Of a DNA stretch of 42,355 nucleotides, positions 1 through 42,355 are shown piece after piece. Position numbers and translations under genes: made by a program. The notes under the pieces were generated by a model that saw only the letters and a list, made by a program, of their open reading frames with translations, was not told the origin of the DNA and ran no database searches. Source of the DNA: a virus; the IMG/VR virus record IMGVR_UViG_3300032431_000018, positions 1 through 42,355 of that record. One strand, written 5' to 3'. Numbering within the stretch: position 1 is the first letter of the stretch; each line of letters starts with the position of its first letter.

Positions 1-127
1 TTGTAACTGAAATAGAAAAGATAAAAGAAACCATAGCTTTAATTAATTTTCCTTTGTCAAAGCACTATATAACAGTAGAAGATGAAGGCGGTACTGAATA
101 TTTTCAATCTAATGAGTTTATAAAGCC
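1..127. repeat. 127-bp terminal direct repeat, left copy (circular contig overlap)
   Basis: Bases 1-127 are identical to 42229-42355. The length of 127 equals a common largest assembly k-mer, and a gene continues in frame across the join, so this is best read as the overlap of a circular assembly. It marks a circular or circularly permuted molecule of about 42,228 bp. A genuine terminal repeat is less likely. Confidence 0.93.
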
Positions 128-404
128 GATTCCAATTACAATGGAGTGGATTAGAAAATTAGGGTTTATATTTGAAGATATTGGGAACGATGCTAATTTA
201 ACAGAACAGTTATACAGAAAGGCATCAATTGGGGGCGGTTCAACAGAATTTAAAATAGAATTTGATACACGTAATGAAACTTTTACATTAGATTTTATCA
301 CAGGGAGTTTAATCAATTACGCTTACGTTCACCAACTGCAAAACCTATACTATTTACATAGAGGGTTAGAGCTGCCTGAATCAATAGAAGTAGATACTTT
401 TTAA
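1..404 (+). CDS. 3' part of small Bacteroidota-phage conserved protein (gene split by the contig cut)
   Basis: This is the C-terminal part of a gene that starts at 42144 and runs through the circular join; together they give about 162 residues with no internal stop. The protein starts MKAKDLRLGNLV and ends with VHQLQNLYYLHRGLEL. These are the two hallmarks of a family very common in Bacteroidota phages and prophages (ELRIGN-type start, HQLQNLY end). Function is unknown; it is typically a small accessory protein. A TTG codon at 54 is in frame but is not the true start, because the frame is open upstream through the join. Confidence 0.85.
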   Translation, partial: VTEIEKIKETIALINFPLSKHYITVEDEGGTEYFQSNEFIKPIPITMEWIRKLGFIFEDIGNDANLTEQLYRKASIGGGSTEFKIEFDTRNETFTLDFITGSLINYAYVHQLQNLYYLHRGLELPESIEVDTF

Positions 405-424
405 CAGTTACAAACTAAAACAAA

Positions 425-709
425 ATGAATAAAAAAAATGTTACGAATCAAACTAAAAGCCCTAACCATTTAGGAGGTGCTGTTATAAGCCGTTTTTTAT
501 GTTCTCGAATTGTCGGGCATAAGGTTGATATTTCAAAAACAGATAGCGGTTATTTATATTGTCAAAAGTGTAATTCACATGAATATTATGATAATGATTT
601 TGATGTGCCTGCAATGTTTTTAATACCTTTTTACATCAAAAGGTATTTTAGAAATAGAATTGCAGAATGGAAATATAAACGGGATAAGTCAAATGAGCTG
701 CCGTTCTAA
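425..709 (+). CDS. Small putative zinc-binding protein (DUF1660-like pattern)
   Basis: 94 residues. C26, H32 and the pair C46-x2-C49 (FLCSRIVGHKVD, then YLYCQKCNSHEYY) make a small zinc-knuckle pattern. It resembles DUF1660-type phage proteins, which carry a C...GHK...CxxC core. The C-terminal half is basic and hydrophobic (MFLIPFYIKRYFRNRI). The gene lies 20 bp after the preceding small gene and 34 bp before a membrane or secreted protein gene. Function is unknown and the family match is from memory of the pattern only. Confidence 0.7.
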   Translation: MNKKNVTNQTKSPNHLGGAVISRFLCSRIVGHKVDISKTDSGYLYCQKCNSHEYYDNDFDVPAMFLIPFYIKRYFRNRIAEWKYKRDKSNELPF

Positions 710-743
710 ACCCACAAATTATTCACTTTAAAGATAAAACAAA

Positions 744-1127
744 ATGAAAACACTATTCTTATTATTAATGTTTATTCCTTTTATAGTTTTTGGTCAATCC
801 AAATCTAAAGGCAAATTTATATCTAGTGGAATTTTCGGCACTGCTGGGGCTTCCCTTGCTTTGGGTGCATACTTTTATAAACAGAAAGAACCGCAACTGA
901 AAGATTATAGGCAAACCAGTTCAAGCATTCATGGCATAGACCATAACAGCTTCTACACGCATTGGAAGGCACACAGGCGCAACGTTAGAACAATGTATGC
1001 TTTGAGTGGCGTAATGGGCGCAATATCCTTGTTTCAATTCACCACAGGGCATATTAAAATTATTACCAATAAAAAGACACAACTTGTTTTAAATCAAAAT
1101 GAGTTACATTTGACATTAAATTTTTGA
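744..1127 (+). CDS. Putative exported or membrane protein, unknown function
   Basis: 127 residues. It opens with a clear signal sequence (MKTLFLLLMFIPFIVFG, then QS), the usual form of a Bacteroidota Sec signal ending in FGQ. Two further hydrophobic stretches follow, around residues 28-45 and 85-102. Topology is therefore either a periplasmic protein or an inner-membrane protein with two or three passes. It sits upstream of virion genes and its stop is one base from the next start, so it is probably co-translated with them. No family recognised. Confidence 0.65.
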   Translation: MKTLFLLLMFIPFIVFGQSKSKGKFISSGIFGTAGASLALGAYFYKQKEPQLKDYRQTSSSIHGIDHNSFYTHWKAHRRNVRTMYALSGVMGAISLFQFTTGHIKIITNKKTQLVLNQNELHLTLNF

Positions 1128-1128
1128 A

Positions 1129-1521
1129 ATGAGCAAGCAAATATCAGACGCTAGTAGACCTACCGCAACCGTAATAGAAGATACAGACTTCTTTGTTTTA
1201 GACAGGGGTGAAAATGGCGTTACTTATAGAGTTCCTGGTTCTTTAATTAACGCTCCTTATAGAGTTTGGGCGGGGATTGTAAGCCAAGTGGGTACAGACG
1301 ACCCAACAGCTATAGTTTTGCAAAACAACTTATTGGGGGCTATAACGTTTGCATATAATGCTTTAAATGGTTTTGATATTGAGTCTGTTGGATTATTTAC
1401 ACCAAATAAAACGCTTGTGATATATTTATTTGGTTCACCTAGCTACATAAATAGCAATTTGGTTCAAGTTAATAGCACTGGATTTATTAACAGATTCTTA
1501 GAAATCCGTATCTATAAATGA
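1129..1521 (+). CDS. Putative virion-associated protein (tail-fibre-like N-terminus)
   Basis: 130 residues. The first 40 residues (ISDASRPTATVIEDTDFFVL, then a short turn and YRVPGSLI) follow a pattern common at the N-termini of phage tail-fibre and appendage proteins, where a short beta segment docks on the virion. The rest is beta-rich with no motif I recognise. It overlaps the next gene by 4 bp (ATGA type). The assignment to the virion rests on this pattern and on the structural neighbours. Confidence 0.55.
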   Translation: MSKQISDASRPTATVIEDTDFFVLDRGENGVTYRVPGSLINAPYRVWAGIVSQVGTDDPTAIVLQNNLLGAITFAYNALNGFDIESVGLFTPNKTLVIYLFGSPSYINSNLVQVNSTGFINRFLEIRIYK

Positions 1522-2267
1522 TATACATACCAACAACCAGCAATTTGGTTTGTGGTAATTGTTACCAATTAAACATAAATATTTCAGATTTTACAACTGA
1601 TATTGCTATAAGTTTTGGCAATTACATACCCGACAATGGCTTTGGCGAACCTCAGTTTATAAAAGTTGGTGATATTGGAGTTGTAACTGCTAACGGTAAT
1701 GCAACATTTACGTTTGACACTCCCGATTGTCAACTTTTCAACCCGCCAGTAAATGCTATTGAATTAAATATAGGTGACGCCTTTATAAATTCAATATCAT
1801 TAATACTTGACGAAGCGTGTGTAGGGGCTATGTGTAGTGAATGCTATACAGTAAGAAAAGATTGTTACCCGACTATAGAAATTATATACTGGAATGAAAA
1901 AGACAGCTATAATTTGAGATATTTAAACACTCAATTTAAACAAAGTTTATATATTCAGGGTAGTATAAATGCTGTTGATTATCCTTATAACATCGAGCAA
2001 ATTCATAAATATGGCAATGGATTAAAAGCACCCATTAAAACCGATTCAGAAGAAGTGTTTGAAATCGTTACTAAGCAGCAGCCGACATACATAATTGATG
2101 CACTTAGAATAGCTTTAAAAAGCAAATACTTAATGATTAATGGCGAAAGCTACTGCAAAGTTGAAGGCAGCATAACGCCTGAATTTGATGTTACTGAAAG
2201 CCTCGCAAGCCAAGTAGTTTTTCAAGTGCAAAAAAATAATCAAGATTTATTTGCCGAAATTGTTTAA
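1518..2267 (+). CDS. Putative virion protein with carbohydrate-binding-like N-terminal domain
   Basis: 249 residues. Residues about 8-98 read like a jelly-roll carbohydrate-binding module: a CGNCYQLNINISDF start, alternating hydrophobic strands, an ANGNATFTFD segment and a final IELNIGDAFINSISL strand. The middle has a cysteine cluster (CVGAMCSEC). The C-terminal 130 residues are of unknown fold. It overlaps the preceding gene by 4 bp. A tail-appendage role is inferred; the domain assignment is from sequence pattern only. Confidence 0.55.
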   Translation: MIYIPTTSNLVCGNCYQLNINISDFTTDIAISFGNYIPDNGFGEPQFIKVGDIGVVTANGNATFTFDTPDCQLFNPPVNAIELNIGDAFINSISLILDEACVGAMCSECYTVRKDCYPTIEIIYWNEKDSYNLRYLNTQFKQSLYIQGSINAVDYPYNIEQIHKYGNGLKAPIKTDSEEVFEIVTKQQPTYIIDALRIALKSKYLMINGESYCKVEGSITPEFDVTESLASQVVFQVQKNNQDLFAEIV

Positions 2268-2286
2268 TTTACATTAAATTTGATAC

Positions 2287-2469
2287 ATGATAGTACATGT
2301 CAAAGAGAAAAATAGTAATAGATTGCCGTTTCCGATGGCTCTATCTAGTGCTGAAAGATATGTTGAAAACAATCCTAACTTTGAAATATTGGGCAGCGAA
2401 ACGATTGCACCAGTACAAAAAATAACTAAAAAAAAAGCAGCAAAAAAAACTGCTGTTCGTAAAGATTAA
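2287..2469 (+). CDS. Small basic protein, paralogue of the 12814 gene
   Basis: 60 residues. It has a short folded-looking N-terminus (FPMALSSAERYVENNPNFEI) followed by ETIAPVQK and a lysine-rich tail with two KKKAAKK-like blocks. The segment pattern (Y/F)V..N....(I).G.ET(I/V)APV.K is shared with the 104-residue protein at 12814-13128. Each lies shortly upstream of a predicted major virion protein (tail-tube candidate here, scaffold and capsid there). Function is unknown; a virion-assembly accessory role is inferred from position. Confidence 0.6.
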   Translation: MIVHVKEKNSNRLPFPMALSSAERYVENNPNFEILGSETIAPVQKITKKKAAKKTAVRKD

Positions 2470-2515
2470 AAGAAGAAAGGCACAACTTTTTTTTTAATCT
2501 TTAAATTTAACAAAC

Positions 2516-3112
2516 ATGCTTTGTATTTCAAACTGCGCACCCGCTTTACCGTTTTCAGTTGTTGGTTCTAATTGCGGTGACATTGACACTCGTGAGGGTG
2601 GTATTAGCTACTTAATTGCTGCAAAATGTAGCGTAGCGTTTAACCCCGCTGTGAACCCGATTACGGATTGGGAAAGTTGGGAAGCATTAGTAAACAATAG
2701 AAGCATCATGCTTTCACCGCCATTGAGTTCAGGTGATAAGCCTGAAACCGAAACAGCCTCTGAAAGGGTTTCAACATGTAACCCTGAAACGGTAACGAGC
2801 GAAACACATTTAATAAACTTTCAAAGTAAGTTTGCTGATTTAGTGAACCTCACAGACTACGATTTTTGGGGAACTATTAAAGAAAATTTACAGGCTTATA
2901 ATATTGGGTGGCTTGGTTGTGATGGCTTGGTTTATGTTAACGGCAACATCCCAGGCTATCGTATGTTCGGCAATGTATCGGAAGTGATTCCTGAAAACAA
3001 CGAAGCGTTAAAATATTTCATGGGTCAATTAAAGTTTAAATATAAAGGTTTAATTAAGCCTACAAGAATTGAGAACTTTATGGCTGCCTTTGCGAATCAA
3101 CCTATAAGCTGA
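2516..3112 (+). CDS. Candidate major tail (tube) protein
   Basis: 198 residues with a cysteine-rich start (MLCISNCAPALPF). A middle region with an ITDWESWEALVNN segment and a compact, beta-rich C-terminal half fit tail-tube or other major virion proteins of Bacteroidota siphoviruses. An A-rich leader of 46 bp precedes it, the longest gap in this stretch, as expected for a strongly expressed gene. It ends 3 bp before the portal gene. The position before the portal rather than after the connectors is unusual, so another virion role is possible. Confidence 0.5.
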   Translation: MLCISNCAPALPFSVVGSNCGDIDTREGGISYLIAAKCSVAFNPAVNPITDWESWEALVNNRSIMLSPPLSSGDKPETETASERVSTCNPETVTSETHLINFQSKFADLVNLTDYDFWGTIKENLQAYNIGWLGCDGLVYVNGNIPGYRMFGNVSEVIPENNEALKYFMGQLKFKYKGLIKPTRIENFMAAFANQPIS

Positions 3113-3115
3113 TAA

Positions 3116-4876
3116 ATGTCAATAACGGATTTACTGGTATTTTGGAAAGCAAACGAACCGCAGGTTAAATCCAAGTGGGTAGATTGCTTTGACCAAATGG
3201 CGGTGCATTCAAGAAAGTATTCACCAAAGAAACTAATTGAGATTACCCGCCCCAGTGAACCGAAAGACATTTTAAATTATAGACTAGCTACGGATGAACC
3301 GATAACACACGCCTCGATAAACGAGGCTATAATTCGTGCTAGTAAAATAATTCACAACTCGAACTATTCAGTAGATTTATCTGAAGAGTTGAGTAATTAT
3401 ATTAAAGATAATTTTATTGAAGAGTTCGATTCAAAAGGTACTCCCGATTTAGTATCTTTTGAAGATGTACTGTTTAATAGATGCTTTAGGTACTCGTGCG
3501 AAACGGGTAACGGTGTAATAGCGTGGATTCCAATGAACGCCTTTGATGTTAATGCAGCACCTATTAATCAAGCTGCAACCGAACAAGTTAGGCTAAGTTA
3601 TTCAATTATAGAGCCTAAGAACATTATCGCTTTACAAAGCAATTACTTCATATTTAGATTAAAGAATAAATATAAAGTTGTAAGAGATGAAATGGTAAGT
3701 TATGAAGACCAGTACATGTATATTGATAAAAACAGGTATGTTTTATTGCTGCCTTTTTTTGATAAAACTTCAATATCATATACTGAAAGTCCTTGGTACA
3801 ATATCGCATCTGTAAACGAAGAAGGTATCTATGTTGAAGAAGATGCAGCCGACACTTTGCCCATTGTTATTACGAAAGGTTATGCAACTTATGACATACA
3901 TCAAAACCTATATTACGAAAGCTACTTCAGTGGATTTGTGCCATTGGCAAACGAAGCCAAGCTGGCTTATTCAGATGACAAAGCGGTTAGGTTAATTAAC
4001 AACTTTCCAGTACGTGAAGAAAAAGAAGAGGAATGTGATGCGTGTCATGGCACGGGCAAAATAAATGATGTAACGTGTGGTTCTTGTGGAGGTACAGGCT
4101 ATAAAAGCGCAAAGTCGCCATATTCTACATATAAAAAGAGAGAACCCGCTTTAGGTCAAGATTCTGAATGGGCAAAAGTACCTGCGCTAACATACATAGA
4201 GCCTCCAGTTCAAGCTCTAAAACATTCATTTGAAGTGTGGCAATTGTTTTTGGACAAAGCCGAGCAAAAGGTAAATATTAAATTTATAGACGATGCACAA
4301 AGTGGCGTTGCGAAAGACATAGATAGGGAAGGGCTTATTGATTTAAGACTTTCAATATCTAATAACTTTTTTGATAACATCATGTACAAATCTTTTTGGA
4401 TTTGTGAAATTTTACTAAAGCCAAATTCGGCTGACAGACAAGAGCCTATAATAAAGAAGCCCACAGCAGCCGATTTAAACTATAAATCTACTGCTCAATT
4501 AATAACAGACTTACAACAATATTCAAACGGGAGTGTGCCTCATTTTGTAGGTTCAATGAAAATTTTAGAAACGATAGGGAAATTATTTCCAGACGATTTA
4601 CAAAAGCAAAAGTTCACTAAAGTATTAATGTTTGTAGACCCTTTATTTGGCTATTCGACACAAGAAACTAGTATGATTGTGCAGAATAGCACAACTAAAA
4701 AAGCTGTAATTACACACTTGTATGCTGAACATGAATTGATAAAATTAAGTATGGAAGATGAAGACCTTTTCCAAAAAGATATTAAAACTATTGCGGAATT
4801 GTTGATTAAAAAGTTAGACGTTTATTTAACACCCGATTCATTAGAAATTACTAACTTATTCCCAATTGGCTCGTGA
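3116..4876 (+). CDS. Portal protein with embedded DnaJ-like zinc finger
   Basis: 586 residues, the usual portal length, directly upstream of and overlapping a MuF-like head morphogenesis gene, as in many siphoviruses. Portals form the dodecameric ring at the capsid vertex through which DNA is packaged and ejected. The sequence is mixed alpha/beta with a helical C-terminal third. Residues 307-328 hold two CxxCxGxG units (C307/C310 and C321/C324), the DnaJ-type zinc-binding repeat, inserted just before the region that would form the stem. I infer portal identity mainly from size, context and composition. Confidence 0.72.
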   Translation: MSITDLLVFWKANEPQVKSKWVDCFDQMAVHSRKYSPKKLIEITRPSEPKDILNYRLATDEPITHASINEAIIRASKIIHNSNYSVDLSEELSNYIKDNFIEEFDSKGTPDLVSFEDVLFNRCFRYSCETGNGVIAWIPMNAFDVNAAPINQAATEQVRLSYSIIEPKNIIALQSNYFIFRLKNKYKVVRDEMVSYEDQYMYIDKNRYVLLLPFFDKTSISYTESPWYNIASVNEEGIYVEEDAADTLPIVITKGYATYDIHQNLYYESYFSGFVPLANEAKLAYSDDKAVRLINNFPVREEKEEECDACHGTGKINDVTCGSCGGTGYKSAKSPYSTYKKREPALGQDSEWAKVPALTYIEPPVQALKHSFEVWQLFLDKAEQKVNIKFIDDAQSGVAKDIDREGLIDLRLSISNNFFDNIMYKSFWICEILLKPNSADRQEPIIKKPTAADLNYKSTAQLITDLQQYSNGSVPHFVGSMKILETIGKLFPDDLQKQKFTKVLMFVDPLFGYSTQETSMIVQNSTTKKAVITHLYAEHELIKLSMEDEDLFQKDIKTIAELLIKKLDVYLTPDSLEITNLFPIGS

Positions 4877-5711
4877 AACTTATTTTAGCGATAGAGAAAA
4901 AATATTTGGGAAGGCGGAAACAATTCTTACAGCCGACTTTTCAAAGGTAAATAATAATATATTAAAAGAAATAAAAGGAATATTAAAGGAACTCGATATT
5001 TCTGCGGGCAACATTGCCGTTAATTCAGCGCAAAATAGGAAAATATTAAACACTGCGTTTGAGAGAGTAAAGGCTTCAATACTTGAAACCGATTACAAAA
5101 CTAATGTAACAGGTTATTTAAGAAGCTTTCAGCAAATAAGTGATAATAACATTCTATTTCACTCAACAGTAAATCAACTTTCAAATGTTGATAACACGAT
5201 AACACCGCTTCAATCCATTGCGGTAAAAAACACTTTAAATTCGTTATTAGGCAATGGCATGGATGCTGCATTTACAGATGCTTTAACTCGCAATTTACAA
5301 GGTTACATTACGCAAGGTGCAAACATTACGCAAGTTGAAAATAGCCTTAGTCTATTCATAAAAGGCGATAGTAAAAACTTAGGTAAATTAGAACGTTATG
5401 TAAAGCAAATTGCAGGTGATGCTATACGCCAATACGATGGGCAATTACAGGGCGCAATACAGGCTGAATACAAGCTAAATGCCGTTAGTTATGAGGGTAG
5501 TTTAATAAAAGATAGTAGACCGCAATGCGTGCGCTGGGTGAAGCAAAAAAAAGGTGTTTTAATGGTTAAAGAGTTGGTAAATGAAATCGAATGGGCATTT
5601 AAAAATGGTAGCGGAATGATTCCAGGGACTTTGCCCGCTACATTTTATCAAAATAGAGGCGGTTTTGCTTGCAGACATGCAGCCACAGCAATAAATATAG
5701 TAGAAAAATGA
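4866..5711 (+). CDS. MuF-like phage head morphogenesis / minor capsid protein
   Basis: 281 residues, helical for most of its length. The C-terminal region has the spaced signature of the MuF / SPP1 gp7 family: DSRPQCVRWV, then about 40 residues later NRGGFACRHAATAI (Cys and Cys-x-His). Family members sit inside the head near the portal and are often injected or help assembly. The start is a TTG inside the portal gene, giving an 11-bp overlap; no ATG lies near in this frame, so translational coupling to the portal is likely. Confidence 0.75.
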   Translation: MARETYFSDREKIFGKAETILTADFSKVNNNILKEIKGILKELDISAGNIAVNSAQNRKILNTAFERVKASILETDYKTNVTGYLRSFQQISDNNILFHSTVNQLSNVDNTITPLQSIAVKNTLNSLLGNGMDAAFTDALTRNLQGYITQGANITQVENSLSLFIKGDSKNLGKLERYVKQIAGDAIRQYDGQLQGAIQAEYKLNAVSYEGSLIKDSRPQCVRWVKQKKGVLMVKELVNEIEWAFKNGSGMIPGTLPATFYQNRGGFACRHAATAINIVEK

Positions 5712-6058
5712 TAGAGTATTTGATTATAAGCGTAATAATTACGGGCGGTGCAGCCTACCTCATTTATTCATCATTTGAATATGGAATGTTAAATGATTGG
5801 TGGATTATATTTTGGGCTAAAATCGTTTTGAAATATAAAAAAATTGATTACAATTCAATCTCTGATAAAGATTGCATTGAAATTGCTAAGATGTATAAAG
5901 TTATGAAACCGCTAGGAACTTGCATAAAGTGCTTTGGGTTTTGGTTTTGCTTAGTGCCATCTTTCATTTTCTCATGCAGTGTTACAACTTTTTTGTTTAC
6001 TTTTATAGCATCAACAATACTTTCAATATGGCTTGCTGTAGCTCTATCAAACAATTAG
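5708..6058 (+). CDS. Small membrane protein with CxxC motif
   Basis: 116 residues, starting at an ATG that overlaps the stop of the MuF-like gene (ATGA). One transmembrane segment lies at residues 3-20 and another at about 82-112. Between them is TCIKCFGFWFC, a CxxC followed by aromatic residues. The arrangement recalls small phage membrane proteins of the DUF1360 kind, but I cannot confirm the family. It is the only membrane protein inside the head/tail block. Confidence 0.65.
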   Translation: MIEYLIISVIITGGAAYLIYSSFEYGMLNDWWIIFWAKIVLKYKKIDYNSISDKDCIEIAKMYKVMKPLGTCIKCFGFWFCLVPSFIFSCSVTTFLFTFIASTILSIWLAVALSNN

Positions 6059-6333
6059 GAATGCAATCTTATTGTGACTCTATTACGCTTCCACTGTTCG
6101 CTCCAATAAATGGAACTTACAGAATTATTCGCATAGATAGGCCTGCAAGAATTGTTAACGCCCAACGCGAGGCTAATTTACAGATTTCTTTTAAAAACAT
6201 TTATTCAGAAAGCGAAACTATGACATTTCAAGTGTTAAAGCCCGATGGCGAGCCGCTAACTGATATTGATGGAAATGATTGCTTTCGTATAAAAATAATT
6301 CCTTTTCAAGATGTTACTGAAAACCTTTTTTAA
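6028..6333 (+). CDS. Putative virion protein, beta-rich
   Basis: 101 residues from the ATG at 6028 (MACCSSIKQLGMQSYCDSI), overlapping the membrane protein gene by 31 bp. A second possible start is the ATG at 6061, which would leave a 2-bp gap. I prefer 6028 because a Cys-rich opening followed by CDSI and API.GTY is a form seen at the N-termini of Bacteroidota phage virion proteins. The body is alternating beta strands (YRIIRIDRPARIV, TMTFQVLKPDGEPL). Role unknown; it lies between the head and tail-chaperone genes. Confidence 0.55.
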   Translation: MACCSSIKQLGMQSYCDSITLPLFAPINGTYRIIRIDRPARIVNAQREANLQISFKNIYSESETMTFQVLKPDGEPLTDIDGNDCFRIKIIPFQDVTENLF

Positions 6334-6895
6334 AAGATTTAAGCACGAGTATCAGAACAGCGATTTTGATATGGAATTGATTTTTGACAATGGTAGACAT
6401 AGGTTTTACACTTACAAAAATCCGATTCAGTTACCTTACAAAAGAACTGAAGCTGCATTAACTTACTCACGATATGCCCAAATGTGTATAACAAATGAAC
6501 TTCTAAAATCTTCATTAGATGCTTTGATTATCGCTAATAACAAAGGCGATAAGTCAATGGTAGGACATATAGCAAATAATTTAATTATCAACGAAACACA
6601 CTATGGCGAGCGTAATAGCTTATTAAATTTAGCAACGGTCTATTGTGTTTTAGAGGGCGAGCCGTGCGAAAAATACATACAAAGTTGGCAGGATAAAAAA
6701 CTAAAAATATGGCAGGACGATGAGGACTGCCGTGATTTTTTTTTAATATGGGCATACAAAAAGGTGCCCAGTTTTATGACAGCACAGAAAGATATTATCC
6801 TGAATTATTTAGCAAACCAACAAAGCAAAAATCTAATACTGAAGCATTTGGTGGAGGAGACATTGTTAAGTTCATCAAAGCAAGAAACAAAATAG
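6311..6895 (+). CDS. Tail assembly chaperone, upstream frame (lambda G-like)
   Basis: 194 residues in frame 0. Position immediately upstream of the tape measure gene, and the overlapping -1 frame that follows, match the G/GT tail assembly chaperones of siphoviruses, which coat the tape measure protein during tail assembly. The sequence is helical and acidic toward the end. Frame 0 contains the slippery run at 6736-6745, so ribosomes that shift make a longer G-T fusion of about 232 residues. The 23-bp overlap with the preceding gene suggests coupled translation. Sequence similarity to known G proteins is not visible to me; the call rests on context and the frameshift signal. Confidence 0.7.
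   Translation: MLLKTFFKRFKHEYQNSDFDMELIFDNGRHRFYTYKNPIQLPYKRTEAALTYSRYAQMCITNELLKSSLDALIIANNKGDKSMVGHIANNLIINETHYGERNSLLNLATVYCVLEGEPCEKYIQSWQDKKLKIWQDDEDCRDFFLIWAYKKVPSFMTAQKDIILNYLANQQSKNLILKHLVEETLLSSSKQETK
6736..6769 (+). promoter_or_regulatory. -1 ribosomal frameshift signal in the tail chaperone gene
   Basis: A run of nine T is followed by A. Read in frame 0 it gives the canonical heptamer T TTT TTA at 6739-6745. Four bases later a stem-loop forms: GGGCAT (6750-6755) pairs with GTGCCC (6764-6769) around an 8-nt loop. In the -1 frame a TGA lies at 6733-6735, just before the run, and the frame is then open to 7008. Site, spacer, stem and downstream open frame together are what a -1 frameshift requires. 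Confidence 0.85.
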
Positions 6896-7008
6896 CTATG
6901 GAAGTTGCAACCACTATTTCAGTTTCTGTTGATGAATTGGAAGTGATGCCATACTATAAAGTTATTGAGCAATATCAATTTGCCATTTCAAAATTAAAAA
7001 CTAAATGA
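6745..7008 (+). CDS. Tail assembly chaperone, -1 frame extension (lambda T-like)
   Basis: About 87 residues in the -1 frame, reached by slippage at 6739-6745 and ending in a TGA that overlaps the tape measure start (ATGA). An ATG at 6748 exists but need not be used. The segment has a long helical C-terminus (SVDELEVMPYYKVIEQYQF) of the type found in T-domain extensions, which recruit tail tube protein to the tape measure complex. I treat it as the C-terminal half of the fusion rather than as a separate gene. Confidence 0.78.
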   Translation, partial: NMGIQKGAQFYDSTERYYPELFSKPTKQKSNTEAFGGGDIVKFIKARNKIAMEVATTISVSVDELEVMPYYKVIEQYQFAISKLKTK

Positions 7009-9083
7009 CACTTATAAAAGAAGTCATATTAAAGCCTCGTTTTTCCACCGAAGATATAAATTCATCGGCTGCGCAAGTAACGGCAGCTTTGAAACCAGTT
7101 AATGAGTTAGGAAAGGAAATTGAAACTACTTTTAAAGAAGCGTTCGACCCGAAAAATATTGAGACTTCACAGCAAAGAATATTTAGGCTAACAAAGACCA
7201 TGTTAGAGCTGAAAGTGGCGGGTAAACAAAATTCAAAAGAATTTAAAGAAATAGCAGCGGAAATTCGTAAAATAGACGAATCGGATGCTATTGGAAAAGT
7301 TGTTAAAAAGTCAACTTCTTTAAAAGGCGAACTAAGACAGATAAAAGAAGAGTTGGCGGGCATGAGCGATGTTGGAAGCCCTGAATTTGAGAAACTTTCG
7401 ATACGTGCTGCAAAATTAGAAGATTCTATTGCGGACGTTAACGAACGGGTTAAAGTTCTTGCTTCAGACACCTTTAAGTTTGATGCAGCAGTAGGAGGCA
7501 TTAGAGCTTTGACCGCTGGCTTTGCCGTTGCGCAAGGTGCAGCAGCCTTGTTTGGTGATGAAAGCGAAGAAGTTCAGAAAGCATTATTAAAAGTACAGGC
7601 AGCTACAGGTTTGCTAATCGGTGTTCAAGAACTATCTAACATTGCAACAGGTCAAGGTGCATTTAAACTTGCAGTATTGAGTGCAGCGCAAAAGGTTCAG
7701 ACATTTGTTACAACAGGTGCAACGGTGGCTGTTAGAGCCTTTAATGCAGCTTTAATAGCGGGTGGTTTAGGTATAGCAATAGCAGCCATAGGTCTATTGG
7801 TAACGTATTGGAAAGATATTGCGGAATTTACAGGCATAGCAACGGGCAACTTAAAAGAAGCTAAGCAAGCAGAAGAAGATTTAGCGGAATTGGTTAAAAA
7901 AAGAAAAGACGAAATTGAAGATTTTGCAAAAACTTATAAAGGCGTAATAGGTCAAGCAAAGTTAGAATTAGAGTTAGCAGAAAAAAGAAAAGCCAGTGAA
8001 AAAGAAATTCTAAGTTTAAAAGTTTTTTTGAATATTGCAGAACAAGAAAAAGTTAAGTTTGCTATTCAAAACAAACTGCTTTCAGAAGATGCTTTGGCTA
8101 ATGAAAAAATTAAATTAAGACTGCTACAGGCGGAGTTAGAAGGGTTGCGTAAAATAGCAGCCGTTGCGCCACGAACTAGACAGACACCTATAGACATTGA
8201 AGGGATTGGCGAAGATTATCTTAAAACATTAACATTAGCAAATAAAAATATTGGCAAAGATTTAGTTGATACCCTAAAAAAACTCGATGTACCACCTCTT
8301 GTAATTCCTATTGAAATACAAGAAGCAATTGAAAACATGCGATTCATACAGCAAGAATTGCCTGGAATGATAGTTGATGGCTTGGGTAATGTTGCGGACA
8401 CAATATTTCAGGTAACATTGAACCGCCAACAGCAAGAATTTGATTCAGAAGTTGCCAATTTAGAGCGTATTAAAGATGCACGAATTGCAAACGAAAATAT
8501 AACATCAGATGAAAAACAGATTATAGAAGCGCAATACCAAGCTAATGTATCTAAACTTAGAGAAAAACAGTTTAAAAGAGAACAACAAGCAGCCGTTTCC
8601 CAAGCACTATTAAACGGTGCTTTAGCAGTTACAAATCTTGCTGTAAAAACAATCCCTGGCTCCCCCGCTTTCTTTGCGGGCTTAGCATTAATTAAAATCA
8701 ACACTATAGCGCAAATTGCTGCAATTAAATCAGTTCCACCACCTGCATTTAAAGATGGTGTTATTGATTTTAAAGGCAAAGGCACAGGAACATCTGATAG
8801 TAATCTTGTTAGGATTTCGAGGGGTGAAAGCGTTATGACTGCCAAAGAAACATCGGAGAATTACGATGCTTTGATGGCGATTAGGAGAGGTCAATTCAAT
8901 AAATTCTTAAATCAAAAAGGCTTTGAAACGCAAAGGCTATCTAAGCCTGTAGGACAAAAAGAGAAAAGAAGAACCAATATAAAAAGTAGGGGAAGGGAAA
9001 AGATTATCATTGAAAATTACGGGCAAATAGCTAATAGTTTAGCATCGAAGCTCAATAAAGCTGCATACACGAAGCGCGCATGA
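7005..9083 (+). CDS. Tail tape measure protein
   Basis: 692 residues. Long helical and coiled-coil stretches cover residues 1-160 and about 285-400. A hydrophobic glycine/alanine-rich region (about 155-270) includes a probable transmembrane segment (LIAGGLGIAIAAIGLLV). The C-terminal part has a second hydrophobic patch and the segment FKDGVIDFKGKGTGTSDS followed by RGESVMTA, typical of Bacteroidota tape measure proteins. Tape measures set tail length; at about 0.15 nm per residue this predicts a tail near 100 nm. It overlaps the chaperone and tail-tip genes by ATGA junctions. Confidence 0.9.
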   Translation: MTLIKEVILKPRFSTEDINSSAAQVTAALKPVNELGKEIETTFKEAFDPKNIETSQQRIFRLTKTMLELKVAGKQNSKEFKEIAAEIRKIDESDAIGKVVKKSTSLKGELRQIKEELAGMSDVGSPEFEKLSIRAAKLEDSIADVNERVKVLASDTFKFDAAVGGIRALTAGFAVAQGAAALFGDESEEVQKALLKVQAATGLLIGVQELSNIATGQGAFKLAVLSAAQKVQTFVTTGATVAVRAFNAALIAGGLGIAIAAIGLLVTYWKDIAEFTGIATGNLKEAKQAEEDLAELVKKRKDEIEDFAKTYKGVIGQAKLELELAEKRKASEKEILSLKVFLNIAEQEKVKFAIQNKLLSEDALANEKIKLRLLQAELEGLRKIAAVAPRTRQTPIDIEGIGEDYLKTLTLANKNIGKDLVDTLKKLDVPPLVIPIEIQEAIENMRFIQQELPGMIVDGLGNVADTIFQVTLNRQQQEFDSEVANLERIKDARIANENITSDEKQIIEAQYQANVSKLREKQFKREQQAAVSQALLNGALAVTNLAVKTIPGSPAFFAGLALIKINTIAQIAAIKSVPPPAFKDGVIDFKGKGTGTSDSNLVRISRGESVMTAKETSENYDALMAIRRGQFNKFLNQKGFETQRLSKPVGQKEKRRTNIKSRGREKIIIENYGQIANSLASKLNKAAYTKRA

Positions 9084-11239
9084 TAGAATTTGAAATATCA
9101 TACAATAATATTACAACCAAGATTAAATCACCAATAGGGTGGCAGTCATTGGCATATCAGCTTGTTAGAGACGAAGTATATAACGGCATAGATTTAAACG
9201 TTACAGCAGAGCTAACATTCATTGACGATGGGTTTGACATTTTAAACCAATTTATTTATGGTAGAAATTTCGATGCAGTTTTAATACTTCATCTGTGGTA
9301 TAATGATGTCTTAATTAAAAAGTTTAAAATCAATTTATTCGATTACAAACTTCAATCTAGACAAATAGAAGTTTCGGTTACTCAAATTTCGTTTTCCCAA
9401 GCATTAAAAAATAGAGAAAACTTAACAGTTGACATTTATAAACCTAACAATATTGATGGTGATTTACTAACACCTGTATCATTATTAGGGTTTCCTTTTT
9501 TATTTTCAGAAATACCAATATTTTTAAATTCTAAACTTGAAAATTTAACTAATTTTAATTTTTTTAAAGAAGAACCAAACTTTGATTTAGCATTTACAGG
9601 CATTGTAAATTATAGGGGCTTACCGCAACTTGACATTGTTTTGGGTGAAATTCAAAACACCTATAGCGGGGGTTCATCAACTCAATTTGTTTCTTCAGCA
9701 AACGCAACTCCTATAGAACCATATTACATAGATACTTTAAACCAACAAAATTCAAACATAAAAAACGAATATTTAGTTGAATATGATTTGAGTGGCAATA
9801 TAGGAGACTTTTGTTCGACTGCCCGTTCAAGGCAGATGGCTTGGGAAATAAATCTTATTTATGGGCTTAGAGATAATCTTACTGCAATTAATTTAGGCTC
9901 GGGGTCTGCTAGTGGTGGTAGCAACTTTCTTACAGCCCCGTATTCAATTGTTGGAAGCCAAACGTTACTTTTAATTCCTGCCGATGCAGTAATTTTTATA
10001 TCTATACAAGTACAATCTCTTTTTACAACGGGTGCGCCTGGACCGAATCATGCTTTTCAGCAAGGCACGTTTTCAAGTAATTGGACTATCCAAGTAAATC
10101 AAAAAAGCGTATTAGTAAACACTGAACATAAAACAACGCCTATATATGAGTTCGTTAATAGATGCTTGGAAAGCATTACAGGTAGAAATGATGTATTAAG
10201 GAGTGATTACTATGGCAGAACAAATAGCGAACCTACGCCTTATCCAACAAACGGTTTAGGCAGCTTTAAAGTGCTAACTAATGGCTTTAATATTCGTGGT
10301 TTTGATGAACAAATAGACCAAGAAAGCCCCGACTATAAACCACCATTGATAAAATGGAGCGATTTGTTTGACAGCCTAAATGCCATTGATAATTTAGGCG
10401 TTGATGTTGGAAGCGATTATGTAAGACTTGAACCTAAATCATATTTTTATAATAATAATCTTATAAAAAACTTAGGCGAAATAAAAGATGTATTATTTTC
10501 GTTAAAGAGGTCTTTATATTTTAATGAAGTTAAAATTGGCTATGAAGATTGGGAAGATTTCACCGAAGAAGGTCTTAGCGAATTTGCGAGTAATCGAACA
10601 TTTACTAATCGGATAAAAAATAATGGTCAACCCCTAAATTTAAAAAGCAAAATTGTTGCTTCATCATTTGCAATTGAACTTTCAAGACGGCAAAATAAGA
10701 TTTTTCAACCACGCTCTAAAAATAAATGGGATTCTAGTATTTTCGTTATTGAAACATCTAAAGGTTTAAATGCTTTTGGGCAACCAATTCTTAGTCCACC
10801 AAATACAAAAGAACACTTTTTTACACCAATAGGCACACGAATAACAAATGTTCAAAATGCTGCGAGCGGTGATTTTTTATACAACATCGAACTTTCACCA
10901 ACTAGGAATTTATTAAGACATCAAAATACTTTACAAGGTGATATGTTTTTCGTTTCAGGCGAGGGTAACGTGAGAATGAAGTCGACTGTTGAAAACCAAT
11001 ACGGAGGGCTTGAAGTTGATGAAAAGGGTAATTATCCACAAACCAATACTTTATACTATCCAATAATAGCTTCATTTGAATATCCATGTTCGCTCGATGA
11101 ATTTATGCAATGGGAAGCGAATAAATACGGATACTTTGAGTTTGTATCAGACGATAATATTTACAGAGCCTACATTGATAGTTTAGAGTTAGACCAAGAG
11201 AAAAATTTATGTAATTTTGAACTGATTCTAAAATCATGA
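9080..11239 (+). CDS. Tail tip / distal tail protein
   Basis: 719 residues, directly after the tape measure gene and overlapping it by 4 bp, the place of the distal tail and tail-tip genes. The first 120 residues (beta-rich, ending QIEVSVTQISFSQAL) look like a hub domain, the middle is low in cysteine and beta-rich, and the C-terminus carries an EYPCSLDEFMQWEANKYG segment. I recognise no enzymatic motif. Baseplate or tail-tip identity is inferred from position and size. Confidence 0.7.
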   Translation: MIEFEISYNNITTKIKSPIGWQSLAYQLVRDEVYNGIDLNVTAELTFIDDGFDILNQFIYGRNFDAVLILHLWYNDVLIKKFKINLFDYKLQSRQIEVSVTQISFSQALKNRENLTVDIYKPNNIDGDLLTPVSLLGFPFLFSEIPIFLNSKLENLTNFNFFKEEPNFDLAFTGIVNYRGLPQLDIVLGEIQNTYSGGSSTQFVSSANATPIEPYYIDTLNQQNSNIKNEYLVEYDLSGNIGDFCSTARSRQMAWEINLIYGLRDNLTAINLGSGSASGGSNFLTAPYSIVGSQTLLLIPADAVIFISIQVQSLFTTGAPGPNHAFQQGTFSSNWTIQVNQKSVLVNTEHKTTPIYEFVNRCLESITGRNDVLRSDYYGRTNSEPTPYPTNGLGSFKVLTNGFNIRGFDEQIDQESPDYKPPLIKWSDLFDSLNAIDNLGVDVGSDYVRLEPKSYFYNNNLIKNLGEIKDVLFSLKRSLYFNEVKIGYEDWEDFTEEGLSEFASNRTFTNRIKNNGQPLNLKSKIVASSFAIELSRRQNKIFQPRSKNKWDSSIFVIETSKGLNAFGQPILSPPNTKEHFFTPIGTRITNVQNAASGDFLYNIELSPTRNLLRHQNTLQGDMFFVSGEGNVRMKSTVENQYGGLEVDEKGNYPQTNTLYYPIIASFEYPCSLDEFMQWEANKYGYFEFVSDDNIYRAYIDSLELDQEKNLCNFELILKS

Positions 11240-12066
11240 TTAAACCAATAAAAGGACAAAGTGTATCGTTATTAACATCCACCGATGTTGAGTTTAACGA
11301 AAAGAACGAAGCATGTACCTTCGATAATGAAACTTATTGTCAAAATATATATAAAAATCAGTTTACACAGTTTCAGGTGCAATTAACGCCAACAACTGGC
11401 ATAGATTTAACAACCAATGGAAACTTTGCTAATAATATAAATTCATGGACTTTAGTTGGTGATATAATCGGTGTACATTCTCTTTTGTATGGTGGTAGCG
11501 CAAGTTTGATTGCAGACACTTCAGGCAGTCTAAGGCAAACAATAAACGGTCTAACTATAGGCTCACATTATTACGTTGAAACCACTGTTAGAGATTTTAA
11601 CAGGGTCAACCCATCTTTAATATGCAATGCAAGCCTATTTGTTGATGCTATTGGTCTTGTTGGCGATGGCATTCTATTTTATAATAGCACTGCTAATATC
11701 AGCATTCGAGACATGAAGATTAAAGTGTGGTTTACAGCAACCGCCACAACTCATAATATTAGCGTGTTGTTAACTAACTCTTCTGTTGTAGTTGAATATG
11801 TAAAGATGTACGAGCTTAGTAGACCACAGGCACAACTTACTGAATGCGATGGCGGGGCTGTATTAGATGCTAGTGTTCTATTATATAAAGATAAAGCAAT
11901 TATAACAGTTAATTGGGATAACCCTGCGGTTATAGTTGATAATTGCTATAGGATTTGCGTAACTCAAATTGGCAATGAAAGCCCTAATTTGCTTATAGAT
12001 TTTAATGCTTTTGGTGATAATTTCGGCTTTATTATTTTCGATAATAACCGTGTTCCGATGGGTTAA
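11236..12066 (+). CDS. Tail protein with carbohydrate-binding-like domain
   Basis: 276 residues, overlapping the tail-tip gene by 4 bp. Residues about 55-195 look like a galactose-binding-type or CBM jelly roll: NGNFANNINSWTLVG, then GGSASLIADTSGSLRQTI, NGLTIGSHYYVETTVRD and a closing VVVEYVKMYEL strand. The N-terminal 50 and C-terminal 80 residues are beta-rich with several cysteines. A role in binding host surface glycans at the tail tip is the natural inference. It is the last gene of the tail block. Confidence 0.65.
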   Translation: MIKPIKGQSVSLLTSTDVEFNEKNEACTFDNETYCQNIYKNQFTQFQVQLTPTTGIDLTTNGNFANNINSWTLVGDIIGVHSLLYGGSASLIADTSGSLRQTINGLTIGSHYYVETTVRDFNRVNPSLICNASLFVDAIGLVGDGILFYNSTANISIRDMKIKVWFTATATTHNISVLLTNSSVVVEYVKMYELSRPQAQLTECDGGAVLDASVLLYKDKAIITVNWDNPAVIVDNCYRICVTQIGNESPNLLIDFNAFGDNFGFIIFDNNRVPMG

Positions 12067-12067
12067 T

Positions 12068-12107
12068 TTAATTTTTATACCTTTATATAATATTAACGTA
12101 AATTAGT
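12068..12107 (+). promoter_or_regulatory. Candidate late promoter region before the glycosyltransferase gene
   Basis: This 41-bp AT-rich gap contains TACCTTTATA (12078-12087), a decamer that recurs exactly in the terminase leader (39971-39980) at a similar distance from the start codon. Surrounding bases are also alike (TTAATTTA upstream, TTA downstream). It separates the tail block from the glycosyltransferase/capsid block, a sensible place for a new transcript. The motif does not match the early TAnnTTTG promoters. Confidence 0.4.
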
Positions 12108-12812
12108 ATGAACATATACATTCTGATTCCTGTTTACAAAAGGGCTGAAATCTTTGAAAAGGTTTTGATTCGACTTAATGAAATACGGGAACTTTCAAAG
12201 CTGAAGATTGGTATTGTTGTGGCAGGCGAAAAAGAAGATGCGTGTTACGAAGTATTTAATTCTCATAAAAAAGAACATGATGTGTTTATAACGCACAAAA
12301 ACTTACCAGTATCGAATAAATTCAACGGATTGTTTAAATATTTAGAAGATAAGGAATTCGACTATGCAATGATAGTCGGCAGTGATGACTTGATTTCTAA
12401 TAAAGCATGGAAACTTTTAGAGAAAGAAATAGTAAAATATGAAACCCATTTTATAGGGTTTAAAGATTTGAATTTTTACGATACTAAAACAAAAAGAGTA
12501 GGCTACTTTATTTGTAAAAAGTCTTCATACAATCAAACCATTGGCTGCTTTAGGACATTACATTATAACCTTATTAAAGCATTGAATTTTGAGCCATACT
12601 ACAATGGCAAAGATAGTGGTATTGATTTCAGTATGGAGGAAAAAATTAAATATATAAATGGCGTTACACAAAAAGAAATTACAGTCGGCAACACAGGCGA
12701 GATTGTAGACCTTAAAAGCAATGTGAACATAAATAGTTATGAATATCTAAAAAAAATATTTACCTTAGCATCATTGGATTCATTTCCAAACGAAATAAAA
12801 CAAATTTTATAA
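12108..12812 (+). CDS. GT-A-type glycosyltransferase (family 2-like)
   Basis: 234 residues. The N-terminus MNIYILIPVYKRAEIFEKVL is the first beta strand and nucleotide-binding helix of a family-2-like glycosyltransferase. LPVSNKFNGLFKY is followed by DYAMIVGSDDLIS, where the SDD at residues 92-94 sits in the place of the metal-binding DxD motif. The enzyme would transfer a sugar from a nucleotide-sugar donor. It lies between tail and capsid genes on the late strand, so modification of a virion protein is plausible; modification of a host surface glycan is the alternative. Target and donor are not deducible. Confidence 0.75.
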   Translation: MNIYILIPVYKRAEIFEKVLIRLNEIRELSKLKIGIVVAGEKEDACYEVFNSHKKEHDVFITHKNLPVSNKFNGLFKYLEDKEFDYAMIVGSDDLISNKAWKLLEKEIVKYETHFIGFKDLNFYDTKTKRVGYFICKKSSYNQTIGCFRTLHYNLIKALNFEPYYNGKDSGIDFSMEEKIKYINGVTQKEITVGNTGEIVDLKSNVNINSYEYLKKIFTLASLDSFPNEIKQIL

Positions 12813-12813
12813 T

Positions 12814-13128
12814 ATGGAAGTTATAGTAGTATTTGAAGGCAAAGAGATAACCAACCTAAGTAAATTAGGTGCGGAAGCTTTCGTAAAGCAAAACAAGGGT
12901 GCGCATATAAAAGGCGTTGAAACCGTTGCACCAGTAGTTAAAAAAAAAGAAACTGCTGCGGGTGATGTAGATGAGCCTTACAAAAGGGAACGAACTCAAA
13001 AAGAAAAGCCTGTTGCTGAACTTGCAGAGCCTGTAGAACCTATAGAGCCTGTAGAAGTGCAAAAAAAACAAGAAGCTGTTGAGGACGAAATAGATACCCA
13101 TTACGGCAGGAAAAGAAGTAAAAAGTAA
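12814..13128 (+). CDS. Small charged protein upstream of scaffold, paralogue of the 2287 gene
   Basis: 104 residues. The N-terminal 40 residues include AFVKQNKGAHIKGVETVAPV, which matches the pattern of the 60-residue protein at 2287. The rest is low-complexity, rich in Glu, Pro and Lys (AELAEPVEPIEPVEVQ), and is probably disordered. It lies 2 bp after the glycosyltransferase gene and 17 bp before the scaffold gene, so it should be co-expressed with capsid assembly genes. Function unknown. Confidence 0.6.
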   Translation: MEVIVVFEGKEITNLSKLGAEAFVKQNKGAHIKGVETVAPVVKKKETAAGDVDEPYKRERTQKEKPVAELAEPVEPIEPVEVQKKQEAVEDEIDTHYGRKRSKK

Positions 13129-13144
13129 CACATAAAAACACAAT

Positions 13145-13948
13145 ATGAAAGAGAAAGAAAAAGAAATATTAGACAAATTATTTGGTGCGGAATTTCAAGA
13201 AAGATTAGATGCTACCGAAGACCTCGATGTCCTTATAGAAGAGCTTAAAAGCATTGAAAGGCAAAGGCATTATGCAATATTTGAAAATGATGTTCCCGAT
13301 TCTGTAAAAAATAAAATCATTCAGTCTTTCGAGGGCAAATTCAACGGAACGTTAGACACTAACCTTAAAAAACAAGGCTTGTCTCCTGATGAAATTAAAG
13401 GCAAATCAATTGCTGAAAAGCTAGCTTTGTTAGCGGAAAAATATGATGAAAAAATCAAAACGGCATCGACTAAAGGTGTTGCGGAAATTCAAGAAGAATT
13501 AATGAACTTAAATAAAAAAATTGATGAGTACGATAACGTCCTTATTCCATCAATTAAAGAAAATGCTTATAAAGAATCTGTTAATTTCAAAATAAACAAC
13601 ATATTAACGGCAGAATACGGCAATATTGATTCTGCTATTTTGTCAATTGGCAAAGAAGGGCGTGAGACCGCATTCAAAATGATTGACTTTTATCTTAGAG
13701 ACAATTATGATGTGAGACTTGAAAACAATAAAGTTGAATTTTTCCAAAAAGGCACTGATACAAAAGTGATGAATCAAAGTAAAAGCGAAATATTACCAAT
13801 TAATAAAGTTATATTAGCAGCTATTCAGACAATTGGTTTGTTACGTCAATCAAACGGCAGTGGTACACCAATTACACCAATAAATACTGATACAAACAAT
13901 AAAATAACTGGGCAAAGTAACGAAAAGTTACTAAGCCGTTTAGCATAA
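13145..13948 (+). CDS. Capsid scaffold protein (probable)
   Basis: 267 residues, highly charged and mainly helical, with coiled-coil stretches at about 1-45 and 95-140 (EIQEELMNLNKKIDEYDNVL). It stands directly before the major capsid gene, which is the standard place for a scaffold. The C-terminal 30 residues are Ser/Thr/Asn-rich and end in KLLSRLA, a short basic helix of the type that docks to capsid subunits. No protease motif is visible, so it would be removed by exit or by another protease. Confidence 0.65.
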   Translation: MKEKEKEILDKLFGAEFQERLDATEDLDVLIEELKSIERQRHYAIFENDVPDSVKNKIIQSFEGKFNGTLDTNLKKQGLSPDEIKGKSIAEKLALLAEKYDEKIKTASTKGVAEIQEELMNLNKKIDEYDNVLIPSIKENAYKESVNFKINNILTAEYGNIDSAILSIGKEGRETAFKMIDFYLRDNYDVRLENNKVEFFQKGTDTKVMNQSKSEILPINKVILAAIQTIGLLRQSNGSGTPITPINTDTNNKITGQSNEKLLSRLA

Positions 13949-13961
13949 ATTTTTTTACTTC

Positions 13962-14011
13962 GGTGCGGCAACACCTTAAAATGCCCTTCAGGTCTTGCTA
14001 TTACCTTTTAA
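13962..14011 (+). ncRNA. Structured 5' leader of the capsid gene: two hairpins with complementary loops
   Basis: Hairpin 1 is GGTG (13962-13965) with CACC (13972-13975), loop CGGCAA. Hairpin 2 is AGGT (13990-13993) with ACCT (14003-14006), extended by TTAAA (13976-13980) with TTTAA (14007-14011) across an asymmetric bulge. GCAA in loop 1 (13968-13971) is complementary to TTGC in loop 2 (13995-13998), allowing a kissing-loop contact; a flanking G-T pair extends it on this strand. AGGT could also pair with ACCT at 13973-13976, so two alternative folds exist. Confidence 0.5.
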
Positions 14012-14012
14012 G

Positions 14013-14059
14013 TTGGCAAAATTTATTATGTAATTTTCTAACTTAAAAAATCAAAAATT
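14013..14059 (+). promoter_or_regulatory. Candidate late promoter and A-rich leader of the capsid gene
   Basis: TTGGCA (14013-14018) and TAACTTA (14039-14045) flank an AATTTATTA-containing spacer. The same two words in the same order occur before the terminase genes (39956 and 39979), with a spacer three bases shorter there. The leader up to the ATG at 14060 is A-rich and has no Shine-Dalgarno. This would give the capsid gene its own transcript start, but the different spacing lowers confidence. Confidence 0.35.
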
Positions 14060-15181
14060 ATGACTTCAGCAAGTTCATGTTGTAACGTTGTTGTTCGTGC
14101 TTTAAGCGAACAAAACACAAATCTGCCCACGTTTAAGATTCAGAACCCAGGAACGTTAGCATCGCTATTGTTACCCGATAATATGTCGGGAATAAGAATG
14201 GTAGAGGTGACAGATAACACTGGTAGAACAATTATAAACCGAGCTAAATACTTTAGAAATCCACGAGACGTAGTAAACGATGGATGGTCTAATTTCTGCA
14301 CGCCTGGGGCTACTTCAGGGCAAGATTTCAAAGACTTTCCTGCCGACATTACAAAATCGGTGAAGTTAACTTTGGACGAAGCAGAATTTAGAGATTTCTG
14401 TGGCATACCATCAGACGGTAATGCTTCCGACATTTCTCTCACCGCCTTTGGCTTAGAACAGACTAGAGCAAAAGCTAACCAATTACTTAAAGCTGTATCA
14501 AATGCCTTTGCAGTGCAATTAGCTGCTAATGTTGGTAAATTTCAAGATGGCTCAATAGTGAAAAATGCTAATCTTTTAAAAACCGATGGTTCGGTAAATG
14601 CCAACGGAGAAGTGCTAGTAAAACGCTCATTTGAAAACATTGAGCTACCGACAGATGATATTATCGCAGTTGGTTCAGGTAATTTATCCGAATACTTTTA
14701 CAAAAGACAATATGCTTGTTGTTCAGAAGCAGGGATTGATGTGTCTAAGGTAACATCTCCTTTCAGGTATTTTAGAGATACTGCTATTGATAGCGTGATG
14801 GCAGGTGATAACAACTTTATAACCTTCGCTCCAGGGTCTGCTGTGCCGTTTTTCAGAAGATGGTTTATTGGTCCGTATGAAAAGAACGGAAGCGATGGGA
14901 CTAACATTAGAAAAATAGTAATTGATTTACCGTTTTTATTTAATGGAATTTCCGCTACAATTCCTGTAAATTTCACAGTGAAATATATAGAATGCGGAAG
15001 CACTGACGAAGATGCTTCACCTGAAAACGGTCCCGATTCTAAATGGGTTTTAACTTGGACAATTAACGCTGGTTTGGCAACAATTCCATCGAACATTGAA
15101 ATTTCAGGTTCACCATTTCAAGGTGTTAATAACATATTACATTTCATTGCTACTTGCGGAAATTCTGCATATTGTAGCTAA
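14060..15181 (+). CDS. Major capsid protein (probable)
   Basis: 373 residues, a normal length for an HK97-fold capsid protein, preceded by a scaffold-like gene and followed by connector-like genes. The N-terminal segment has SSCCNVVVRALSEQNTN, and a long amphipathic helix region (about 125-165) is followed by beta-rich C-terminal domains, compatible with an N-arm, spine helix and P/A domains. Its leader is the longest in the late block and carries predicted structure, which fits an abundantly made protein. Sequence alone does not prove the fold. Confidence 0.7.
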   Translation: MTSASSCCNVVVRALSEQNTNLPTFKIQNPGTLASLLLPDNMSGIRMVEVTDNTGRTIINRAKYFRNPRDVVNDGWSNFCTPGATSGQDFKDFPADITKSVKLTLDEAEFRDFCGIPSDGNASDISLTAFGLEQTRAKANQLLKAVSNAFAVQLAANVGKFQDGSIVKNANLLKTDGSVNANGEVLVKRSFENIELPTDDIIAVGSGNLSEYFYKRQYACCSEAGIDVSKVTSPFRYFRDTAIDSVMAGDNNFITFAPGSAVPFFRRWFIGPYEKNGSDGTNIRKIVIDLPFLFNGISATIPVNFTVKYIECGSTDEDASPENGPDSKWVLTWTINAGLATIPSNIEISGSPFQGVNNILHFIATCGNSAYCS

Positions 15182-15197
15182 ACAAAAGGAATAAAAG

Positions 15198-16091
15198 ATG
15201 TGTCTTTCTTCTCTTGTGGGTATAAGGGCTTCGTGCGCAAGCACGGGCTCTTATACTTTTTTTATTGATGACACTCCTGGCATTAACCTAAAGAATGCAG
15301 CAGCGGTGGCTGACACCACTGGTATAGCATTATTAAATAAATCCATTTTAAACGGGGCAAATCAAGTTCAGGCTGAAATCAATGAAGAATTGATTGGACG
15401 ATTCAGGCTTAATGAAAAAATAAAACCTTTTTCATTAGGGAACTTTACAACTGATTATATGTCTGTTTCGAGGTCGGGTTTTAACATTGAAAAGATTTGT
15501 AATTCTTGCAGGCTTGCAAGTTTATTCATTTCAAGTGTTGAGTTTCAAACCAAAGAAGATTTTGCAGGTAAAGTAGTTATAAAAGTTGGTAATGAGATTA
15601 CTGAATATACAGTAACTTCAAATGCTAAAATAAAATCTTATGTTACCATTGATAGATTAGTTAACAGCAACGAATTTGAGATTTATTTAGAACAAGAAGA
15701 TGGGCTGTTGTTCGAATTATTGAAAACGAACGCTTCGTGCTTGTCCGGTGAATATAATCTTACATTAATCGGTAACGGTTTAATAAAACTAAATGGGTAC
15801 TGGCAGTGCGATATTGAAAAAATCTTTTGTGAATTTAAGACGTTATTTGGCAGGGCTGTTTTGTTAAGCAGTGGTGCTTTCTTTTTTGAAGAAGTTGCCA
15901 TGACAGACCGTGTAAATTATTACACCGTATATAAATCACCAGATGATGCTATTGAACAAAAGCACATTTTAAATTCTCGCTATCAAAAGCAAATAAAAGT
16001 AGTAATTACCAAATTATACCCTTTATTAAAAAAGTTTGGAGGCTGCTGTATCGATTGCACGGGTAGCGGATGGGCTTACCAATTACCATGA
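15198..16091 (+). CDS. Putative head-tail connector / neck protein
   Basis: 297 residues, directly after the capsid gene. The start MCLSSLVGIRASC followed by an IDDTPGINLKNAA segment is a form I associate with neck or virion proteins of Bacteroidota phages. Cysteines are unusually frequent (C2, a CNSC pair in the middle, CCIDC near the end). The gene order capsid, this gene, HK97 gp10-like gene, tail-terminator-like domain fits an adaptor or stopper role. It overlaps the next gene by 4 bp. Confidence 0.6.
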   Translation: MCLSSLVGIRASCASTGSYTFFIDDTPGINLKNAAAVADTTGIALLNKSILNGANQVQAEINEELIGRFRLNEKIKPFSLGNFTTDYMSVSRSGFNIEKICNSCRLASLFISSVEFQTKEDFAGKVVIKVGNEITEYTVTSNAKIKSYVTIDRLVNSNEFEIYLEQEDGLLFELLKTNASCLSGEYNLTLIGNGLIKLNGYWQCDIEKIFCEFKTLFGRAVLLSSGAFFFEEVAMTDRVNYYTVYKSPDDAIEQKHILNSRYQKQIKVVITKLYPLLKKFGGCCIDCTGSGWAYQLP

Positions 16092-16555
16092 TTGATTTAA
16101 ACATTGTTGCTAATAATTTCGCTGAAATAACAAAGCGACTTTTCCCGATGTGGAGCGATATTGTGTTAAATAATGCAGGCGCAGAAATTAGGCGTAGAAT
16201 TTTTAATGAAGGTGGGGCAACGGACGGCAAAATAGGCTCTTATAAGTCTAAAACCAAACTCATAAGAGAGCAACTAGGATTACAGACCGCCTATGTAGAT
16301 TTAGAATCAACAGGCACGTTAAGAAGAAGTATTCAAGTAGGCATCAGTGAAAATGACAAAGTGTTAGGTATTGCAGAAATCAATTATGAAAACAACTTTT
16401 CTACCGATAAAAACGCAAACGTTCAAGAAAAGAATTTTAAAAAAGAGATTTTTACAATCAGTGAAAAAGAAATTGAAATCGCTTTTAAAGGAGCAGACGA
16501 ATGGCTCGACAAACAATTAGATATTGAATTAGAAAAAATGTTCAAGAATGCTTGA
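16088..16555 (+). CDS. HK97 gp10-like neck / tail completion protein
   Basis: 155 residues from the ATG at 16088 (MIDLNIVANN), which forms an ATGA junction with the preceding stop; the frame is open 18 bp further upstream (MGLPIT) but the junction start is more economical. The central segment with RRRIFNEGGATDGKIGSYKS and a later STGTLRRSIQVG resembles gp10-family neck proteins, which join head and tail. It overlaps the next gene by 8 bp. Confidence 0.65.
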   Translation: MIDLNIVANNFAEITKRLFPMWSDIVLNNAGAEIRRRIFNEGGATDGKIGSYKSKTKLIREQLGLQTAYVDLESTGTLRRSIQVGISENDKVLGIAEINYENNFSTDKNANVQEKNFKKEIFTISEKEIEIAFKGADEWLDKQLDIELEKMFKNA

Positions 16556-18635
16556 CAAAGTTCAAAGAGAGTTATTAAATTTTGTAGATAGGGGCTACTT
16601 TGGTTTAGGATTCAGCGGTGTTCGTTTGAGTGGTGGGAAGCTAATAGCATATAACGAAGATGGGAGTGTGGGCGATTTTACAGGCATTCAGGACAATAAT
16701 AGTAATTACGTTTATATAAGAGTTTTGACTGACGGTCAAGCAACTAACGAATCAATAAGCACTTGCGGGAGTAAGGTAATGCAAGCGAATTTAAGGCTAG
16801 TTGCGATTGCATGGGATACTAATATTTATCTTTTAAGTGGATTTTTAGCAAGCAGAATCGTAAATTTTAAAAAGTATAGGGTCAAAATAAACAGTACGAA
16901 TTTAGATTACGATAGCATCTGGAATGCTGAAATGATAAATACAGATGCCAAAAGGTACAATGGCATGAGTGTTGTATCGGTTGATATTTCAGTAAAGTAC
17001 AATCTTGATAATAAATTTTACGATAGCCCTTGCGCTTTGGATTTATGCGAAGATGTAAAAGTATGTAAAGACGGTTTTGTAATATTGAAAGATGAAGATG
17101 GTAATATAATTTTAGAGCAGGTTGTGCCAAGCGGTGTAACGGTAGAAAAAACAGTTAATTTACAATGCTTAGATGCAGATGCAGTGCTAAAAGATACGGC
17201 AGGGGGTGTAATTAGCGTTACCGATATACCAAGCGGTGCAACCCAAGACATCATTGCACCCGATGCCGAAGCGATATTAAAGGATACATTAGGAACTGTT
17301 ATTAGTGTTAATAATATTGTTAGTGGCGGAAGTGAAGATATTATAGCACCCGATGCCGAAGCAGTAATAAAAAACACTTTAGGGATTGTTATTAGCACAA
17401 ATAATATTCCTAGTGGAGCAAGCGAAGATATTATTATTCTCGATTCACAAGCAACTTTAAAAGATACGGCAGGTAATATTATAAGTGTTAATAATATTGT
17501 TAGTCAAGCAAGTGTTGATATTATTGCGCCCAATGGAACTATAAATTTAGTAAATACCGTTAACACGCCTATAGCTTCATTAAATGTAAGAAGTGGCGAA
17601 ATAAAGCCATCTGTTATTGCTAATGTGGCTTGGACTGATAGCGATGGCAGCGGTGAATCTACACCTTATGGCAATGCTATTAATTGCACACCTATAACGC
17701 CTTTATTCGTAGATTTTTCTGCTTCAAAAACGAACCCTGTAACCCACGAAAGTATAACTTTTACCGATTTATCAACAGGCGCAACGAATTGGCTATGGAA
17801 TTTTGGCGATGGAACAACATCAACTTTACAAAATCCTGCTAAAATTTATTTTTATGCAGGCGCATACACTGTAACCTTAGCAGCTTCTAACCCAGTGGCA
17901 GGAGGCTTTGAAACTAAGGTTGCATTTATAAATGTAACATTGCAAAGTATTGTTGCAACCAACCTACAGGCTCATTATAGGGCATTAGAAGGCGTTGCCC
18001 CCTCTAACGCAACACTTGTGCTTGGTGATGTGAGCCAATGGAATGACAGCACTGCAAACGCATTTCACGTTACGCAAGGCACTGCTGCTAACAGACCTAT
18101 TTATTCAATTAACGAAATTACAGCACCTAACGGAAGCATCTATGGTGGTGCAATATTCGATGGTATAAACGACTTTTTAGCCAATGCTTCGGCAGGCTTT
18201 GTAAGGTCTCCAAATAGCACAATGTTTTTGTTGTTTAAAATATCAGCCTTGGCAACTTCAGGAACTAGGGGCTTATTTACCACCGTGGGACTTCAGGCTG
18301 TTTTATATAATTTTGGAAATCCACAAATAAGGATGCAAAGCGGGGCAATAATTGATACAGGAATGGCTTATCCATTAAATAATTACTTTGTATTAAGGGT
18401 GCAATTTTCTAACAGCGGTAACGCTCAAATAAGAATGAATAGCCTTATAACTAGGGCTGTGGCTAATACTGGTGCAGTCTCAACAAGCGGCTTCGCTATT
18501 GGAGGCAATAACGCAGGTTCAGCACAATCTTCTATAACATTTATAGAAGGGGCAATTTATAGCGCAAACCCAACTTCAGGCGATGTGACCAATATATTAG
18601 AATATTTTAAATCAAAATTTGGGCTATGGGTATAG
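16548..18635 (+). CDS. Tail-terminator-like domain fused to repeats, a PKD domain and a LamG-like lectin domain
   Basis: 695 residues in four parts. (1) Residues 1-165 (MLDKVQRELLNFVDRGY start, SVVSVDISVKYNL end) look like a compact tail-completion domain in the position of a tail terminator. (2) Residues 209-358 are five 30-residue repeats with the core VLKDTAGGVISV and PSGA; a sixth, divergent copy precedes them at about 176-207. (3) Residues about 386-465 form a PKD-type Ig-like domain (FTDLSTGATNWLWNFGDGTT). (4) Residues about 471-695 resemble a LamG/concanavalin-like lectin domain (YGGAIFDGINDFL). Such domains bind glycans, so a virion-displayed adhesin is likely. Confidence 0.72.
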   Translation: MLDKVQRELLNFVDRGYFGLGFSGVRLSGGKLIAYNEDGSVGDFTGIQDNNSNYVYIRVLTDGQATNESISTCGSKVMQANLRLVAIAWDTNIYLLSGFLASRIVNFKKYRVKINSTNLDYDSIWNAEMINTDAKRYNGMSVVSVDISVKYNLDNKFYDSPCALDLCEDVKVCKDGFVILKDEDGNIILEQVVPSGVTVEKTVNLQCLDADAVLKDTAGGVISVTDIPSGATQDIIAPDAEAILKDTLGTVISVNNIVSGGSEDIIAPDAEAVIKNTLGIVISTNNIPSGASEDIIILDSQATLKDTAGNIISVNNIVSQASVDIIAPNGTINLVNTVNTPIASLNVRSGEIKPSVIANVAWTDSDGSGESTPYGNAINCTPITPLFVDFSASKTNPVTHESITFTDLSTGATNWLWNFGDGTTSTLQNPAKIYFYAGAYTVTLAASNPVAGGFETKVAFINVTLQSIVATNLQAHYRALEGVAPSNATLVLGDVSQWNDSTANAFHVTQGTAANRPIYSINEITAPNGSIYGGAIFDGINDFLANASAGFVRSPNSTMFLLFKISALATSGTRGLFTTVGLQAVLYNFGNPQIRMQSGAIIDTGMAYPLNNYFVLRVQFSNSGNAQIRMNSLITRAVANTGAVSTSGFAIGGNNAGSAQSSITFIEGAIYSANPTSGDVTNILEYFKSKFGLWV
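17172..17621 (+). repeat. Five 90-bp in-frame tandem repeats in the adhesin-like gene
   Basis: Each unit encodes 30 residues of the form D.(D/E)A.(L)K(D/N)T.G.(V/I)IS..(N/D)I.SG...(D)IIAP. Units start at 17172, 17262, 17352, 17442 and 17532; the last is the most divergent. The strict 90-bp period with diverged third positions points to an old expansion kept in frame. Repeats like this usually act as a stalk that extends a binding domain. Confidence 0.8.
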
Positions 18636-18835
18636 ACTTAACAGAAAGCGAATTTGAAGCTATAAACGATAGAGTAACGCAAGCGTTTAAAGCCGATGGT
18701 ATTGACGGTTATGTTTATGCCACAAAAAGTAATGTAACAACAAAGGGCTATTGGATGCAAATTGTGCCTGGTTATGAAAAATATTTTAGCACACAAGAGT
18801 TAGAAGCTGCCATAGATTATGAACAAATTATTTAG
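18626..18835 (+). CDS. Small conserved-looking protein, unknown function
   Basis: 69 residues, overlapping the adhesin-like gene by 10 bp and the holin-like gene by 17 bp, so it is translated within the late operon. The sequence (DLTESEFEAINDRVTQAF start, FSTQELEAAIDYEQII end) is acidic with two helices flanking a beta region. No signal or membrane segment. I do not recognise the family. Confidence 0.6.
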   Translation: MGIDLTESEFEAINDRVTQAFKADGIDGYVYATKSNVTTKGYWMQIVPGYEKYFSTQELEAAIDYEQII

Positions 18836-19082
18836 AGATACTTTACAAGCATCGAACGGAAAATGGAGTAGAAAATCTTTAACGATGCTAGTTTCTTTTG
18901 TGGCATCGCTAATAGTAGGATTTTACATTGTAGTTTCAGATTTATTTAAGATAGAAATTAACAAATACGCTATTGAGGTGTTCGATGGGTTTTTGATACT
19001 CACAGCAGCCTTAACAGGGGCAACAGTTTGGGATAAAATCGCAAACAAAAGCACTAAAAATATCGCGGAAAAGGGGGAGTAA
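18819..19082 (+). CDS. Holin-like membrane protein 1
   Basis: 87 residues with two transmembrane segments (about 22-43, LTMLVSFVASLIVGFYIVVS, and 53-70, IEVFDGFLILTAALTGATVW). A charged N-terminus (SNGKWSRKSLTM) and a lysine-rich tail complete the pattern. Small two-pass proteins in this place, next to a spanin-like gene, are typical phage holins, which open the inner membrane at lysis. The call rests on size, topology and neighbours. Confidence 0.6.
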   Translation: MNKLFRDTLQASNGKWSRKSLTMLVSFVASLIVGFYIVVSDLFKIEINKYAIEVFDGFLILTAALTGATVWDKIANKSTKNIAEKGE

Positions 19083-19088
19083 CTTAAA

Positions 19089-19268
19089 ATGAATTTTTTT
19101 AAAATGGATGGAAACGAAGGGCTACACAAGGCATTATTTTTAAATGCTATTTCAGGATTGTTATCATTGACAGGTATTGAAACTACTCTTAAATTGACAC
19201 TTTTAATAGTTTCAATAGTGTACACTTCATTTAAGTTTTATGACGATTATAAAAAATCTAAAAAATGA
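19089..19268 (+). CDS. Holin-like membrane protein 2
   Basis: 59 residues: MNFFKMDGNEGLHKALFLNA, a glycine-containing turn, then a transmembrane segment (LTLLIVSIVYTSFKFY) and a basic end (DDYKKSKK). Its stop overlaps the start of the lipoprotein gene (ATGA), so the two are coupled. The short length, one or two membrane passes and charged tail fit a second holin or an antiholin acting with the 18819 gene. Confidence 0.6.
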   Translation: MNFFKMDGNEGLHKALFLNAISGLLSLTGIETTLKLTLLIVSIVYTSFKFYDDYKKSKK

Positions 19269-19825
19269 AATCAATAAACTTTTTAAGTTTTATTTTGGTG
19301 TTGTTATTGTTAGTTTCTTGTGGTGTTCAAAGGCAAATTAAACGATGTGCTAATTGCTATTCGTTACTTAATGATAATATTACCGTAAAAGATAGTATTA
19401 GTTTTTCGGTTGATACAGTCATTGAGTATGTAAATGTACCTGCTGATTCATCAATCCAAATAATAAAAATAATTTGCGACAGCTTAGGCAATGCACACAT
19501 TAAAGCAAAAGTTACAACGCAAGGCACAAGAAGCCGTTTACAGACATCTTTAGTAAATAATGAGATAACTGTAATGGCATCGTGTTTAGCGTTCATAGAC
19601 AGCATCGAGGTGCTAAATTCAACCATTTACAGATTACGTAGCGAAACCAATACCGTATTCGTACCTAAACTGTTTGAAAAAGAATTAAGCTGGTGGCAAA
19701 GATTTAAGATACGATTTGGTGGATGGGCTTTTGGATTTATAGCTTTATTTTTAGGCTATAGAATACTATCATTCTACGCAAAAAGCAACAACCCTTTAGT
19801 ATGGGTTAGTAGGTTAAAGCGATAG
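19265..19825 (+). CDS. Lipoprotein with C-terminal membrane anchor, candidate unimolecular spanin
   Basis: 186 residues. The N-terminus has a lipoprotein signal with the lipobox LVSCG (Cys at about residue 19), which would anchor it in the outer membrane. The C-terminus carries ELSWWQRFKIRFGGWAFGF and a transmembrane segment near residues 150-168, which would anchor it in the inner membrane. One protein tethered to both membranes is the definition of a u-spanin, which fuses them at the last step of lysis of Gram-negative cells. Placement after two holin-like genes supports this. Confidence 0.65.
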   Translation: MKSINFLSFILVLLLLVSCGVQRQIKRCANCYSLLNDNITVKDSISFSVDTVIEYVNVPADSSIQIIKIICDSLGNAHIKAKVTTQGTRSRLQTSLVNNEITVMASCLAFIDSIEVLNSTIYRLRSETNTVFVPKLFEKELSWWQRFKIRFGGWAFGFIALFLGYRILSFYAKSNNPLVWVSRLKR

Positions 19826-19870
19826 TTGAGCGGTGTTTGGTTAATAAATTAAAAAAAGGCAGCGTGTTGT

Positions 19871-19910
19871 TAGTGGCAAGCGTAGGACACCCACTATAGA
19901 GTATCCTACG
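19871..19910. ncRNA. H-type pseudoknot between convergent gene blocks (possible bidirectional terminator)
   Basis: Stem 1 is TAGTGG (19871-19876) with CCACTA (19891-19896). Stem 2 is CGTAGGA (19881-19887), inside the loop of stem 1, with TCCTACG (19904-19910). All 13 pairs are Watson-Crick and connecting loops are 4, 3 and 7 nt, ideal for a compact H-type pseudoknot. Both strands can form it. It stands between the ends of the lysis genes (+) and the ParB-like gene (-), 45 and 10 bp away. No T-run follows directly, so it is not a standard intrinsic terminator. Confidence 0.6.
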
Positions 19911-19920
19911 AGCCATAAAA

Positions 19921-20658
19921 TTAGTACCTCAAATTTACTTTTTCATGCCTGCGATAATTATAAATTTCTTCAATTAAAGCTTTGTAATTAGTTGTATTAG
20001 TGCAATCTTGTAAAGCGGTAGGCTGTATTTTTAATTTATGCAAAAATTCTGTAAATTTAAAGTTTGGATTTTTAAATAAAGACATCATTGTATAAATAAA
20101 TGAGCGTCTTTTAACGGAAATATAATAAGGCTCTATCATCATTATTTTTTCAATAATATCTTCGGCAGCCGTTAATGACTTTACCTTAAAATCACCCCTA
20201 TAAAAAATATCAATATCAATCTTATTAGGTATTCCTGAAAGCAAAGACATTGTTTCATTGTGTCCCAAATTGTATTTATTTTTAAATTGAGAATAAATAA
20301 CATAATCTTGATAACCTAAATTACAATAACCAGTTAAATAGTCATCAGCGTTCCATGTCTTTGAATTTTGGTTTAAAACGTGAACCTCATTAAGCCCGTA
20401 ACCTTCACAAACTATGTATCTTAATGGCAGCTTTAATTCTGTAATCACATCAAATCTATGTTGCCCATCAATTATCTCATACTTTTCATTAACGATAATA
20501 ACCGTAAATAAATAATTATCAGACATTGATTTTTTTAACCTGTTAATGTGTAGAAGGTTTTTATTTCTGTTACCTTCTATTGGTTTAAATAGAAAATAAT
20601 CTCTAGTTGTGTGAACTTGGTTAATGTGCTTCACCATTGGTTCTTCTTTTGTTTCCAT
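19921..20658 (-). CDS. ParB-like nuclease-domain protein
   Basis: 245 residues. FLFKPIEGNRNKNLLHINRL, then IIVNEKYEIIDGQHRFD at about 54-70, is the ParB/Srx-fold N-terminal domain with its DGQHR signature (D64-R68). Helical C-terminal half without a clear HTH. Phage members of this group are stand-alone proteins, not part of ParAB partition; roles proposed include DNA binding, nuclease or regulation. It is the last gene of the early operon that starts near 22475. Confidence 0.75.
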   Translation of the reverse strand: METKEEPMVKHINQVHTTRDYFLFKPIEGNRNKNLLHINRLKKSMSDNYLFTVIIVNEKYEIIDGQHRFDVITELKLPLRYIVCEGYGLNEVHVLNQNSKTWNADDYLTGYCNLGYQDYVIYSQFKNKYNLGHNETMSLLSGIPNKIDIDIFYRGDFKVKSLTAAEDIIEKIMMIEPYYISVKRRSFIYTMMSLFKNPNFKFTEFLHKLKIQPTALQDCTNTTNYKALIEEIYNYRRHEKVNLRY

Positions 20659-20699
20659 TTCGTTTTATATTTAATTGTTAGTAATAATTATTTTAAGAT

Positions 20700-20960
20700 T
20701 TACTCAACTTCATTCAAAGAATGATTACATCTTGAAACCATATCCATAAATTCAGAATCAGGCTGATAATCGGGGTGAGCCATAACGGATTTTGAAATTC
20801 CTTTAATTGCAACTAAAAGTCTATCATATTTATCTTTTGGAATTATTGCAAATGTTTCTTTAGCTACTTCAAAATCTTTTGAACACATTTCAAAAGTCAA
20901 AGTATTTTTTTGAAAATTTACTGTTACTGATTTTCCAAATTGTGTGTTTAATTTTGACAT
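20700..20960 (-). CDS. Hypothetical early protein
   Basis: 86 residues, starting MSKLNTQFGKSVTVNFQKN. N-terminal beta hairpin followed by a helical region (FAIIPKDKYDRLLVAIKGIS). No motif, signal or membrane segment. Its leader shares the sequence ACTAACAACTAAATAAAA with the next gene upstream (21264), so translation signals are conserved. Function unknown. Confidence 0.6.
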   Translation of the reverse strand: MSKLNTQFGKSVTVNFQKNTLTFEMCSKDFEVAKETFAIIPKDKYDRLLVAIKGISKSVMAHPDYQPDSEFMDMVSRCNHSLNEVE

Positions 20961-20988
20961 GATTATTTTATTTAGTTGTTAGTAATAT

Positions 20989-21264
20989 TTATTTTAAGCT
21001 TTCAAGCCGTTTTCTCAAATTATTTATAAGTTTATTTATGCTTGATTTGTCATTTTTGACATTAACAAATAAGTTGGATTTATCATTATCCACAGACGAA
21101 ATTTCACGTAAACAATTTTCCCCAAAAAACTCTAAAGCCACAGCAATAAAATCCTGTGTAATATCTTTTTTATCACCAACCCAAAGTCTTTTTTCTACAT
21201 TTTGTTTACCAAAATAAATCTTATCTGTTAAGGGTGAGTACCCAATTCCGTTTTTAATTGCCAT
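20989..21264 (-). CDS. Conserved Bacteroidota-phage protein, unknown function
   Basis: 91 residues. The start AIKNGIGYSPLTDKIYFGKQ and the following RLWVGDKKDITQDFIAVAL are a pattern I recognise from small proteins of Bacteroidota phages, where they recur among early genes. The second half is basic and helical (SSINKLINNLRKRLESL). No enzymatic motif. It belongs to a run of short minus-strand genes with gaps of 10-40 bp. Confidence 0.65.
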   Translation of the reverse strand: MAIKNGIGYSPLTDKIYFGKQNVEKRLWVGDKKDITQDFIAVALEFFGENCLREISSVDNDKSNLFVNVKNDKSSINKLINNLRKRLESLK

Positions 21265-21274
21265 TTTGTTTTAT

Positions 21275-21562
21275 TTAGTTGTTAGTGATGTTTTCAATTA
21301 TACCCTTTGGAAATTTATGATTTGGCAGGCTATTTTGTTCTGCTAAAGCCTCCATTTGTTTTAATAAATTTTGAATAATTGACAAATCAGGGTTTTCTTT
21401 TTCAACTTCTTCAAGTGCTTGTTTATGAAGTTCATGCAGTTTATGTTGAAAATCATTTGGGCTTCTTTTTGCATCAAATGCAGACTGAAACGCATTTAAA
21501 AAAGTAAACGATGCAGTTGTTATTCTGAAAAATGCTCTTAGTTGTAAAATTGATTTATCCAT
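21275..21562 (-). CDS. Hypothetical early protein
   Basis: 95 residues, almost entirely helical, with a charged middle (HKLHELHKQALEEVEKENPD) and a hydrophobic N-terminal helix (FFRITTASFTFLNAFQSAF). No family recognised. It is separated from the neighbouring genes by 10 and 23 bp and should share their transcript. Confidence 0.55.
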   Translation of the reverse strand: MDKSILQLRAFFRITTASFTFLNAFQSAFDAKRSPNDFQHKLHELHKQALEEVEKENPDLSIIQNLLKQMEALAEQNSLPNHKFPKGIIENITNN

Positions 21563-21585
21563 TATAATTGTTTTAATATATTCAT

Positions 21586-22044
21586 TTAAAGTTTTTTAAT
21601 TAATATCCAGTTTTTACTCAAATCTAAATTAATTGATTGTGTCCAAGACAGAAATGAATCTCTAGCATAATCAAAATCAAATACTTCTTCTTCATTAAGT
21701 TGAAAATTATAGTCTTTCCACATGATTAACTCTGTAAACCATTTATTGGAGGCTTTATAATCATAGAATTCAACCAGTTCTTTACATATATCTTCATCTT
21801 TTAGGATGTCAGATATTTTACCTATTAGTTTAGTTTTTATAGAATTCATTGATAATGTTATTTCTTTCAGTTGATTCTTTTCTGAAACATTAATTTCATA
21901 ACTATCATAATCCATTTTAAACGTATCACTTTGAAACTCTAACGTAGTAGAATTATCGCTCCATATACCTACTTTATAATTTTTACCATCTTCAGGCACT
22001 TCCACTAACAAGTAGTTTTTATTATTTAAAGTTATTTCTATCAT
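21586..22044 (-). CDS. Hypothetical early protein
   Basis: 152 residues, acidic. The N-terminal 75 residues are beta-rich (MIEITLNNKNYLLVEVPEDG and following) and the rest helical with several Trp (WFTELIMWKDYNF, DSFLSWTQSINL). No motif or membrane segment. Function unknown; early expression is inferred from strand and operon. Confidence 0.6.
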   Translation of the reverse strand: MIEITLNNKNYLLVEVPEDGKNYKVGIWSDNSTTLEFQSDTFKMDYDSYEINVSEKNQLKEITLSMNSIKTKLIGKISDILKDEDICKELVEFYDYKASNKWFTELIMWKDYNFQLNEEEVFDFDYARDSFLSWTQSINLDLSKNWILIKKL

Positions 22045-22063
22045 ACGATTTATTTATAGTTAA

Positions 22064-22213
22064 TTATTTTTTCAAAAATGCTTTTAGAATATAATTGCAA
22101 TAATTAACATCCTTGCATATTTCGGTTTGTGTAATTTCTGTAATGTAATTTGCTATTTCAGAACGGCTCATTTTATCTATTTCTGCTGTTGGCTTTTTAG
22201 TTATCATAACCAT
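22064..22213 (-). CDS. Small hypothetical protein (49 aa)
   Basis: 49 residues, MVMITKKPTAEIDKMSRSEI to a lysine-rich end. Two short helices with a single pair of cysteines (EICKDVNYCNY). It lies 19 bp upstream of the 152-residue gene and in line with its neighbours, which supports reality, but it is short enough that chance cannot be excluded. Function unknown. Confidence 0.5.
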   Translation of the reverse strand: MVMITKKPTAEIDKMSRSEIANYITEITQTEICKDVNYCNYILKAFLKK

Positions 22214-22271
22214 TTTTTTATTGTATCAAAGTTTAGCAGCCGAACTTTATCGAGTGCCTCCACGAGTTTTT

Positions 22272-22451
22272 TTAGCTTGCAATTTCATAACCTTGCTTTA
22301 CTAAAATACTAGCCTCCCTATTGGTAACAAACCAGTAAAGAAAATCACAACCCATTATGATAGTCCATTTAGATGGGTTAATACTATGGTCTCTAAAGTT
22401 AAGGGCTGATGTTAAAGTGTTGAATTTTGTCATGGAATTTTTAGTAGTCAT
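22272..22451 (-). CDS. Small hypothetical protein (59 aa), first gene of its operon
   Basis: 59 residues starting MTTKNSMTKFNTLTSALNF and ending LVKQGYEIAS. It stands 23 bp after a strong early promoter (-7 box at 22475-22482), with the same promoter-to-ATG layout as the 27399 and 31507 genes, which is the main support for it being real. Contains an aromatic middle (WTIIMGCDFLYWFV). Function unknown. Confidence 0.6.
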   Translation of the reverse strand: MTTKNSMTKFNTLTSALNFRDHSINPSKWTIIMGCDFLYWFVTNREASILVKQGYEIAS

Positions 22452-22474
22452 TTTGTTTGTTTTTTATTGTAATT

Positions 22475-22517
22475 CAAAAGTACAACCTTAATTCCATATT
22501 TGCACTACATTTTCAAA
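22475..22517 (-). promoter_or_regulatory. Early promoter, extended type (drives 22451 to 19921)
   Basis: On the minus strand: TTGAAAATGTAGTGCAAAT extension, GTG at the -33 place, 20-bp spacer, -7 box TACTTTTG (22475-22482). The -7 box fits the Bacteroidota consensus TAnnTTTG. The same extension recurs at six other sites in this genome. Confidence 0.72.
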
Positions 22518-22543
22518 TATTATTCAATTAAAGTTATCAACAA

Positions 22544-22597
22544 TTAATATGGCTTTTCGCATTGGCTACAATTTACTTTGCCGTTTTCGTTTGACAT
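22544..22597 (-). CDS. Tiny possible ORF with CxxC (17 aa)
   Basis: MSNENGKVNCSQCEKPY, 17 residues with one CxxC. It lies between the methyltransferase gene and an early promoter. A tiny zinc-knuckle remnant or a small real peptide are both possible; chance is quite likely at this length. Confidence 0.2.
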   Translation of the reverse strand: MSNENGKVNCSQCEKPY

Positions 22598-22639
22598 ATT
22601 ATATAAGTTTAAAGTTTAAGTAATTGCTACAGCCCATTT

Positions 22640-23263
22640 TTAGAACATTGTAATTTGTTGTTTAAATTCATTGTATCGTTTTACACCTCTATCAAAATAT
22701 TCTTTATCAATTTCGCAAATATCTAAATCAAAGTTTTCTTTATAACAAGCTATTGCATTGCTCATGCTACCTCCGTGTGTGTCAAGTATTTTATTGCCTT
22801 GTTTTGCGTATTGGTGCAAAATCCATCTGTATAGTTTAATCGGCTTTTCAGTTGGGTGTATTCGGTTTTTTATGTTTGAAGGGTGTATTTCTATTTTTTT
22901 AGAACTTGTTTTGAAAGAAGTCCAAGCCATTTCAAACTGGGCAAAACTTAAATGTTCTGAAAACTGTTTATCCCACATTAAAAAACAGGGCGTAGAGTTT
23001 AAATATTCAAGAAAATAGTTTCCACCCCAAACTATTTGATTTTCAGAAACCCTAAATAGCTGCATAAAATATTCTTCACATGGAATTGAGTTATCCCAAG
23101 TAACTTTTTTATAAGTACTTTTTTTATCGCCTTTTCTTCTGCCCATATTATTATTTATATTTATCCCAAAAGGCGGGTCAACAATAGCTAAATCATAGTA
23201 GTTATCGGGTTTAGTTTTCATAAACTCAATACAGTCTATATTGTAAAATTTAATATCAGCCAT
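22640..23263 (-). CDS. DNA N6-adenine (or N4-cytosine) methyltransferase
   Basis: 207 residues. The catalytic motif DPPFG is at residues 29-33, and ILDTHGGSMSNAIACY near residue 158 is the AdoMet-binding FxGxG-equivalent. The catalytic motif precedes the cofactor motif, the permuted beta-type order. HPTEKP before the cofactor motif is typical of this class. No restriction enzyme gene is adjacent, so it is an orphan enzyme. Protection of phage DNA from host restriction is the likely purpose. It lies 8 bp after an HTH-like gene. Confidence 0.85.
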   Translation of the reverse strand: MADIKFYNIDCIEFMKTKPDNYYDLAIVDPPFGININNNMGRRKGDKKSTYKKVTWDNSIPCEEYFMQLFRVSENQIVWGGNYFLEYLNSTPCFLMWDKQFSEHLSFAQFEMAWTSFKTSSKKIEIHPSNIKNRIHPTEKPIKLYRWILHQYAKQGNKILDTHGGSMSNAIACYKENFDLDICEIDKEYFDRGVKRYNEFKQQITMF

Positions 23264-23271
23264 CAGGTTTT

Positions 23272-23538
23272 CTAATCTATTTTTAAATATCTAAACATTC
23301 TTTTCTGTTGGTCATCACTAAGTTTTTTTGGTACTTTTTCGCCAAAATTCAATCTATTAGATTGATTACCATATATTAATATAGATTCTGATATTTCTAA
23401 TTCATCTGATATTCTTTGCATATCAAAGCCGTGAACCTTTAAAGCTAATACCAACTCATAAAGCAGCTTATTTTCTTTTTTAGCAGTAGCAAGCCTTACA
23501 TTTAAAAACTGAAGGCAAATTGATTCTGATTCGCTCAT
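23272..23538 (-). CDS. Small protein with possible HTH
   Basis: 88 residues, helical. The segment HGFDMQRISDELEISESILI has the spacing of a helix-turn-helix (a first helix, a turn after DELEIS, a second helix). It stands between a zinc-ribbon gene (ATGA overlap) and the methyltransferase gene, so a regulatory or DNA-binding role in that group is possible. HTH assignment is weak. Confidence 0.55.
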   Translation of the reverse strand: MSESESICLQFLNVRLATAKKENKLLYELVLALKVHGFDMQRISDELEISESILIYGNQSNRLNFGEKVPKKLSDDQQKRMFRYLKID

Positions 23539-23657
23539 TTTATTATAGGCTTTACTATTGGCGGTTCAAATATCTTTTCTTTGCAATACACACATCGGGT
23601 TACTATTTCCCTTATGTTATTGTAAGCATTACAGTGTGGACATTGTATATCTTGCAT
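23535..23657 (-). CDS. Zinc-ribbon mini-protein (40 aa)
   Basis: 40 residues with two CxxC knuckles: IQCPHCNAYNN near residues 5-15 and RCVYCKEK near 22-29, the minimal zinc ribbon. Start MQDIQCPHC. The stop overlaps the next start (ATGA). Zinc ribbons of this size in phages often act in transcription or as DNA/RNA-binding adaptors. It is too short for routine gene calling but the two knuckles and the junction support it. Confidence 0.7.
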   Translation of the reverse strand: MQDIQCPHCNAYNNIREIVTRCVYCKEKIFEPPIVKPIIK

Positions 23658-23722
23658 GGTCTAGTTTTTTATTGATTTCAGTTTTAAGCCTTGGCTTATA
23701 AATTAATTAGGCAAAATAAAAA

Positions 23723-23866
23723 TTATTTAGATATTTCTATTTTTATAATTTCCTGAAAACCAAAGCTGCTATAATATTGGCTTAGTGCATCCATTATGTT
23801 ATAGCTTTTAATATACTCTGTACATTCTATCCCTCTATTAAAAGAGGTTATTTCGTATTGTTTCAT
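23723..23866 (-). CDS. Small hypothetical protein (47 aa)
   Basis: 47 residues, MKQYEITSFNRGIECTEYIK and ending EIIKIEISK. The start overlaps the stop of the upstream gene (ATGA), which supports translation. Alternating beta and helix. Function unknown. Confidence 0.6.
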   Translation of the reverse strand: MKQYEITSFNRGIECTEYIKSYNIMDALSQYYSSFGFQEIIKIEISK

Positions 23867-24147
23867 GATTTTTTAAAATGTTTTTCTGATATATAAATAT
23901 AATGCTTCGGAAACTTGGCTTTCAACTTATCAAATCTATTGCAAAATTCTTTATCAAAGACATAATGAATTGATTTGTTTGATATTAAAATACAGGCTTT
24001 AAGCTCTTGTAATTCGTCTTCATTAGCCTTTTCCCAATTGGCTATATTGCCATGATATTTGCCACTCAACCCAATAGATTGAAGTTCGCCTCTATCATCG
24101 AAGCCAGGCGGAATATTATTACCTATGTTTTGCCAGTTAACTTTCAT
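23863..24147 (-). CDS. Hypothetical early protein
   Basis: 94 residues starting MKVNWQNIGNNIPPGFDDRG and ending in a basic helix (KLKAKFPKHYIYISEKHFKK). No motif recognised. It follows the exonuclease gene by 20 bp and is coupled to the 47-residue gene by an ATGA junction. Function unknown. Confidence 0.6.
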   Translation of the reverse strand: MKVNWQNIGNNIPPGFDDRGELQSIGLSGKYHGNIANWEKANEDELQELKACILISNKSIHYVFDKEFCNRFDKLKAKFPKHYIYISEKHFKKS

Positions 24148-24167
24148 TTAGAGCCTGTATTTTAATT

Positions 24168-24794
24168 TTAGCTTAACAATTTACCAAGATTTGATTTAAT
24201 TAAAGTGTCATACTCTTTTAAATATTCACGACACTTATAAACTCGTTCTTTGATAGCCTGAACTTTTTCTTCAGAATACTCAATGTTGTAAGCTAACCAA
24301 CGTTGGTTAGTGTCTAAGTCGTCAAATGAAATTTCAGCAGCCCAATCGGTTTCAGGTGTGTTCATTAACCCAAAGAATAGAATGCCTTTAGTTCGATTGT
24401 ATAAGTGCATATAGCCTACTGTTTGCCAATCATAATCTTTATCTATACCGTCAATTACTTGTTGGTGCAAAGTCTTATTATTCCAACTTGCTTTAGTTTC
24501 AACCACTGCATCGTGGGTAAGGACATCGCAGCTACCCTCTAACCATTCATTAGAGCGTGATTCTCTGCATTTTTCAGCCACTCCGTAACCTAACTGAACT
24601 GCCATGAAATCAATTAAATCATCTTCTACTGCAATACCTTTATCCATGTATTTTGAGTAGATTTTTTCATTATCATTAGCATACCATTCATGCAGGTATG
24701 TTTTACAAGTTTGGCTTAATTCACCCTTAACTTTTGCGTTCGACATAATCTTGCCGATTTGCGAACACCTTATTTTAAATTCTCTAGTTTCCAT
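24168..24794 (-). CDS. Lambda-exonuclease-like (YqaJ-type) recombination nuclease
   Basis: 208 residues. The PD-(D/E)xK core is visible: GSCDVLTHDAVVETKASW with D90 and E99-x-K101, an upstream acidic residue in GIAVEDDL (E57) and a downstream WQTVGYMHLY strand (W123, Q124). This is the layout of YqaJ/lambda Exo 5'-3' exonucleases, which resect DNA ends for single-strand annealing. The partner would be the 163-residue gene just upstream. About 200 residues is the usual length. Confidence 0.8.
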   Translation of the reverse strand: METREFKIRCSQIGKIMSNAKVKGELSQTCKTYLHEWYANDNEKIYSKYMDKGIAVEDDLIDFMAVQLGYGVAEKCRESRSNEWLEGSCDVLTHDAVVETKASWNNKTLHQQVIDGIDKDYDWQTVGYMHLYNRTKGILFFGLMNTPETDWAAEISFDDLDTNQRWLAYNIEYSEEKVQAIKERVYKCREYLKEYDTLIKSNLGKLLS

Positions 24795-24800
24795 AATTAT

Positions 24801-25292
24801 TTATGATTTTAATAAAAGTTCAACTTCTTTACTTACATTATATTTGCGCTTGATAAGTTCTAAATTATTCATATCAGAATCATAAGCCTTTTTGCAATTA
24901 TCAAACGTTTCTGTATTGGCTATCAATAACGGCAAATGATATGATTTAAACCTCACAACATATCCGTGCCTACTGTCTTTTTGGGCAAACATAATAACCG
25001 TTTTGCCTATCCAATTTTCCATAAAATCAGAGCCACATTCTTTGACAAAGAATTTAGCATTTGTTTTGTTTAAAATAGACGGCTTATAAATTGGCTTGTT
25101 ATCTATAGTCTTAAAAAATAAGCCCGTTACAACAACCTTAGATTGCTTCTTTTGGTCGAACGATTCAGCATCTGTAAATTTATCAAGTACAACCACCATT
25201 TCTGATTTTAATCCTTTTACATTTCCGATTAAATCTTCACCGCTAATGAAATTGGAATCATTATTTTTTTTCCAATGTGTTAAATTTTCCAT
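24801..25292 (-). CDS. Recombination-associated phage protein (next to exonuclease)
   Basis: 163 residues, ending 6 bp before the exonuclease start. A beta-rich core (SKVVVTGLFFKTIDNKPIY, then a segment with SILNKTNAKFF and NWIGKTVIMFAQ) resembles a family I know from phage recombination loci beside YqaJ-type nucleases, probably OB-like. A single-strand DNA-binding or annealing-helper role is inferred from this pairing. It lacks any motif I could assign to RecT or Erf. Confidence 0.55.
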   Translation of the reverse strand: MENLTHWKKNNDSNFISGEDLIGNVKGLKSEMVVVLDKFTDAESFDQKKQSKVVVTGLFFKTIDNKPIYKPSILNKTNAKFFVKECGSDFMENWIGKTVIMFAQKDSRHGYVVRFKSYHLPLLIANTETFDNCKKAYDSDMNNLELIKRKYNVSKEVELLLKS

Positions 25293-25314
25293 AATTATAT
25301 AGTTTTAATTTTAG

Positions 25315-25647
25315 TTAATTATCTACTTTATCACTTACAGGCTCTGAATAATACTCGCCAAAGTATTTATCGTGAAGCCCTTTAATGATTTTAGTTAAGG
25401 CGTGGTAGAAGTCGTCTTTTGAAATTTGAACGCCTTCTACTGCATCGGCTAGTTGAGCAAACTCCCTGTAAGCGTGTATTTTGCCATCTTTTATTGAAAG
25501 GTATTTATTCTTATCGGAACTGATAATATCTTCTTCAATTTCATAATAATTCAGATAACCATTTTTTTCAACTAAAGAATAGAATGGCAGCGTTATTTCA
25601 ATCTCTATTGGAGTTCTTACTTGAACTTTGATTTTTACTTTTGTCAT
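25315..25647 (-). CDS. Hypothetical early protein
   Basis: 110 residues. The N-terminal strand KVKIKVQVRTPIEIEITLPF leads a beta-rich half, followed by acidic helices (FAQLADAVEGVQISKDDFYH). No family recognised. It may act with the recombination genes immediately downstream, since the gap is only 22 bp. Confidence 0.6.
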   Translation of the reverse strand: MTKVKIKVQVRTPIEIEITLPFYSLVEKNGYLNYYEIEEDIISSDKNKYLSIKDGKIHAYREFAQLADAVEGVQISKDDFYHALTKIIKGLHDKYFGEYYSEPVSDKVDN

Positions 25648-25706
25648 AATTTTATTTTTTGTTTTTTAATTAATTTTTATACTGAAATACGCCATTATCG
25701 ACAAAC

Positions 25707-25958
25707 CTAAGCAGACGGTTCAATAAGTTCTGCAACGGCAGCCATATACATCATTTGAGCCCTGACATTTTCTTGGTAATGTTCCGTGCTAGTTATTTTT
25801 AAAAGTGCAGGTATTACTTCAAGATTGTTGTTTTTCATCACCTCTTTTAAAATGTGCGTGTAAGGCTTCAATTCCTCTTTATATTGCTCCATAAAAAAAG
25901 CTTTTGCAATATTTTTACATTCGTTAAATTTGGCAGCAATTTCGATTTGTTTTTCCAT
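25707..25958 (-). CDS. Hypothetical early protein, first gene of the recombination operon
   Basis: 83 residues, wholly helical (AAKFNECKNIAKAFFMEQYK, PALLKITSTEHYQENVRAQM). It starts 34 bp after an extended early promoter (-7 box at 25993-26000). Function unknown. Confidence 0.6.
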   Translation of the reverse strand: MEKQIEIAAKFNECKNIAKAFFMEQYKEELKPYTHILKEVMKNNNLEVIPALLKITSTEHYQENVRAQMMYMAAVAELIEPSA

Positions 25959-25992
25959 GTTGTTTATATTTTAATTGTTAATTAACTTAATG

Positions 25993-26036
25993 CAAATCTA
26001 CATCTTTAATCTGATATTAGCAATACATTTTCAAAA
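25993..26036 (-). promoter_or_regulatory. Early promoter, extended type (drives 25958 to 22640)
   Basis: Minus strand: TTTTGAAAATGTATTGC, TTG at the -33 place (26021-26023), 20-bp spacer, -7 box TAGATTTG (25993-26000). It matches the other extended promoters in layout and in the upstream extension. Confidence 0.72.
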
Positions 26037-26046
26037 TAAAGTAATT

Positions 26047-26214
26047 TTATTTATTTTGGTATTGATTATGATATAATAAAGCCTTGTTTTCACCCTTCAC
26101 AGCATCTTTGCAGGCTTCGATTTCAAACACCACCCATACAAGTGCAGCGCATACTATTGCGCTTAGAATTAAACGCAATAGATTTGTTAAACTTTCTTTA
26201 GTTTTTGGTGTCAT
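26047..26214 (-). CDS. Small single-pass membrane protein (55 aa)
   Basis: 55 residues. One transmembrane segment (LLRLILSAIVCAALVWVVF, about 12-31) follows a short charged start MTPKTKESLTN; the tail is polar. It lies 37 bp after the three-pass membrane protein gene, so the two may act together in the host membrane. Function unknown. Confidence 0.6.
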   Translation of the reverse strand: MTPKTKESLTNLLRLILSAIVCAALVWVVFEIEACKDAVKGENKALLYHNQYQNK

Positions 26215-26251
26215 GGTTTTAAATTTTATTTGTTAATAATTATGTCTAAAG

Positions 26252-26572
26252 TCAAGATATTACATAGAAAAATAAAACAGTAAACCCCCACATAATTAAA
26301 ATAAATATTGCTCTGATAAATAACTCCGAAAAAGCATCCAGCATTATGTCTGAATAATCTTTAGGGCTACCTTCTTTAGGCTTCCTGTTGATATTTGATA
26401 AAATATTTAAAATACATACAATTGCAAACATTTGAATAAAGGTAATTTCTGCTAAAAAAGAAATTACATAAAGATTTGCTATCGAAATAATAGCTGCTGT
26501 AGCTAATAAAGAAATGCAAAATCTATATACAATAAAAATAAAAAACAATGTTACTTTTCCTAAATTTTCCAT
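26252..26572 (-). CDS. Membrane protein with three or four passes
   Basis: 106 residues. Hydrophobic stretches lie at about 6-30, 32-55 and 85-105, with a polar loop (INRKPKEGSPKDYSDIM) between the second and third. Early expression of an inner-membrane protein could serve superinfection exclusion or lysis control, but nothing in the sequence decides this. Confidence 0.6.
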   Translation of the reverse strand: MENLGKVTLFFIFIVYRFCISLLATAAIISIANLYVISFLAEITFIQMFAIVCILNILSNINRKPKEGSPKDYSDIMLDAFSELFIRAIFILIMWGFTVLFFYVIS

Positions 26573-26612
26573 GATTATAAAGTTTTGGGTTTAAATTATT
26601 AATTAATATTTA

Positions 26613-26819
26613 CTATCGCAAGTGTGCATAGCCATCTTTGTTAAAGTTTTCCATCCATTTTGATAATACTTTTCTTGCTTCTTTAGGCTCTATATTAAAT
26701 TCTTTTGCCAAATAAGGAGTTGCCCCAAACATATTAGTTTCGCCACTTAATCTAAGTGAATTTAAGTAATCAAACATTTGGTGTTCTTGTTCTGTTATTT
26801 CTAATTCTTCTTTTATCAT
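26613..26819 (-). CDS. Small winged-helix-like phage protein
   Basis: 68 residues. The pattern QMFDYLNSLRLSGETNMFG, then a helix (LAKEFNIEPKEARKVLSKW), is one I recognise from small Bacteroidota phage proteins and looks like a winged-helix core. DNA binding is possible. No catalytic motif. Confidence 0.6.
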   Translation of the reverse strand: MIKEELEITEQEHQMFDYLNSLRLSGETNMFGATPYLAKEFNIEPKEARKVLSKWMENFNKDGYAHLR

Positions 26820-26878
26820 AATATTGATTATTTAATTGGTTATTAATAGTTTCGTGTATCTGTGGGTTATGGGAAATT

Positions 26879-27154
26879 TTACGGACACACTGGTATCATC
26901 CAATGAGTAATAGGAAAAGTATTAATTCTGCCGTTCCATTCAAATCTATCAATAGCTTTACCTCTTACTATTCGCTGAACGTAATCAAATTCTGCCCATT
27001 GTGTACCCCAACAACCTATGACCTTTATTTTCTTAGCATAATCAGGCGCATCTTTTGAGAAAATTGGCAATTGAACCGATACATCTATCCATTGAATAAA
27101 AACGGCAGGTAACGGGACATTGCCAATATTGTTGGGTTTTTCGTTTGGTGTCAT
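26879..27154 (-). CDS. DUF551-like phage protein
   Basis: 91 residues. WIDVSVQLPIF near residue 22 and a terminal ITHWMIPVCP reproduce the two ends of the DUF551 family (W-I-x-V-x-x-x-L-P at the start, T-H-W-M-P at the end), common in phages and prophages. The biological role of DUF551 is not known to me. Confidence 0.7.
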   Translation of the reverse strand: MTPNEKPNNIGNVPLPAVFIQWIDVSVQLPIFSKDAPDYAKKIKVIGCWGTQWAEFDYVQRIVRGKAIDRFEWNGRINTFPITHWMIPVCP

Positions 27155-27180
27155 TTTGTTTTTTTATTTAAGTGTAATAA

Positions 27181-27399
27181 TTATAATAATTTGTATTTGT
27201 TTAATAATTCATTAGCGTATTTTAAAGCGCCTTTTTTAGTTAGGAAAAGTGTTTGATTTAAATATATAAATCGTTTATTTCCTTCATCGTCATTGTTTAA
27301 ATTAACTTTTAAAAGCCAATCGTATTTTGTTTCAAGCCCTCTACTAATTACAATGCTTCCATTTATAAATTTATAATTATAGATTGATGTATTTTTCAT
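27181..27399 (-). CDS. Small hypothetical protein, first gene of its operon
   Basis: 72 residues, starting MKNTSIYNYKFINGSIVI, with a helical end (ALKYANELLNKYKLL). It follows an early promoter by 23 bp. The middle (DWLLKVNLNNDDEGNKRFIY) is beta-rich. Function unknown. Confidence 0.6.
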   Translation of the reverse strand: MKNTSIYNYKFINGSIVISRGLETKYDWLLKVNLNNDDEGNKRFIYLNQTLFLTKKGALKYANELLNKYKLL

Positions 27400-27422
27400 G
27401 CTGTTTGTTTTTTATTGTAATG

Positions 27423-27465
27423 CAAATGTACAACTTTAATTTGTAATTGCACTACATAATCAAAA
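27423..27465 (-). promoter_or_regulatory. Early promoter, extended type (drives 27399 to about 26047)
   Basis: Minus strand: TTTTGATTATGTAGTGC, GTG at the -33 place (27450-27452), 19-bp spacer, -7 box TACATTTG (27423-27430), then a leader almost identical to that of the 22451 gene. It lies between the end of the helicase gene and the 72-residue gene. Confidence 0.72.
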
Positions 27466-27492
27466 TAAATTGAAAATTAATTTTTTAATAGG

Positions 27493-28923
27493 CTAAAAAT
27501 CATTAAAATCTGATTCCACACCTTTAGGCATAAATGATTTATTTATAACTGGAGTGTTATTTGAATGGCTTGTAATAACATCTTCAAAACTCATAAAGTC
27601 GGCTATAAATCTAACTCCTACAGTGCCTGTGCCACCGTTTCTATTTTTCGCAACTATTAAGTCCGCCATGCCTACAGTAGAATTGCCCTCATCGTCATTC
27701 ATTATTCCATAGTATTCAGGTCTATTAATAAATATTACAATGTCTGCATCTTGTTCTAGTGCGCCCGATTCACGCAAATCTGAAAGCATAGGCACTTTAT
27801 TAGGTCTGTTTTCTACGTTTCGGCTTAGTTGAGCCAACTCTATGATATGTATTTTATACTCTTTAGCAAGTGCTTTTGTGGTTCGGCTTATTTCGGAAAT
27901 TTCTTGTTCTCTATTTTGCCCTGCTTTTTTCGTACCGCTCATTAGCTGCACGTAGTCAATAAATAGAATTTTAATACCAAACTCAACAACCAAAATATGA
28001 ACTTTAGCACGTAAATCAGTAATGTTTAAGGTGGCGGTGTCATCAATGTAAACTGGTGATTCTTTCATTATAGCCTCTGCTTTATCAAGAAGTTCCCACT
28101 CTTCTTGTTGCAGCCTACCCGTGCGTAATGTGCTGTATTTGATACCCGATACATTGGCTTTCAGTCGTTGTTCTTGCTGAATATTTGGCATTTCTATTGA
28201 AAAAAATCCACATGGTATTTTTTGCGTTATACCAATGTTTTTTATAAGCGATACCGCAAAGGCTGATTTGCCCATTCCAGGTCTTGCTGCTAAACACGTT
28301 TTGCCACCTTCTTCAAAGCCTTTTGTTAGTAAATCTAATTTTGTAATTAACGATGGTATGCCTACTATTTCATTTTTTGAAATCGAAAGCATGTTTATCT
28401 TTTTCCTACTTTCTTCAACGATTACAGATAAATGTTTCGCCTGTTGCTTCATTGTCGATTTTGACAATGCCATTAACAACACTTGTGTTTGTTCAAGTAA
28501 ATCTAAAATATCCGTATCGTCTTGATACGCTGAATTTGAAGTTATTTCAGAAATACGTATTAGTTCACGCCCAATGTACTTTTGTTGGATAATGGCTGAA
28601 TGATGCTCTATGTTAACAGTTGAGCCAACTTTGTTAGTAAGACTGCTAATGTAATAAATTCCACCTACTGCCTCTAGTTTTTTAGACTGCTTCAGGTTAT
28701 TCGCTACCATCAAAACATCAATGCCTATACTATCTTTATAAAGATTTAGGCAAGCTTGAAATATAGCTTCATTTTGAGGCTTATAAAACGAAGCTGGCGT
28801 CAATGTATCGACTATTAAATTGATAGCATTAGGCTCGATTAATAGCGCACCTAAGACATACTCTTCTAAGTCGATGGCTTGCGGTGGTAGTTTGCCAAAA
28901 TGTTCTCGCCTAATCTTATTCAT
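27493..28923 (-). CDS. dnaB: Replicative DNA helicase, DnaB type
   Basis: 476 residues, the usual DnaB length. The N-terminal domain starts LPPQAIDLEEYVLGALLIEP. The RecA-type ATPase has Walker A ARPGMGKSAF (213-222) and Walker B ILFIDYVQLMSG, followed by a region rich in arginine-finger and sensor residues (LRESGALEQDADIVIFI). It unwinds the fork as a hexamer in phage DNA replication. The gene lies 4 bp after a probable loader/initiator gene. Confidence 0.93.
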   Translation of the reverse strand: MNKIRREHFGKLPPQAIDLEEYVLGALLIEPNAINLIVDTLTPASFYKPQNEAIFQACLNLYKDSIGIDVLMVANNLKQSKKLEAVGGIYYISSLTNKVGSTVNIEHHSAIIQQKYIGRELIRISEITSNSAYQDDTDILDLLEQTQVLLMALSKSTMKQQAKHLSVIVEESRKKINMLSISKNEIVGIPSLITKLDLLTKGFEEGGKTCLAARPGMGKSAFAVSLIKNIGITQKIPCGFFSIEMPNIQQEQRLKANVSGIKYSTLRTGRLQQEEWELLDKAEAIMKESPVYIDDTATLNITDLRAKVHILVVEFGIKILFIDYVQLMSGTKKAGQNREQEISEISRTTKALAKEYKIHIIELAQLSRNVENRPNKVPMLSDLRESGALEQDADIVIFINRPEYYGIMNDDEGNSTVGMADLIVAKNRNGGTGTVGVRFIADFMSFEDVITSHSNNTPVINKSFMPKGVESDFNDF

Positions 28924-28927
28924 TCAT

Positions 28928-29584
28928 TTATAGCTTTTTATTGTAAGGCATGATATTTCCTGAATTATTTTTTTCGTTTACAGGTTTCATTGCCATTAAC
29001 CAATTTCTAAAGTGTGGCAGCCAATCCTCATATTTTTCATGGAATTTGAGACTAGTAACTAGGCTCATTCTAAATAACTTAGGTTCAGTGATTAATACTT
29101 TCCTTCTTATTGAAACGTTAATTGCTTCTAGTTGGGCTACGCTTTCATTGTTGGTTAAATCAAATAAACGCCTACCATGTTCTGAATGTATAGCTTGCTT
29201 ATCTTCAAAGGTGTAATCGCTAATGTATTTTTGTTTTCTATTGTTTTCAGGTTTTACTTCAAAGGTTTCATTTTCTAATTTACCTATCAATATGCTTAAT
29301 ATTTTTGTTTCATTTATTCTTAAATATGGATGCTGGGGAACTCCAGTTATTGTAAAGTCTAAAATATTTGCATCTTGCAAACTTTTTATTGCTTTTTTAA
29401 TATTTTCAGTTTTTAGAGTTGTTTCTTTCTCTATAATTTCATAATCGCAAAAAAACCAATTACTTTCTTGTTTTTTATCAATCAAACAAGATATTAATAT
29501 GGCTGCTTCGATGCCGACTTTTAAAGCAAGATTCTTATTTACATTTATGTAACAGTGTTGCCCTAAAATGTCATTAAGATTCAT
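28928..29584 (-). CDS. Probable replication initiator / helicase loader
   Basis: 218 residues immediately upstream of dnaB, the position of O/DnaD-type initiators in many phages. The N-terminal half has a winged-helix look (ETTLKTENIKKAIKSLQDAN, then a wing with VPQHPYLRIN), which is how initiator proteins bind origins. The C-terminal half is helical and basic and may contact the helicase. I infer function from context and fold pattern; there is no diagnostic motif. Confidence 0.6.
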   Translation of the reverse strand: MNLNDILGQHCYINVNKNLALKVGIEAAILISCLIDKKQESNWFFCDYEIIEKETTLKTENIKKAIKSLQDANILDFTITGVPQHPYLRINETKILSILIGKLENETFEVKPENNRKQKYISDYTFEDKQAIHSEHGRRLFDLTNNESVAQLEAINVSIRRKVLITEPKLFRMSLVTSLKFHEKYEDWLPHFRNWLMAMKPVNEKNNSGNIMPYNKKL

Positions 29585-29604
29585 GTATTAATATAATAAG
29601 GTGT

Positions 29605-29653
29605 TAAATTATATGGCAGTGGAAGTTACTTCAATAATCAGTGAAGATTATTG
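29605..29653 (-). promoter_or_regulatory. Promoter with two overlapping inverted repeats before the initiator gene
   Basis: Minus strand: TTG (29632-29634), 18-bp spacer, TATAATTT -7-like box. The spacer holds the perfect palindrome GAAGTTACTTC (29622-29632). Next to it is the inverted repeat CAATAATC (29632-29639) / GATTATTG (29646-29653) with a 6-nt loop. The promoter lacks the extended early motif, so it may be separately controlled by a repressor, or this may be part of the origin. Confidence 0.5.
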
Positions 29654-29715
29654 TTATAGAATATTAGTCAAAAGGCTACTAAAAACGATTGTTATGTATT
29701 ACTTAATAAACCTGT

Positions 29716-29940
29716 CTACGTCTGTAAGTAAGTAAAATCCCAAACTTTACTTGTATCATCCATTGAATTTAAGCATTGATGAAAGGTTTCTATTGACATT
29801 GGCACTATTAAGTAATCTTTATGAGTGCTACCGAAACAAAAACTAGTTTGATATTTAGTAATTGAATAAAAGTAATATACTTTTGCAAGATTAATGATAA
29901 CTTCTTTGCCGTCTACGTCTTTAACTTTGATAAATTTCAT
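29716..29940 (-). CDS. Small hypothetical protein
   Basis: 74 residues, mainly beta (KFIKVKDVDGKEVIINLAKV) with an aromatic-rich centre (YYFYSITKYQTSFCFG). Function unknown. It is the last gene of the operon that starts near 31507. The next 131 bp contain the initiator promoter and operator-like repeats. Confidence 0.6.
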   Translation of the reverse strand: MKFIKVKDVDGKEVIINLAKVYYFYSITKYQTSFCFGSTHKDYLIVPMSIETFHQCLNSMDDTSKVWDFTYLQT

Positions 29941-29988
29941 AATTTTAGTTTTAATTATTTTGTTATTAATAGTTTAGGATAATTAGTA

Positions 29989-30282
29989 TTAACGGTGTTT
30001 GTTAGCCAATTCAGACAATAAATCATCAGCTAATTCAACCGCCCCAGTAACAAGCCTTTTTTTATAGTCATCCCAATCATCAGGAGTAATTGTTTTGCCC
30101 CAATCAGGGTTAGATGCTAAGCCTTGCATTGCCATTGATGCAAAGTATTCACGTTTTGTAAGACCTCCAAATTTTACTTCATACCCTGTATTTTCACCAT
30201 CTTTTGAAGGTTGATAATCATTATCACCTTCACCAAATCTTGTCCAAGTTGAAGGATTTATTGGTTGTTTTGAATTATCCAT
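29989..30282 (-). CDS. Conserved phage protein (GLTKREYFA family)
   Basis: 97 residues. GLTKREYFASMAMQGLASNP is a sequence I recognise from a small protein widespread in phages of several phyla, usually among early genes. The N-terminal 40 residues are polar and probably flexible; the C-terminus is helical (DLLSELANKHR). Function unknown. Confidence 0.7.
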   Translation of the reverse strand: MDNSKQPINPSTWTRFGEGDNDYQPSKDGENTGYEVKFGGLTKREYFASMAMQGLASNPDWGKTITPDDWDDYKKRLVTGAVELADDLLSELANKHR

Positions 30283-30315
30283 TTTATTTATTTTTTTAAT
30301 TAAACTTAAATTTAT

Positions 30316-30615
30316 CTAATATTTATACAAATTATTAACTTTACGAACTTGGCATTTAGAACAATATGAAATTGAATTTACATTATCAGTGTGTGAATAT
30401 GCCCAATTGTGTTCACAGCCCTTTGTAAAATCAGCTAAATTGCCCAAAGCTAAATTCTTTTCAACTTTCTTTAAGTCGCTTATTATTTCTAAAATAATAT
30501 TCATTTGGGCTTTATAATTTTCCCTCAATTCTTTATCAGTGCTGCCTATTATAAAGTAAATTAAAATAGTGGAATATTTTTCTTCATACTTTTTAATCAA
30601 TAGTTCGATAGTCAT
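30316..30615 (-). CDS. Small protein with C-terminal zinc-knuckle-like pattern
   Basis: 99 residues. The helical N-terminal two thirds are followed by a Cys/His pattern (GCEHNWAYSH, then SYCSKCQVRK), i.e. C-x-H and CxxC spaced about 17 residues apart, consistent with one bound zinc. No family recognised. Confidence 0.6.
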   Translation of the reverse strand: MTIELLIKKYEEKYSTILIYFIIGSTDKELRENYKAQMNIILEIISDLKKVEKNLALGNLADFTKGCEHNWAYSHTDNVNSISYCSKCQVRKVNNLYKY

Positions 30616-30667
30616 AATTTTAGTTTTAATTGATTAAAATAAGGCTTAATAATATTTAGCTTTAAAC

Positions 30668-31036
30668 TTACAATTGCCTGTAATCTGAAACATCTACCCA
30701 TTCACAAAACAAGCTACAAAGCCAGTCCGCTAACATTATACATTGTTGAGTATAGGTGTAATTTTGGATTTTCTTTACTTCATCTAAATTTATATGTGCT
30801 TTATTCCATAAAACACCAAAATCAATAGAATCAATATAAATTTTGGAGCCAGGGATTCCGCTAAAGCAGTTTAATTCAAATCCAGCTTTATTATCTCCAA
30901 TGTATAATTCAACACCATCTCCATCACTACACCACCATTGACTAGTCCATAATTGGCAACCGCTTAGTTCATTTCGCAAAGTCCAAACCCTGCTGCTAAC
31001 ACTGTATTGCTTTAGGTTTAATGTTTCGTTTGTCAT
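30668..31036 (-). CDS. Hypothetical early protein
   Basis: 122 residues from the ATG at 31036 (MTNETLNLKQYSVSSRVW). The frame is open to 31105, but that would overlap the neighbouring gene and adds an unlikely basic stretch, so the inner start is preferred. The protein is rich in Trp and Cys (CQLWTSQWWCSDGDGVELY). No motif recognised. Confidence 0.6.
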   Translation of the reverse strand: MTNETLNLKQYSVSSRVWTLRNELSGCQLWTSQWWCSDGDGVELYIGDNKAGFELNCFSGIPGSKIYIDSIDFGVLWNKAHINLDEVKKIQNYTYTQQCIMLADWLCSLFCEWVDVSDYRQL

Positions 31037-31091
31037 AATTTTTATTTGATTTGTTATTGAAAGTTTCGTGTGCCTATAAGTTATAAGCCAT

Positions 31092-31334
31092 TTAGGGGAG
31101 CACATCGTATTTTAGGCTAAACCAAATAACCGATACAGGTTGAGGGACAGCTGTATCAATTGTCATAAATCTAATACCCTCGGAATGAGCTTCTATTAAC
31201 TGGTCATTTTCCAGTTCAATATACTTATTAATATTTGATATAACTATTCCGTTTATTGTATTGAAGGTAACTTCAACTTCTTTTTTTTGAATTGCTTCAA
31301 TAAATAGACTTAGTGCTGTTTGTTTCTTTTTCAT
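31092..31334 (-). CDS. Small hypothetical protein
   Basis: 80 residues, starting MKKKQTALSLFIEAIQKKEV. A helix followed by a beta-rich region. It follows the 54-residue gene by 8 bp. Function unknown. Confidence 0.6.
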   Translation of the reverse strand: MKKKQTALSLFIEAIQKKEVEVTFNTINGIVISNINKYIELENDQLIEAHSEGIRFMTIDTAVPQPVSVIWFSLKYDVLP

Positions 31335-31342
31335 ACTCTTTT

Positions 31343-31507
31343 TTAATTTTCATTTTGAACGCCTATTAATGTTGCAATAGCAGCTTTAACTAGCCAGTTG
31401 TAAGCATCATCATTACTTTCAAATGCAATCATTATTTTTTGAATTTCAACGTTGTTTTTCATTTCGTTTACTCTTTCTGTTATTGAAGTAATCATTTGCT
31501 GTGTCAT
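31343..31507 (-). CDS. Small hypothetical protein (54 aa), first gene of its operon
   Basis: 54 residues, helical: MTQQMITSITERVNEMKNNV and a second helix (NWLVKAAIATLIGVQ). It begins 20 bp after an early promoter, with the same layout as the 22451 and 27399 genes, which supports it. Function unknown. Confidence 0.65.
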   Translation of the reverse strand: MTQQMITSITERVNEMKNNVEIQKIMIAFESNDDAYNWLVKAAIATLIGVQNEN

Positions 31508-31527
31508 GTTTTTCGTTTTTGTTAATG

Positions 31528-31570
31528 CAAATGTACAACTTTAATTTGCATTTGCACTACATTTTCAAAA
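31528..31570 (-). promoter_or_regulatory. Early promoter, extended type (drives 31507 to 29716)
   Basis: Minus strand: TTTTGAAAATGTAGTGCAAAT, truncated here to the core GAAAATGTAGTGCAAAT, GTG at the -33 place (31555-31557), 19-bp spacer, -7 box TACATTTG (31528-31535). Best match to the consensus in the set. Confidence 0.75.
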
Positions 31571-31598
31571 TAAAATGAAAACTTCGTTTTAGTAAATG

Positions 31599-32027
31599 TT
31601 ATAAGTCATTAAAAATACACGTTTGACCAAGGTGTTTACAATTAAAAACTGTTTGTTTTCTGTGTTTTTTATCATAATTATTGTGGCACTTTTGACACAT
31701 TGCTTTTAAATTTTCGTTTTGACAATTTTCTGGAATATGGTCTAAATGAGAAACTGTCAATACAACTAATTTTAATTGATAAATGCCGTTCCATTGGTTT
31801 AAGTTCTGTTTTAATTCAACAGCTGCATTGTAATCAGAAAAGCCCATTGGATGGTTGTATGGTGGCTCATGCTCAACAATAGTTTTATTTTCGTGGTAAT
31901 GTATTAAGGAGTAGTTTTTTACGCCACACACTTCACATTTATTTTTTGCTCTTTCAAATCTTATCCGTTCTGAAATTAGCTTCCAGTCTTTTGGGTAACG
32001 CTTTATATTTTCTTTTTTTATTGGCAT
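31599..32027 (-). CDS. HNH endonuclease
   Basis: 142 residues. The core is complete: KCEVC (C31, C34), TVSHLDHIPENC with the catalytic-type histidines H94 and H97, NLKAMCQKCHNNYD with N106 and C111/C114, H115. MPIKKENIKRYPKDW is the usual start of this phage HNH family. The enzyme cuts DNA with a single metal ion. Free-standing phage HNH proteins may be homing nucleases or help packaging. It stands far from the terminase, and directly downstream of a structured non-coding element, so homing is the more likely role. Confidence 0.85.
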   Translation of the reverse strand: MPIKKENIKRYPKDWKLISERIRFERAKNKCEVCGVKNYSLIHYHENKTIVEHEPPYNHPMGFSDYNAAVELKQNLNQWNGIYQLKLVVLTVSHLDHIPENCQNENLKAMCQKCHNNYDKKHRKQTVFNCKHLGQTCIFNDL

Positions 32028-32083
32028 AATATTAAATAAATTAACATCTTACAGAAGCACATAAAATGATTAGTAACAAAATA

Positions 32084-32187
32084 TATAAACGCAAGTGGGC
32101 GTGGTCTGCTATGAACATAGGCAATGCACATTTGCTTTCTGTTGCTCCCATCTTATAGCTGTGCTATTTACCACACCTGCGCTTATA
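32084..32187 (-). ncRNA. Branched structured RNA candidate upstream of the HNH gene
   Basis: Read on the minus strand, the ends close with an 18-bp stem: TATAAGCGCA plus GGTGTGGT pairs with ACCACGCC, a 4-nt bulge, then TGCGTTTATA. Inside are three hairpins: ATAGC-ACA-GCTAT, GCAA-(7 nt)-TTGC and CTAT-GTTC-ATAG. Two of the stem pairs are G-U on this strand and would be A-C on the other, which points to a minus-strand RNA, the sense of the flanking genes. It lies between the 58-residue gene and the HNH gene. No known RNA class is recognised. Confidence 0.6.
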
Positions 32188-32202
32188 CTCATTGTGCTTT
32201 TA

Positions 32203-32379
32203 TTACACTATTGCTATTACAGTTCTCTTTACGCCATCATTTTTTGCAGAATATCCAACTTCTTTTTTATCAAAATTGAAACCAAATGATTTACCTGTTT
32301 TCCAAATAGTAGCAAATTCCATTTTGTTTGCTGATTTGATTTTTTTTGCATCTGCGATTGCTTCGTTTAAAGTTATCAT
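32203..32379 (-). CDS. Small hypothetical protein (58 aa)
   Basis: 58 residues from the ATG at 32379 (MITLNEAIADAKKIKSANKM, ending VKRTVIAIV). The open frame runs further upstream to 32526 but that part crosses a promoter and is not coding. The promoter-to-start distance is longer than for other early genes (about 40 bp). A helix then a beta hairpin. Function unknown. Confidence 0.65.
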   Translation of the reverse strand: MITLNEAIADAKKIKSANKMEFATIWKTGKSFGFNFDKKEVGYSAKNDGVKRTVIAIV

Positions 32380-32418
32380 TTTGTTTGTTTTTAGGATAGC
32401 TTCATTGCTACCATAATT

Positions 32419-32466
32419 CAAAAGTACAAACTTACTTCCACATTTGCAATACATTTTCAAAATAAA
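32419..32466 (-). promoter_or_regulatory. Early promoter, extended type (drives 32379 and the HNH gene)
   Basis: Minus strand: TTTTGAAAATGTATTGCAAA, TTG (32447-32449), 20-bp spacer, -7 box TACTTTTG (32419-32426). The only operon in the set that contains a non-coding structured element. Confidence 0.75.
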
Positions 32467-32477
32467 ATGAAAATTAA

Positions 32478-32912
32478 TTAATAGTCTACTCTTTTTAAGA
32501 CCCATGAGCCTGTTAATGATTGACATTCATAGTATCTAGTCCCTTTTGTTTTAAAAGGCTTTCTATCGGCATGTATGAAGCCGTTATTAGGGTAATAGCA
32601 TACTCTAGTATAGAACTTATCTTTTATCAATTCATTCAATAGCTTTTCGTTATAAATTAAATCTACTGCGCCTCTATCTAATAAGTTGTAGGTAGTATGT
32701 TCTGAATCACCTAAACGCTTTTTTGAAAGTTCATAAGCCAAAGGTCTATGCCCCGACTTTTTAGACACGCTTACTTTAGCTTTTATGGATTCAGACACTA
32801 TGTTCAAGTAATCTTTATGCTTGACTATATTTTCTTTTTCCATTATGGTTAATGGAATATTAGGCGCAATTATAAAGTCTTCGTTTGTAAGGTTTCCAAA
32901 TTGCTTTTTCAT
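32478..32912 (-). CDS. M15-type peptidase, probable endolysin
   Basis: 144 residues. Zinc-peptidase M15 features: SGHRPLAYEL (R56), SEHTTYNLLDRGAVDL with H72 and D84, and NNGFIHADRKP with H114. These match the SxHxxGxAxD and H of D,D-/L,D-carboxypeptidases and phage endolysins that cut the peptide of peptidoglycan. The spacing between H72 and the GAVD is longer than usual, so the exact ligands should be checked. No signal peptide, so it would need a holin. It lies on the early strand, far from the holin-like genes. Confidence 0.7.
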   Translation of the reverse strand: MKKQFGNLTNEDFIIAPNIPLTIMEKENIVKHKDYLNIVSESIKAKVSVSKKSGHRPLAYELSKKRLGDSEHTTYNLLDRGAVDLIYNEKLLNELIKDKFYTRVCYYPNNGFIHADRKPFKTKGTRYYECQSLTGSWVLKRVDY

Positions 32913-32942
32913 GGTATTTATTTGTTTTAAATTCTTAAATAC

Positions 32943-33149
32943 TCATTCATTGTTAAACCATCCCAACATCCCTATGCTAACTAAAATATCATTAATTTTT
33001 TGTAAAGTTTCGGCATCATTATCTCTATAAAGATGCCACCTTTCCATTGCGTTTTCTATTTCGCTAATTGCCGATTTCAAAGAATCGCAATCAACAGGTT
33101 TATTAATTATCGGTTTTCTAAAACCAAATAAGCGTTTTAGTAATTTCAT
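32943..33149 (-). CDS. Small hypothetical protein
   Basis: 68 residues, starting with a basic stretch (MKLLKRLFGFRKPI) that could touch membranes, then helical (ISEIENAMERWHLYRDNDAE). It is 30 bp upstream of the peptidase gene and 1 bp after the next gene's stop. A small lysis-linked factor is possible but unproven. Confidence 0.55.
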   Translation of the reverse strand: MKLLKRLFGFRKPIINKPVDCDSLKSAISEIENAMERWHLYRDNDAETLQKINDILVSIGMLGWFNNE

Positions 33150-33150
33150 A

Positions 33151-33441
33151 TTATTTAATGTTGTTTAAATCGTAAGCGTTTAAAATTGAATCTTTGTCTA
33201 CTTCTGAAATCATAATCTTTTGCCTTACAATTTTAGATTTTACACCTATTTTGTAATCTCTTGAATGTTGATACACGTTAGCCTTTTCGCTAATAACTTT
33301 AGCTTGTTCTATGCAATGGAGTTTAGCCCAGCCTATTAAAACATCTATGTTTTGTTCTAAAGAATGTTCATTTTCTTCGCTTGATACATTGTCTTTAAAT
33401 GGTATCAAAATATCTAATATTGCCTCTGCTGTTGGTATCAT
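33151..33441 (-). CDS. Hypothetical early protein
   Basis: 96 residues, acidic then basic, helical throughout (ILDILIPFKDNVSSEENEHS; VISEKANVYQHSRDYKIG). No motif recognised. Confidence 0.6.
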   Translation of the reverse strand: MIPTAEAILDILIPFKDNVSSEENEHSLEQNIDVLIGWAKLHCIEQAKVISEKANVYQHSRDYKIGVKSKIVRQKIMISEVDKDSILNAYDLNNIK

Positions 33442-33481
33442 AATTTTGTTTTTTAAGTATTTTTAAATAATAATAGAATTT

Positions 33482-33754
33482 CTATAACCAGCCTTTGTTA
33501 TGTGCCTTTCTATCGGCATTTTTCAAATCCCTTGACCACAGGCTGTTTTTGCCGTAGACAAATTCTTTAAGACCATTGGCTTTATGTCGTTTTATTTCAT
33601 GTTGTGCTAATCTTAATTTTTTAAATTCATTTGTTTCTGTTTTTATTGGTCTAAAATTCTTATCTAATGGCTCGTCCCAATTATCTCCATAAGCCATATT
33701 TGCCATACCTGCCATCATTCCTATTAATCCTAAATACCCTTTACCGTAAATCAT
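33482..33754 (-). CDS. Small hypothetical protein with hydrophobic N-terminus
   Basis: 90 residues. A glycine/methionine-rich start (MIYGKGYLGLIGMMAGMANM) may insert in or touch a membrane. The rest is charged and helical (EFKKLRLAQHEIKRHKANG). No family recognised. Confidence 0.6.
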   Translation of the reverse strand: MIYGKGYLGLIGMMAGMANMAYGDNWDEPLDKNFRPIKTETNEFKKLRLAQHEIKRHKANGLKEFVYGKNSLWSRDLKNADRKAHNKGWL

Positions 33755-33781
33755 AATTTTGTTTTAAGTTATTAAATTAAT

Positions 33782-34198
33782 TTATAAAATGTTTCCGTGT
33801 TTAATGACAAAGTATATTTTGTTAGGTTCAGCACCCCATTCAGGATTACCCGCCCTTACTTCAATTCCTTTGTGTTCTATTTTCAAAATTCGTTCTGTAT
33901 CGGTTGATTTTGGATAGCCTAAAGTCATTATGTTGTAGTCGAATGGCTTAAGCTTATTATAACATCCCCTTTGGAAGTTATAAAGTGTTACGCTCTCTTT
34001 GTTTTTAAGATTATTACAGGCTTCTTCTTGATGGCTTTTGCTTTTATTTGAATCCGCAAATAACCTACCAAACCAATAAGGCGTAATACTTCTATAGTCC
34101 TCTGTTTTAATTCCTGCCTTAGTCATTTCAAACCATTTAGTTTCTAAAGGTAATCGAAGGTCTAAACCCGTAATAGCCACTTTACAATCTGCGTTCAT
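33782..34198 (-). CDS. ASCH-like (PUA-fold) protein
   Basis: 138 residues. DLRLPLETKWFEMTKAGIKT followed by EDYRSITPYWFGRLF matches the opening of ASCH-domain proteins (LPLK..WF..I..G.K..EYR). The domain belongs to the PUA-like superfamily, which binds RNA or modified bases. It lies between the Xre-type regulator and a small gene. Binding target unknown. Confidence 0.7.
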   Translation of the reverse strand: MNADCKVAITGLDLRLPLETKWFEMTKAGIKTEDYRSITPYWFGRLFADSNKSKSHQEEACNNLKNKESVTLYNFQRGCYNKLKPFDYNIMTLGYPKSTDTERILKIEHKGIEVRAGNPEWGAEPNKIYFVIKHGNIL

Positions 34199-34208
34199 AT
34201 TTATTATT

Positions 34209-34460
34209 TTATTTTTTTATATTTATTAAAAATCCATCTTGGCGGTTACGAATAATCTCAAAATATTTATTTGGTTCAGTTCCTAACCAACTACATACTT
34301 TTGCTAAAGTTTCCACGTCAGGCAATTTGGATTTCTCTAAACGGCTTAAAGTTGCTTTTGAAATTCCTATTTCTTCACTGGCTACTTCCATTGTCATATC
34401 ATTGTCGATGCAACGTTTTGTTATCAAATCTTTTTTTAGTAATTGTGCTTTATATTCCAT
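34209..34460 (-). CDS. Xre-type HTH transcriptional regulator
   Basis: 83 residues. The HTH_3 fold is clear: DMTMEVASEEIGISKATLSR is helix 2-turn-helix 3, followed by LEKSKLPDVETLAKVCSWLG. Such small regulators bind operators as dimers. Candidate operators are the repeats at 29622-29653 or the early promoters. There is no divergent cI/cro pair, so it is not obviously a lysogeny switch. Confidence 0.8.
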   Translation of the reverse strand: MEYKAQLLKKDLITKRCIDNDMTMEVASEEIGISKATLSRLEKSKLPDVETLAKVCSWLGTEPNKYFEIIRNRQDGFLINIKK

Positions 34461-34472
34461 TATTTTATTATT

Positions 34473-34757
34473 TTAGTTTCTATTGAAAATTGCTATACAC
34501 TCATCAATATTATGCACTATGTGGATTTCGTATTCTCGCCATTCGTAATGAAACTTTTCCTCGCCTTCAGTGAGATAACGTGTGCTTATAGATTGAGCCA
34601 TATCTTTAACCTCAAACATGTATAGCTTTCTTTTATACCCTACAAGCAAGTCAAAGCAATTTTTAAGCTGATGTGTGTGTAAAACTTTACAGCCTATAGC
34701 CCTTAGATTTGACACTAGTTTTTTCTGATTCCCATCGACTTTAGATATTGCCCTCAT
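34473..34757 (-). CDS. VRR-NUC-like / resolvase-like nuclease
   Basis: 94 residues. AISKVDGNQKKLVSNLRAIG at the start, then FDLLVGYKRKLYMFEVKD with D-(8-12)-E-x-K: the aspartate of FDLL and E-V-K of FEVKD are the PD-(D/E)xK residues. This compact pattern is the VRR-NUC-like nuclease of phages, which may cut branched DNA such as Holliday junctions. It overlaps the upstream gene by 4 bp. Confidence 0.75.
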   Translation of the reverse strand: MRAISKVDGNQKKLVSNLRAIGCKVLHTHQLKNCFDLLVGYKRKLYMFEVKDMAQSISTRYLTEGEEKFHYEWREYEIHIVHNIDECIAIFNRN

Positions 34758-35005
34758 AATAACGGATTGCTATATATTTTTATCAGATTCATAATACATT
34801 CTTTGTCTGATTTAAAAGATTGCGTGCCTGTCTTTTGGATGCAGTCTTTTCTTGCGAAACCGACATAACCATCATTTGTAGGTATAACGCCAAAATTATA
34901 CCCTAAAGCACAAAGCTTTTTGAGCTTGATTACAGCATCTGTACCCCAAAATTCAAGATAGCTTTTGTCTTTTGAGGTGCTATCACTAAGTTTTAGTTTA
35001 GCCAT
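34754..35005 (-). CDS. Hypothetical early protein
   Basis: 83 residues. The start LKLSDSTSKDKSYLEFWGTD and a beta-rich middle (GYNFGVIPTNDGYVGFARKD) with a helical end. Overlaps the nuclease gene by 4 bp and follows the RHH gene by 11 bp. Function unknown. Confidence 0.6.
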   Translation of the reverse strand: MAKLKLSDSTSKDKSYLEFWGTDAVIKLKKLCALGYNFGVIPTNDGYVGFARKDCIQKTGTQSFKSDKECIMNLIKIYSNPLL

Positions 35006-35016
35006 TTTGAATTAAT

Positions 35017-35232
35017 TTATATATCCATTATTGGTACTTTTTGCAAGTACAACCTTACAATGTGGTCTAATGCACCGCCCCTAGAAATCTTTATCGAAGA
35101 CTGTAATTGGCACAATGTCGACATTGTTAAAGCATCCACCCTTGCATTTAGGGTTATTCTTTTTTGGTCACCAATAAAGTGCCTACCTGCGCCAGGTCTA
35201 TGCCCTCCGCTTTTCTTTTTTATCTTTTCCAT
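35017..35232 (-). CDS. Ribbon-helix-helix-like DNA-binding protein
   Basis: 71 residues. GGHRPGAGRHFIGDQKRITL is a basic tail, then a beta strand (RITLNARVD) and two helices (TMSTLCQLQSSIKISRGGAL, DHIVRLYLQK), the RHH layout. RHH proteins bind DNA through the strand and often control their own gene. It is the first gene of the minus early operon, facing a plus-strand promoter across a 68-bp gap, so it is a good candidate for autoregulation of both. Confidence 0.65.
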   Translation of the reverse strand: MEKIKKKSGGHRPGAGRHFIGDQKRITLNARVDALTMSTLCQLQSSIKISRGGALDHIVRLYLQKVPIMDI

Positions 35233-35300
35233 TTCACAAAATTACAAATAATTATTGAATTAGTAGTGCGAATTGAAAAAATAATTTGTAAATTTACAGA
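35233..35300. promoter_or_regulatory. Divergent promoter region between the RHH gene and the plus-strand early genes
   Basis: Plus strand: a TTGAATTAGTAGTGCGAAT extension, GTG (35266-35268), 20-bp spacer, -7-like TAAATTTA (35289-35296). Minus strand: TAATTTTG, a perfect TAnnTTTG -7 box, just before the RHH start. The two overlap within 68 bp, so one regulator bound here could control both directions. The plus-strand extension is the most divergent of the set. Confidence 0.6.
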
Positions 35301-35591
35301 ATGGAAACAAATAAAAAGTCAAAGTTTAATCCTAAAGCAGGTAGACCAATTGAATCAGCCCAAATTATTAAAACTGTGAATCTAGTAACAGGACATAAGA
35401 TTGAATATATGATTGGGCAAATAGTCTTTCTAAGGATGGACAATGAGCAACAGCCTAGATTATGCACTGGCATAAGTTTACGCCCAAACAGAAGCGTAAC
35501 GTATTGTCTAGGCTTAGGTACGTCAGAAAGCTGGCACTATGGTATTGAAATTTCAGACGAAAGGGATGTGTTAAAAGCTACTGGGATTTAA
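35301..35591 (+). CDS. Conserved Bacteroidota-phage protein, unknown function
   Basis: 96 residues. IGQIVFLRMDNEQQPRLCTG and SVTYCLGLGTSESWHYGIEI are a pattern I recognise from small proteins of Bacteroidota phages that end in EIS...; the fold looks like a small beta barrel. The first 20 residues (KSKFNPKAGRPIES) are basic. Function unknown. Confidence 0.65.
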   Translation: METNKKSKFNPKAGRPIESAQIIKTVNLVTGHKIEYMIGQIVFLRMDNEQQPRLCTGISLRPNRSVTYCLGLGTSESWHYGIEISDERDVLKATGI

Positions 35592-35606
35592 AATTATTAT
35601 TAACAA

Positions 35607-35941
35607 TTTAAATAAACACAAATGAGAAAGACAGCCATGATGCATTTTAGAGATAATTTGCTTAAACAAGCTAAAGAATTAGAAAAGGATGCAGCAATTA
35701 ATCTATACTTAAAGGGTTGTTGTGATTGTTTAAAAAATGTAGCCAAAGAGATTGATACCAAAATGTTGCAAGAAGAAAAAAAGGAAATGATTGCTTTTGC
35801 TTATGCTCAAATTGAAGAAATCGACAGCGAATTAGGTGACTTAATTTATAAAAAAGTACCTAAAGAAATATATGATGAAGCTTACGGAAATATTTTTTAG
35901 TATTTTAATTTATTATTAAAACTTTAAATAAACACAAATGA
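35607..35941 (+). repeat. Duplicated 19-bp translation leader
   Basis: TTTAAATAAACACAAATGA occurs identically at 35607-35625 and 35923-35941 and covers the start codons of two successive genes. It has no Shine-Dalgarno; the A-rich leader is the probable ribosome entry signal, as in other Bacteroidota systems. Confidence 0.8.
35622..35900 (+). CDS. Small helical early protein
   Basis: 92 residues, helical and acidic, starting MRKTAMMHFRDNLLKQAKEL with a Cys cluster (KGCCDCLKN). The opening (K-T-A-M-x-x) recalls small conserved proteins of Bacteroidota phages. Its leader is the 19-bp sequence also present before the next gene. Function unknown. Confidence 0.6.
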   Translation: MRKTAMMHFRDNLLKQAKELEKDAAINLYLKGCCDCLKNVAKEIDTKMLQEEKKEMIAFAYAQIEEIDSELGDLIYKKVPKEIYDEAYGNIF

Positions 35942-36357
35942 AAGTAAAAATCAAGGTAGAAAAAGAATTTGACATTAAAATTCTAAAAGTAAAAGCAAAA
36001 GTTAGAAATTGGGCTGATAGCTATGTTGATGGAAAGCCTGACACGCATACAGGTCGAAATATGCCTTGCAGCGATGGTAAAAATTGGTCTCCTGAAATTG
36101 ATGTTGAAAAAGGTAAAATTATCAATTGGGAACAAAGTAAGACCGCAAGTATTATATATAAAGTAGGCGATGGGTGTTCATGGGAATTAATAGACGAAAA
36201 CGGGTTAGTTGTTTTATCAGCAAAAAATAGCGAAGTTCCAAAAACACTTTGCCCTAAAAAAATATGGTATGGCGATTATATAAAAATGAATATTGACGAA
36301 AACGGAATAATTGAAGATTTTATATTTAAAATTAACTATTTTCAACACGAAGATTAA
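35938..36357 (+). CDS. Conserved Bacteroidota-phage protein, unknown function
   Basis: 139 residues. KVRNWADSYVDGKPDTH, ENGLVVLSA and YGDYIKMNIDENG follow closely a pattern I know from a very common Bacteroidota phage protein family (AxVRYWEDAxVNG, YGDYIIMNIDENG). It is beta-rich, with aromatic residues that could bind a ligand. Function unknown. Confidence 0.7.
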   Translation: MKVKIKVEKEFDIKILKVKAKVRNWADSYVDGKPDTHTGRNMPCSDGKNWSPEIDVEKGKIINWEQSKTASIIYKVGDGCSWELIDENGLVVLSAKNSEVPKTLCPKKIWYGDYIKMNIDENGIIEDFIFKINYFQHED

Positions 36358-36360
36358 TAA

Positions 36361-36856
36361 CACTATTTCAAAAACTTTATGTAGTTTTACAAAATAACAA
36401 AATTGGTTTTTGCCTTTAAGCCATAATTAAAGCAGCAGGGATGTTGCATAAGGCATCGGAGTAGTGGGCGGGCTGAATACTGTAACAACTACTTTTAAAG
36501 CGTTATTAGAGGACTTTGCGAAGCGCAGCGGTGGTGCGAAAGTTACGAGCCGTAAGACAAAGATGCAAGTAGAATTATTGCAGACAGTGGGTAACGAATA
36601 ATGGAGTATCTACGCTACCATTTACACAAAAAACAATTGGTATTATATGCCTTTAGGTTTTTAAAGTGTAGCAACCAACTACCGAATTTTTGGTAGGGGG
36701 TGTGCTATCCTCAAACGCTAGTGTCTTAACTCATAAAGCAACTACAAAAAGATGGCGGTGGTGGATTTGACATATTGAAATAGTAGTAATACGCGCGACG
36801 TAAAACCATAAATTAAAATAAATCAATTTATAACGTAAAATTTAAAAAAAAATACT
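36361..36856 (+). ncRNA. 496-bp gene-free stretch with a GC-richer island, candidate long structured RNA
   Basis: No ORF of useful size exists here. The part 36411-36780 is clearly GC-richer than the genome. Pairings read on the plus strand: TGCCTT (36411-36416) with AAGGCA (36450-36455), enclosing GCAGCA-GGGA-TGTTGC (36432-36447); AGTAGT with ACTACT (36460-36493); CGTTATT (36501-36507) with AATAATG (36597-36603), enclosing TGCAA/TTGCA and TTACG/CGTAA hairpins; a long hairpin TAGCA...TGCTA (36669-36707) containing CTACCG/TGGTAG. The last 60 bp are the AT-rich ssb leader. No known RNA class recognised; a replication origin is the alternative. Confidence 0.5.
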
Positions 36857-37291
36857 ATGGTTAATAGGGCAATTTTAATTGGCAGGTTGGGAAATGATGC
36901 AACACAAAAAGACGTAATAGGGAAAACCGTAACTTCTTTTTCGTTAGCAACTTCTGAAACTTATAAAGATAAAAAGGGGGAGGTAGTTGATACTGCCACA
37001 TGGCACAACATAACTCACTGGGGGGCTTTAGATGCTTCTTTATTCAAAAAAGGAACATTGGTATGCATTGAAGGTAAAATTAATAACAGAAGCTATTTAG
37101 ACAAAGACGGCATAAAAAAATACATTAGCGAAATTATCGCCAATAAGTTAACCCTAGTTTCAGCCAATTATACGCCTTCAGAGCCATCAAATGCACCTCA
37201 AAGGCGTACAGCATCGGATAATATAAATGAAAGGCAACAGGATAGCGCAAAACAGCCACAGCATGAAGGCTATGATGACTTACCGTTCTAA
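36857..37291 (+). CDS. ssb: Single-stranded DNA-binding protein
   Basis: 144 residues. The N-terminal OB fold starts MVNRAILIGRLGNDATQ, with ATWHNITHW as the usual WH...W strand. A disordered Gln/Ser-rich linker leads to the acidic tip DDLPF, which recruits partner enzymes in bacterial SSBs. It coats single-stranded DNA during replication and recombination. It is preceded by the non-coding island and converges with the 77-residue minus gene, overlapping its end by 4 bp. Confidence 0.92.
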   Translation: MVNRAILIGRLGNDATQKDVIGKTVTSFSLATSETYKDKKGEVVDTATWHNITHWGALDASLFKKGTLVCIEGKINNRSYLDKDGIKKYISEIIANKLTLVSANYTPSEPSNAPQRRTASDNINERQQDSAKQPQHEGYDDLPF

Positions 37292-37521
37292 AGTATCGTT
37301 ACTCGTGTTATTTTAGTAACAGCTGGATTTGGTTTTGTATAATCTGAAACAACCAATACAATATCGGTTATAGCTTTTACTTTATACAAAGAGCAATAGC
37401 TTTGTACCGCTTTAGGACAGTTTTCTGTATAGAAGCTGTAACCTGAAGGTAATAGCTTCAGTAAATCCATTATAATCCCAGGCGGTTTCCGCTTTCGTTT
37501 AACCTTTAAGTCTTCAGTCAT
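37288..37521 (-). CDS. Small basic hypothetical protein
   Basis: 77 residues. A basic start (MTEDLKVKRKRKPPG), then a helix (MDLLKLLPSGYSFYTENCPK) and beta strands ending AVTKITRVTIL. It overlaps the end of ssb on the opposite strand by 4 bp. The gap to the next minus gene is 72 bp and the A-rich leader is present. Function unknown; less certain than its neighbours. Confidence 0.5.
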   Translation of the reverse strand: MTEDLKVKRKRKPPGIIMDLLKLLPSGYSFYTENCPKAVQSYCSLYKVKAITDIVLVVSDYTKPNPAVTKITRVTIL

Positions 37522-37593
37522 ATAGTTGTTTGGTTTATTTTAATTTGTCAATTGATAATAGCCTTTTAAGTTCTTCATATCTAAGCATTTATT

Positions 37594-38094
37594 TTAACCA
37601 TAGTACTTGTAAATACATAAGCCTCTAGGTTTAGGCGTTAACATTTCGTTTACTTTATCAATTATTGCTTGACCAATTATTTCACGGCAAATGTTAGCCG
37701 TTACTAGCTGATTTTCTTTATAAATATGACCAGCCTCAACATTGTTATAAGAAGCAAGTATTGCAGCAAAAAAAACGGAAGCAGAATGAGATTGATAAAG
37801 TTCTAAAGTTTCATCTGAAATTTGTAAAGTTTCATCTGAAATTTTAGGTTTTAATCTTTTTCTTTTTTGTGTTTTAATATAAGGTAAATGATTTTCATTA
37901 AACATTTCTTCAGAACACATTTCTTTAGGTAAGGTTAATGGTTTTATATTGATATTTAATTTTTTTGCAATTAATAAAAGCCAATCGCCTCTATAAATAG
38001 TCTCTACCACTTGTTCTATGGTCTTATCACCTACCCACTCGCTAAGCTCTTTGCCATATTCTAAATCAATCAGTAATTCTTTTAAGTTTTCCAT
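37594..38094 (-). CDS. Conserved phage protein (family with a terminal ICREII segment)
   Basis: 166 residues. The pattern WLLLIAKKLNIN at the start, an alanine-rich helix (SASVFFAAILASYNNVEAGH) and VTANICREIIGQAII at the end match a family common in Bacteroidota and other phages, where the middle is often Ala/Tyr-rich. Here the middle carries a 7-residue tandem duplication, ISDETLQ-ISDETLE. Function unknown. Confidence 0.65.
   Translation of the reverse strand: MENLKELLIDLEYGKELSEWVGDKTIEQVVETIYRGDWLLLIAKKLNINIKPLTLPKEMCSEEMFNENHLPYIKTQKRKRLKPKISDETLQISDETLELYQSHSASVFFAAILASYNNVEAGHIYKENQLVTANICREIIGQAIIDKVNEMLTPKPRGLCIYKYYG
37805..37844 (-). repeat. Short in-frame tandem duplication (21-bp period)
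   Basis: AAAGTTTCATCTGAAATTT occurs twice, at 37805-37823 and 37826-37844 (plus-strand reading), giving ISDETLQ then ISDETLE in the minus-strand protein. A recent small duplication that keeps the frame. Confidence 0.75.
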
Positions 38095-38116
38095 TTTATT
38101 ATGTTTTAGTTTTAAA

Positions 38117-38476
38117 TTATATATTTTCTACTTTTTTAATAAGCCACGTTACGTTTTCGTAAAGTTCAGCTTCTGATAGCTCTTTGTATTCCAATCGCTT
38201 AGACCAATATCTAATAAAATCTTCGGCTTTATCTTTTCGTTCGTTATCAGCATTGACTTTAGCAACAGCTTCTTCAAGGCTTTCTTGTGGCTTAGGTCTA
38301 CTGTTTAAATAGTATCCATGTAAATCTTTACGAAAGCTTTCAATATTATTTTCATCAAATTTTCTTTTTTTCCAATAACCACCTACATCTTCTATATAAA
38401 TTTGATTACCATTTTTATCCCGAATAATAAACGGAAATTGTGTTACGCCTAATTGTTGTGCTATCGTCTTTTTCAT
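38117..38476 (-). CDS. Conserved Bacteroidota-phage protein, unknown function
   Basis: 119 residues. TQFPFIIRDKNGNQIYIED followed by GYWKKRKFDENN is a pattern I recognise from phage proteins of the phylum, a short beta-hairpin unit also found repeated in MORN-like or tip proteins. The C-terminal half is helical and charged (EEAVAKVNADNERKDKAEDF). Function unknown. Confidence 0.65.
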   Translation of the reverse strand: MKKTIAQQLGVTQFPFIIRDKNGNQIYIEDVGGYWKKRKFDENNIESFRKDLHGYYLNSRPKPQESLEEAVAKVNADNERKDKAEDFIRYWSKRLEYKELSEAELYENVTWLIKKVENI

Positions 38477-38487
38477 AAATTTGTGTT

Positions 38488-39045
38488 TTATTTATTTTCT
38501 TTAAAATATTTGAATATGGTTGCGTTAGAGTAAAAACCACTAGAGTAATCTTCTTCTTGGTAGAGGTTATAAATAAGCCATTCACCACATGTAGTTTGTA
38601 TTCTTAAAAATTCAATAGTTCTATCGGCATTGCTATCAACAGTTATAGACTTTATCTTTTTACCTATAAAAACTTCGTAATCGTCATTTGTGTGAATAAT
38701 ATCATTACCTAACCCGCAGTTTTCTACTTCAAAATTAATTTCTTCAAAGTTTGTTTTAATTTTTAAAGTATTGAAATTGTCACCTAACTCAATGCTTTGA
38801 ATTATTATATTTTCAATATCAAAAGTGAAAATTGTTTTATCACTAGATTTAAGGTACAATAATGTATTTTCTATATTATAAAAATTATTTAACATCAACC
38901 TGCCTCTATTAGGTTTGCTTAAATAGTGATACAAAACTATTTCCATCTCACGGCTTGCTTTTTCATCAATTGATAAAGATTTTATTTCGTAATATTTAAT
39001 TATATAAGAAAGCATTTCTTTTAATGATGATTCGCCTAGTCTCAT
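38488..39045 (-). CDS. Hypothetical early protein
   Basis: 185 residues. N-terminal helices (LKEMLSYIIKYYEIKSLS) then a beta-rich domain ending IEFLRIQTTCGEWLIYNLYQ and a short helix. The beta part loosely recalls an immunity-like fold, but no family is recognised. It is preceded by the leader TTTAAAACACAAA. Confidence 0.6.
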   Translation of the reverse strand: MRLGESSLKEMLSYIIKYYEIKSLSIDEKASREMEIVLYHYLSKPNRGRLMLNNFYNIENTLLYLKSSDKTIFTFDIENIIIQSIELGDNFNTLKIKTNFEEINFEVENCGLGNDIIHTNDDYEVFIGKKIKSITVDSNADRTIEFLRIQTTCGEWLIYNLYQEEDYSSGFYSNATIFKYFKENK

Positions 39046-39077
39046 GAGTTTGTGTTTTAAATTGTGAATTAAATTTA

Positions 39078-39362
39078 TTAAGCAGGAACCATATCAAAGT
39101 CGTAAAACAATACGTAAAGGCGTTTTTTGCCATTATCATCTTTAAAAAAGTAGGCTTTATCAATTTTACTTTTCTTTGCTGTTGTAATCAACTCCCAAGC
39201 TATCTTTTTAGCATGAGCCAATTTTTTGTAAATAAAATATTCGTGTTTAATTACCTCAGCTACCAACTCTTTTCTTGTAAGATGTTTGTTAGCTTTAATT
39301 GCGCTTAATAATTCAAAGTTTTTTGTAGCTATGTTAATTAATTTGTTTTTTGAAACTAGCAT
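39078..39362 (-). CDS. Small basic hypothetical protein
   Basis: 94 residues, Lys-rich and helical (LIKHEYFIYKKLAHAKKIAW is close to the central segment), with a beta-rich end (RLYVLFYDFDMVPA). A nucleic-acid-binding role is possible from charge alone. No family recognised. Confidence 0.6.
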   Translation of the reverse strand: MLVSKNKLINIATKNFELLSAIKANKHLTRKELVAEVIKHEYFIYKKLAHAKKIAWELITTAKKSKIDKAYFFKDDNGKKRLYVLFYDFDMVPA

Positions 39363-39394
39363 AATTTTGGGTTTTAAATTGTGAATTTTAAGTT

Positions 39395-39673
39395 TTACAC
39401 TGTTGCATTTAATATTACTTTTCCGTTTTTTATTTCTGCAAAATAGTAAGTCCCTAATTTGTTTAATATTATTCTTTTAGAAAATCTTAGGTTTCTTACA
39501 GAATAATAAACAAACTCACTGATGTCCCAATATTTTACATCGGCATCGTCACTAGTACATTCGTATAACGTGCCGTTTGTTGTTGTAAAAAATCTATTCA
39601 GAGATGATTTTTCTGGAGATGTTTTTTCTCTTTCAGTTACTATTAAATCTTGAATGATGTACGAAGTTTCCAT
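39395..39673 (-). CDS. Hypothetical early protein, first gene of its operon
   Basis: 92 residues, beta-rich (TNGTLYECTSDDADVKYWDI and following), with a C-terminal hairpin (YYFAEIKNGKVILNATV). It follows an early promoter (-7 at 39716-39723) by 42 bp. Function unknown. Confidence 0.6.
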   Translation of the reverse strand: METSYIIQDLIVTEREKTSPEKSSLNRFFTTTNGTLYECTSDDADVKYWDISEFVYYSVRNLRFSKRIILNKLGTYYFAEIKNGKVILNATV

Positions 39674-39997
39674 TGTGTTTTGTTTTTGCGTTTAAGCTTC
39701 ATTGCTTCAACATTGTAAAAGTATAACTTTTTAATTAAACTACAAAATAATAATTGAAAATAGTTTTATTCATATAGCGAAGTTAAATAACGGCTAAGTT
39801 GTAAAATAACCTCCAACTATAATAAAATAAAGCATTTACGCCAATACCGTAAATCATAATTATATCTTCAAATAGCTAAAAACAAAATTTATAAATAATT
39901 TCTAAGTACAAAATAAAAGGTATTTTAAACCGTAAAATAGCAGTTAATAAAAGAATTGGCATTAATTTATTACCTTTATAACTTATAATTAGGCACA
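39674..39997. promoter_or_regulatory. 324-bp divergent intergenic region with early (-) and late (+) promoters
   Basis: Very AT-rich. Minus side: TTTG (39743-39746), 19-bp spacer and TACTTTTA (39716-39723), a weaker version of the early promoter. Plus side: TTGGCA (39956-39961), 17-bp spacer, TAACTTA (39979-39985) and TACCTTTATA (39971-39980) before the terminase genes. Between them is a perfect hairpin TATTTTA-AACCG-TAAAATA (39921-39939) and two GTAAAATA(A/G)C words. The hairpin may be an operator for the late promoter. Confidence 0.6.
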
Positions 39998-40432
39998 ATG
40001 ACGAAATACACACCTGAACTATTTGATGCCGTTTGTTCAGAAATTTCTTTTACCGATAAATCACTAGAATTTATTTGTAAAAAACTGGACATTCATAGGG
40101 CTTCAGTTTATAATTGGATAAATGATGATAAAATATTATTTGACAAATACACGCGCGCAAAAGAGATGCAAGCGCATCATCTTGCAGGTCAAACAATAGA
40201 AATTGCAGACGAAACTAGTGACGATTATATAACTAATAAATTTGGCGAAGAAGTAACTAACAATGAAGCTATAGCCCGTTCAAGACTTAAAATAGATGCA
40301 AGAAAGTGGCTTGCAGGTAAACTACATCAAAAGGTTTACGGTGATAAAGTAAGCACTGAATTAAGCGTTACCGAACCTTCATCCTTTGAGCTAAAAATTA
40401 CTCGAGTTGATAGCGGAAGCAAGCCTCAATAG
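39998..40432 (+). CDS. Terminase small subunit
   Basis: 144 residues. The N-terminal HTH is clear: EFICKKLDIHRASVYNWIND, which would bind the packaging start site. A central helical region (EAIARSRLKIDARKWLAGK) matches the oligomerisation part of small terminases. It is directly upstream of the large subunit gene and overlaps it by 26 bp. Confidence 0.85.
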   Translation: MTKYTPELFDAVCSEISFTDKSLEFICKKLDIHRASVYNWINDDKILFDKYTRAKEMQAHHLAGQTIEIADETSDDYITNKFGEEVTNNEAIARSRLKIDARKWLAGKLHQKVYGDKVSTELSVTEPSSFELKITRVDSGSKPQ

Positions 40433-41717
40433 CAAGCAATATGATGCTTATAATTCAACAAGTAAAGAGGTCTGTTACCTTAGCGGTGTAGGTGGTGGTA
40501 AGACATTCTTACTTGCTATACTCACTATAAAATTCGCTTCAATAAAAGGCAGTATTGGTCTTATTTCAGCCCCTACATTTGACACGTTAAGAACTGCTAC
40601 TTTCAAAGGCATTACCGAAGCATTTAATAAGTTAGGGCTTATTGATGGCGTTCATTATGTTATAGGCATTAGACCGCCTTTAGATTGGGGCGTTGAACCA
40701 TTTTCAAAGATTACAAACGTTCGTGTAGTAACTTGGCGCAACGGAAGTTATACTATCTTAGAATCGTTAGAAAATTTTAATAAGTTACGTGGCACTCAAT
40801 TTGATTACATTTTAGTTGATGAGTTCAGGGACATTAAGTTCACGGCAGTTAGAAAAGTGTTGATAGGTCGAGCTAGGGGCGATTGTTTCATTTCCAAAAA
40901 CATAAAGCACCAAATCTACTATGTGTCTACACCGCCTGACGATGTTAGGGAGCTTGTTAATTTAATAAATAGCGGTGTTGTTGATTACATCCAAGGTTCT
41001 AGTTACGATAATAGAGTAAATCTACCTGAAGGTTATATTGAATCATTGTTAGCCACTTATGACCCTTTAACGGCTAAGCGTGAAGTTTATGGGCTACCTG
41101 TTGGGGCTGTTACCGAAAGACAGTTTGCATATTCGTACGACCAAAACTATCATTATACATCATTTTCAGAAATAAAATGTGTATTAAATAAATCAGAACC
41201 TATTAAATTGGCTTTTGATTTTAACGTTAATCCAGTAACGTGCATTTTAGGGCAATCAACCCATAAAACAATTAGAATATTCAAAGCGTTTTCAGCTCCA
41301 AATTCAGACACTGCTGCATTATGCGATTTAGTAATTGCTTATTTGGGTAGCGAAAAATATACAATCTTCATAACTGGCGATGCCAATGGGTACAAGCGTG
41401 ACACTCGAAGCTCTATTAACGATTATCAAATTATTAAAGATAAGTTTGAGTTGAGAAAACCTCAATTGCTTGCTCCAAGAATGAATGCTTCGTTAAGAGA
41501 TAGCAGGGTCTTATGTAATGCTATACTAAGCCATTTAGACTTAGCAATTAATTCAGATAACAACGCATGTAGGGATTTAGATGACGATTTGATAACCGTT
41601 CAGGTTGACGATTCAGGTAAATTAGATAAGAAAAAGCATGGAGCGCATACACTCGATAATTTAAGATATTATCTTCACACGTGGCATTATGATTTTTTAA
41701 AAACAAAAACTAAATAG
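40407..41717 (+). CDS. Terminase large subunit
   Basis: 436 residues. ATPase: Walker A SGVGGGKT (26-33) and Walker B YILVDEF (134-140). RNase H-like nuclease: LAFDFNVNP (D271), ITGDANG (D325) and HTLDNLRYY (D417), the expected three acidic positions. The enzyme cuts concatemeric DNA and drives it into the head. The start is a TTG 26 bp inside the small subunit gene; no ATG lies nearby in frame. Confidence 0.92.
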   Translation: MIAEASLNSKQYDAYNSTSKEVCYLSGVGGGKTFLLAILTIKFASIKGSIGLISAPTFDTLRTATFKGITEAFNKLGLIDGVHYVIGIRPPLDWGVEPFSKITNVRVVTWRNGSYTILESLENFNKLRGTQFDYILVDEFRDIKFTAVRKVLIGRARGDCFISKNIKHQIYYVSTPPDDVRELVNLINSGVVDYIQGSSYDNRVNLPEGYIESLLATYDPLTAKREVYGLPVGAVTERQFAYSYDQNYHYTSFSEIKCVLNKSEPIKLAFDFNVNPVTCILGQSTHKTIRIFKAFSAPNSDTAALCDLVIAYLGSEKYTIFITGDANGYKRDTRSSINDYQIIKDKFELRKPQLLAPRMNASLRDSRVLCNAILSHLDLAINSDNNACRDLDDDLITVQVDDSGKLDKKKHGAHTLDNLRYYLHTWHYDFLKTKTK

Positions 41718-41741
41718 TTTTCACTTTATTCTGATTATGTA

Positions 41742-41772
41742 TTGCAAATATAGAATTAATGTTGTAGATTTG
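41742..41772 (+). promoter_or_regulatory. Extended early-type promoter on the late strand (drives 41802 and probably 42144)
   Basis: TTCTGATTATGTATTGCAAA extension, TTG (41742-41744), 20-bp spacer, -7 box TAGATTTG (41765-41772), then a leader closely matching those of the early minus genes. Only plus-strand copy with a full consensus. Confidence 0.72.
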
Positions 41773-41801
41773 CATTACAATAAAAAAAGAACAAAAGTAA
41801 A

Positions 41802-42059
41802 ATGAAACAAGAAATAACGTTAGAACAATACCTAAGATTAGGAGGTAAATTGGAAAGAGTAAATTGGCATGATGCCTTTTGTGATTATGGCGACCACAAT
41901 AGAGGTGCAAAAGTAGTGTCTTATGAAGATAAAGGTGAAAAGGGTGGGCATAATACACCGCTATTTCATTTTACTTTTGACAATGGTAAAACTCATAGAT
42001 ACGCTATCGGTTGGATAAAAATAAAGGTTGATTTTGTGTTGTCTGAAACTTACCGATAA
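41802..42059 (+). CDS. Hypothetical protein under an early-type promoter
   Basis: 85 residues, beta-rich with many His/Asp (WHDAFCDYGDHNRGA) and a closing YAIGWIKIKVDF strand. It is on the late strand, immediately after the terminase gene, but has the early-type promoter 29 bp upstream, so it may be expressed early, as an inserted morons-like unit. Function unknown. Confidence 0.6.
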   Translation: MKQEITLEQYLRLGGKLERVNWHDAFCDYGDHNRGAKVVSYEDKGEKGGHNTPLFHFTFDNGKTHRYAIGWIKIKVDFVLSETYR

Positions 42060-42143
42060 CATATCTATACCCGAAAGTTTCCTATCTTTAAATGGATTCT
42101 AATCAGTTCTAAACTAAAATTATTCACAATAAAACTAAATAGT

Positions 42144-42355
42144 ATGAAAGCAAAAGATTTAAGATTAGGTAATCTAGTTACAATTGATAATGAGCTGCTT
42201 TGGTCAGAATTAAAAGGTAAAGTGATGGTTGTAACTGAAATAGAAAAGATAAAAGAAACCATAGCTTTAATTAATTTTCCTTTGTCAAAGCACTATATAA
42301 CAGTAGAAGATGAAGGCGGTACTGAATATTTTCAATCTAATGAGTTTATAAAGCC
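42144..42355 (+). CDS. 5' part of the small conserved gene split by the contig cut
   Basis: Start of the 162-residue ELRIGN-type protein described at 1-404. ATG at 42144 (MKAKDLRLGNLVTIDNELLW), preceded by the leader AAATTATTCACAATAAAACT, whose AAATTATTCAC part recurs before the 744 gene. The window ends in this gene; it continues from base 128 of the window after the 127-bp overlap. Confidence 0.85.
   Translation, partial: MKAKDLRLGNLVTIDNELLWSELKGKVMVVTEIEKIKETIALINFPLSKHYITVEDEGGTEYFQSNEFIK
42229..42355. repeat. 127-bp terminal direct repeat, right copy
   Basis: Identical to bases 1-127; see the left copy. The circular sequence should be cut at 42228. Confidence 0.93.

Follow-up and report, generated by a model that had tools for sequence, protein, structure and literature searches.

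A predicted two-hairpin leader before the capsid gene of an uncultured phage, and a candidate hairpin array in the capsid leaders of its relatives

Does RNA structure between the scaffold-position gene and the major capsid gene of an uncultured phage matter for the capsid message, and what kind of element would it be? The gap is an intercistronic leader of 111 nt (positions 13949 to 14059, plus strand, as are its two flanking ORFs and the window hairpins described below). It lies in IMG/VR virus record IMGVR_UViG_3300032431_000018, and the window analyzed here is that whole record, positions 1 to 42,355 (42,355 bases). An earlier note had read positions 13962 to 14011 as two hairpins with kissing GCAA and UUGC loops, which would exchange with an alternative pairing and tune capsid synthesis, either by sensing the capsid protein or by stabilizing the message. 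The gene starts of the window are A-rich and lack Shine-Dalgarno sequences, and one relative has a portal with a weak match to Polaribacter phages. Therefore, a Bacteroidota host is likely for this phage.

The ORF that follows the gap (14060 to 15181, 373 aa) had no sequence match in Pfam, PHROG, or PDB. However, it aligned over its length with the capsid-position ORFs of relatives at about 23% identity, with an E value of 5e-9 in BLASTP and a probability of 98.2% (E = 3e-14) in hhalign. AlphaFold2 gave a useless model of the lone sequence (pLDDT 35), and a model from 29 sequences reached a pLDDT of 73.6 and a pTM of 0.77. In VIA-align, the latter model matched the phage capsid 8zdh_A with a Z score of 14.9 and an rmsd of 4.5 over 266 residues, and it matched HK97 1ohg_A with a Z score of 11.8. 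Because of the profile match to the relatives and the match of the model to the HK97 fold, we identify this ORF, from profiles and a predicted structure, as the major capsid protein with an HK97 fold. The earlier note was thus right to place its element just before a capsid gene. On the 5′ side of the gap, an ORF of 267 aa (13145 to 13948) occupies the scaffold position, immediately before the capsid gene, an arrangement shared with the relatives L067, L006, and L098. It had no sequence match of any kind, and none to the scaffold-position ORFs of these three.

The structural module of the window (3116 to 18635) is ordered unlike that of L006, L014, L056, L064, L067, and L077. The gene order in these relatives is tape measure, tail protein, glycosyltransferase-position gene, portal, MuF-position gene, scaffold, and capsid. 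In the window, the portal and the MuF-position gene lie ahead of the tape measure gene, so that the portal and capsid genes are apart. The portal-like protein (3116 to 4876) matches the portals of relatives. At residues about 300 to 330 it has a CxxCxGxG-type region that resembles the zinc-binding domain of DnaJ, with a Pfam match (E = 6e-4) that stays under the curated cutoff. A CTAAC motif is present at 14036 to 14040, and among 23 tested window starts it was found at the capsid gene only. The motif recurs 17 to 30 nt upstream of capsid starts, at 13 of 46 distinct capsid starts compared with 20 of 232 other starts, where the scan of relatives covers the last 45 nt before the capsid genes.

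All the complementary letters that the earlier note had pointed out are present in the sequence. At 13962 to 13975, GGTG and CACC enclose CGGCAA, with GCAA in the loop, and at 13990 to 14006, AGGT-CTTGCTATT-ACCT has TTGC in its loop. AGGT (13990 to 13993) is complementary to ACCT both at 13973 to 13976 and at 14003 to 14006. However, these segments are not predicted to form two separate hairpins. The two hairpins have energies of -4.5 and -1.3 kcal/mol, a sum of -5.8 kcal/mol, whereas a single imperfect nested hairpin (13962 to 14005) reaches -11.7 kcal/mol, an advantage of 5.9 kcal/mol in a comparison that leaves out the pseudoknot energy of the loop-loop contact. The nested hairpin consists of helices 13962-13965/14002-14005, 13967-13971/13995-13999, and 13973-13976/13990-13993, and it pairs GGTG with TACC, GCAA with TTGC, and ACCT with AGGT all at once. 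Base pairs of the two-hairpin fold had probabilities of 0.0. Because the nested fold is so much more stable, the alternative pairings of AGGT are unbalanced, and most of the complementarities are met together rather than in exchange.

The significance of this nested hairpin is weak. The 50-mer from 13962 to 14011 (minimum free energy -11.7 kcal/mol) had a z score of -1.64 against shuffles, 14 of 200 of which were as stable, and the segments 13949 to 14005 and 13962 to 14005 had z scores of -1.3 to -1.4. Nor is the kissing pattern rare by chance. Two 4-bp hairpins with complementary 4-nt loops occurred in 98 of 4231 genome windows of 50 nt, on each strand. Shuffling produced the same pattern in 1.2% of cases for the 50-mer and in 45% for the 111-nt gap. 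Across the viral contigs scanned, a DNA pattern built from the extended hairpin had 0 matches, and Rfam had no match in the window at the curated gathering score.

The whole gap did stand out from its dinucleotide shuffles, with a z score of about -4 (-3.99 and -4.1). The signal comes from 14005 to 14059 (or 14062), which had a z score of about -5.3 and on which the earlier note is silent. This region holds a long AU-rich hairpin (14006 to 14048) that abuts the nested hairpin and ends 11 nt before the capsid ATG. It is within the most stable 1% of 44-nt windows of the genome. The 11 nt that follow (14049 to 14059) are an unpaired A-rich start region with no Shine-Dalgarno sequence, which fits Bacteroidota initiation (PMC6847099). 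In Flavobacterium johnsoniae, positions -3, -6, -12, and -13 favor initiation when they hold A, as does little structure around the ATG (PMC6847099). The capsid start of the window carries A at each of these positions, and -12 and -13 fall within the 3′ arm of the AU-rich hairpin.

We compared the upstream regions of 65 gene starts. The 62 nt before the capsid gene were the most extreme, with a z score of -4.45. The second was gene 2516 (z score of -4.18 for the upstream 62 nt), an unnamed gene of 198 aa just 5′ of the portal gene in the structural region. Its layout is like that of the capsid gene, with a second AU-rich hairpin (2460 to 2503) 12 nt before its ATG, and the fold of 2440 to 2515 had a z score of -3.14. 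The third, gene start 6748 (z score of -3.91), has an upstream region inside another ORF. A small Lys-rich ORF, with a stop near 2469, ends within the 5′ arm of the hairpin at 2460 to 2503. We also considered gene 2516 as a tail tube protein, and the profile comparison was negative (hhalign probability 0.6, E = 0.097).

Relatives of this phage were not easily found. The capsid, terminase, and portal as single-protein queries of viral contigs retrieved no relative, and neither did the capsid and DnaB queries of genome contigs or the first alignment query. The first relative was one contig reached through a DNA pattern that was derived from a conserved tail protein. A two-sequence tape-measure alignment then led to 298 relatives. 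We kept 80 of these, and their whole records yielded six capsids. A search with the capsid alignment gave 68 loci. All the capsid relatives found share only about 23% identity with the window capsid and have leaders unlike that of the window, and the searches may omit records very near the window. The scaffold-capsid gap is 94 to 124 nt in a sister clade (L092 to L142), 139 nt in L143, 141 nt in L153, and 50 nt in L157. It is 6 to 30 nt in L148 to L152, L155, L158, and L159, whose capsid genes are without any leader.

In the sister clade, the gap upstream of the capsid gene (for example, L092:2904-3000, L111:2907-3000, and L130:2879-3000) usually carries two to three small hairpins in tandem, and L143 and L157 carry single units. 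Each unit consists of a 5′ G, a stem of 3 to 6 bp, a loop of 3 to 6 nt, the stem partner, and AAYA, often extended to AAYAC. GNRA loops are common, and some units have UUCG. With the G and AAYA required, we counted 71 units in distinct leaders, compared with 1.3 expected from dinucleotide shuffles, a count from related leaders that are not independent tests. The stems include compensatory variants (GGC/GCC, GCC/GGC, GUC/GAC, GGA/UCC, GCU/AGC, and longer ones). In an alignment of the units, 16 cells changed on both sides, compared with 2.9 after shuffling, and the covariation score was 0.558, compared with 0.081, although this alignment was itself chosen for pairing. In a structure-free alignment of the leaders, 94% of the cells of the last hairpin were paired, compared with 81% after shuffling, and the score was 0.288 compared with 0.095. 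The main change in that hairpin, C-G to A-U, lies within one sequence group and may have arisen only once. The leaders of L128, L130, L131, and L142 share on average 89% identity by column, and among them compensatory changes distinguish both the first stem and the third hairpin.

A covariance model of the unit (R1), run on 22 whole records at E < 0.03, matched capsid leaders only, bar one match. That sole nonleader match in the relatives (G043:20587, E = 0.009) falls within a long ORF that appears to be the tape measure gene. For RNA models as short as this one, E values are approximate. Rfam had no match in the loci of 19 relatives, and no such capsid leader is described in the literature searched; we call the element new with reference to Rfam and that literature. 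From sequence comparison, we propose the hairpin array of this clade as a candidate for a new RNA element in phage capsid leaders. The clade leaders were found via their capsids, so that the occurrence of the unit is given for capsid relatives.

The gap of the window contains no such G-stem-AAYA unit, and R1 had no match there even at E = 10. Its best match in the window (10582 to 10603, E = 0.01) is inside ORF 9080-11239 and was taken as chance. MAFFT aligned the GGCAACAC of the window with the GGCAACAC of the clade. However, we did not count it as a clade unit, because its 5′ partner GCC is missing.

What, then, might the leader of the window do? Our favored reading, held tentatively, is that a passive structured leader protects or insulates the capsid mRNA and makes initiation at the capsid gene independent of scaffold translation. 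Two abutting hairpins, the imperfect GC-richer one and the long AU-rich one, would precede the unpaired A-rich start region. As a passive cis element, they would shield the 5′ side of the capsid message. They would also insulate the start of capsid translation from the point where scaffold translation ends, which would give more capsid than scaffold from one operon. No ligand or switching would be required. The z scores of the whole gap and of the AU-rich hairpin argue for this reading, as do the top two ranks of the capsid gene and gene 2516 and the unpaired start region with A at favorable positions (PMC6847099). No terminator-like site (a GC-rich stem with a T run) was found on either strand in 13000 to 15300. 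The covarying hairpins that the sister clade keeps in this gap make selection for RNA structure plausible there. However, the named part (13962 to 14011) is barely above chance, and the location of -12 and -13 in the 3′ arm of the AU-rich hairpin could impede initiation instead. Where the gap is 6 to 30 nt, related capsid genes manage without a leader. In addition, the profile comparison did not identify gene 2516 as a highly expressed virion protein.

The weak z scores of the nested hairpin are also what a chance fold in a GC-richer patch would give. Under that explanation, which we consider somewhat doubtful, 13962 to 14011 has no function, and the AU-rich hairpin or nothing is selected. The frequency of the kissing pattern by chance and its absence from the other viral contigs scanned agree with it, but the nested hairpin adjoins a highly significant one, and the relatives carry real hairpins in the same gap. 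Alternatively, the capsid, the scaffold, a different phage protein, or an RNA-binding protein of the host could bind the hairpins and repress or protect the capsid message as autogenous control, for which T4 genes 32 and 43 are phage precedents (PMC3014915). In the clade, the stems vary freely and the flanking 5′ G and 3′ AAYA do not, and tandem units would suit recognition by an oligomeric protein. Protein binding fits these conserved flanks better than it fits the leader of the window, which lacks any clade unit, and for the window we regard it as unlikely. We give little credence to a processing or transcript-end site that splits the scaffold and capsid messages. The intercistronic position would suit one, and RNase E cuts the T4 gene 32 mRNA 71 nt before its start (PMC3014915), but 13000 to 15300 holds no terminator-like site. 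Least probable of all is the original proposal of kissing loops that sense the capsid protein. Its complementary letters exist, but the nested fold is far more stable, the pattern is frequent by chance and had no match in the viral contigs scanned, and the units of the relatives are a different motif. The broader idea of the earlier note, a role for RNA structure between the scaffold and capsid genes, gains indirectly from the gap that beats its shuffles and from the covarying hairpins of the relatives; the two-state switch is not supported.

The T7 gene 10 leader also lies 5′ of a major capsid gene and is thought to raise message stability and translation. It has a Shine-Dalgarno site and RNase III processing, whereas the leader of the window has no Shine-Dalgarno site. 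The T4 gene 32 leader combines a pseudoknot with an AU-rich tract, RNase E processing at -71, an unusually stable mRNA, and autogenous control (PMC3014915). Like the leader of the window, it is structured, has an AU-rich part just before the start, and belongs to a polycistronic message. Gene 32 encodes an abundant phage protein, and the leader of the window precedes the major capsid gene. However, the T4 pseudoknot has a known protein ligand, whereas the window has two plain predicted hairpins, with an unrelated sequence and host. The mini-ykkC and psaA motifs are bacterial leaders of repeated small hairpins (PMC2864571). The clade leaders resemble them in their short repeated hairpins and common stable tetraloops (GNRA, some UUCG). 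They differ in that the clade conserves the flank (G ... AAYA) and not the loop, has no Rfam match, and carries its units before phage capsid genes. Such repeated units are absent from the leader of the window.

Capsid genes in this phage group may have repeatedly acquired RNA leaders. More speculatively, and with considerable doubt, capsid RNA leaders may control capsid output in this uncultured, probably Bacteroidota-infecting group. The new tandem hairpins of the clade, recognized by their G and AAYA flanks, and the unrelated two-hairpin leader of the window would then perform the same task, with the latter partly repeated at gene 2516. The tandem array of the clade combines a compact form with a clear consensus, has no Rfam counterpart, and is open to a direct test for a protein ligand. 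In model phages, a few genes have known structured leaders. If selection for RNA structure acts on the capsid leaders of this uncultured group, RNA may be the level at which the scaffold-to-capsid ratio is set, in phages whose likely hosts dispense with Shine-Dalgarno sequences.

What the first reader, a model, noticed from the sequence alone, without database searches (positions are those of the whole stretch)
32084..32187. New branched RNA closed by an 18-bp stem, upstream of an HNH nuclease gene
Seen: a long closing stem and three internal hairpins, in a tRNA-like cross arrangement. Two non-canonical pairs are G-U on the minus strand but A-C on the plus strand, so the structure is kept for the minus-strand RNA. 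The adjacent HNH gene suggests a mobile unit (RNA plus nuclease) inserted between genes, or an RNA that guides or regulates the nuclease. I considered group I and II introns, HEARO and known ribozymes and saw none of their cores.
Basis: partly seen in the sequence, partly recalled or inferred. Interest (0 to 1): 0.8.

Follow-up and report, generated by a model that had tools for sequence, protein, structure and literature searches.

The report
Orphan hairpin ahead of phage HNH gene
A real but unconserved folded stretch sits between two genes of a virus (probably infecting Bacteroidota), just ahead of an ordinary HNH nuclease gene; it is most likely a local control hairpin of that gene's messenger RNA rather than a new RNA-plus-nuclease mobile element.

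Summary
The stem is there: 15 consecutive pairs (two G-U) at 32083-32188, plus 4 pairs beyond a 4-nt bulge, on the minus strand between a 58-aa ORF (X) and an HNH gene. It folds better than shuffles (z -3.1). However, such a stem is expected about 0.5 times in this window by chance, and ten other places fold better for their GC. The three-hairpin cross is 10 kcal/mol worse than the best fold. No relative was found in the phage, plasmid and IMG/VR collections, in 395 Bacteroidota genomes or in Rfam. None of 75 testable HNH homologues carries it, so a fixed RNA-plus-nuclease unit is not supported. Element and HNH appear to be read from X's promoter while the next gene has its own: the layout of T4 free-standing homing endonucleases. 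A cis-acting leader hairpin is the best guess. In other phages this HNH family sits in integron-type cassettes, and the window's HNH ends with the same R''-like box as its closest relative, but the stem itself fails attC tests. Side result: a covariance model of attC-like sites hits 42 of 99 Bacteroidota genomes, with integrase-like recombinases beside several arrays.

The parts
32083..32188 (-). The folded element: closing stem arms 32174-32188 and 32083-32097, bulge 32098-32101, inner 4 pairs 32170-32173 with 32102-32105
31599..32027 (-). HNH endonuclease gene, 142 aa (phrog_1571)
32203..32379 (-). ORF X, 58 aa, no relatives found; its stop codon lies about 15 nt before the stem
32419..32449 (-). 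Bacteroidota-type promoter-like sequence TTG-N20-TACTTTTG upstream of X
   Evidence: consensus match only
31528..31557 (-). Promoter-like sequence GTG-N19-TACATTTG after HNH, ahead of the next small genes; adjoins the 33-nt repeat shared with X's promoter region
   Evidence: read; repeat
32023..32049 (-). Small hairpin at the HNH start codon (start is the least accessible of 27 minus-strand genes)
31598..31609 (-). R''-like box ATGACTTATAAC overlapping the HNH stop codon; region 19 of 21 identical to that of L002
31080..31091 (-). Second exact copy of the box (ATGGCTTATAAC) directly after the 80-aa gene

Best explanation
The element is a local, cis-acting structured stretch of the X-HNH messenger RNA, in the leader of a free-standing, homing-type HNH gene. 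Inferred sequence of events: transcription starts at the promoter ahead of X and runs through the element into HNH; the GC-rich hairpin separates the two cistrons (a block to ribosomes or RNases coming from X, or an RNase III-type processing or stabilising stem), while a second small hairpin at the HNH start codon holds translation low. The next gene is spared by its own promoter. Shown: the stem, the gene order, the promoter-like sequences and the poorly accessible start codon in predicted folds. Inferred: co-transcription, processing and the effect on translation. The large element does not itself cover the start codon.
For: Minus-strand fold better than shuffles and better than the plus strand. 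Element lies between X and HNH with a promoter-like sequence before X and one after HNH, none in between. HNH start has the lowest predicted accessibility of 27 minus-strand genes. Precedent: T4-type free-standing HNH and GIY-YIG genes lie between genes, are read from upstream promoters, have leader hairpins (mobE, segB), and seg43(25) has a very stable hairpin that does not cover the ribosome site (PMC2988022).
Against: No conservation or covariation could be shown. Removing the element in silico does not change start-codon accessibility. The fold is not exceptional within the window. Homing activity of this HNH protein is not shown.
Confidence: 0.42

Rival explanations
1. Chance: a neutral, slightly GC-rich intergenic stretch that happens to pair with itself and has no function.
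For: About 0.5 stems of this class expected per window; 11th by GC-corrected fold energy; no relatives.
Against: z -3.06 on the minus strand; GC island exactly in an intergenic gap; 4 further pairs beyond the 15-pair run.
Confidence: 0.3
2. A decayed or strongly diverged integron-like cassette site (attC) marking the junction between an X cassette and an HNH cassette.
For: HNH of the same family is flanked by attC-like sites or cassette-type terminal repeats in L002/L043, L107, L111, L094 and, weakly, L068. The window's HNH 3' end shares the R'' region with L002, 19 of 21. Element arms resemble L002's upstream site weakly (p 0.014 and 0.10).
Against: R1 finds no site in the window; 9.4 bits with filters off, below a chance hit of 10.6. 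Core boxes AAC/GTT are not both present (TATAAGC/GTTTATA). The cassette repeat for HNH is not significant (p 0.165) and whole-leader similarity to L002 is nil (p 0.44).
Confidence: 0.2
3. A new mobile unit or guide system made of this RNA and the HNH nuclease.
For: Adjacency and orientation only; the L002 HNH protein has weak similarity to the HNH part of IscB (E 0.002, far below the cut-off).
Against: None of 75 HNH homologues carries the stem. The protein is a small HNH domain of 142 aa, matching phage HNH families and not a guided nuclease. No Rfam family reaches its gathering score and none has E below 0.1. The cross is not the favoured fold.
Confidence: 0.04

Closest known systems
Leader hairpins of T4-type free-standing homing endonuclease genes (mobE, segB, seg43(25); PMC2988022)
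   Same: Small nuclease gene between two genes, apparently read from an upstream promoter, next gene with its own promoter, stable hairpin in the leader; as in seg43(25) the large hairpin does not cover the start region.
   Different: Bacteroidota-type promoters, no sequence relation, no evidence of homing or of regulation here; element is 56 nt upstream of the start.
Integron attC sites, in particular the Bacteroidota attC-like sites collected here (model R1)
   Same: Imperfect palindrome of about 100 nt at a cassette-like gene boundary upstream of an HNH gene found as a cassette elsewhere.
   Different: Core boxes altered, stem continuous without the usual asymmetric spacer, no match to R1.
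Intercistronic RNase III processing stems of phage mRNAs (from own knowledge, e.g. T7 early RNA)
   Same: Long, slightly bulged stem between cistrons of one probable mRNA.
   Different: No processing data; not conserved.

Membership tests
Leader hairpin of a free-standing homing endonuclease gene | Nuclease gene of an HNH or GIY-YIG family between other genes | tested here: met
   phrog_1571 HNH
Leader hairpin of a free-standing homing endonuclease gene | Promoter upstream of the preceding gene and separate promoter for the following gene | tested here: inconclusive
   consensus matches only
Leader hairpin of a free-standing homing endonuclease gene | Hairpin controls translation of the nuclease gene | tested here: inconclusive
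   start codon poorly accessible, but through a separate small hairpin
Leader hairpin of a free-standing homing endonuclease gene | Homing activity at the allele lacking the gene | not testable with these tools
   no empty-site relative found
integron attC site | R'' ending in AAC and R' beginning with GTT, paired | tested here: not met
   TATAAGC/GTTTATA; AAC/GTT-anchored detector finds none in 29500-33500
integron attC site | Match to a covariance model of attC-like sites of the same phylum | tested here: not met
   positive controls
integron attC site | Neighbouring gene flanked by cassette-specific terminal inverted repeats | tested here: inconclusive
   3' box present, 5' box degenerate, p 0.165
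integron attC site | Recombination by an integron integrase | not testable with these tools
   needs an assay
Known structured RNA or ribozyme, group I/II intron, HEARO, tRNA | Match to the Rfam model or ARAGORN | tested here: not met
Intrinsic terminator | GC-rich hairpin followed by a T run | tested here: not met
   none found; the stem is followed by TATTTTG

The most novel reading that the evidence does not exclude
The stem is a heavily diverged cassette-junction site of the Bacteroidota attC-like system seen in related phages and chromosomes, with its core boxes altered by paired changes on both arms, so that an integron-like recombinase of the host could shuffle the X and HNH genes of this phage.
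Probability: 0.1. Interest if true: 0.55.

Novelty: new member of a known kind. Interest (0 to 1): 0.25.

Why it matters
As a control hairpin of one phage nuclease gene it matters little. What came out around it may matter more: this HNH family recurs as an integron-type cassette in unrelated phages, and a covariance model built from Bacteroidota attC-like sites hits 42 of 99 genomes of a phylum in which IntegronFinder 2.0 reports very few integrons (PMC9024848).

Tried and rejected
Rfam at gathering and permissive thresholds, and ARAGORN: nothing. Copies of the stem in its own genome, phages, plasmids, IMG/VR (exact 20-mer) and 395 Bacteroidota genomes: only short chance matches. Relatives of the phage by DnaB, terminase and ORF X: none close enough to show an empty site. 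Intrinsic terminator: none. attC-like site: tested by an AAC/GTT-anchored detector, a covariance model with positive controls, terminal-repeat statistics and alignment to the nearest relative; not supported for the stem. Sequestration of the HNH start by the large stem: in-silico removal changes nothing. MITE or REP-like repeat: no second copy. A first broad inverted-repeat scan was too permissive to be useful.

Full report
OBSERVATION. The minus strand of 32083-32188 holds a 15-pair run (GTATAAGCGCAGGTG / CACTTGCGTTTATAT, two G-U), then a 4-nt bulge and 4 more pairs. It folds at -33.9 kcal/mol, z -3.06, 1 of 200 shuffles as good; the plus strand has z -1.72. The two G-U pairs are indeed A-C on the plus strand.

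CHANCE. In Markov shuffles of the window, stems of at least 14 pairs with at least 5 G-C pairs within 110 nt appear 0.23 times per strand; two are seen in all, this being one. By GC-corrected folding energy the element ranks 11th in the window. Its GC of 0.44 does contrast with flanks of 0.23-0.28. The structure is real as a sequence property but not beyond what a 42-kb search could yield.

SURROUNDINGS. Order on the minus strand: promoter-like TTG-N20-TACTTTTG (32449-32419), ORF X of 58 aa without relatives, the element, the HNH gene (31599-32027, phrog_1571), then a copy of a 33-nt repeat also found upstream of X and a promoter-like GTG-N19-TACATTTG ahead of two small genes. Neither the Bacteroidota-type pattern nor the sigma-70 scan shows a minus-strand promoter between X and HNH, so HNH is probably read through the element from X's promoter (inferred). 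The phage has a DnaB helicase, a terminase and a single-strand binding protein; a Bacteroidota host is inferred from the promoters and the nearest HNH relatives.

IS IT TIED TO HNH? Three searches gave HNH homologues in phages and genomes. Of 75 testable loci none has this stem; 8 have some stem of 12 or more pairs, of unrelated sequence. The stem itself has no relative in the phage and plasmid collections, in IMG/VR (exact 20-mer only) or in 395 Bacteroidota genomes, and no close relative of the phage was found. Covariation therefore cannot be tested.

INTEGRON LEAD. In the closest relative, L002/L043 (66% identical protein), HNH lies in an array of palindromic sites, each gene flanked by its own inverted repeats (HNH: GTTATAAGCC / GGCTTATAAC). 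L107, L111 and L094 have HNH between canonical-looking attC sites with terminal repeats (perfect 12-mers in L107 and L111), and L068 is a weaker case. I collected 23 Bacteroidota attC-like sites from viral contigs and genomes. They align with paired changes at 8 of 24 pairs, and model R1 was built from them. R1 recovers five sites in L002's contig, two of them flanking HNH, and three in L027. It finds nothing in the window; with filters off the element scores 9.4 bits, below a chance hit of 10.6. The window's HNH nevertheless ends with TTTTAATGACTTATAACATTT, 19 of 21 identical to L002's R'' region and extending past L002's stop codon. So the HNH gene may be a former cassette (inferred), but the stem upstream is not demonstrably an attC site. 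Arm-by-arm similarity to L002's upstream attC is weak (p 0.10 and 0.014) and vanishes over the whole leader (p 0.44).

MECHANISM. The arrangement resembles T4-type free-standing homing endonuclease genes: between other genes, read from an upstream promoter, with the following gene provided with its own promoter and with RNA hairpins in the leader. One of these, seg43(25), has a very stable hairpin that does not cover the ribosome site (PMC2988022). Here the HNH start is the least accessible of 27 minus-strand genes because of a small hairpin next to the AUG; removing the large element in silico does not change this. I therefore take the element to be an intercistronic or leader hairpin that insulates or processes the X-HNH mRNA (0.42), against chance (0.30), a diverged cassette junction (0.20) and a guide or mobile RNA (0.04).

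SIDE RESULT. R1 hits 42 of 99 Bacteroidota genomes at E up to 1e-5, often as same-strand clusters. In two arrays (L288, L289) most genes between neighbouring detected sites start and end with cassette-specific inverted repeats of 9-14 nt; intervals without them may contain sites the model missed. Tyrosine recombinases related to the integron integrase model but below its cut-off lie beside several arrays. All 14 control genomes also ring weakly for that model, so only the position next to the arrays is informative. IntegronFinder 2.0 lists very few integrons in Bacteroidetes (PMC9024848), although a review names Bacteroidota among the phyla with integrons (PMC8618304). This deserves its own study.

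Noticed in passing
L288 (sites 4069-11860 +, tyrosine recombinase 12856-14031 -), L289 (sites 2541-18772 +): Bacteroidota chromosomes carry arrays of attC-like sites (model R1; 42 of 99 genomes at E up to 1e-5) whose genes mostly have cassette-specific terminal inverted repeats; IntI-like tyrosine recombinases lie beside several arrays. Looks like an under-recognised integron type.
   Followed up: partly
L043/L002, L107 (L108 and L109 by similarity of match), L111, L094, L068: The phage HNH family phrog_1571 recurs as an integron-type gene cassette in unrelated phage contigs, with terminal repeats around the gene and attC-like sites beside it.
   Followed up: partly
L002 3367-3633; L027 around 3706 on the minus strand: In these arrays the next ORF starts inside the loop of the preceding attC-like site and reads through its 3' arm, so the site encodes part of the protein's N-terminus.
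   Followed up: no
window 36358-36856: A 500-nt gap without a convincing gene, with GC-rich stretches and a -3.3 z fold at 36601, upstream of the single-strand binding protein gene; no Rfam match and no DNA relative in phages. Candidate non-coding RNA or regulatory region.
   Followed up: partly
window 31598-31609 and 31080-31091, minus strand: The 12-mer ATGRCTTATAAC occurs exactly twice in the window, both times at a gene's stop codon, and the similarity extends over 34 nt.
   Followed up: partly
window 3361-3464 (+) and 37771-37874 (+): The two best folds of the window for their GC (z -5.1 and -4.5), inside open reading frames.
   Followed up: no
window 41994-42069 (-): The only other long contiguous stem in the window (18 pairs), downstream of the large terminase gene.
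   Followed up: no

What the first reader, a model, noticed from the sequence alone, without database searches (positions are those of the whole stretch)
36411..36780. A 370-nt GC-richer non-coding island before ssb, probably a large structured RNA or origin
Seen: no ORF, raised GC content against the surrounding AT-rich genome, at least seven nested or adjacent stems, several with G-U pairs on the plus strand. Large ornate phage RNAs exist as classes (for example GOLLD and ROOL); I do not recognise this as one of them. Its place just before ssb also allows a replication origin.
Basis: partly seen in the sequence, partly recalled or inferred. Interest (0 to 1): 0.82.

Follow-up and report, generated by a model that had tools for sequence, protein, structure and literature searches.

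The report
Orphan structured RNA upstream of phage ssb
Just ahead of the gene for a single-strand-DNA-binding protein, this phage (probably of Bacteroidota) carries a roughly 430-base stretch that codes for no protein, is unusually GC-rich and is predicted to fold into one closed, many-armed RNA; it matches no known RNA family, but no relatives were found to prove the structure or give its function.

Summary
Positions 36358-36856 form the longest intergenic gap in the window. The 370-nt core is 41% GC against 32.6% for the window. It has no coding signal above shuffles (12.3 bits, P = 0.28; the four same-strand neighbour genes score 31-76). Inside it are nested long-range helices and about eight hairpins, several with mean pair probability above 0.9. 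The folding unit is 36360-36787, about 428 nt, plus strand. It starts 3 nt after the upstream stop codon and ends 69 nt before the ssb start. Folding energy is moderately low (z -2.5 to -3.2), and some coding windows of this phage score lower, so energy alone is not proof. Rfam 15 has no credible match. Searches of phages, plasmids, viral contigs, Bacteroidota genomes and a single-sequence covariance model found no homologue, so covariation could not be tested. The origin idea has no support: no DnaA boxes, no iterons, and GC skew follows gene direction. Most likely this is an orphan, large structured phage RNA co-transcribed with ssb. Whether it acts in trans or as a cis leader is open. Structured RNA of either kind: about 0.65.

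The parts
36358..36856 (+). Longest intergenic gap of the window, between the stop of a plus-strand ORF (35938-36357) and ssb
   Evidence: ORF list and gap table; no coding signal
36360..36787 (+). Predicted structured RNA, one closed fold of about 428 nt
   Evidence: MFE -112.7 kcal/mol for 36358-36792, z -3.2 (0/100 shuffles), -2.5 (5/400), -2.6 (1/80)
36360..36371 (+). P1 5' arm (ACUAUUUCAA core), pairs with 36775-36787
   Evidence: Inverted repeat; 10 perfect pairs, mean pair probability 0.95; 0.5% of shuffles reach it
36775..36787 (+). P1 3' arm (UUGAAAUAGU core)
36375..36386 (+). P2 5' arm CUUUAUGUAGUU with two competing partners of equal strength: 36728-36738 (AACUCAUAAAG) or 36740-36751 (AACUACAAAAAG)
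   Evidence: duplex energies -8.0 and -8.2 kcal/mol; forcing the second gives -112.0 against -112.7 kcal/mol overall
36728..36751 (+). The two tandem alternative P2 3' arms
36404..36447 (+). Two hairpins: UGGUUU/AAGCCA, and GCAGCA-GGGA-UGUUGC with a GNRA-type loop
   Evidence: pair probability 0.73 and 0.95
36449..36456 (+). P3 5' arm UAAGGCAU, pairs with GUGUCUUA 36721-36728
   Evidence: pair probability 0.67
36458..36495 (+). Hairpin GGAGUAGU...ACUACUUU with inner GCGG/CUGU
   Evidence: pair probability 0.92-0.99; 36430-36500 alone z -3.15
36499..36513 (+). P4/P5 5' arms AGCGUU and GAGGA, pair with 36714-36719 and 36708-36712
   Evidence: pair probability 0.88 and 0.94; domain 36497-36722 z -3.07, 0/80 shuffles
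36708..36728 (+). 3' arms of P5 (UCCUC), P4 (AACGCU) and P3 (GUGUCUUA)
36517..36621 (+). Inner multiloop hairpins, including 36564-36582 and 36601-36621, whose loops GUAGA and UCUAC are complementary (possible 5-bp kissing contact)
   Evidence: the kissing contact is inference
36624..36706 (+). Two strong adjacent hairpins, 36624-36669 and 36670-36706
   Evidence: pair probability 0.84-0.99; 36601-36720 z -3.5
36788..36856 (+). AT-rich spacer (21% GC over 36786-36856), A-rich before the ssb start, outside the fold
36857..37291 (+). ssb, single-strand DNA-binding protein
   Evidence: PF00436 E = 4.8e-21, phrog_44 E = 2.9e-32
35938..36357 (+). Upstream ORF of 139 aa, no known family

Best explanation
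The stretch 36360-36787 is a large structured non-coding RNA, read from the plus strand as part of the rightward operon that ends with ssb. The RNA closes on itself through P1 (and P2). Inside, nested helices P3-P4-P5 carry about eight hairpins around two multiloops. It is more likely a stand-alone module, cut out or protected by its own fold and acting in trans during the replication phase (for example as a scaffold or decoy), than a simple translational leader, because the fold closes 69 nt before the ssb start and leaves the A-rich start region free. Shown: no coding signal, GC contrast, position, complementarity and fold against shuffles. Inferred: transcription, processing, trans action. 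Not known: partner and task.
For: Non-coding with raised GC in an AT-rich phage. End-to-end closing helix with pair probability 0.95, reached by 0.5% of shuffles. Plus-strand fold better than shuffles: 0/100, 5/400 and 1/80; minus strand weaker. Sub-domains 36430-36500 and 36497-36722 each beat all 80 shuffles. The unit fits the gap: it starts 3 nt after a stop codon and ends before the ssb start region. The ORFs assigned from 35301 to 37291 run in the same direction, so read-through transcription is plausible.
Against: No homologue, hence no covariation. Fold energy is not unique: random windows of this phage average z -0.9 (sd 1.5), and some coding windows go lower. No promoter of the Bacteroidota type (TTTG...TANNTTTG) and no intrinsic terminator of its own was seen on the plus strand, so a discrete transcript is unproven. 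The trans-versus-cis choice rests on layout alone.
Confidence: 0.45

Rival explanations
1. A structured 5' leader of ssb: the RNA fold (perhaps through the two competing P2 partners) senses SSB protein or another signal and sets ssb expression.
For: Directly upstream of ssb in the same direction; the P2 5' arm has two mutually exclusive partners of equal strength (-8.0 and -8.2 kcal/mol), as a switch would need.
Against: The fold ends 69 nt before the ssb start and does not hide it; no terminator-like hairpin on the plus strand before ssb; the fold is far larger than usual leaders.
Confidence: 0.2
2. A decayed or recently acquired piece of foreign, GC-richer DNA (for example a gene remnant) with no function.
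For: GC contrast; a 49-codon stop-free stretch rich in purines at codon position 1; no relatives found.
Against: Coding score no better than shuffles (P = 0.28); no profile match to the frames tested; no convincing DNA match in phages or plasmids; end-to-end pairing and sub-domain folds better than shuffles.
Confidence: 0.2
3. A replication origin or other DNA-level site.
For: Adjacent to ssb; inverted repeats present.
Against: No DnaA-box-like site within the gap; no tandem repeats or iterons; skew follows gene direction; initiator-like and helicase genes 7-9 kb away; pairing is spread over 428 nt with strand-specific G-U pairs.
Confidence: 0.07
4. One or more tiny proteins (45, 31 and 26 codons, nearly end to end at 36464-36770).
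For: The three small ORFs overlap by a few bases.
Against: Start codons GTG, ATG and TTG; coding scores +10.3, -4.3 and -2.1 bits, not above shuffles; no homologue of the largest in viral or genome contigs or phages.
Confidence: 0.08

Closest known systems
GOLLD and ROOL RNAs (large ornate phage and prophage RNAs; PMC12286853)
   Same: Large, many-armed, non-coding, carried by phages, function unknown.
   Different: No Rfam match. According to PMC12286853 GOLLD and ROOL often lie near tRNA islands and many GOLLD exceed 800 nt; here there is no tRNA gene and about 430 nt.
STAXI motif (Rfam RF01728 from memory; described in PMC2864571)
   Same: A structured motif often found near ssb genes.
   Different: STAXI is a pseudoknot repeated two or three times (PMC2864571); this stretch has no tandem repeat and no Rfam match to it.
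Structured leaders of single-strand-binding-protein mRNAs (e.g. phage T4 gene 32 translational operator; from memory)
   Same: Structured RNA directly upstream of a single-strand-binding-protein gene.
   Different: The T4 operator is a short pseudoknot close to the ribosome site; here about 430 nt closing 69 nt before the start codon.
Unassigned ~420-nt island in freshwater phage contigs L018 and L019
   Same: Non-coding, GC-richer, about 420 nt, near ssb, folds with z -3.3.
   Different: No significant sequence similarity (18 of 100 shuffles align as well); different helix layout; weak sub-threshold match to EGFOA RNA, which the window lacks.

Membership tests
GOLLD / ROOL / OLE | Match to the family covariance model | tested here: not met
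   No match at gathering score or at E up to 10 in the region
GOLLD / ROOL / OLE | Large, extensively paired non-coding RNA | tested here: inconclusive
   Non-coding and well folded, but without covariation
GOLLD / ROOL | Often near tRNA genes | tested here: not met
   No tRNA in the window
GOLLD / ROOL | Homo-oligomeric RNA-only cage | not testable with these tools
   Needs cryo-EM or native gels
STAXI | Tandemly repeated pseudoknot near ssb or similar genes | tested here: not met
   No tandem repeats, no Rfam match
ssb leader / autoregulatory element | Structure that controls access to the ssb start | tested here: inconclusive
   The predicted fold ends 69 nt before the ATG; regulation itself not testable here
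Replication origin | Initiator boxes or iterons, AT-rich unwinding element, skew minimum independent of genes | tested here: not met
tRNA or tmRNA | ARAGORN or Rfam match | tested here: not met
Group I or group II intron | Rfam match and a split gene | tested here: not met
   No Rfam match; it lies between a complete ORF and a complete ssb gene
Protein-coding gene or pseudogene | Reading frame with coding signal or profile match | tested here: not met

The most novel reading that the evidence does not exclude
A new class of large ornate phage RNA, about 430 nt, made with ssb at the replication stage and possibly acting as a stand-alone or multimeric RNA particle, unrelated to every Rfam family.
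Probability: 0.3. Interest if true: 0.75.

Novelty: new variant of a known kind. Interest (0 to 1): 0.5.

Why it matters
Large structured RNAs of phages are few, and their tasks are unknown. An additional class with a different size, a different neighbour (ssb rather than tRNA genes) and probably a different host group would show that such RNAs are a wider phage habit, and a link to the replication operon would give a first hint of function. As it stands this is one sequence without relatives, so it is a good candidate rather than a result.

Tried and rejected
Homologue hunting: blastn in phages and plasmids gave only one chance-like 28-nt piece. Scans of viral contigs with ssb, terminase, a 719-aa virion protein and helicase gave only distant relatives or none, and an exact DNA pattern from the core gave none. 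A degenerate terminase motif found phages with up to 44% identical terminases, but none had an ssb match or a convincing match to the region. Two genome-contig scans and 395 Bacteroidota genomes searched for the terminase or the region gave nothing beyond an AT-rich tail match. A covariance model of the core made from the one sequence found only itself in about 1.06 Mb of held loci and 40 viral records. First folds started at 36400 and gave an unremarkable z of -1.7, because they cut off the P1 arm. The 49-codon ORF looked protein-like by eye but failed the codon test. TAG recoding gives a longer frame, but the phage uses TAG as a normal stop. The resemblance to the L018 island was checked and is not significant.

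Full report
What is there. The window is a 42-kb virus record with late genes on the plus strand (terminase 39998-41717, virion genes from 1 to 19 kb), a long minus-strand block with replication genes (DnaB-like helicase, initiator-like protein, exonuclease) and a short plus-strand group of ORFs 35301-37291 that ends in ssb. The helicase is closest to Bacteroidota sequences among plasmid records (about 41% identity), so the host is probably in that phylum. Between the stop codon at 36357 and the ssb start at 36857 lies the longest intergenic gap of the window (499 nt). Its 370-nt core has 41% GC; other intergenic gaps have 18-35%, apart from one 95-nt gap.

Is it coding? By eye the stop-to-stop frame 36452-36598 looks protein-like. 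It has no ATG, a GC3 of 47% against 27% for the phage's genes, and the best codon score anywhere in the gap is within the range of shuffles (P = 0.28), while the four same-strand neighbour genes score 31-76 bits. The frames tested match nothing in Pfam or PHROGs, and the 49-aa frame has no relative in phages, viral contigs or genome contigs. TAG is a normal stop in this phage. The region is non-coding as far as sequence can tell.

Is it structured? A repeat search showed complementary ends: 36362-36371 with 36775-36784 (10 perfect pairs), and 36375-36386 with either of two tandem partners. Folding 36358-36792 as RNA gives -112.7 kcal/mol, z -3.2 (0 of 100 shuffles), -2.5 (5 of 400) and, for 36358-36790, -2.6 (1 of 80); the minus strand gives z -1.4. 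Helices P1, P4, P5 and several hairpins have mean pair probabilities of 0.88-0.99. The domains 36430-36500 and 36497-36722 beat all 80 shuffles on their own. The closing helix is matched by 0.5% of shuffles and 0.5% of equal windows of the phage. Two cautions apply. The phage's windows in general average z -0.9 with sd 1.5, and some coding windows are far lower, so energy alone does not set this region apart. And a middle part, 36509-36600, folds no better than shuffles (z +0.3).

Relatives. Covariation would decide the matter, and I could not find a single homologue. The collections note that records very near this genome may be left out. Terminase relatives up to 44% identical exist, but they have no detectable ssb or matching stretch. 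A covariance model of the core made from the one sequence found only itself. Rfam 15 has no credible match.

How it most likely works. The simplest reading is a large structured RNA transcribed with ssb. The fold starts 3 nt after the upstream stop codon and ends 69 nt before ssb, leaving a 21%-GC, A-rich start region free. That layout fits a self-contained RNA better than a translational switch, but the two equal P2 partners keep a switch possible. No promoter or terminator of its own was seen, so a discrete RNA would have to come from processing. An origin is unlikely.

Known relatives in kind. GOLLD and ROOL are the nearest kinds: large, elaborate phage RNAs of unknown task that often lie near tRNA islands (PMC12286853). 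This one fails their models and has no tRNA neighbour. STAXI is a repeated pseudoknot motif near ssb and similar genes (PMC2864571) and does not fit either. I therefore call it an orphan candidate of a known kind, not a member of any family.

Noticed in passing
L018:1010-1434 (-) and L019:1427-1850 (-): A ~420-nt GC-richer intergenic island, nearly identical in two freshwater phage contigs whose sequence on one side differs; folds with z -3.3; sub-threshold match to EGFOA RNA (E 0.03) over about 110 nt; about 1.1 kb from ssb. A second large structured RNA candidate.
   Followed up: partly
window 3046-3480 (+): The start of a large ORF (3116-4876, probably the portal) folds far better than shuffles (z -6.8), the strongest fold among the sampled windows; a long structured stretch inside a coding region.
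   Followed up: no
L015:879-997 (-) and L027:72-190 (-): Betaproteobacteria-1 RNA (RF02932) in two viral contigs that also carry an ssb gene.
   Followed up: no
window 36375-36386 with 36728-36751: One arm with two tandem, equally strong alternative partners; could be a switch or a duplicated arm.
   Followed up: partly
window 17224-17434 (+): 2.3 copies of a 90-nt repeat inside a virion-protein-like ORF (16548-18635).
   Followed up: no
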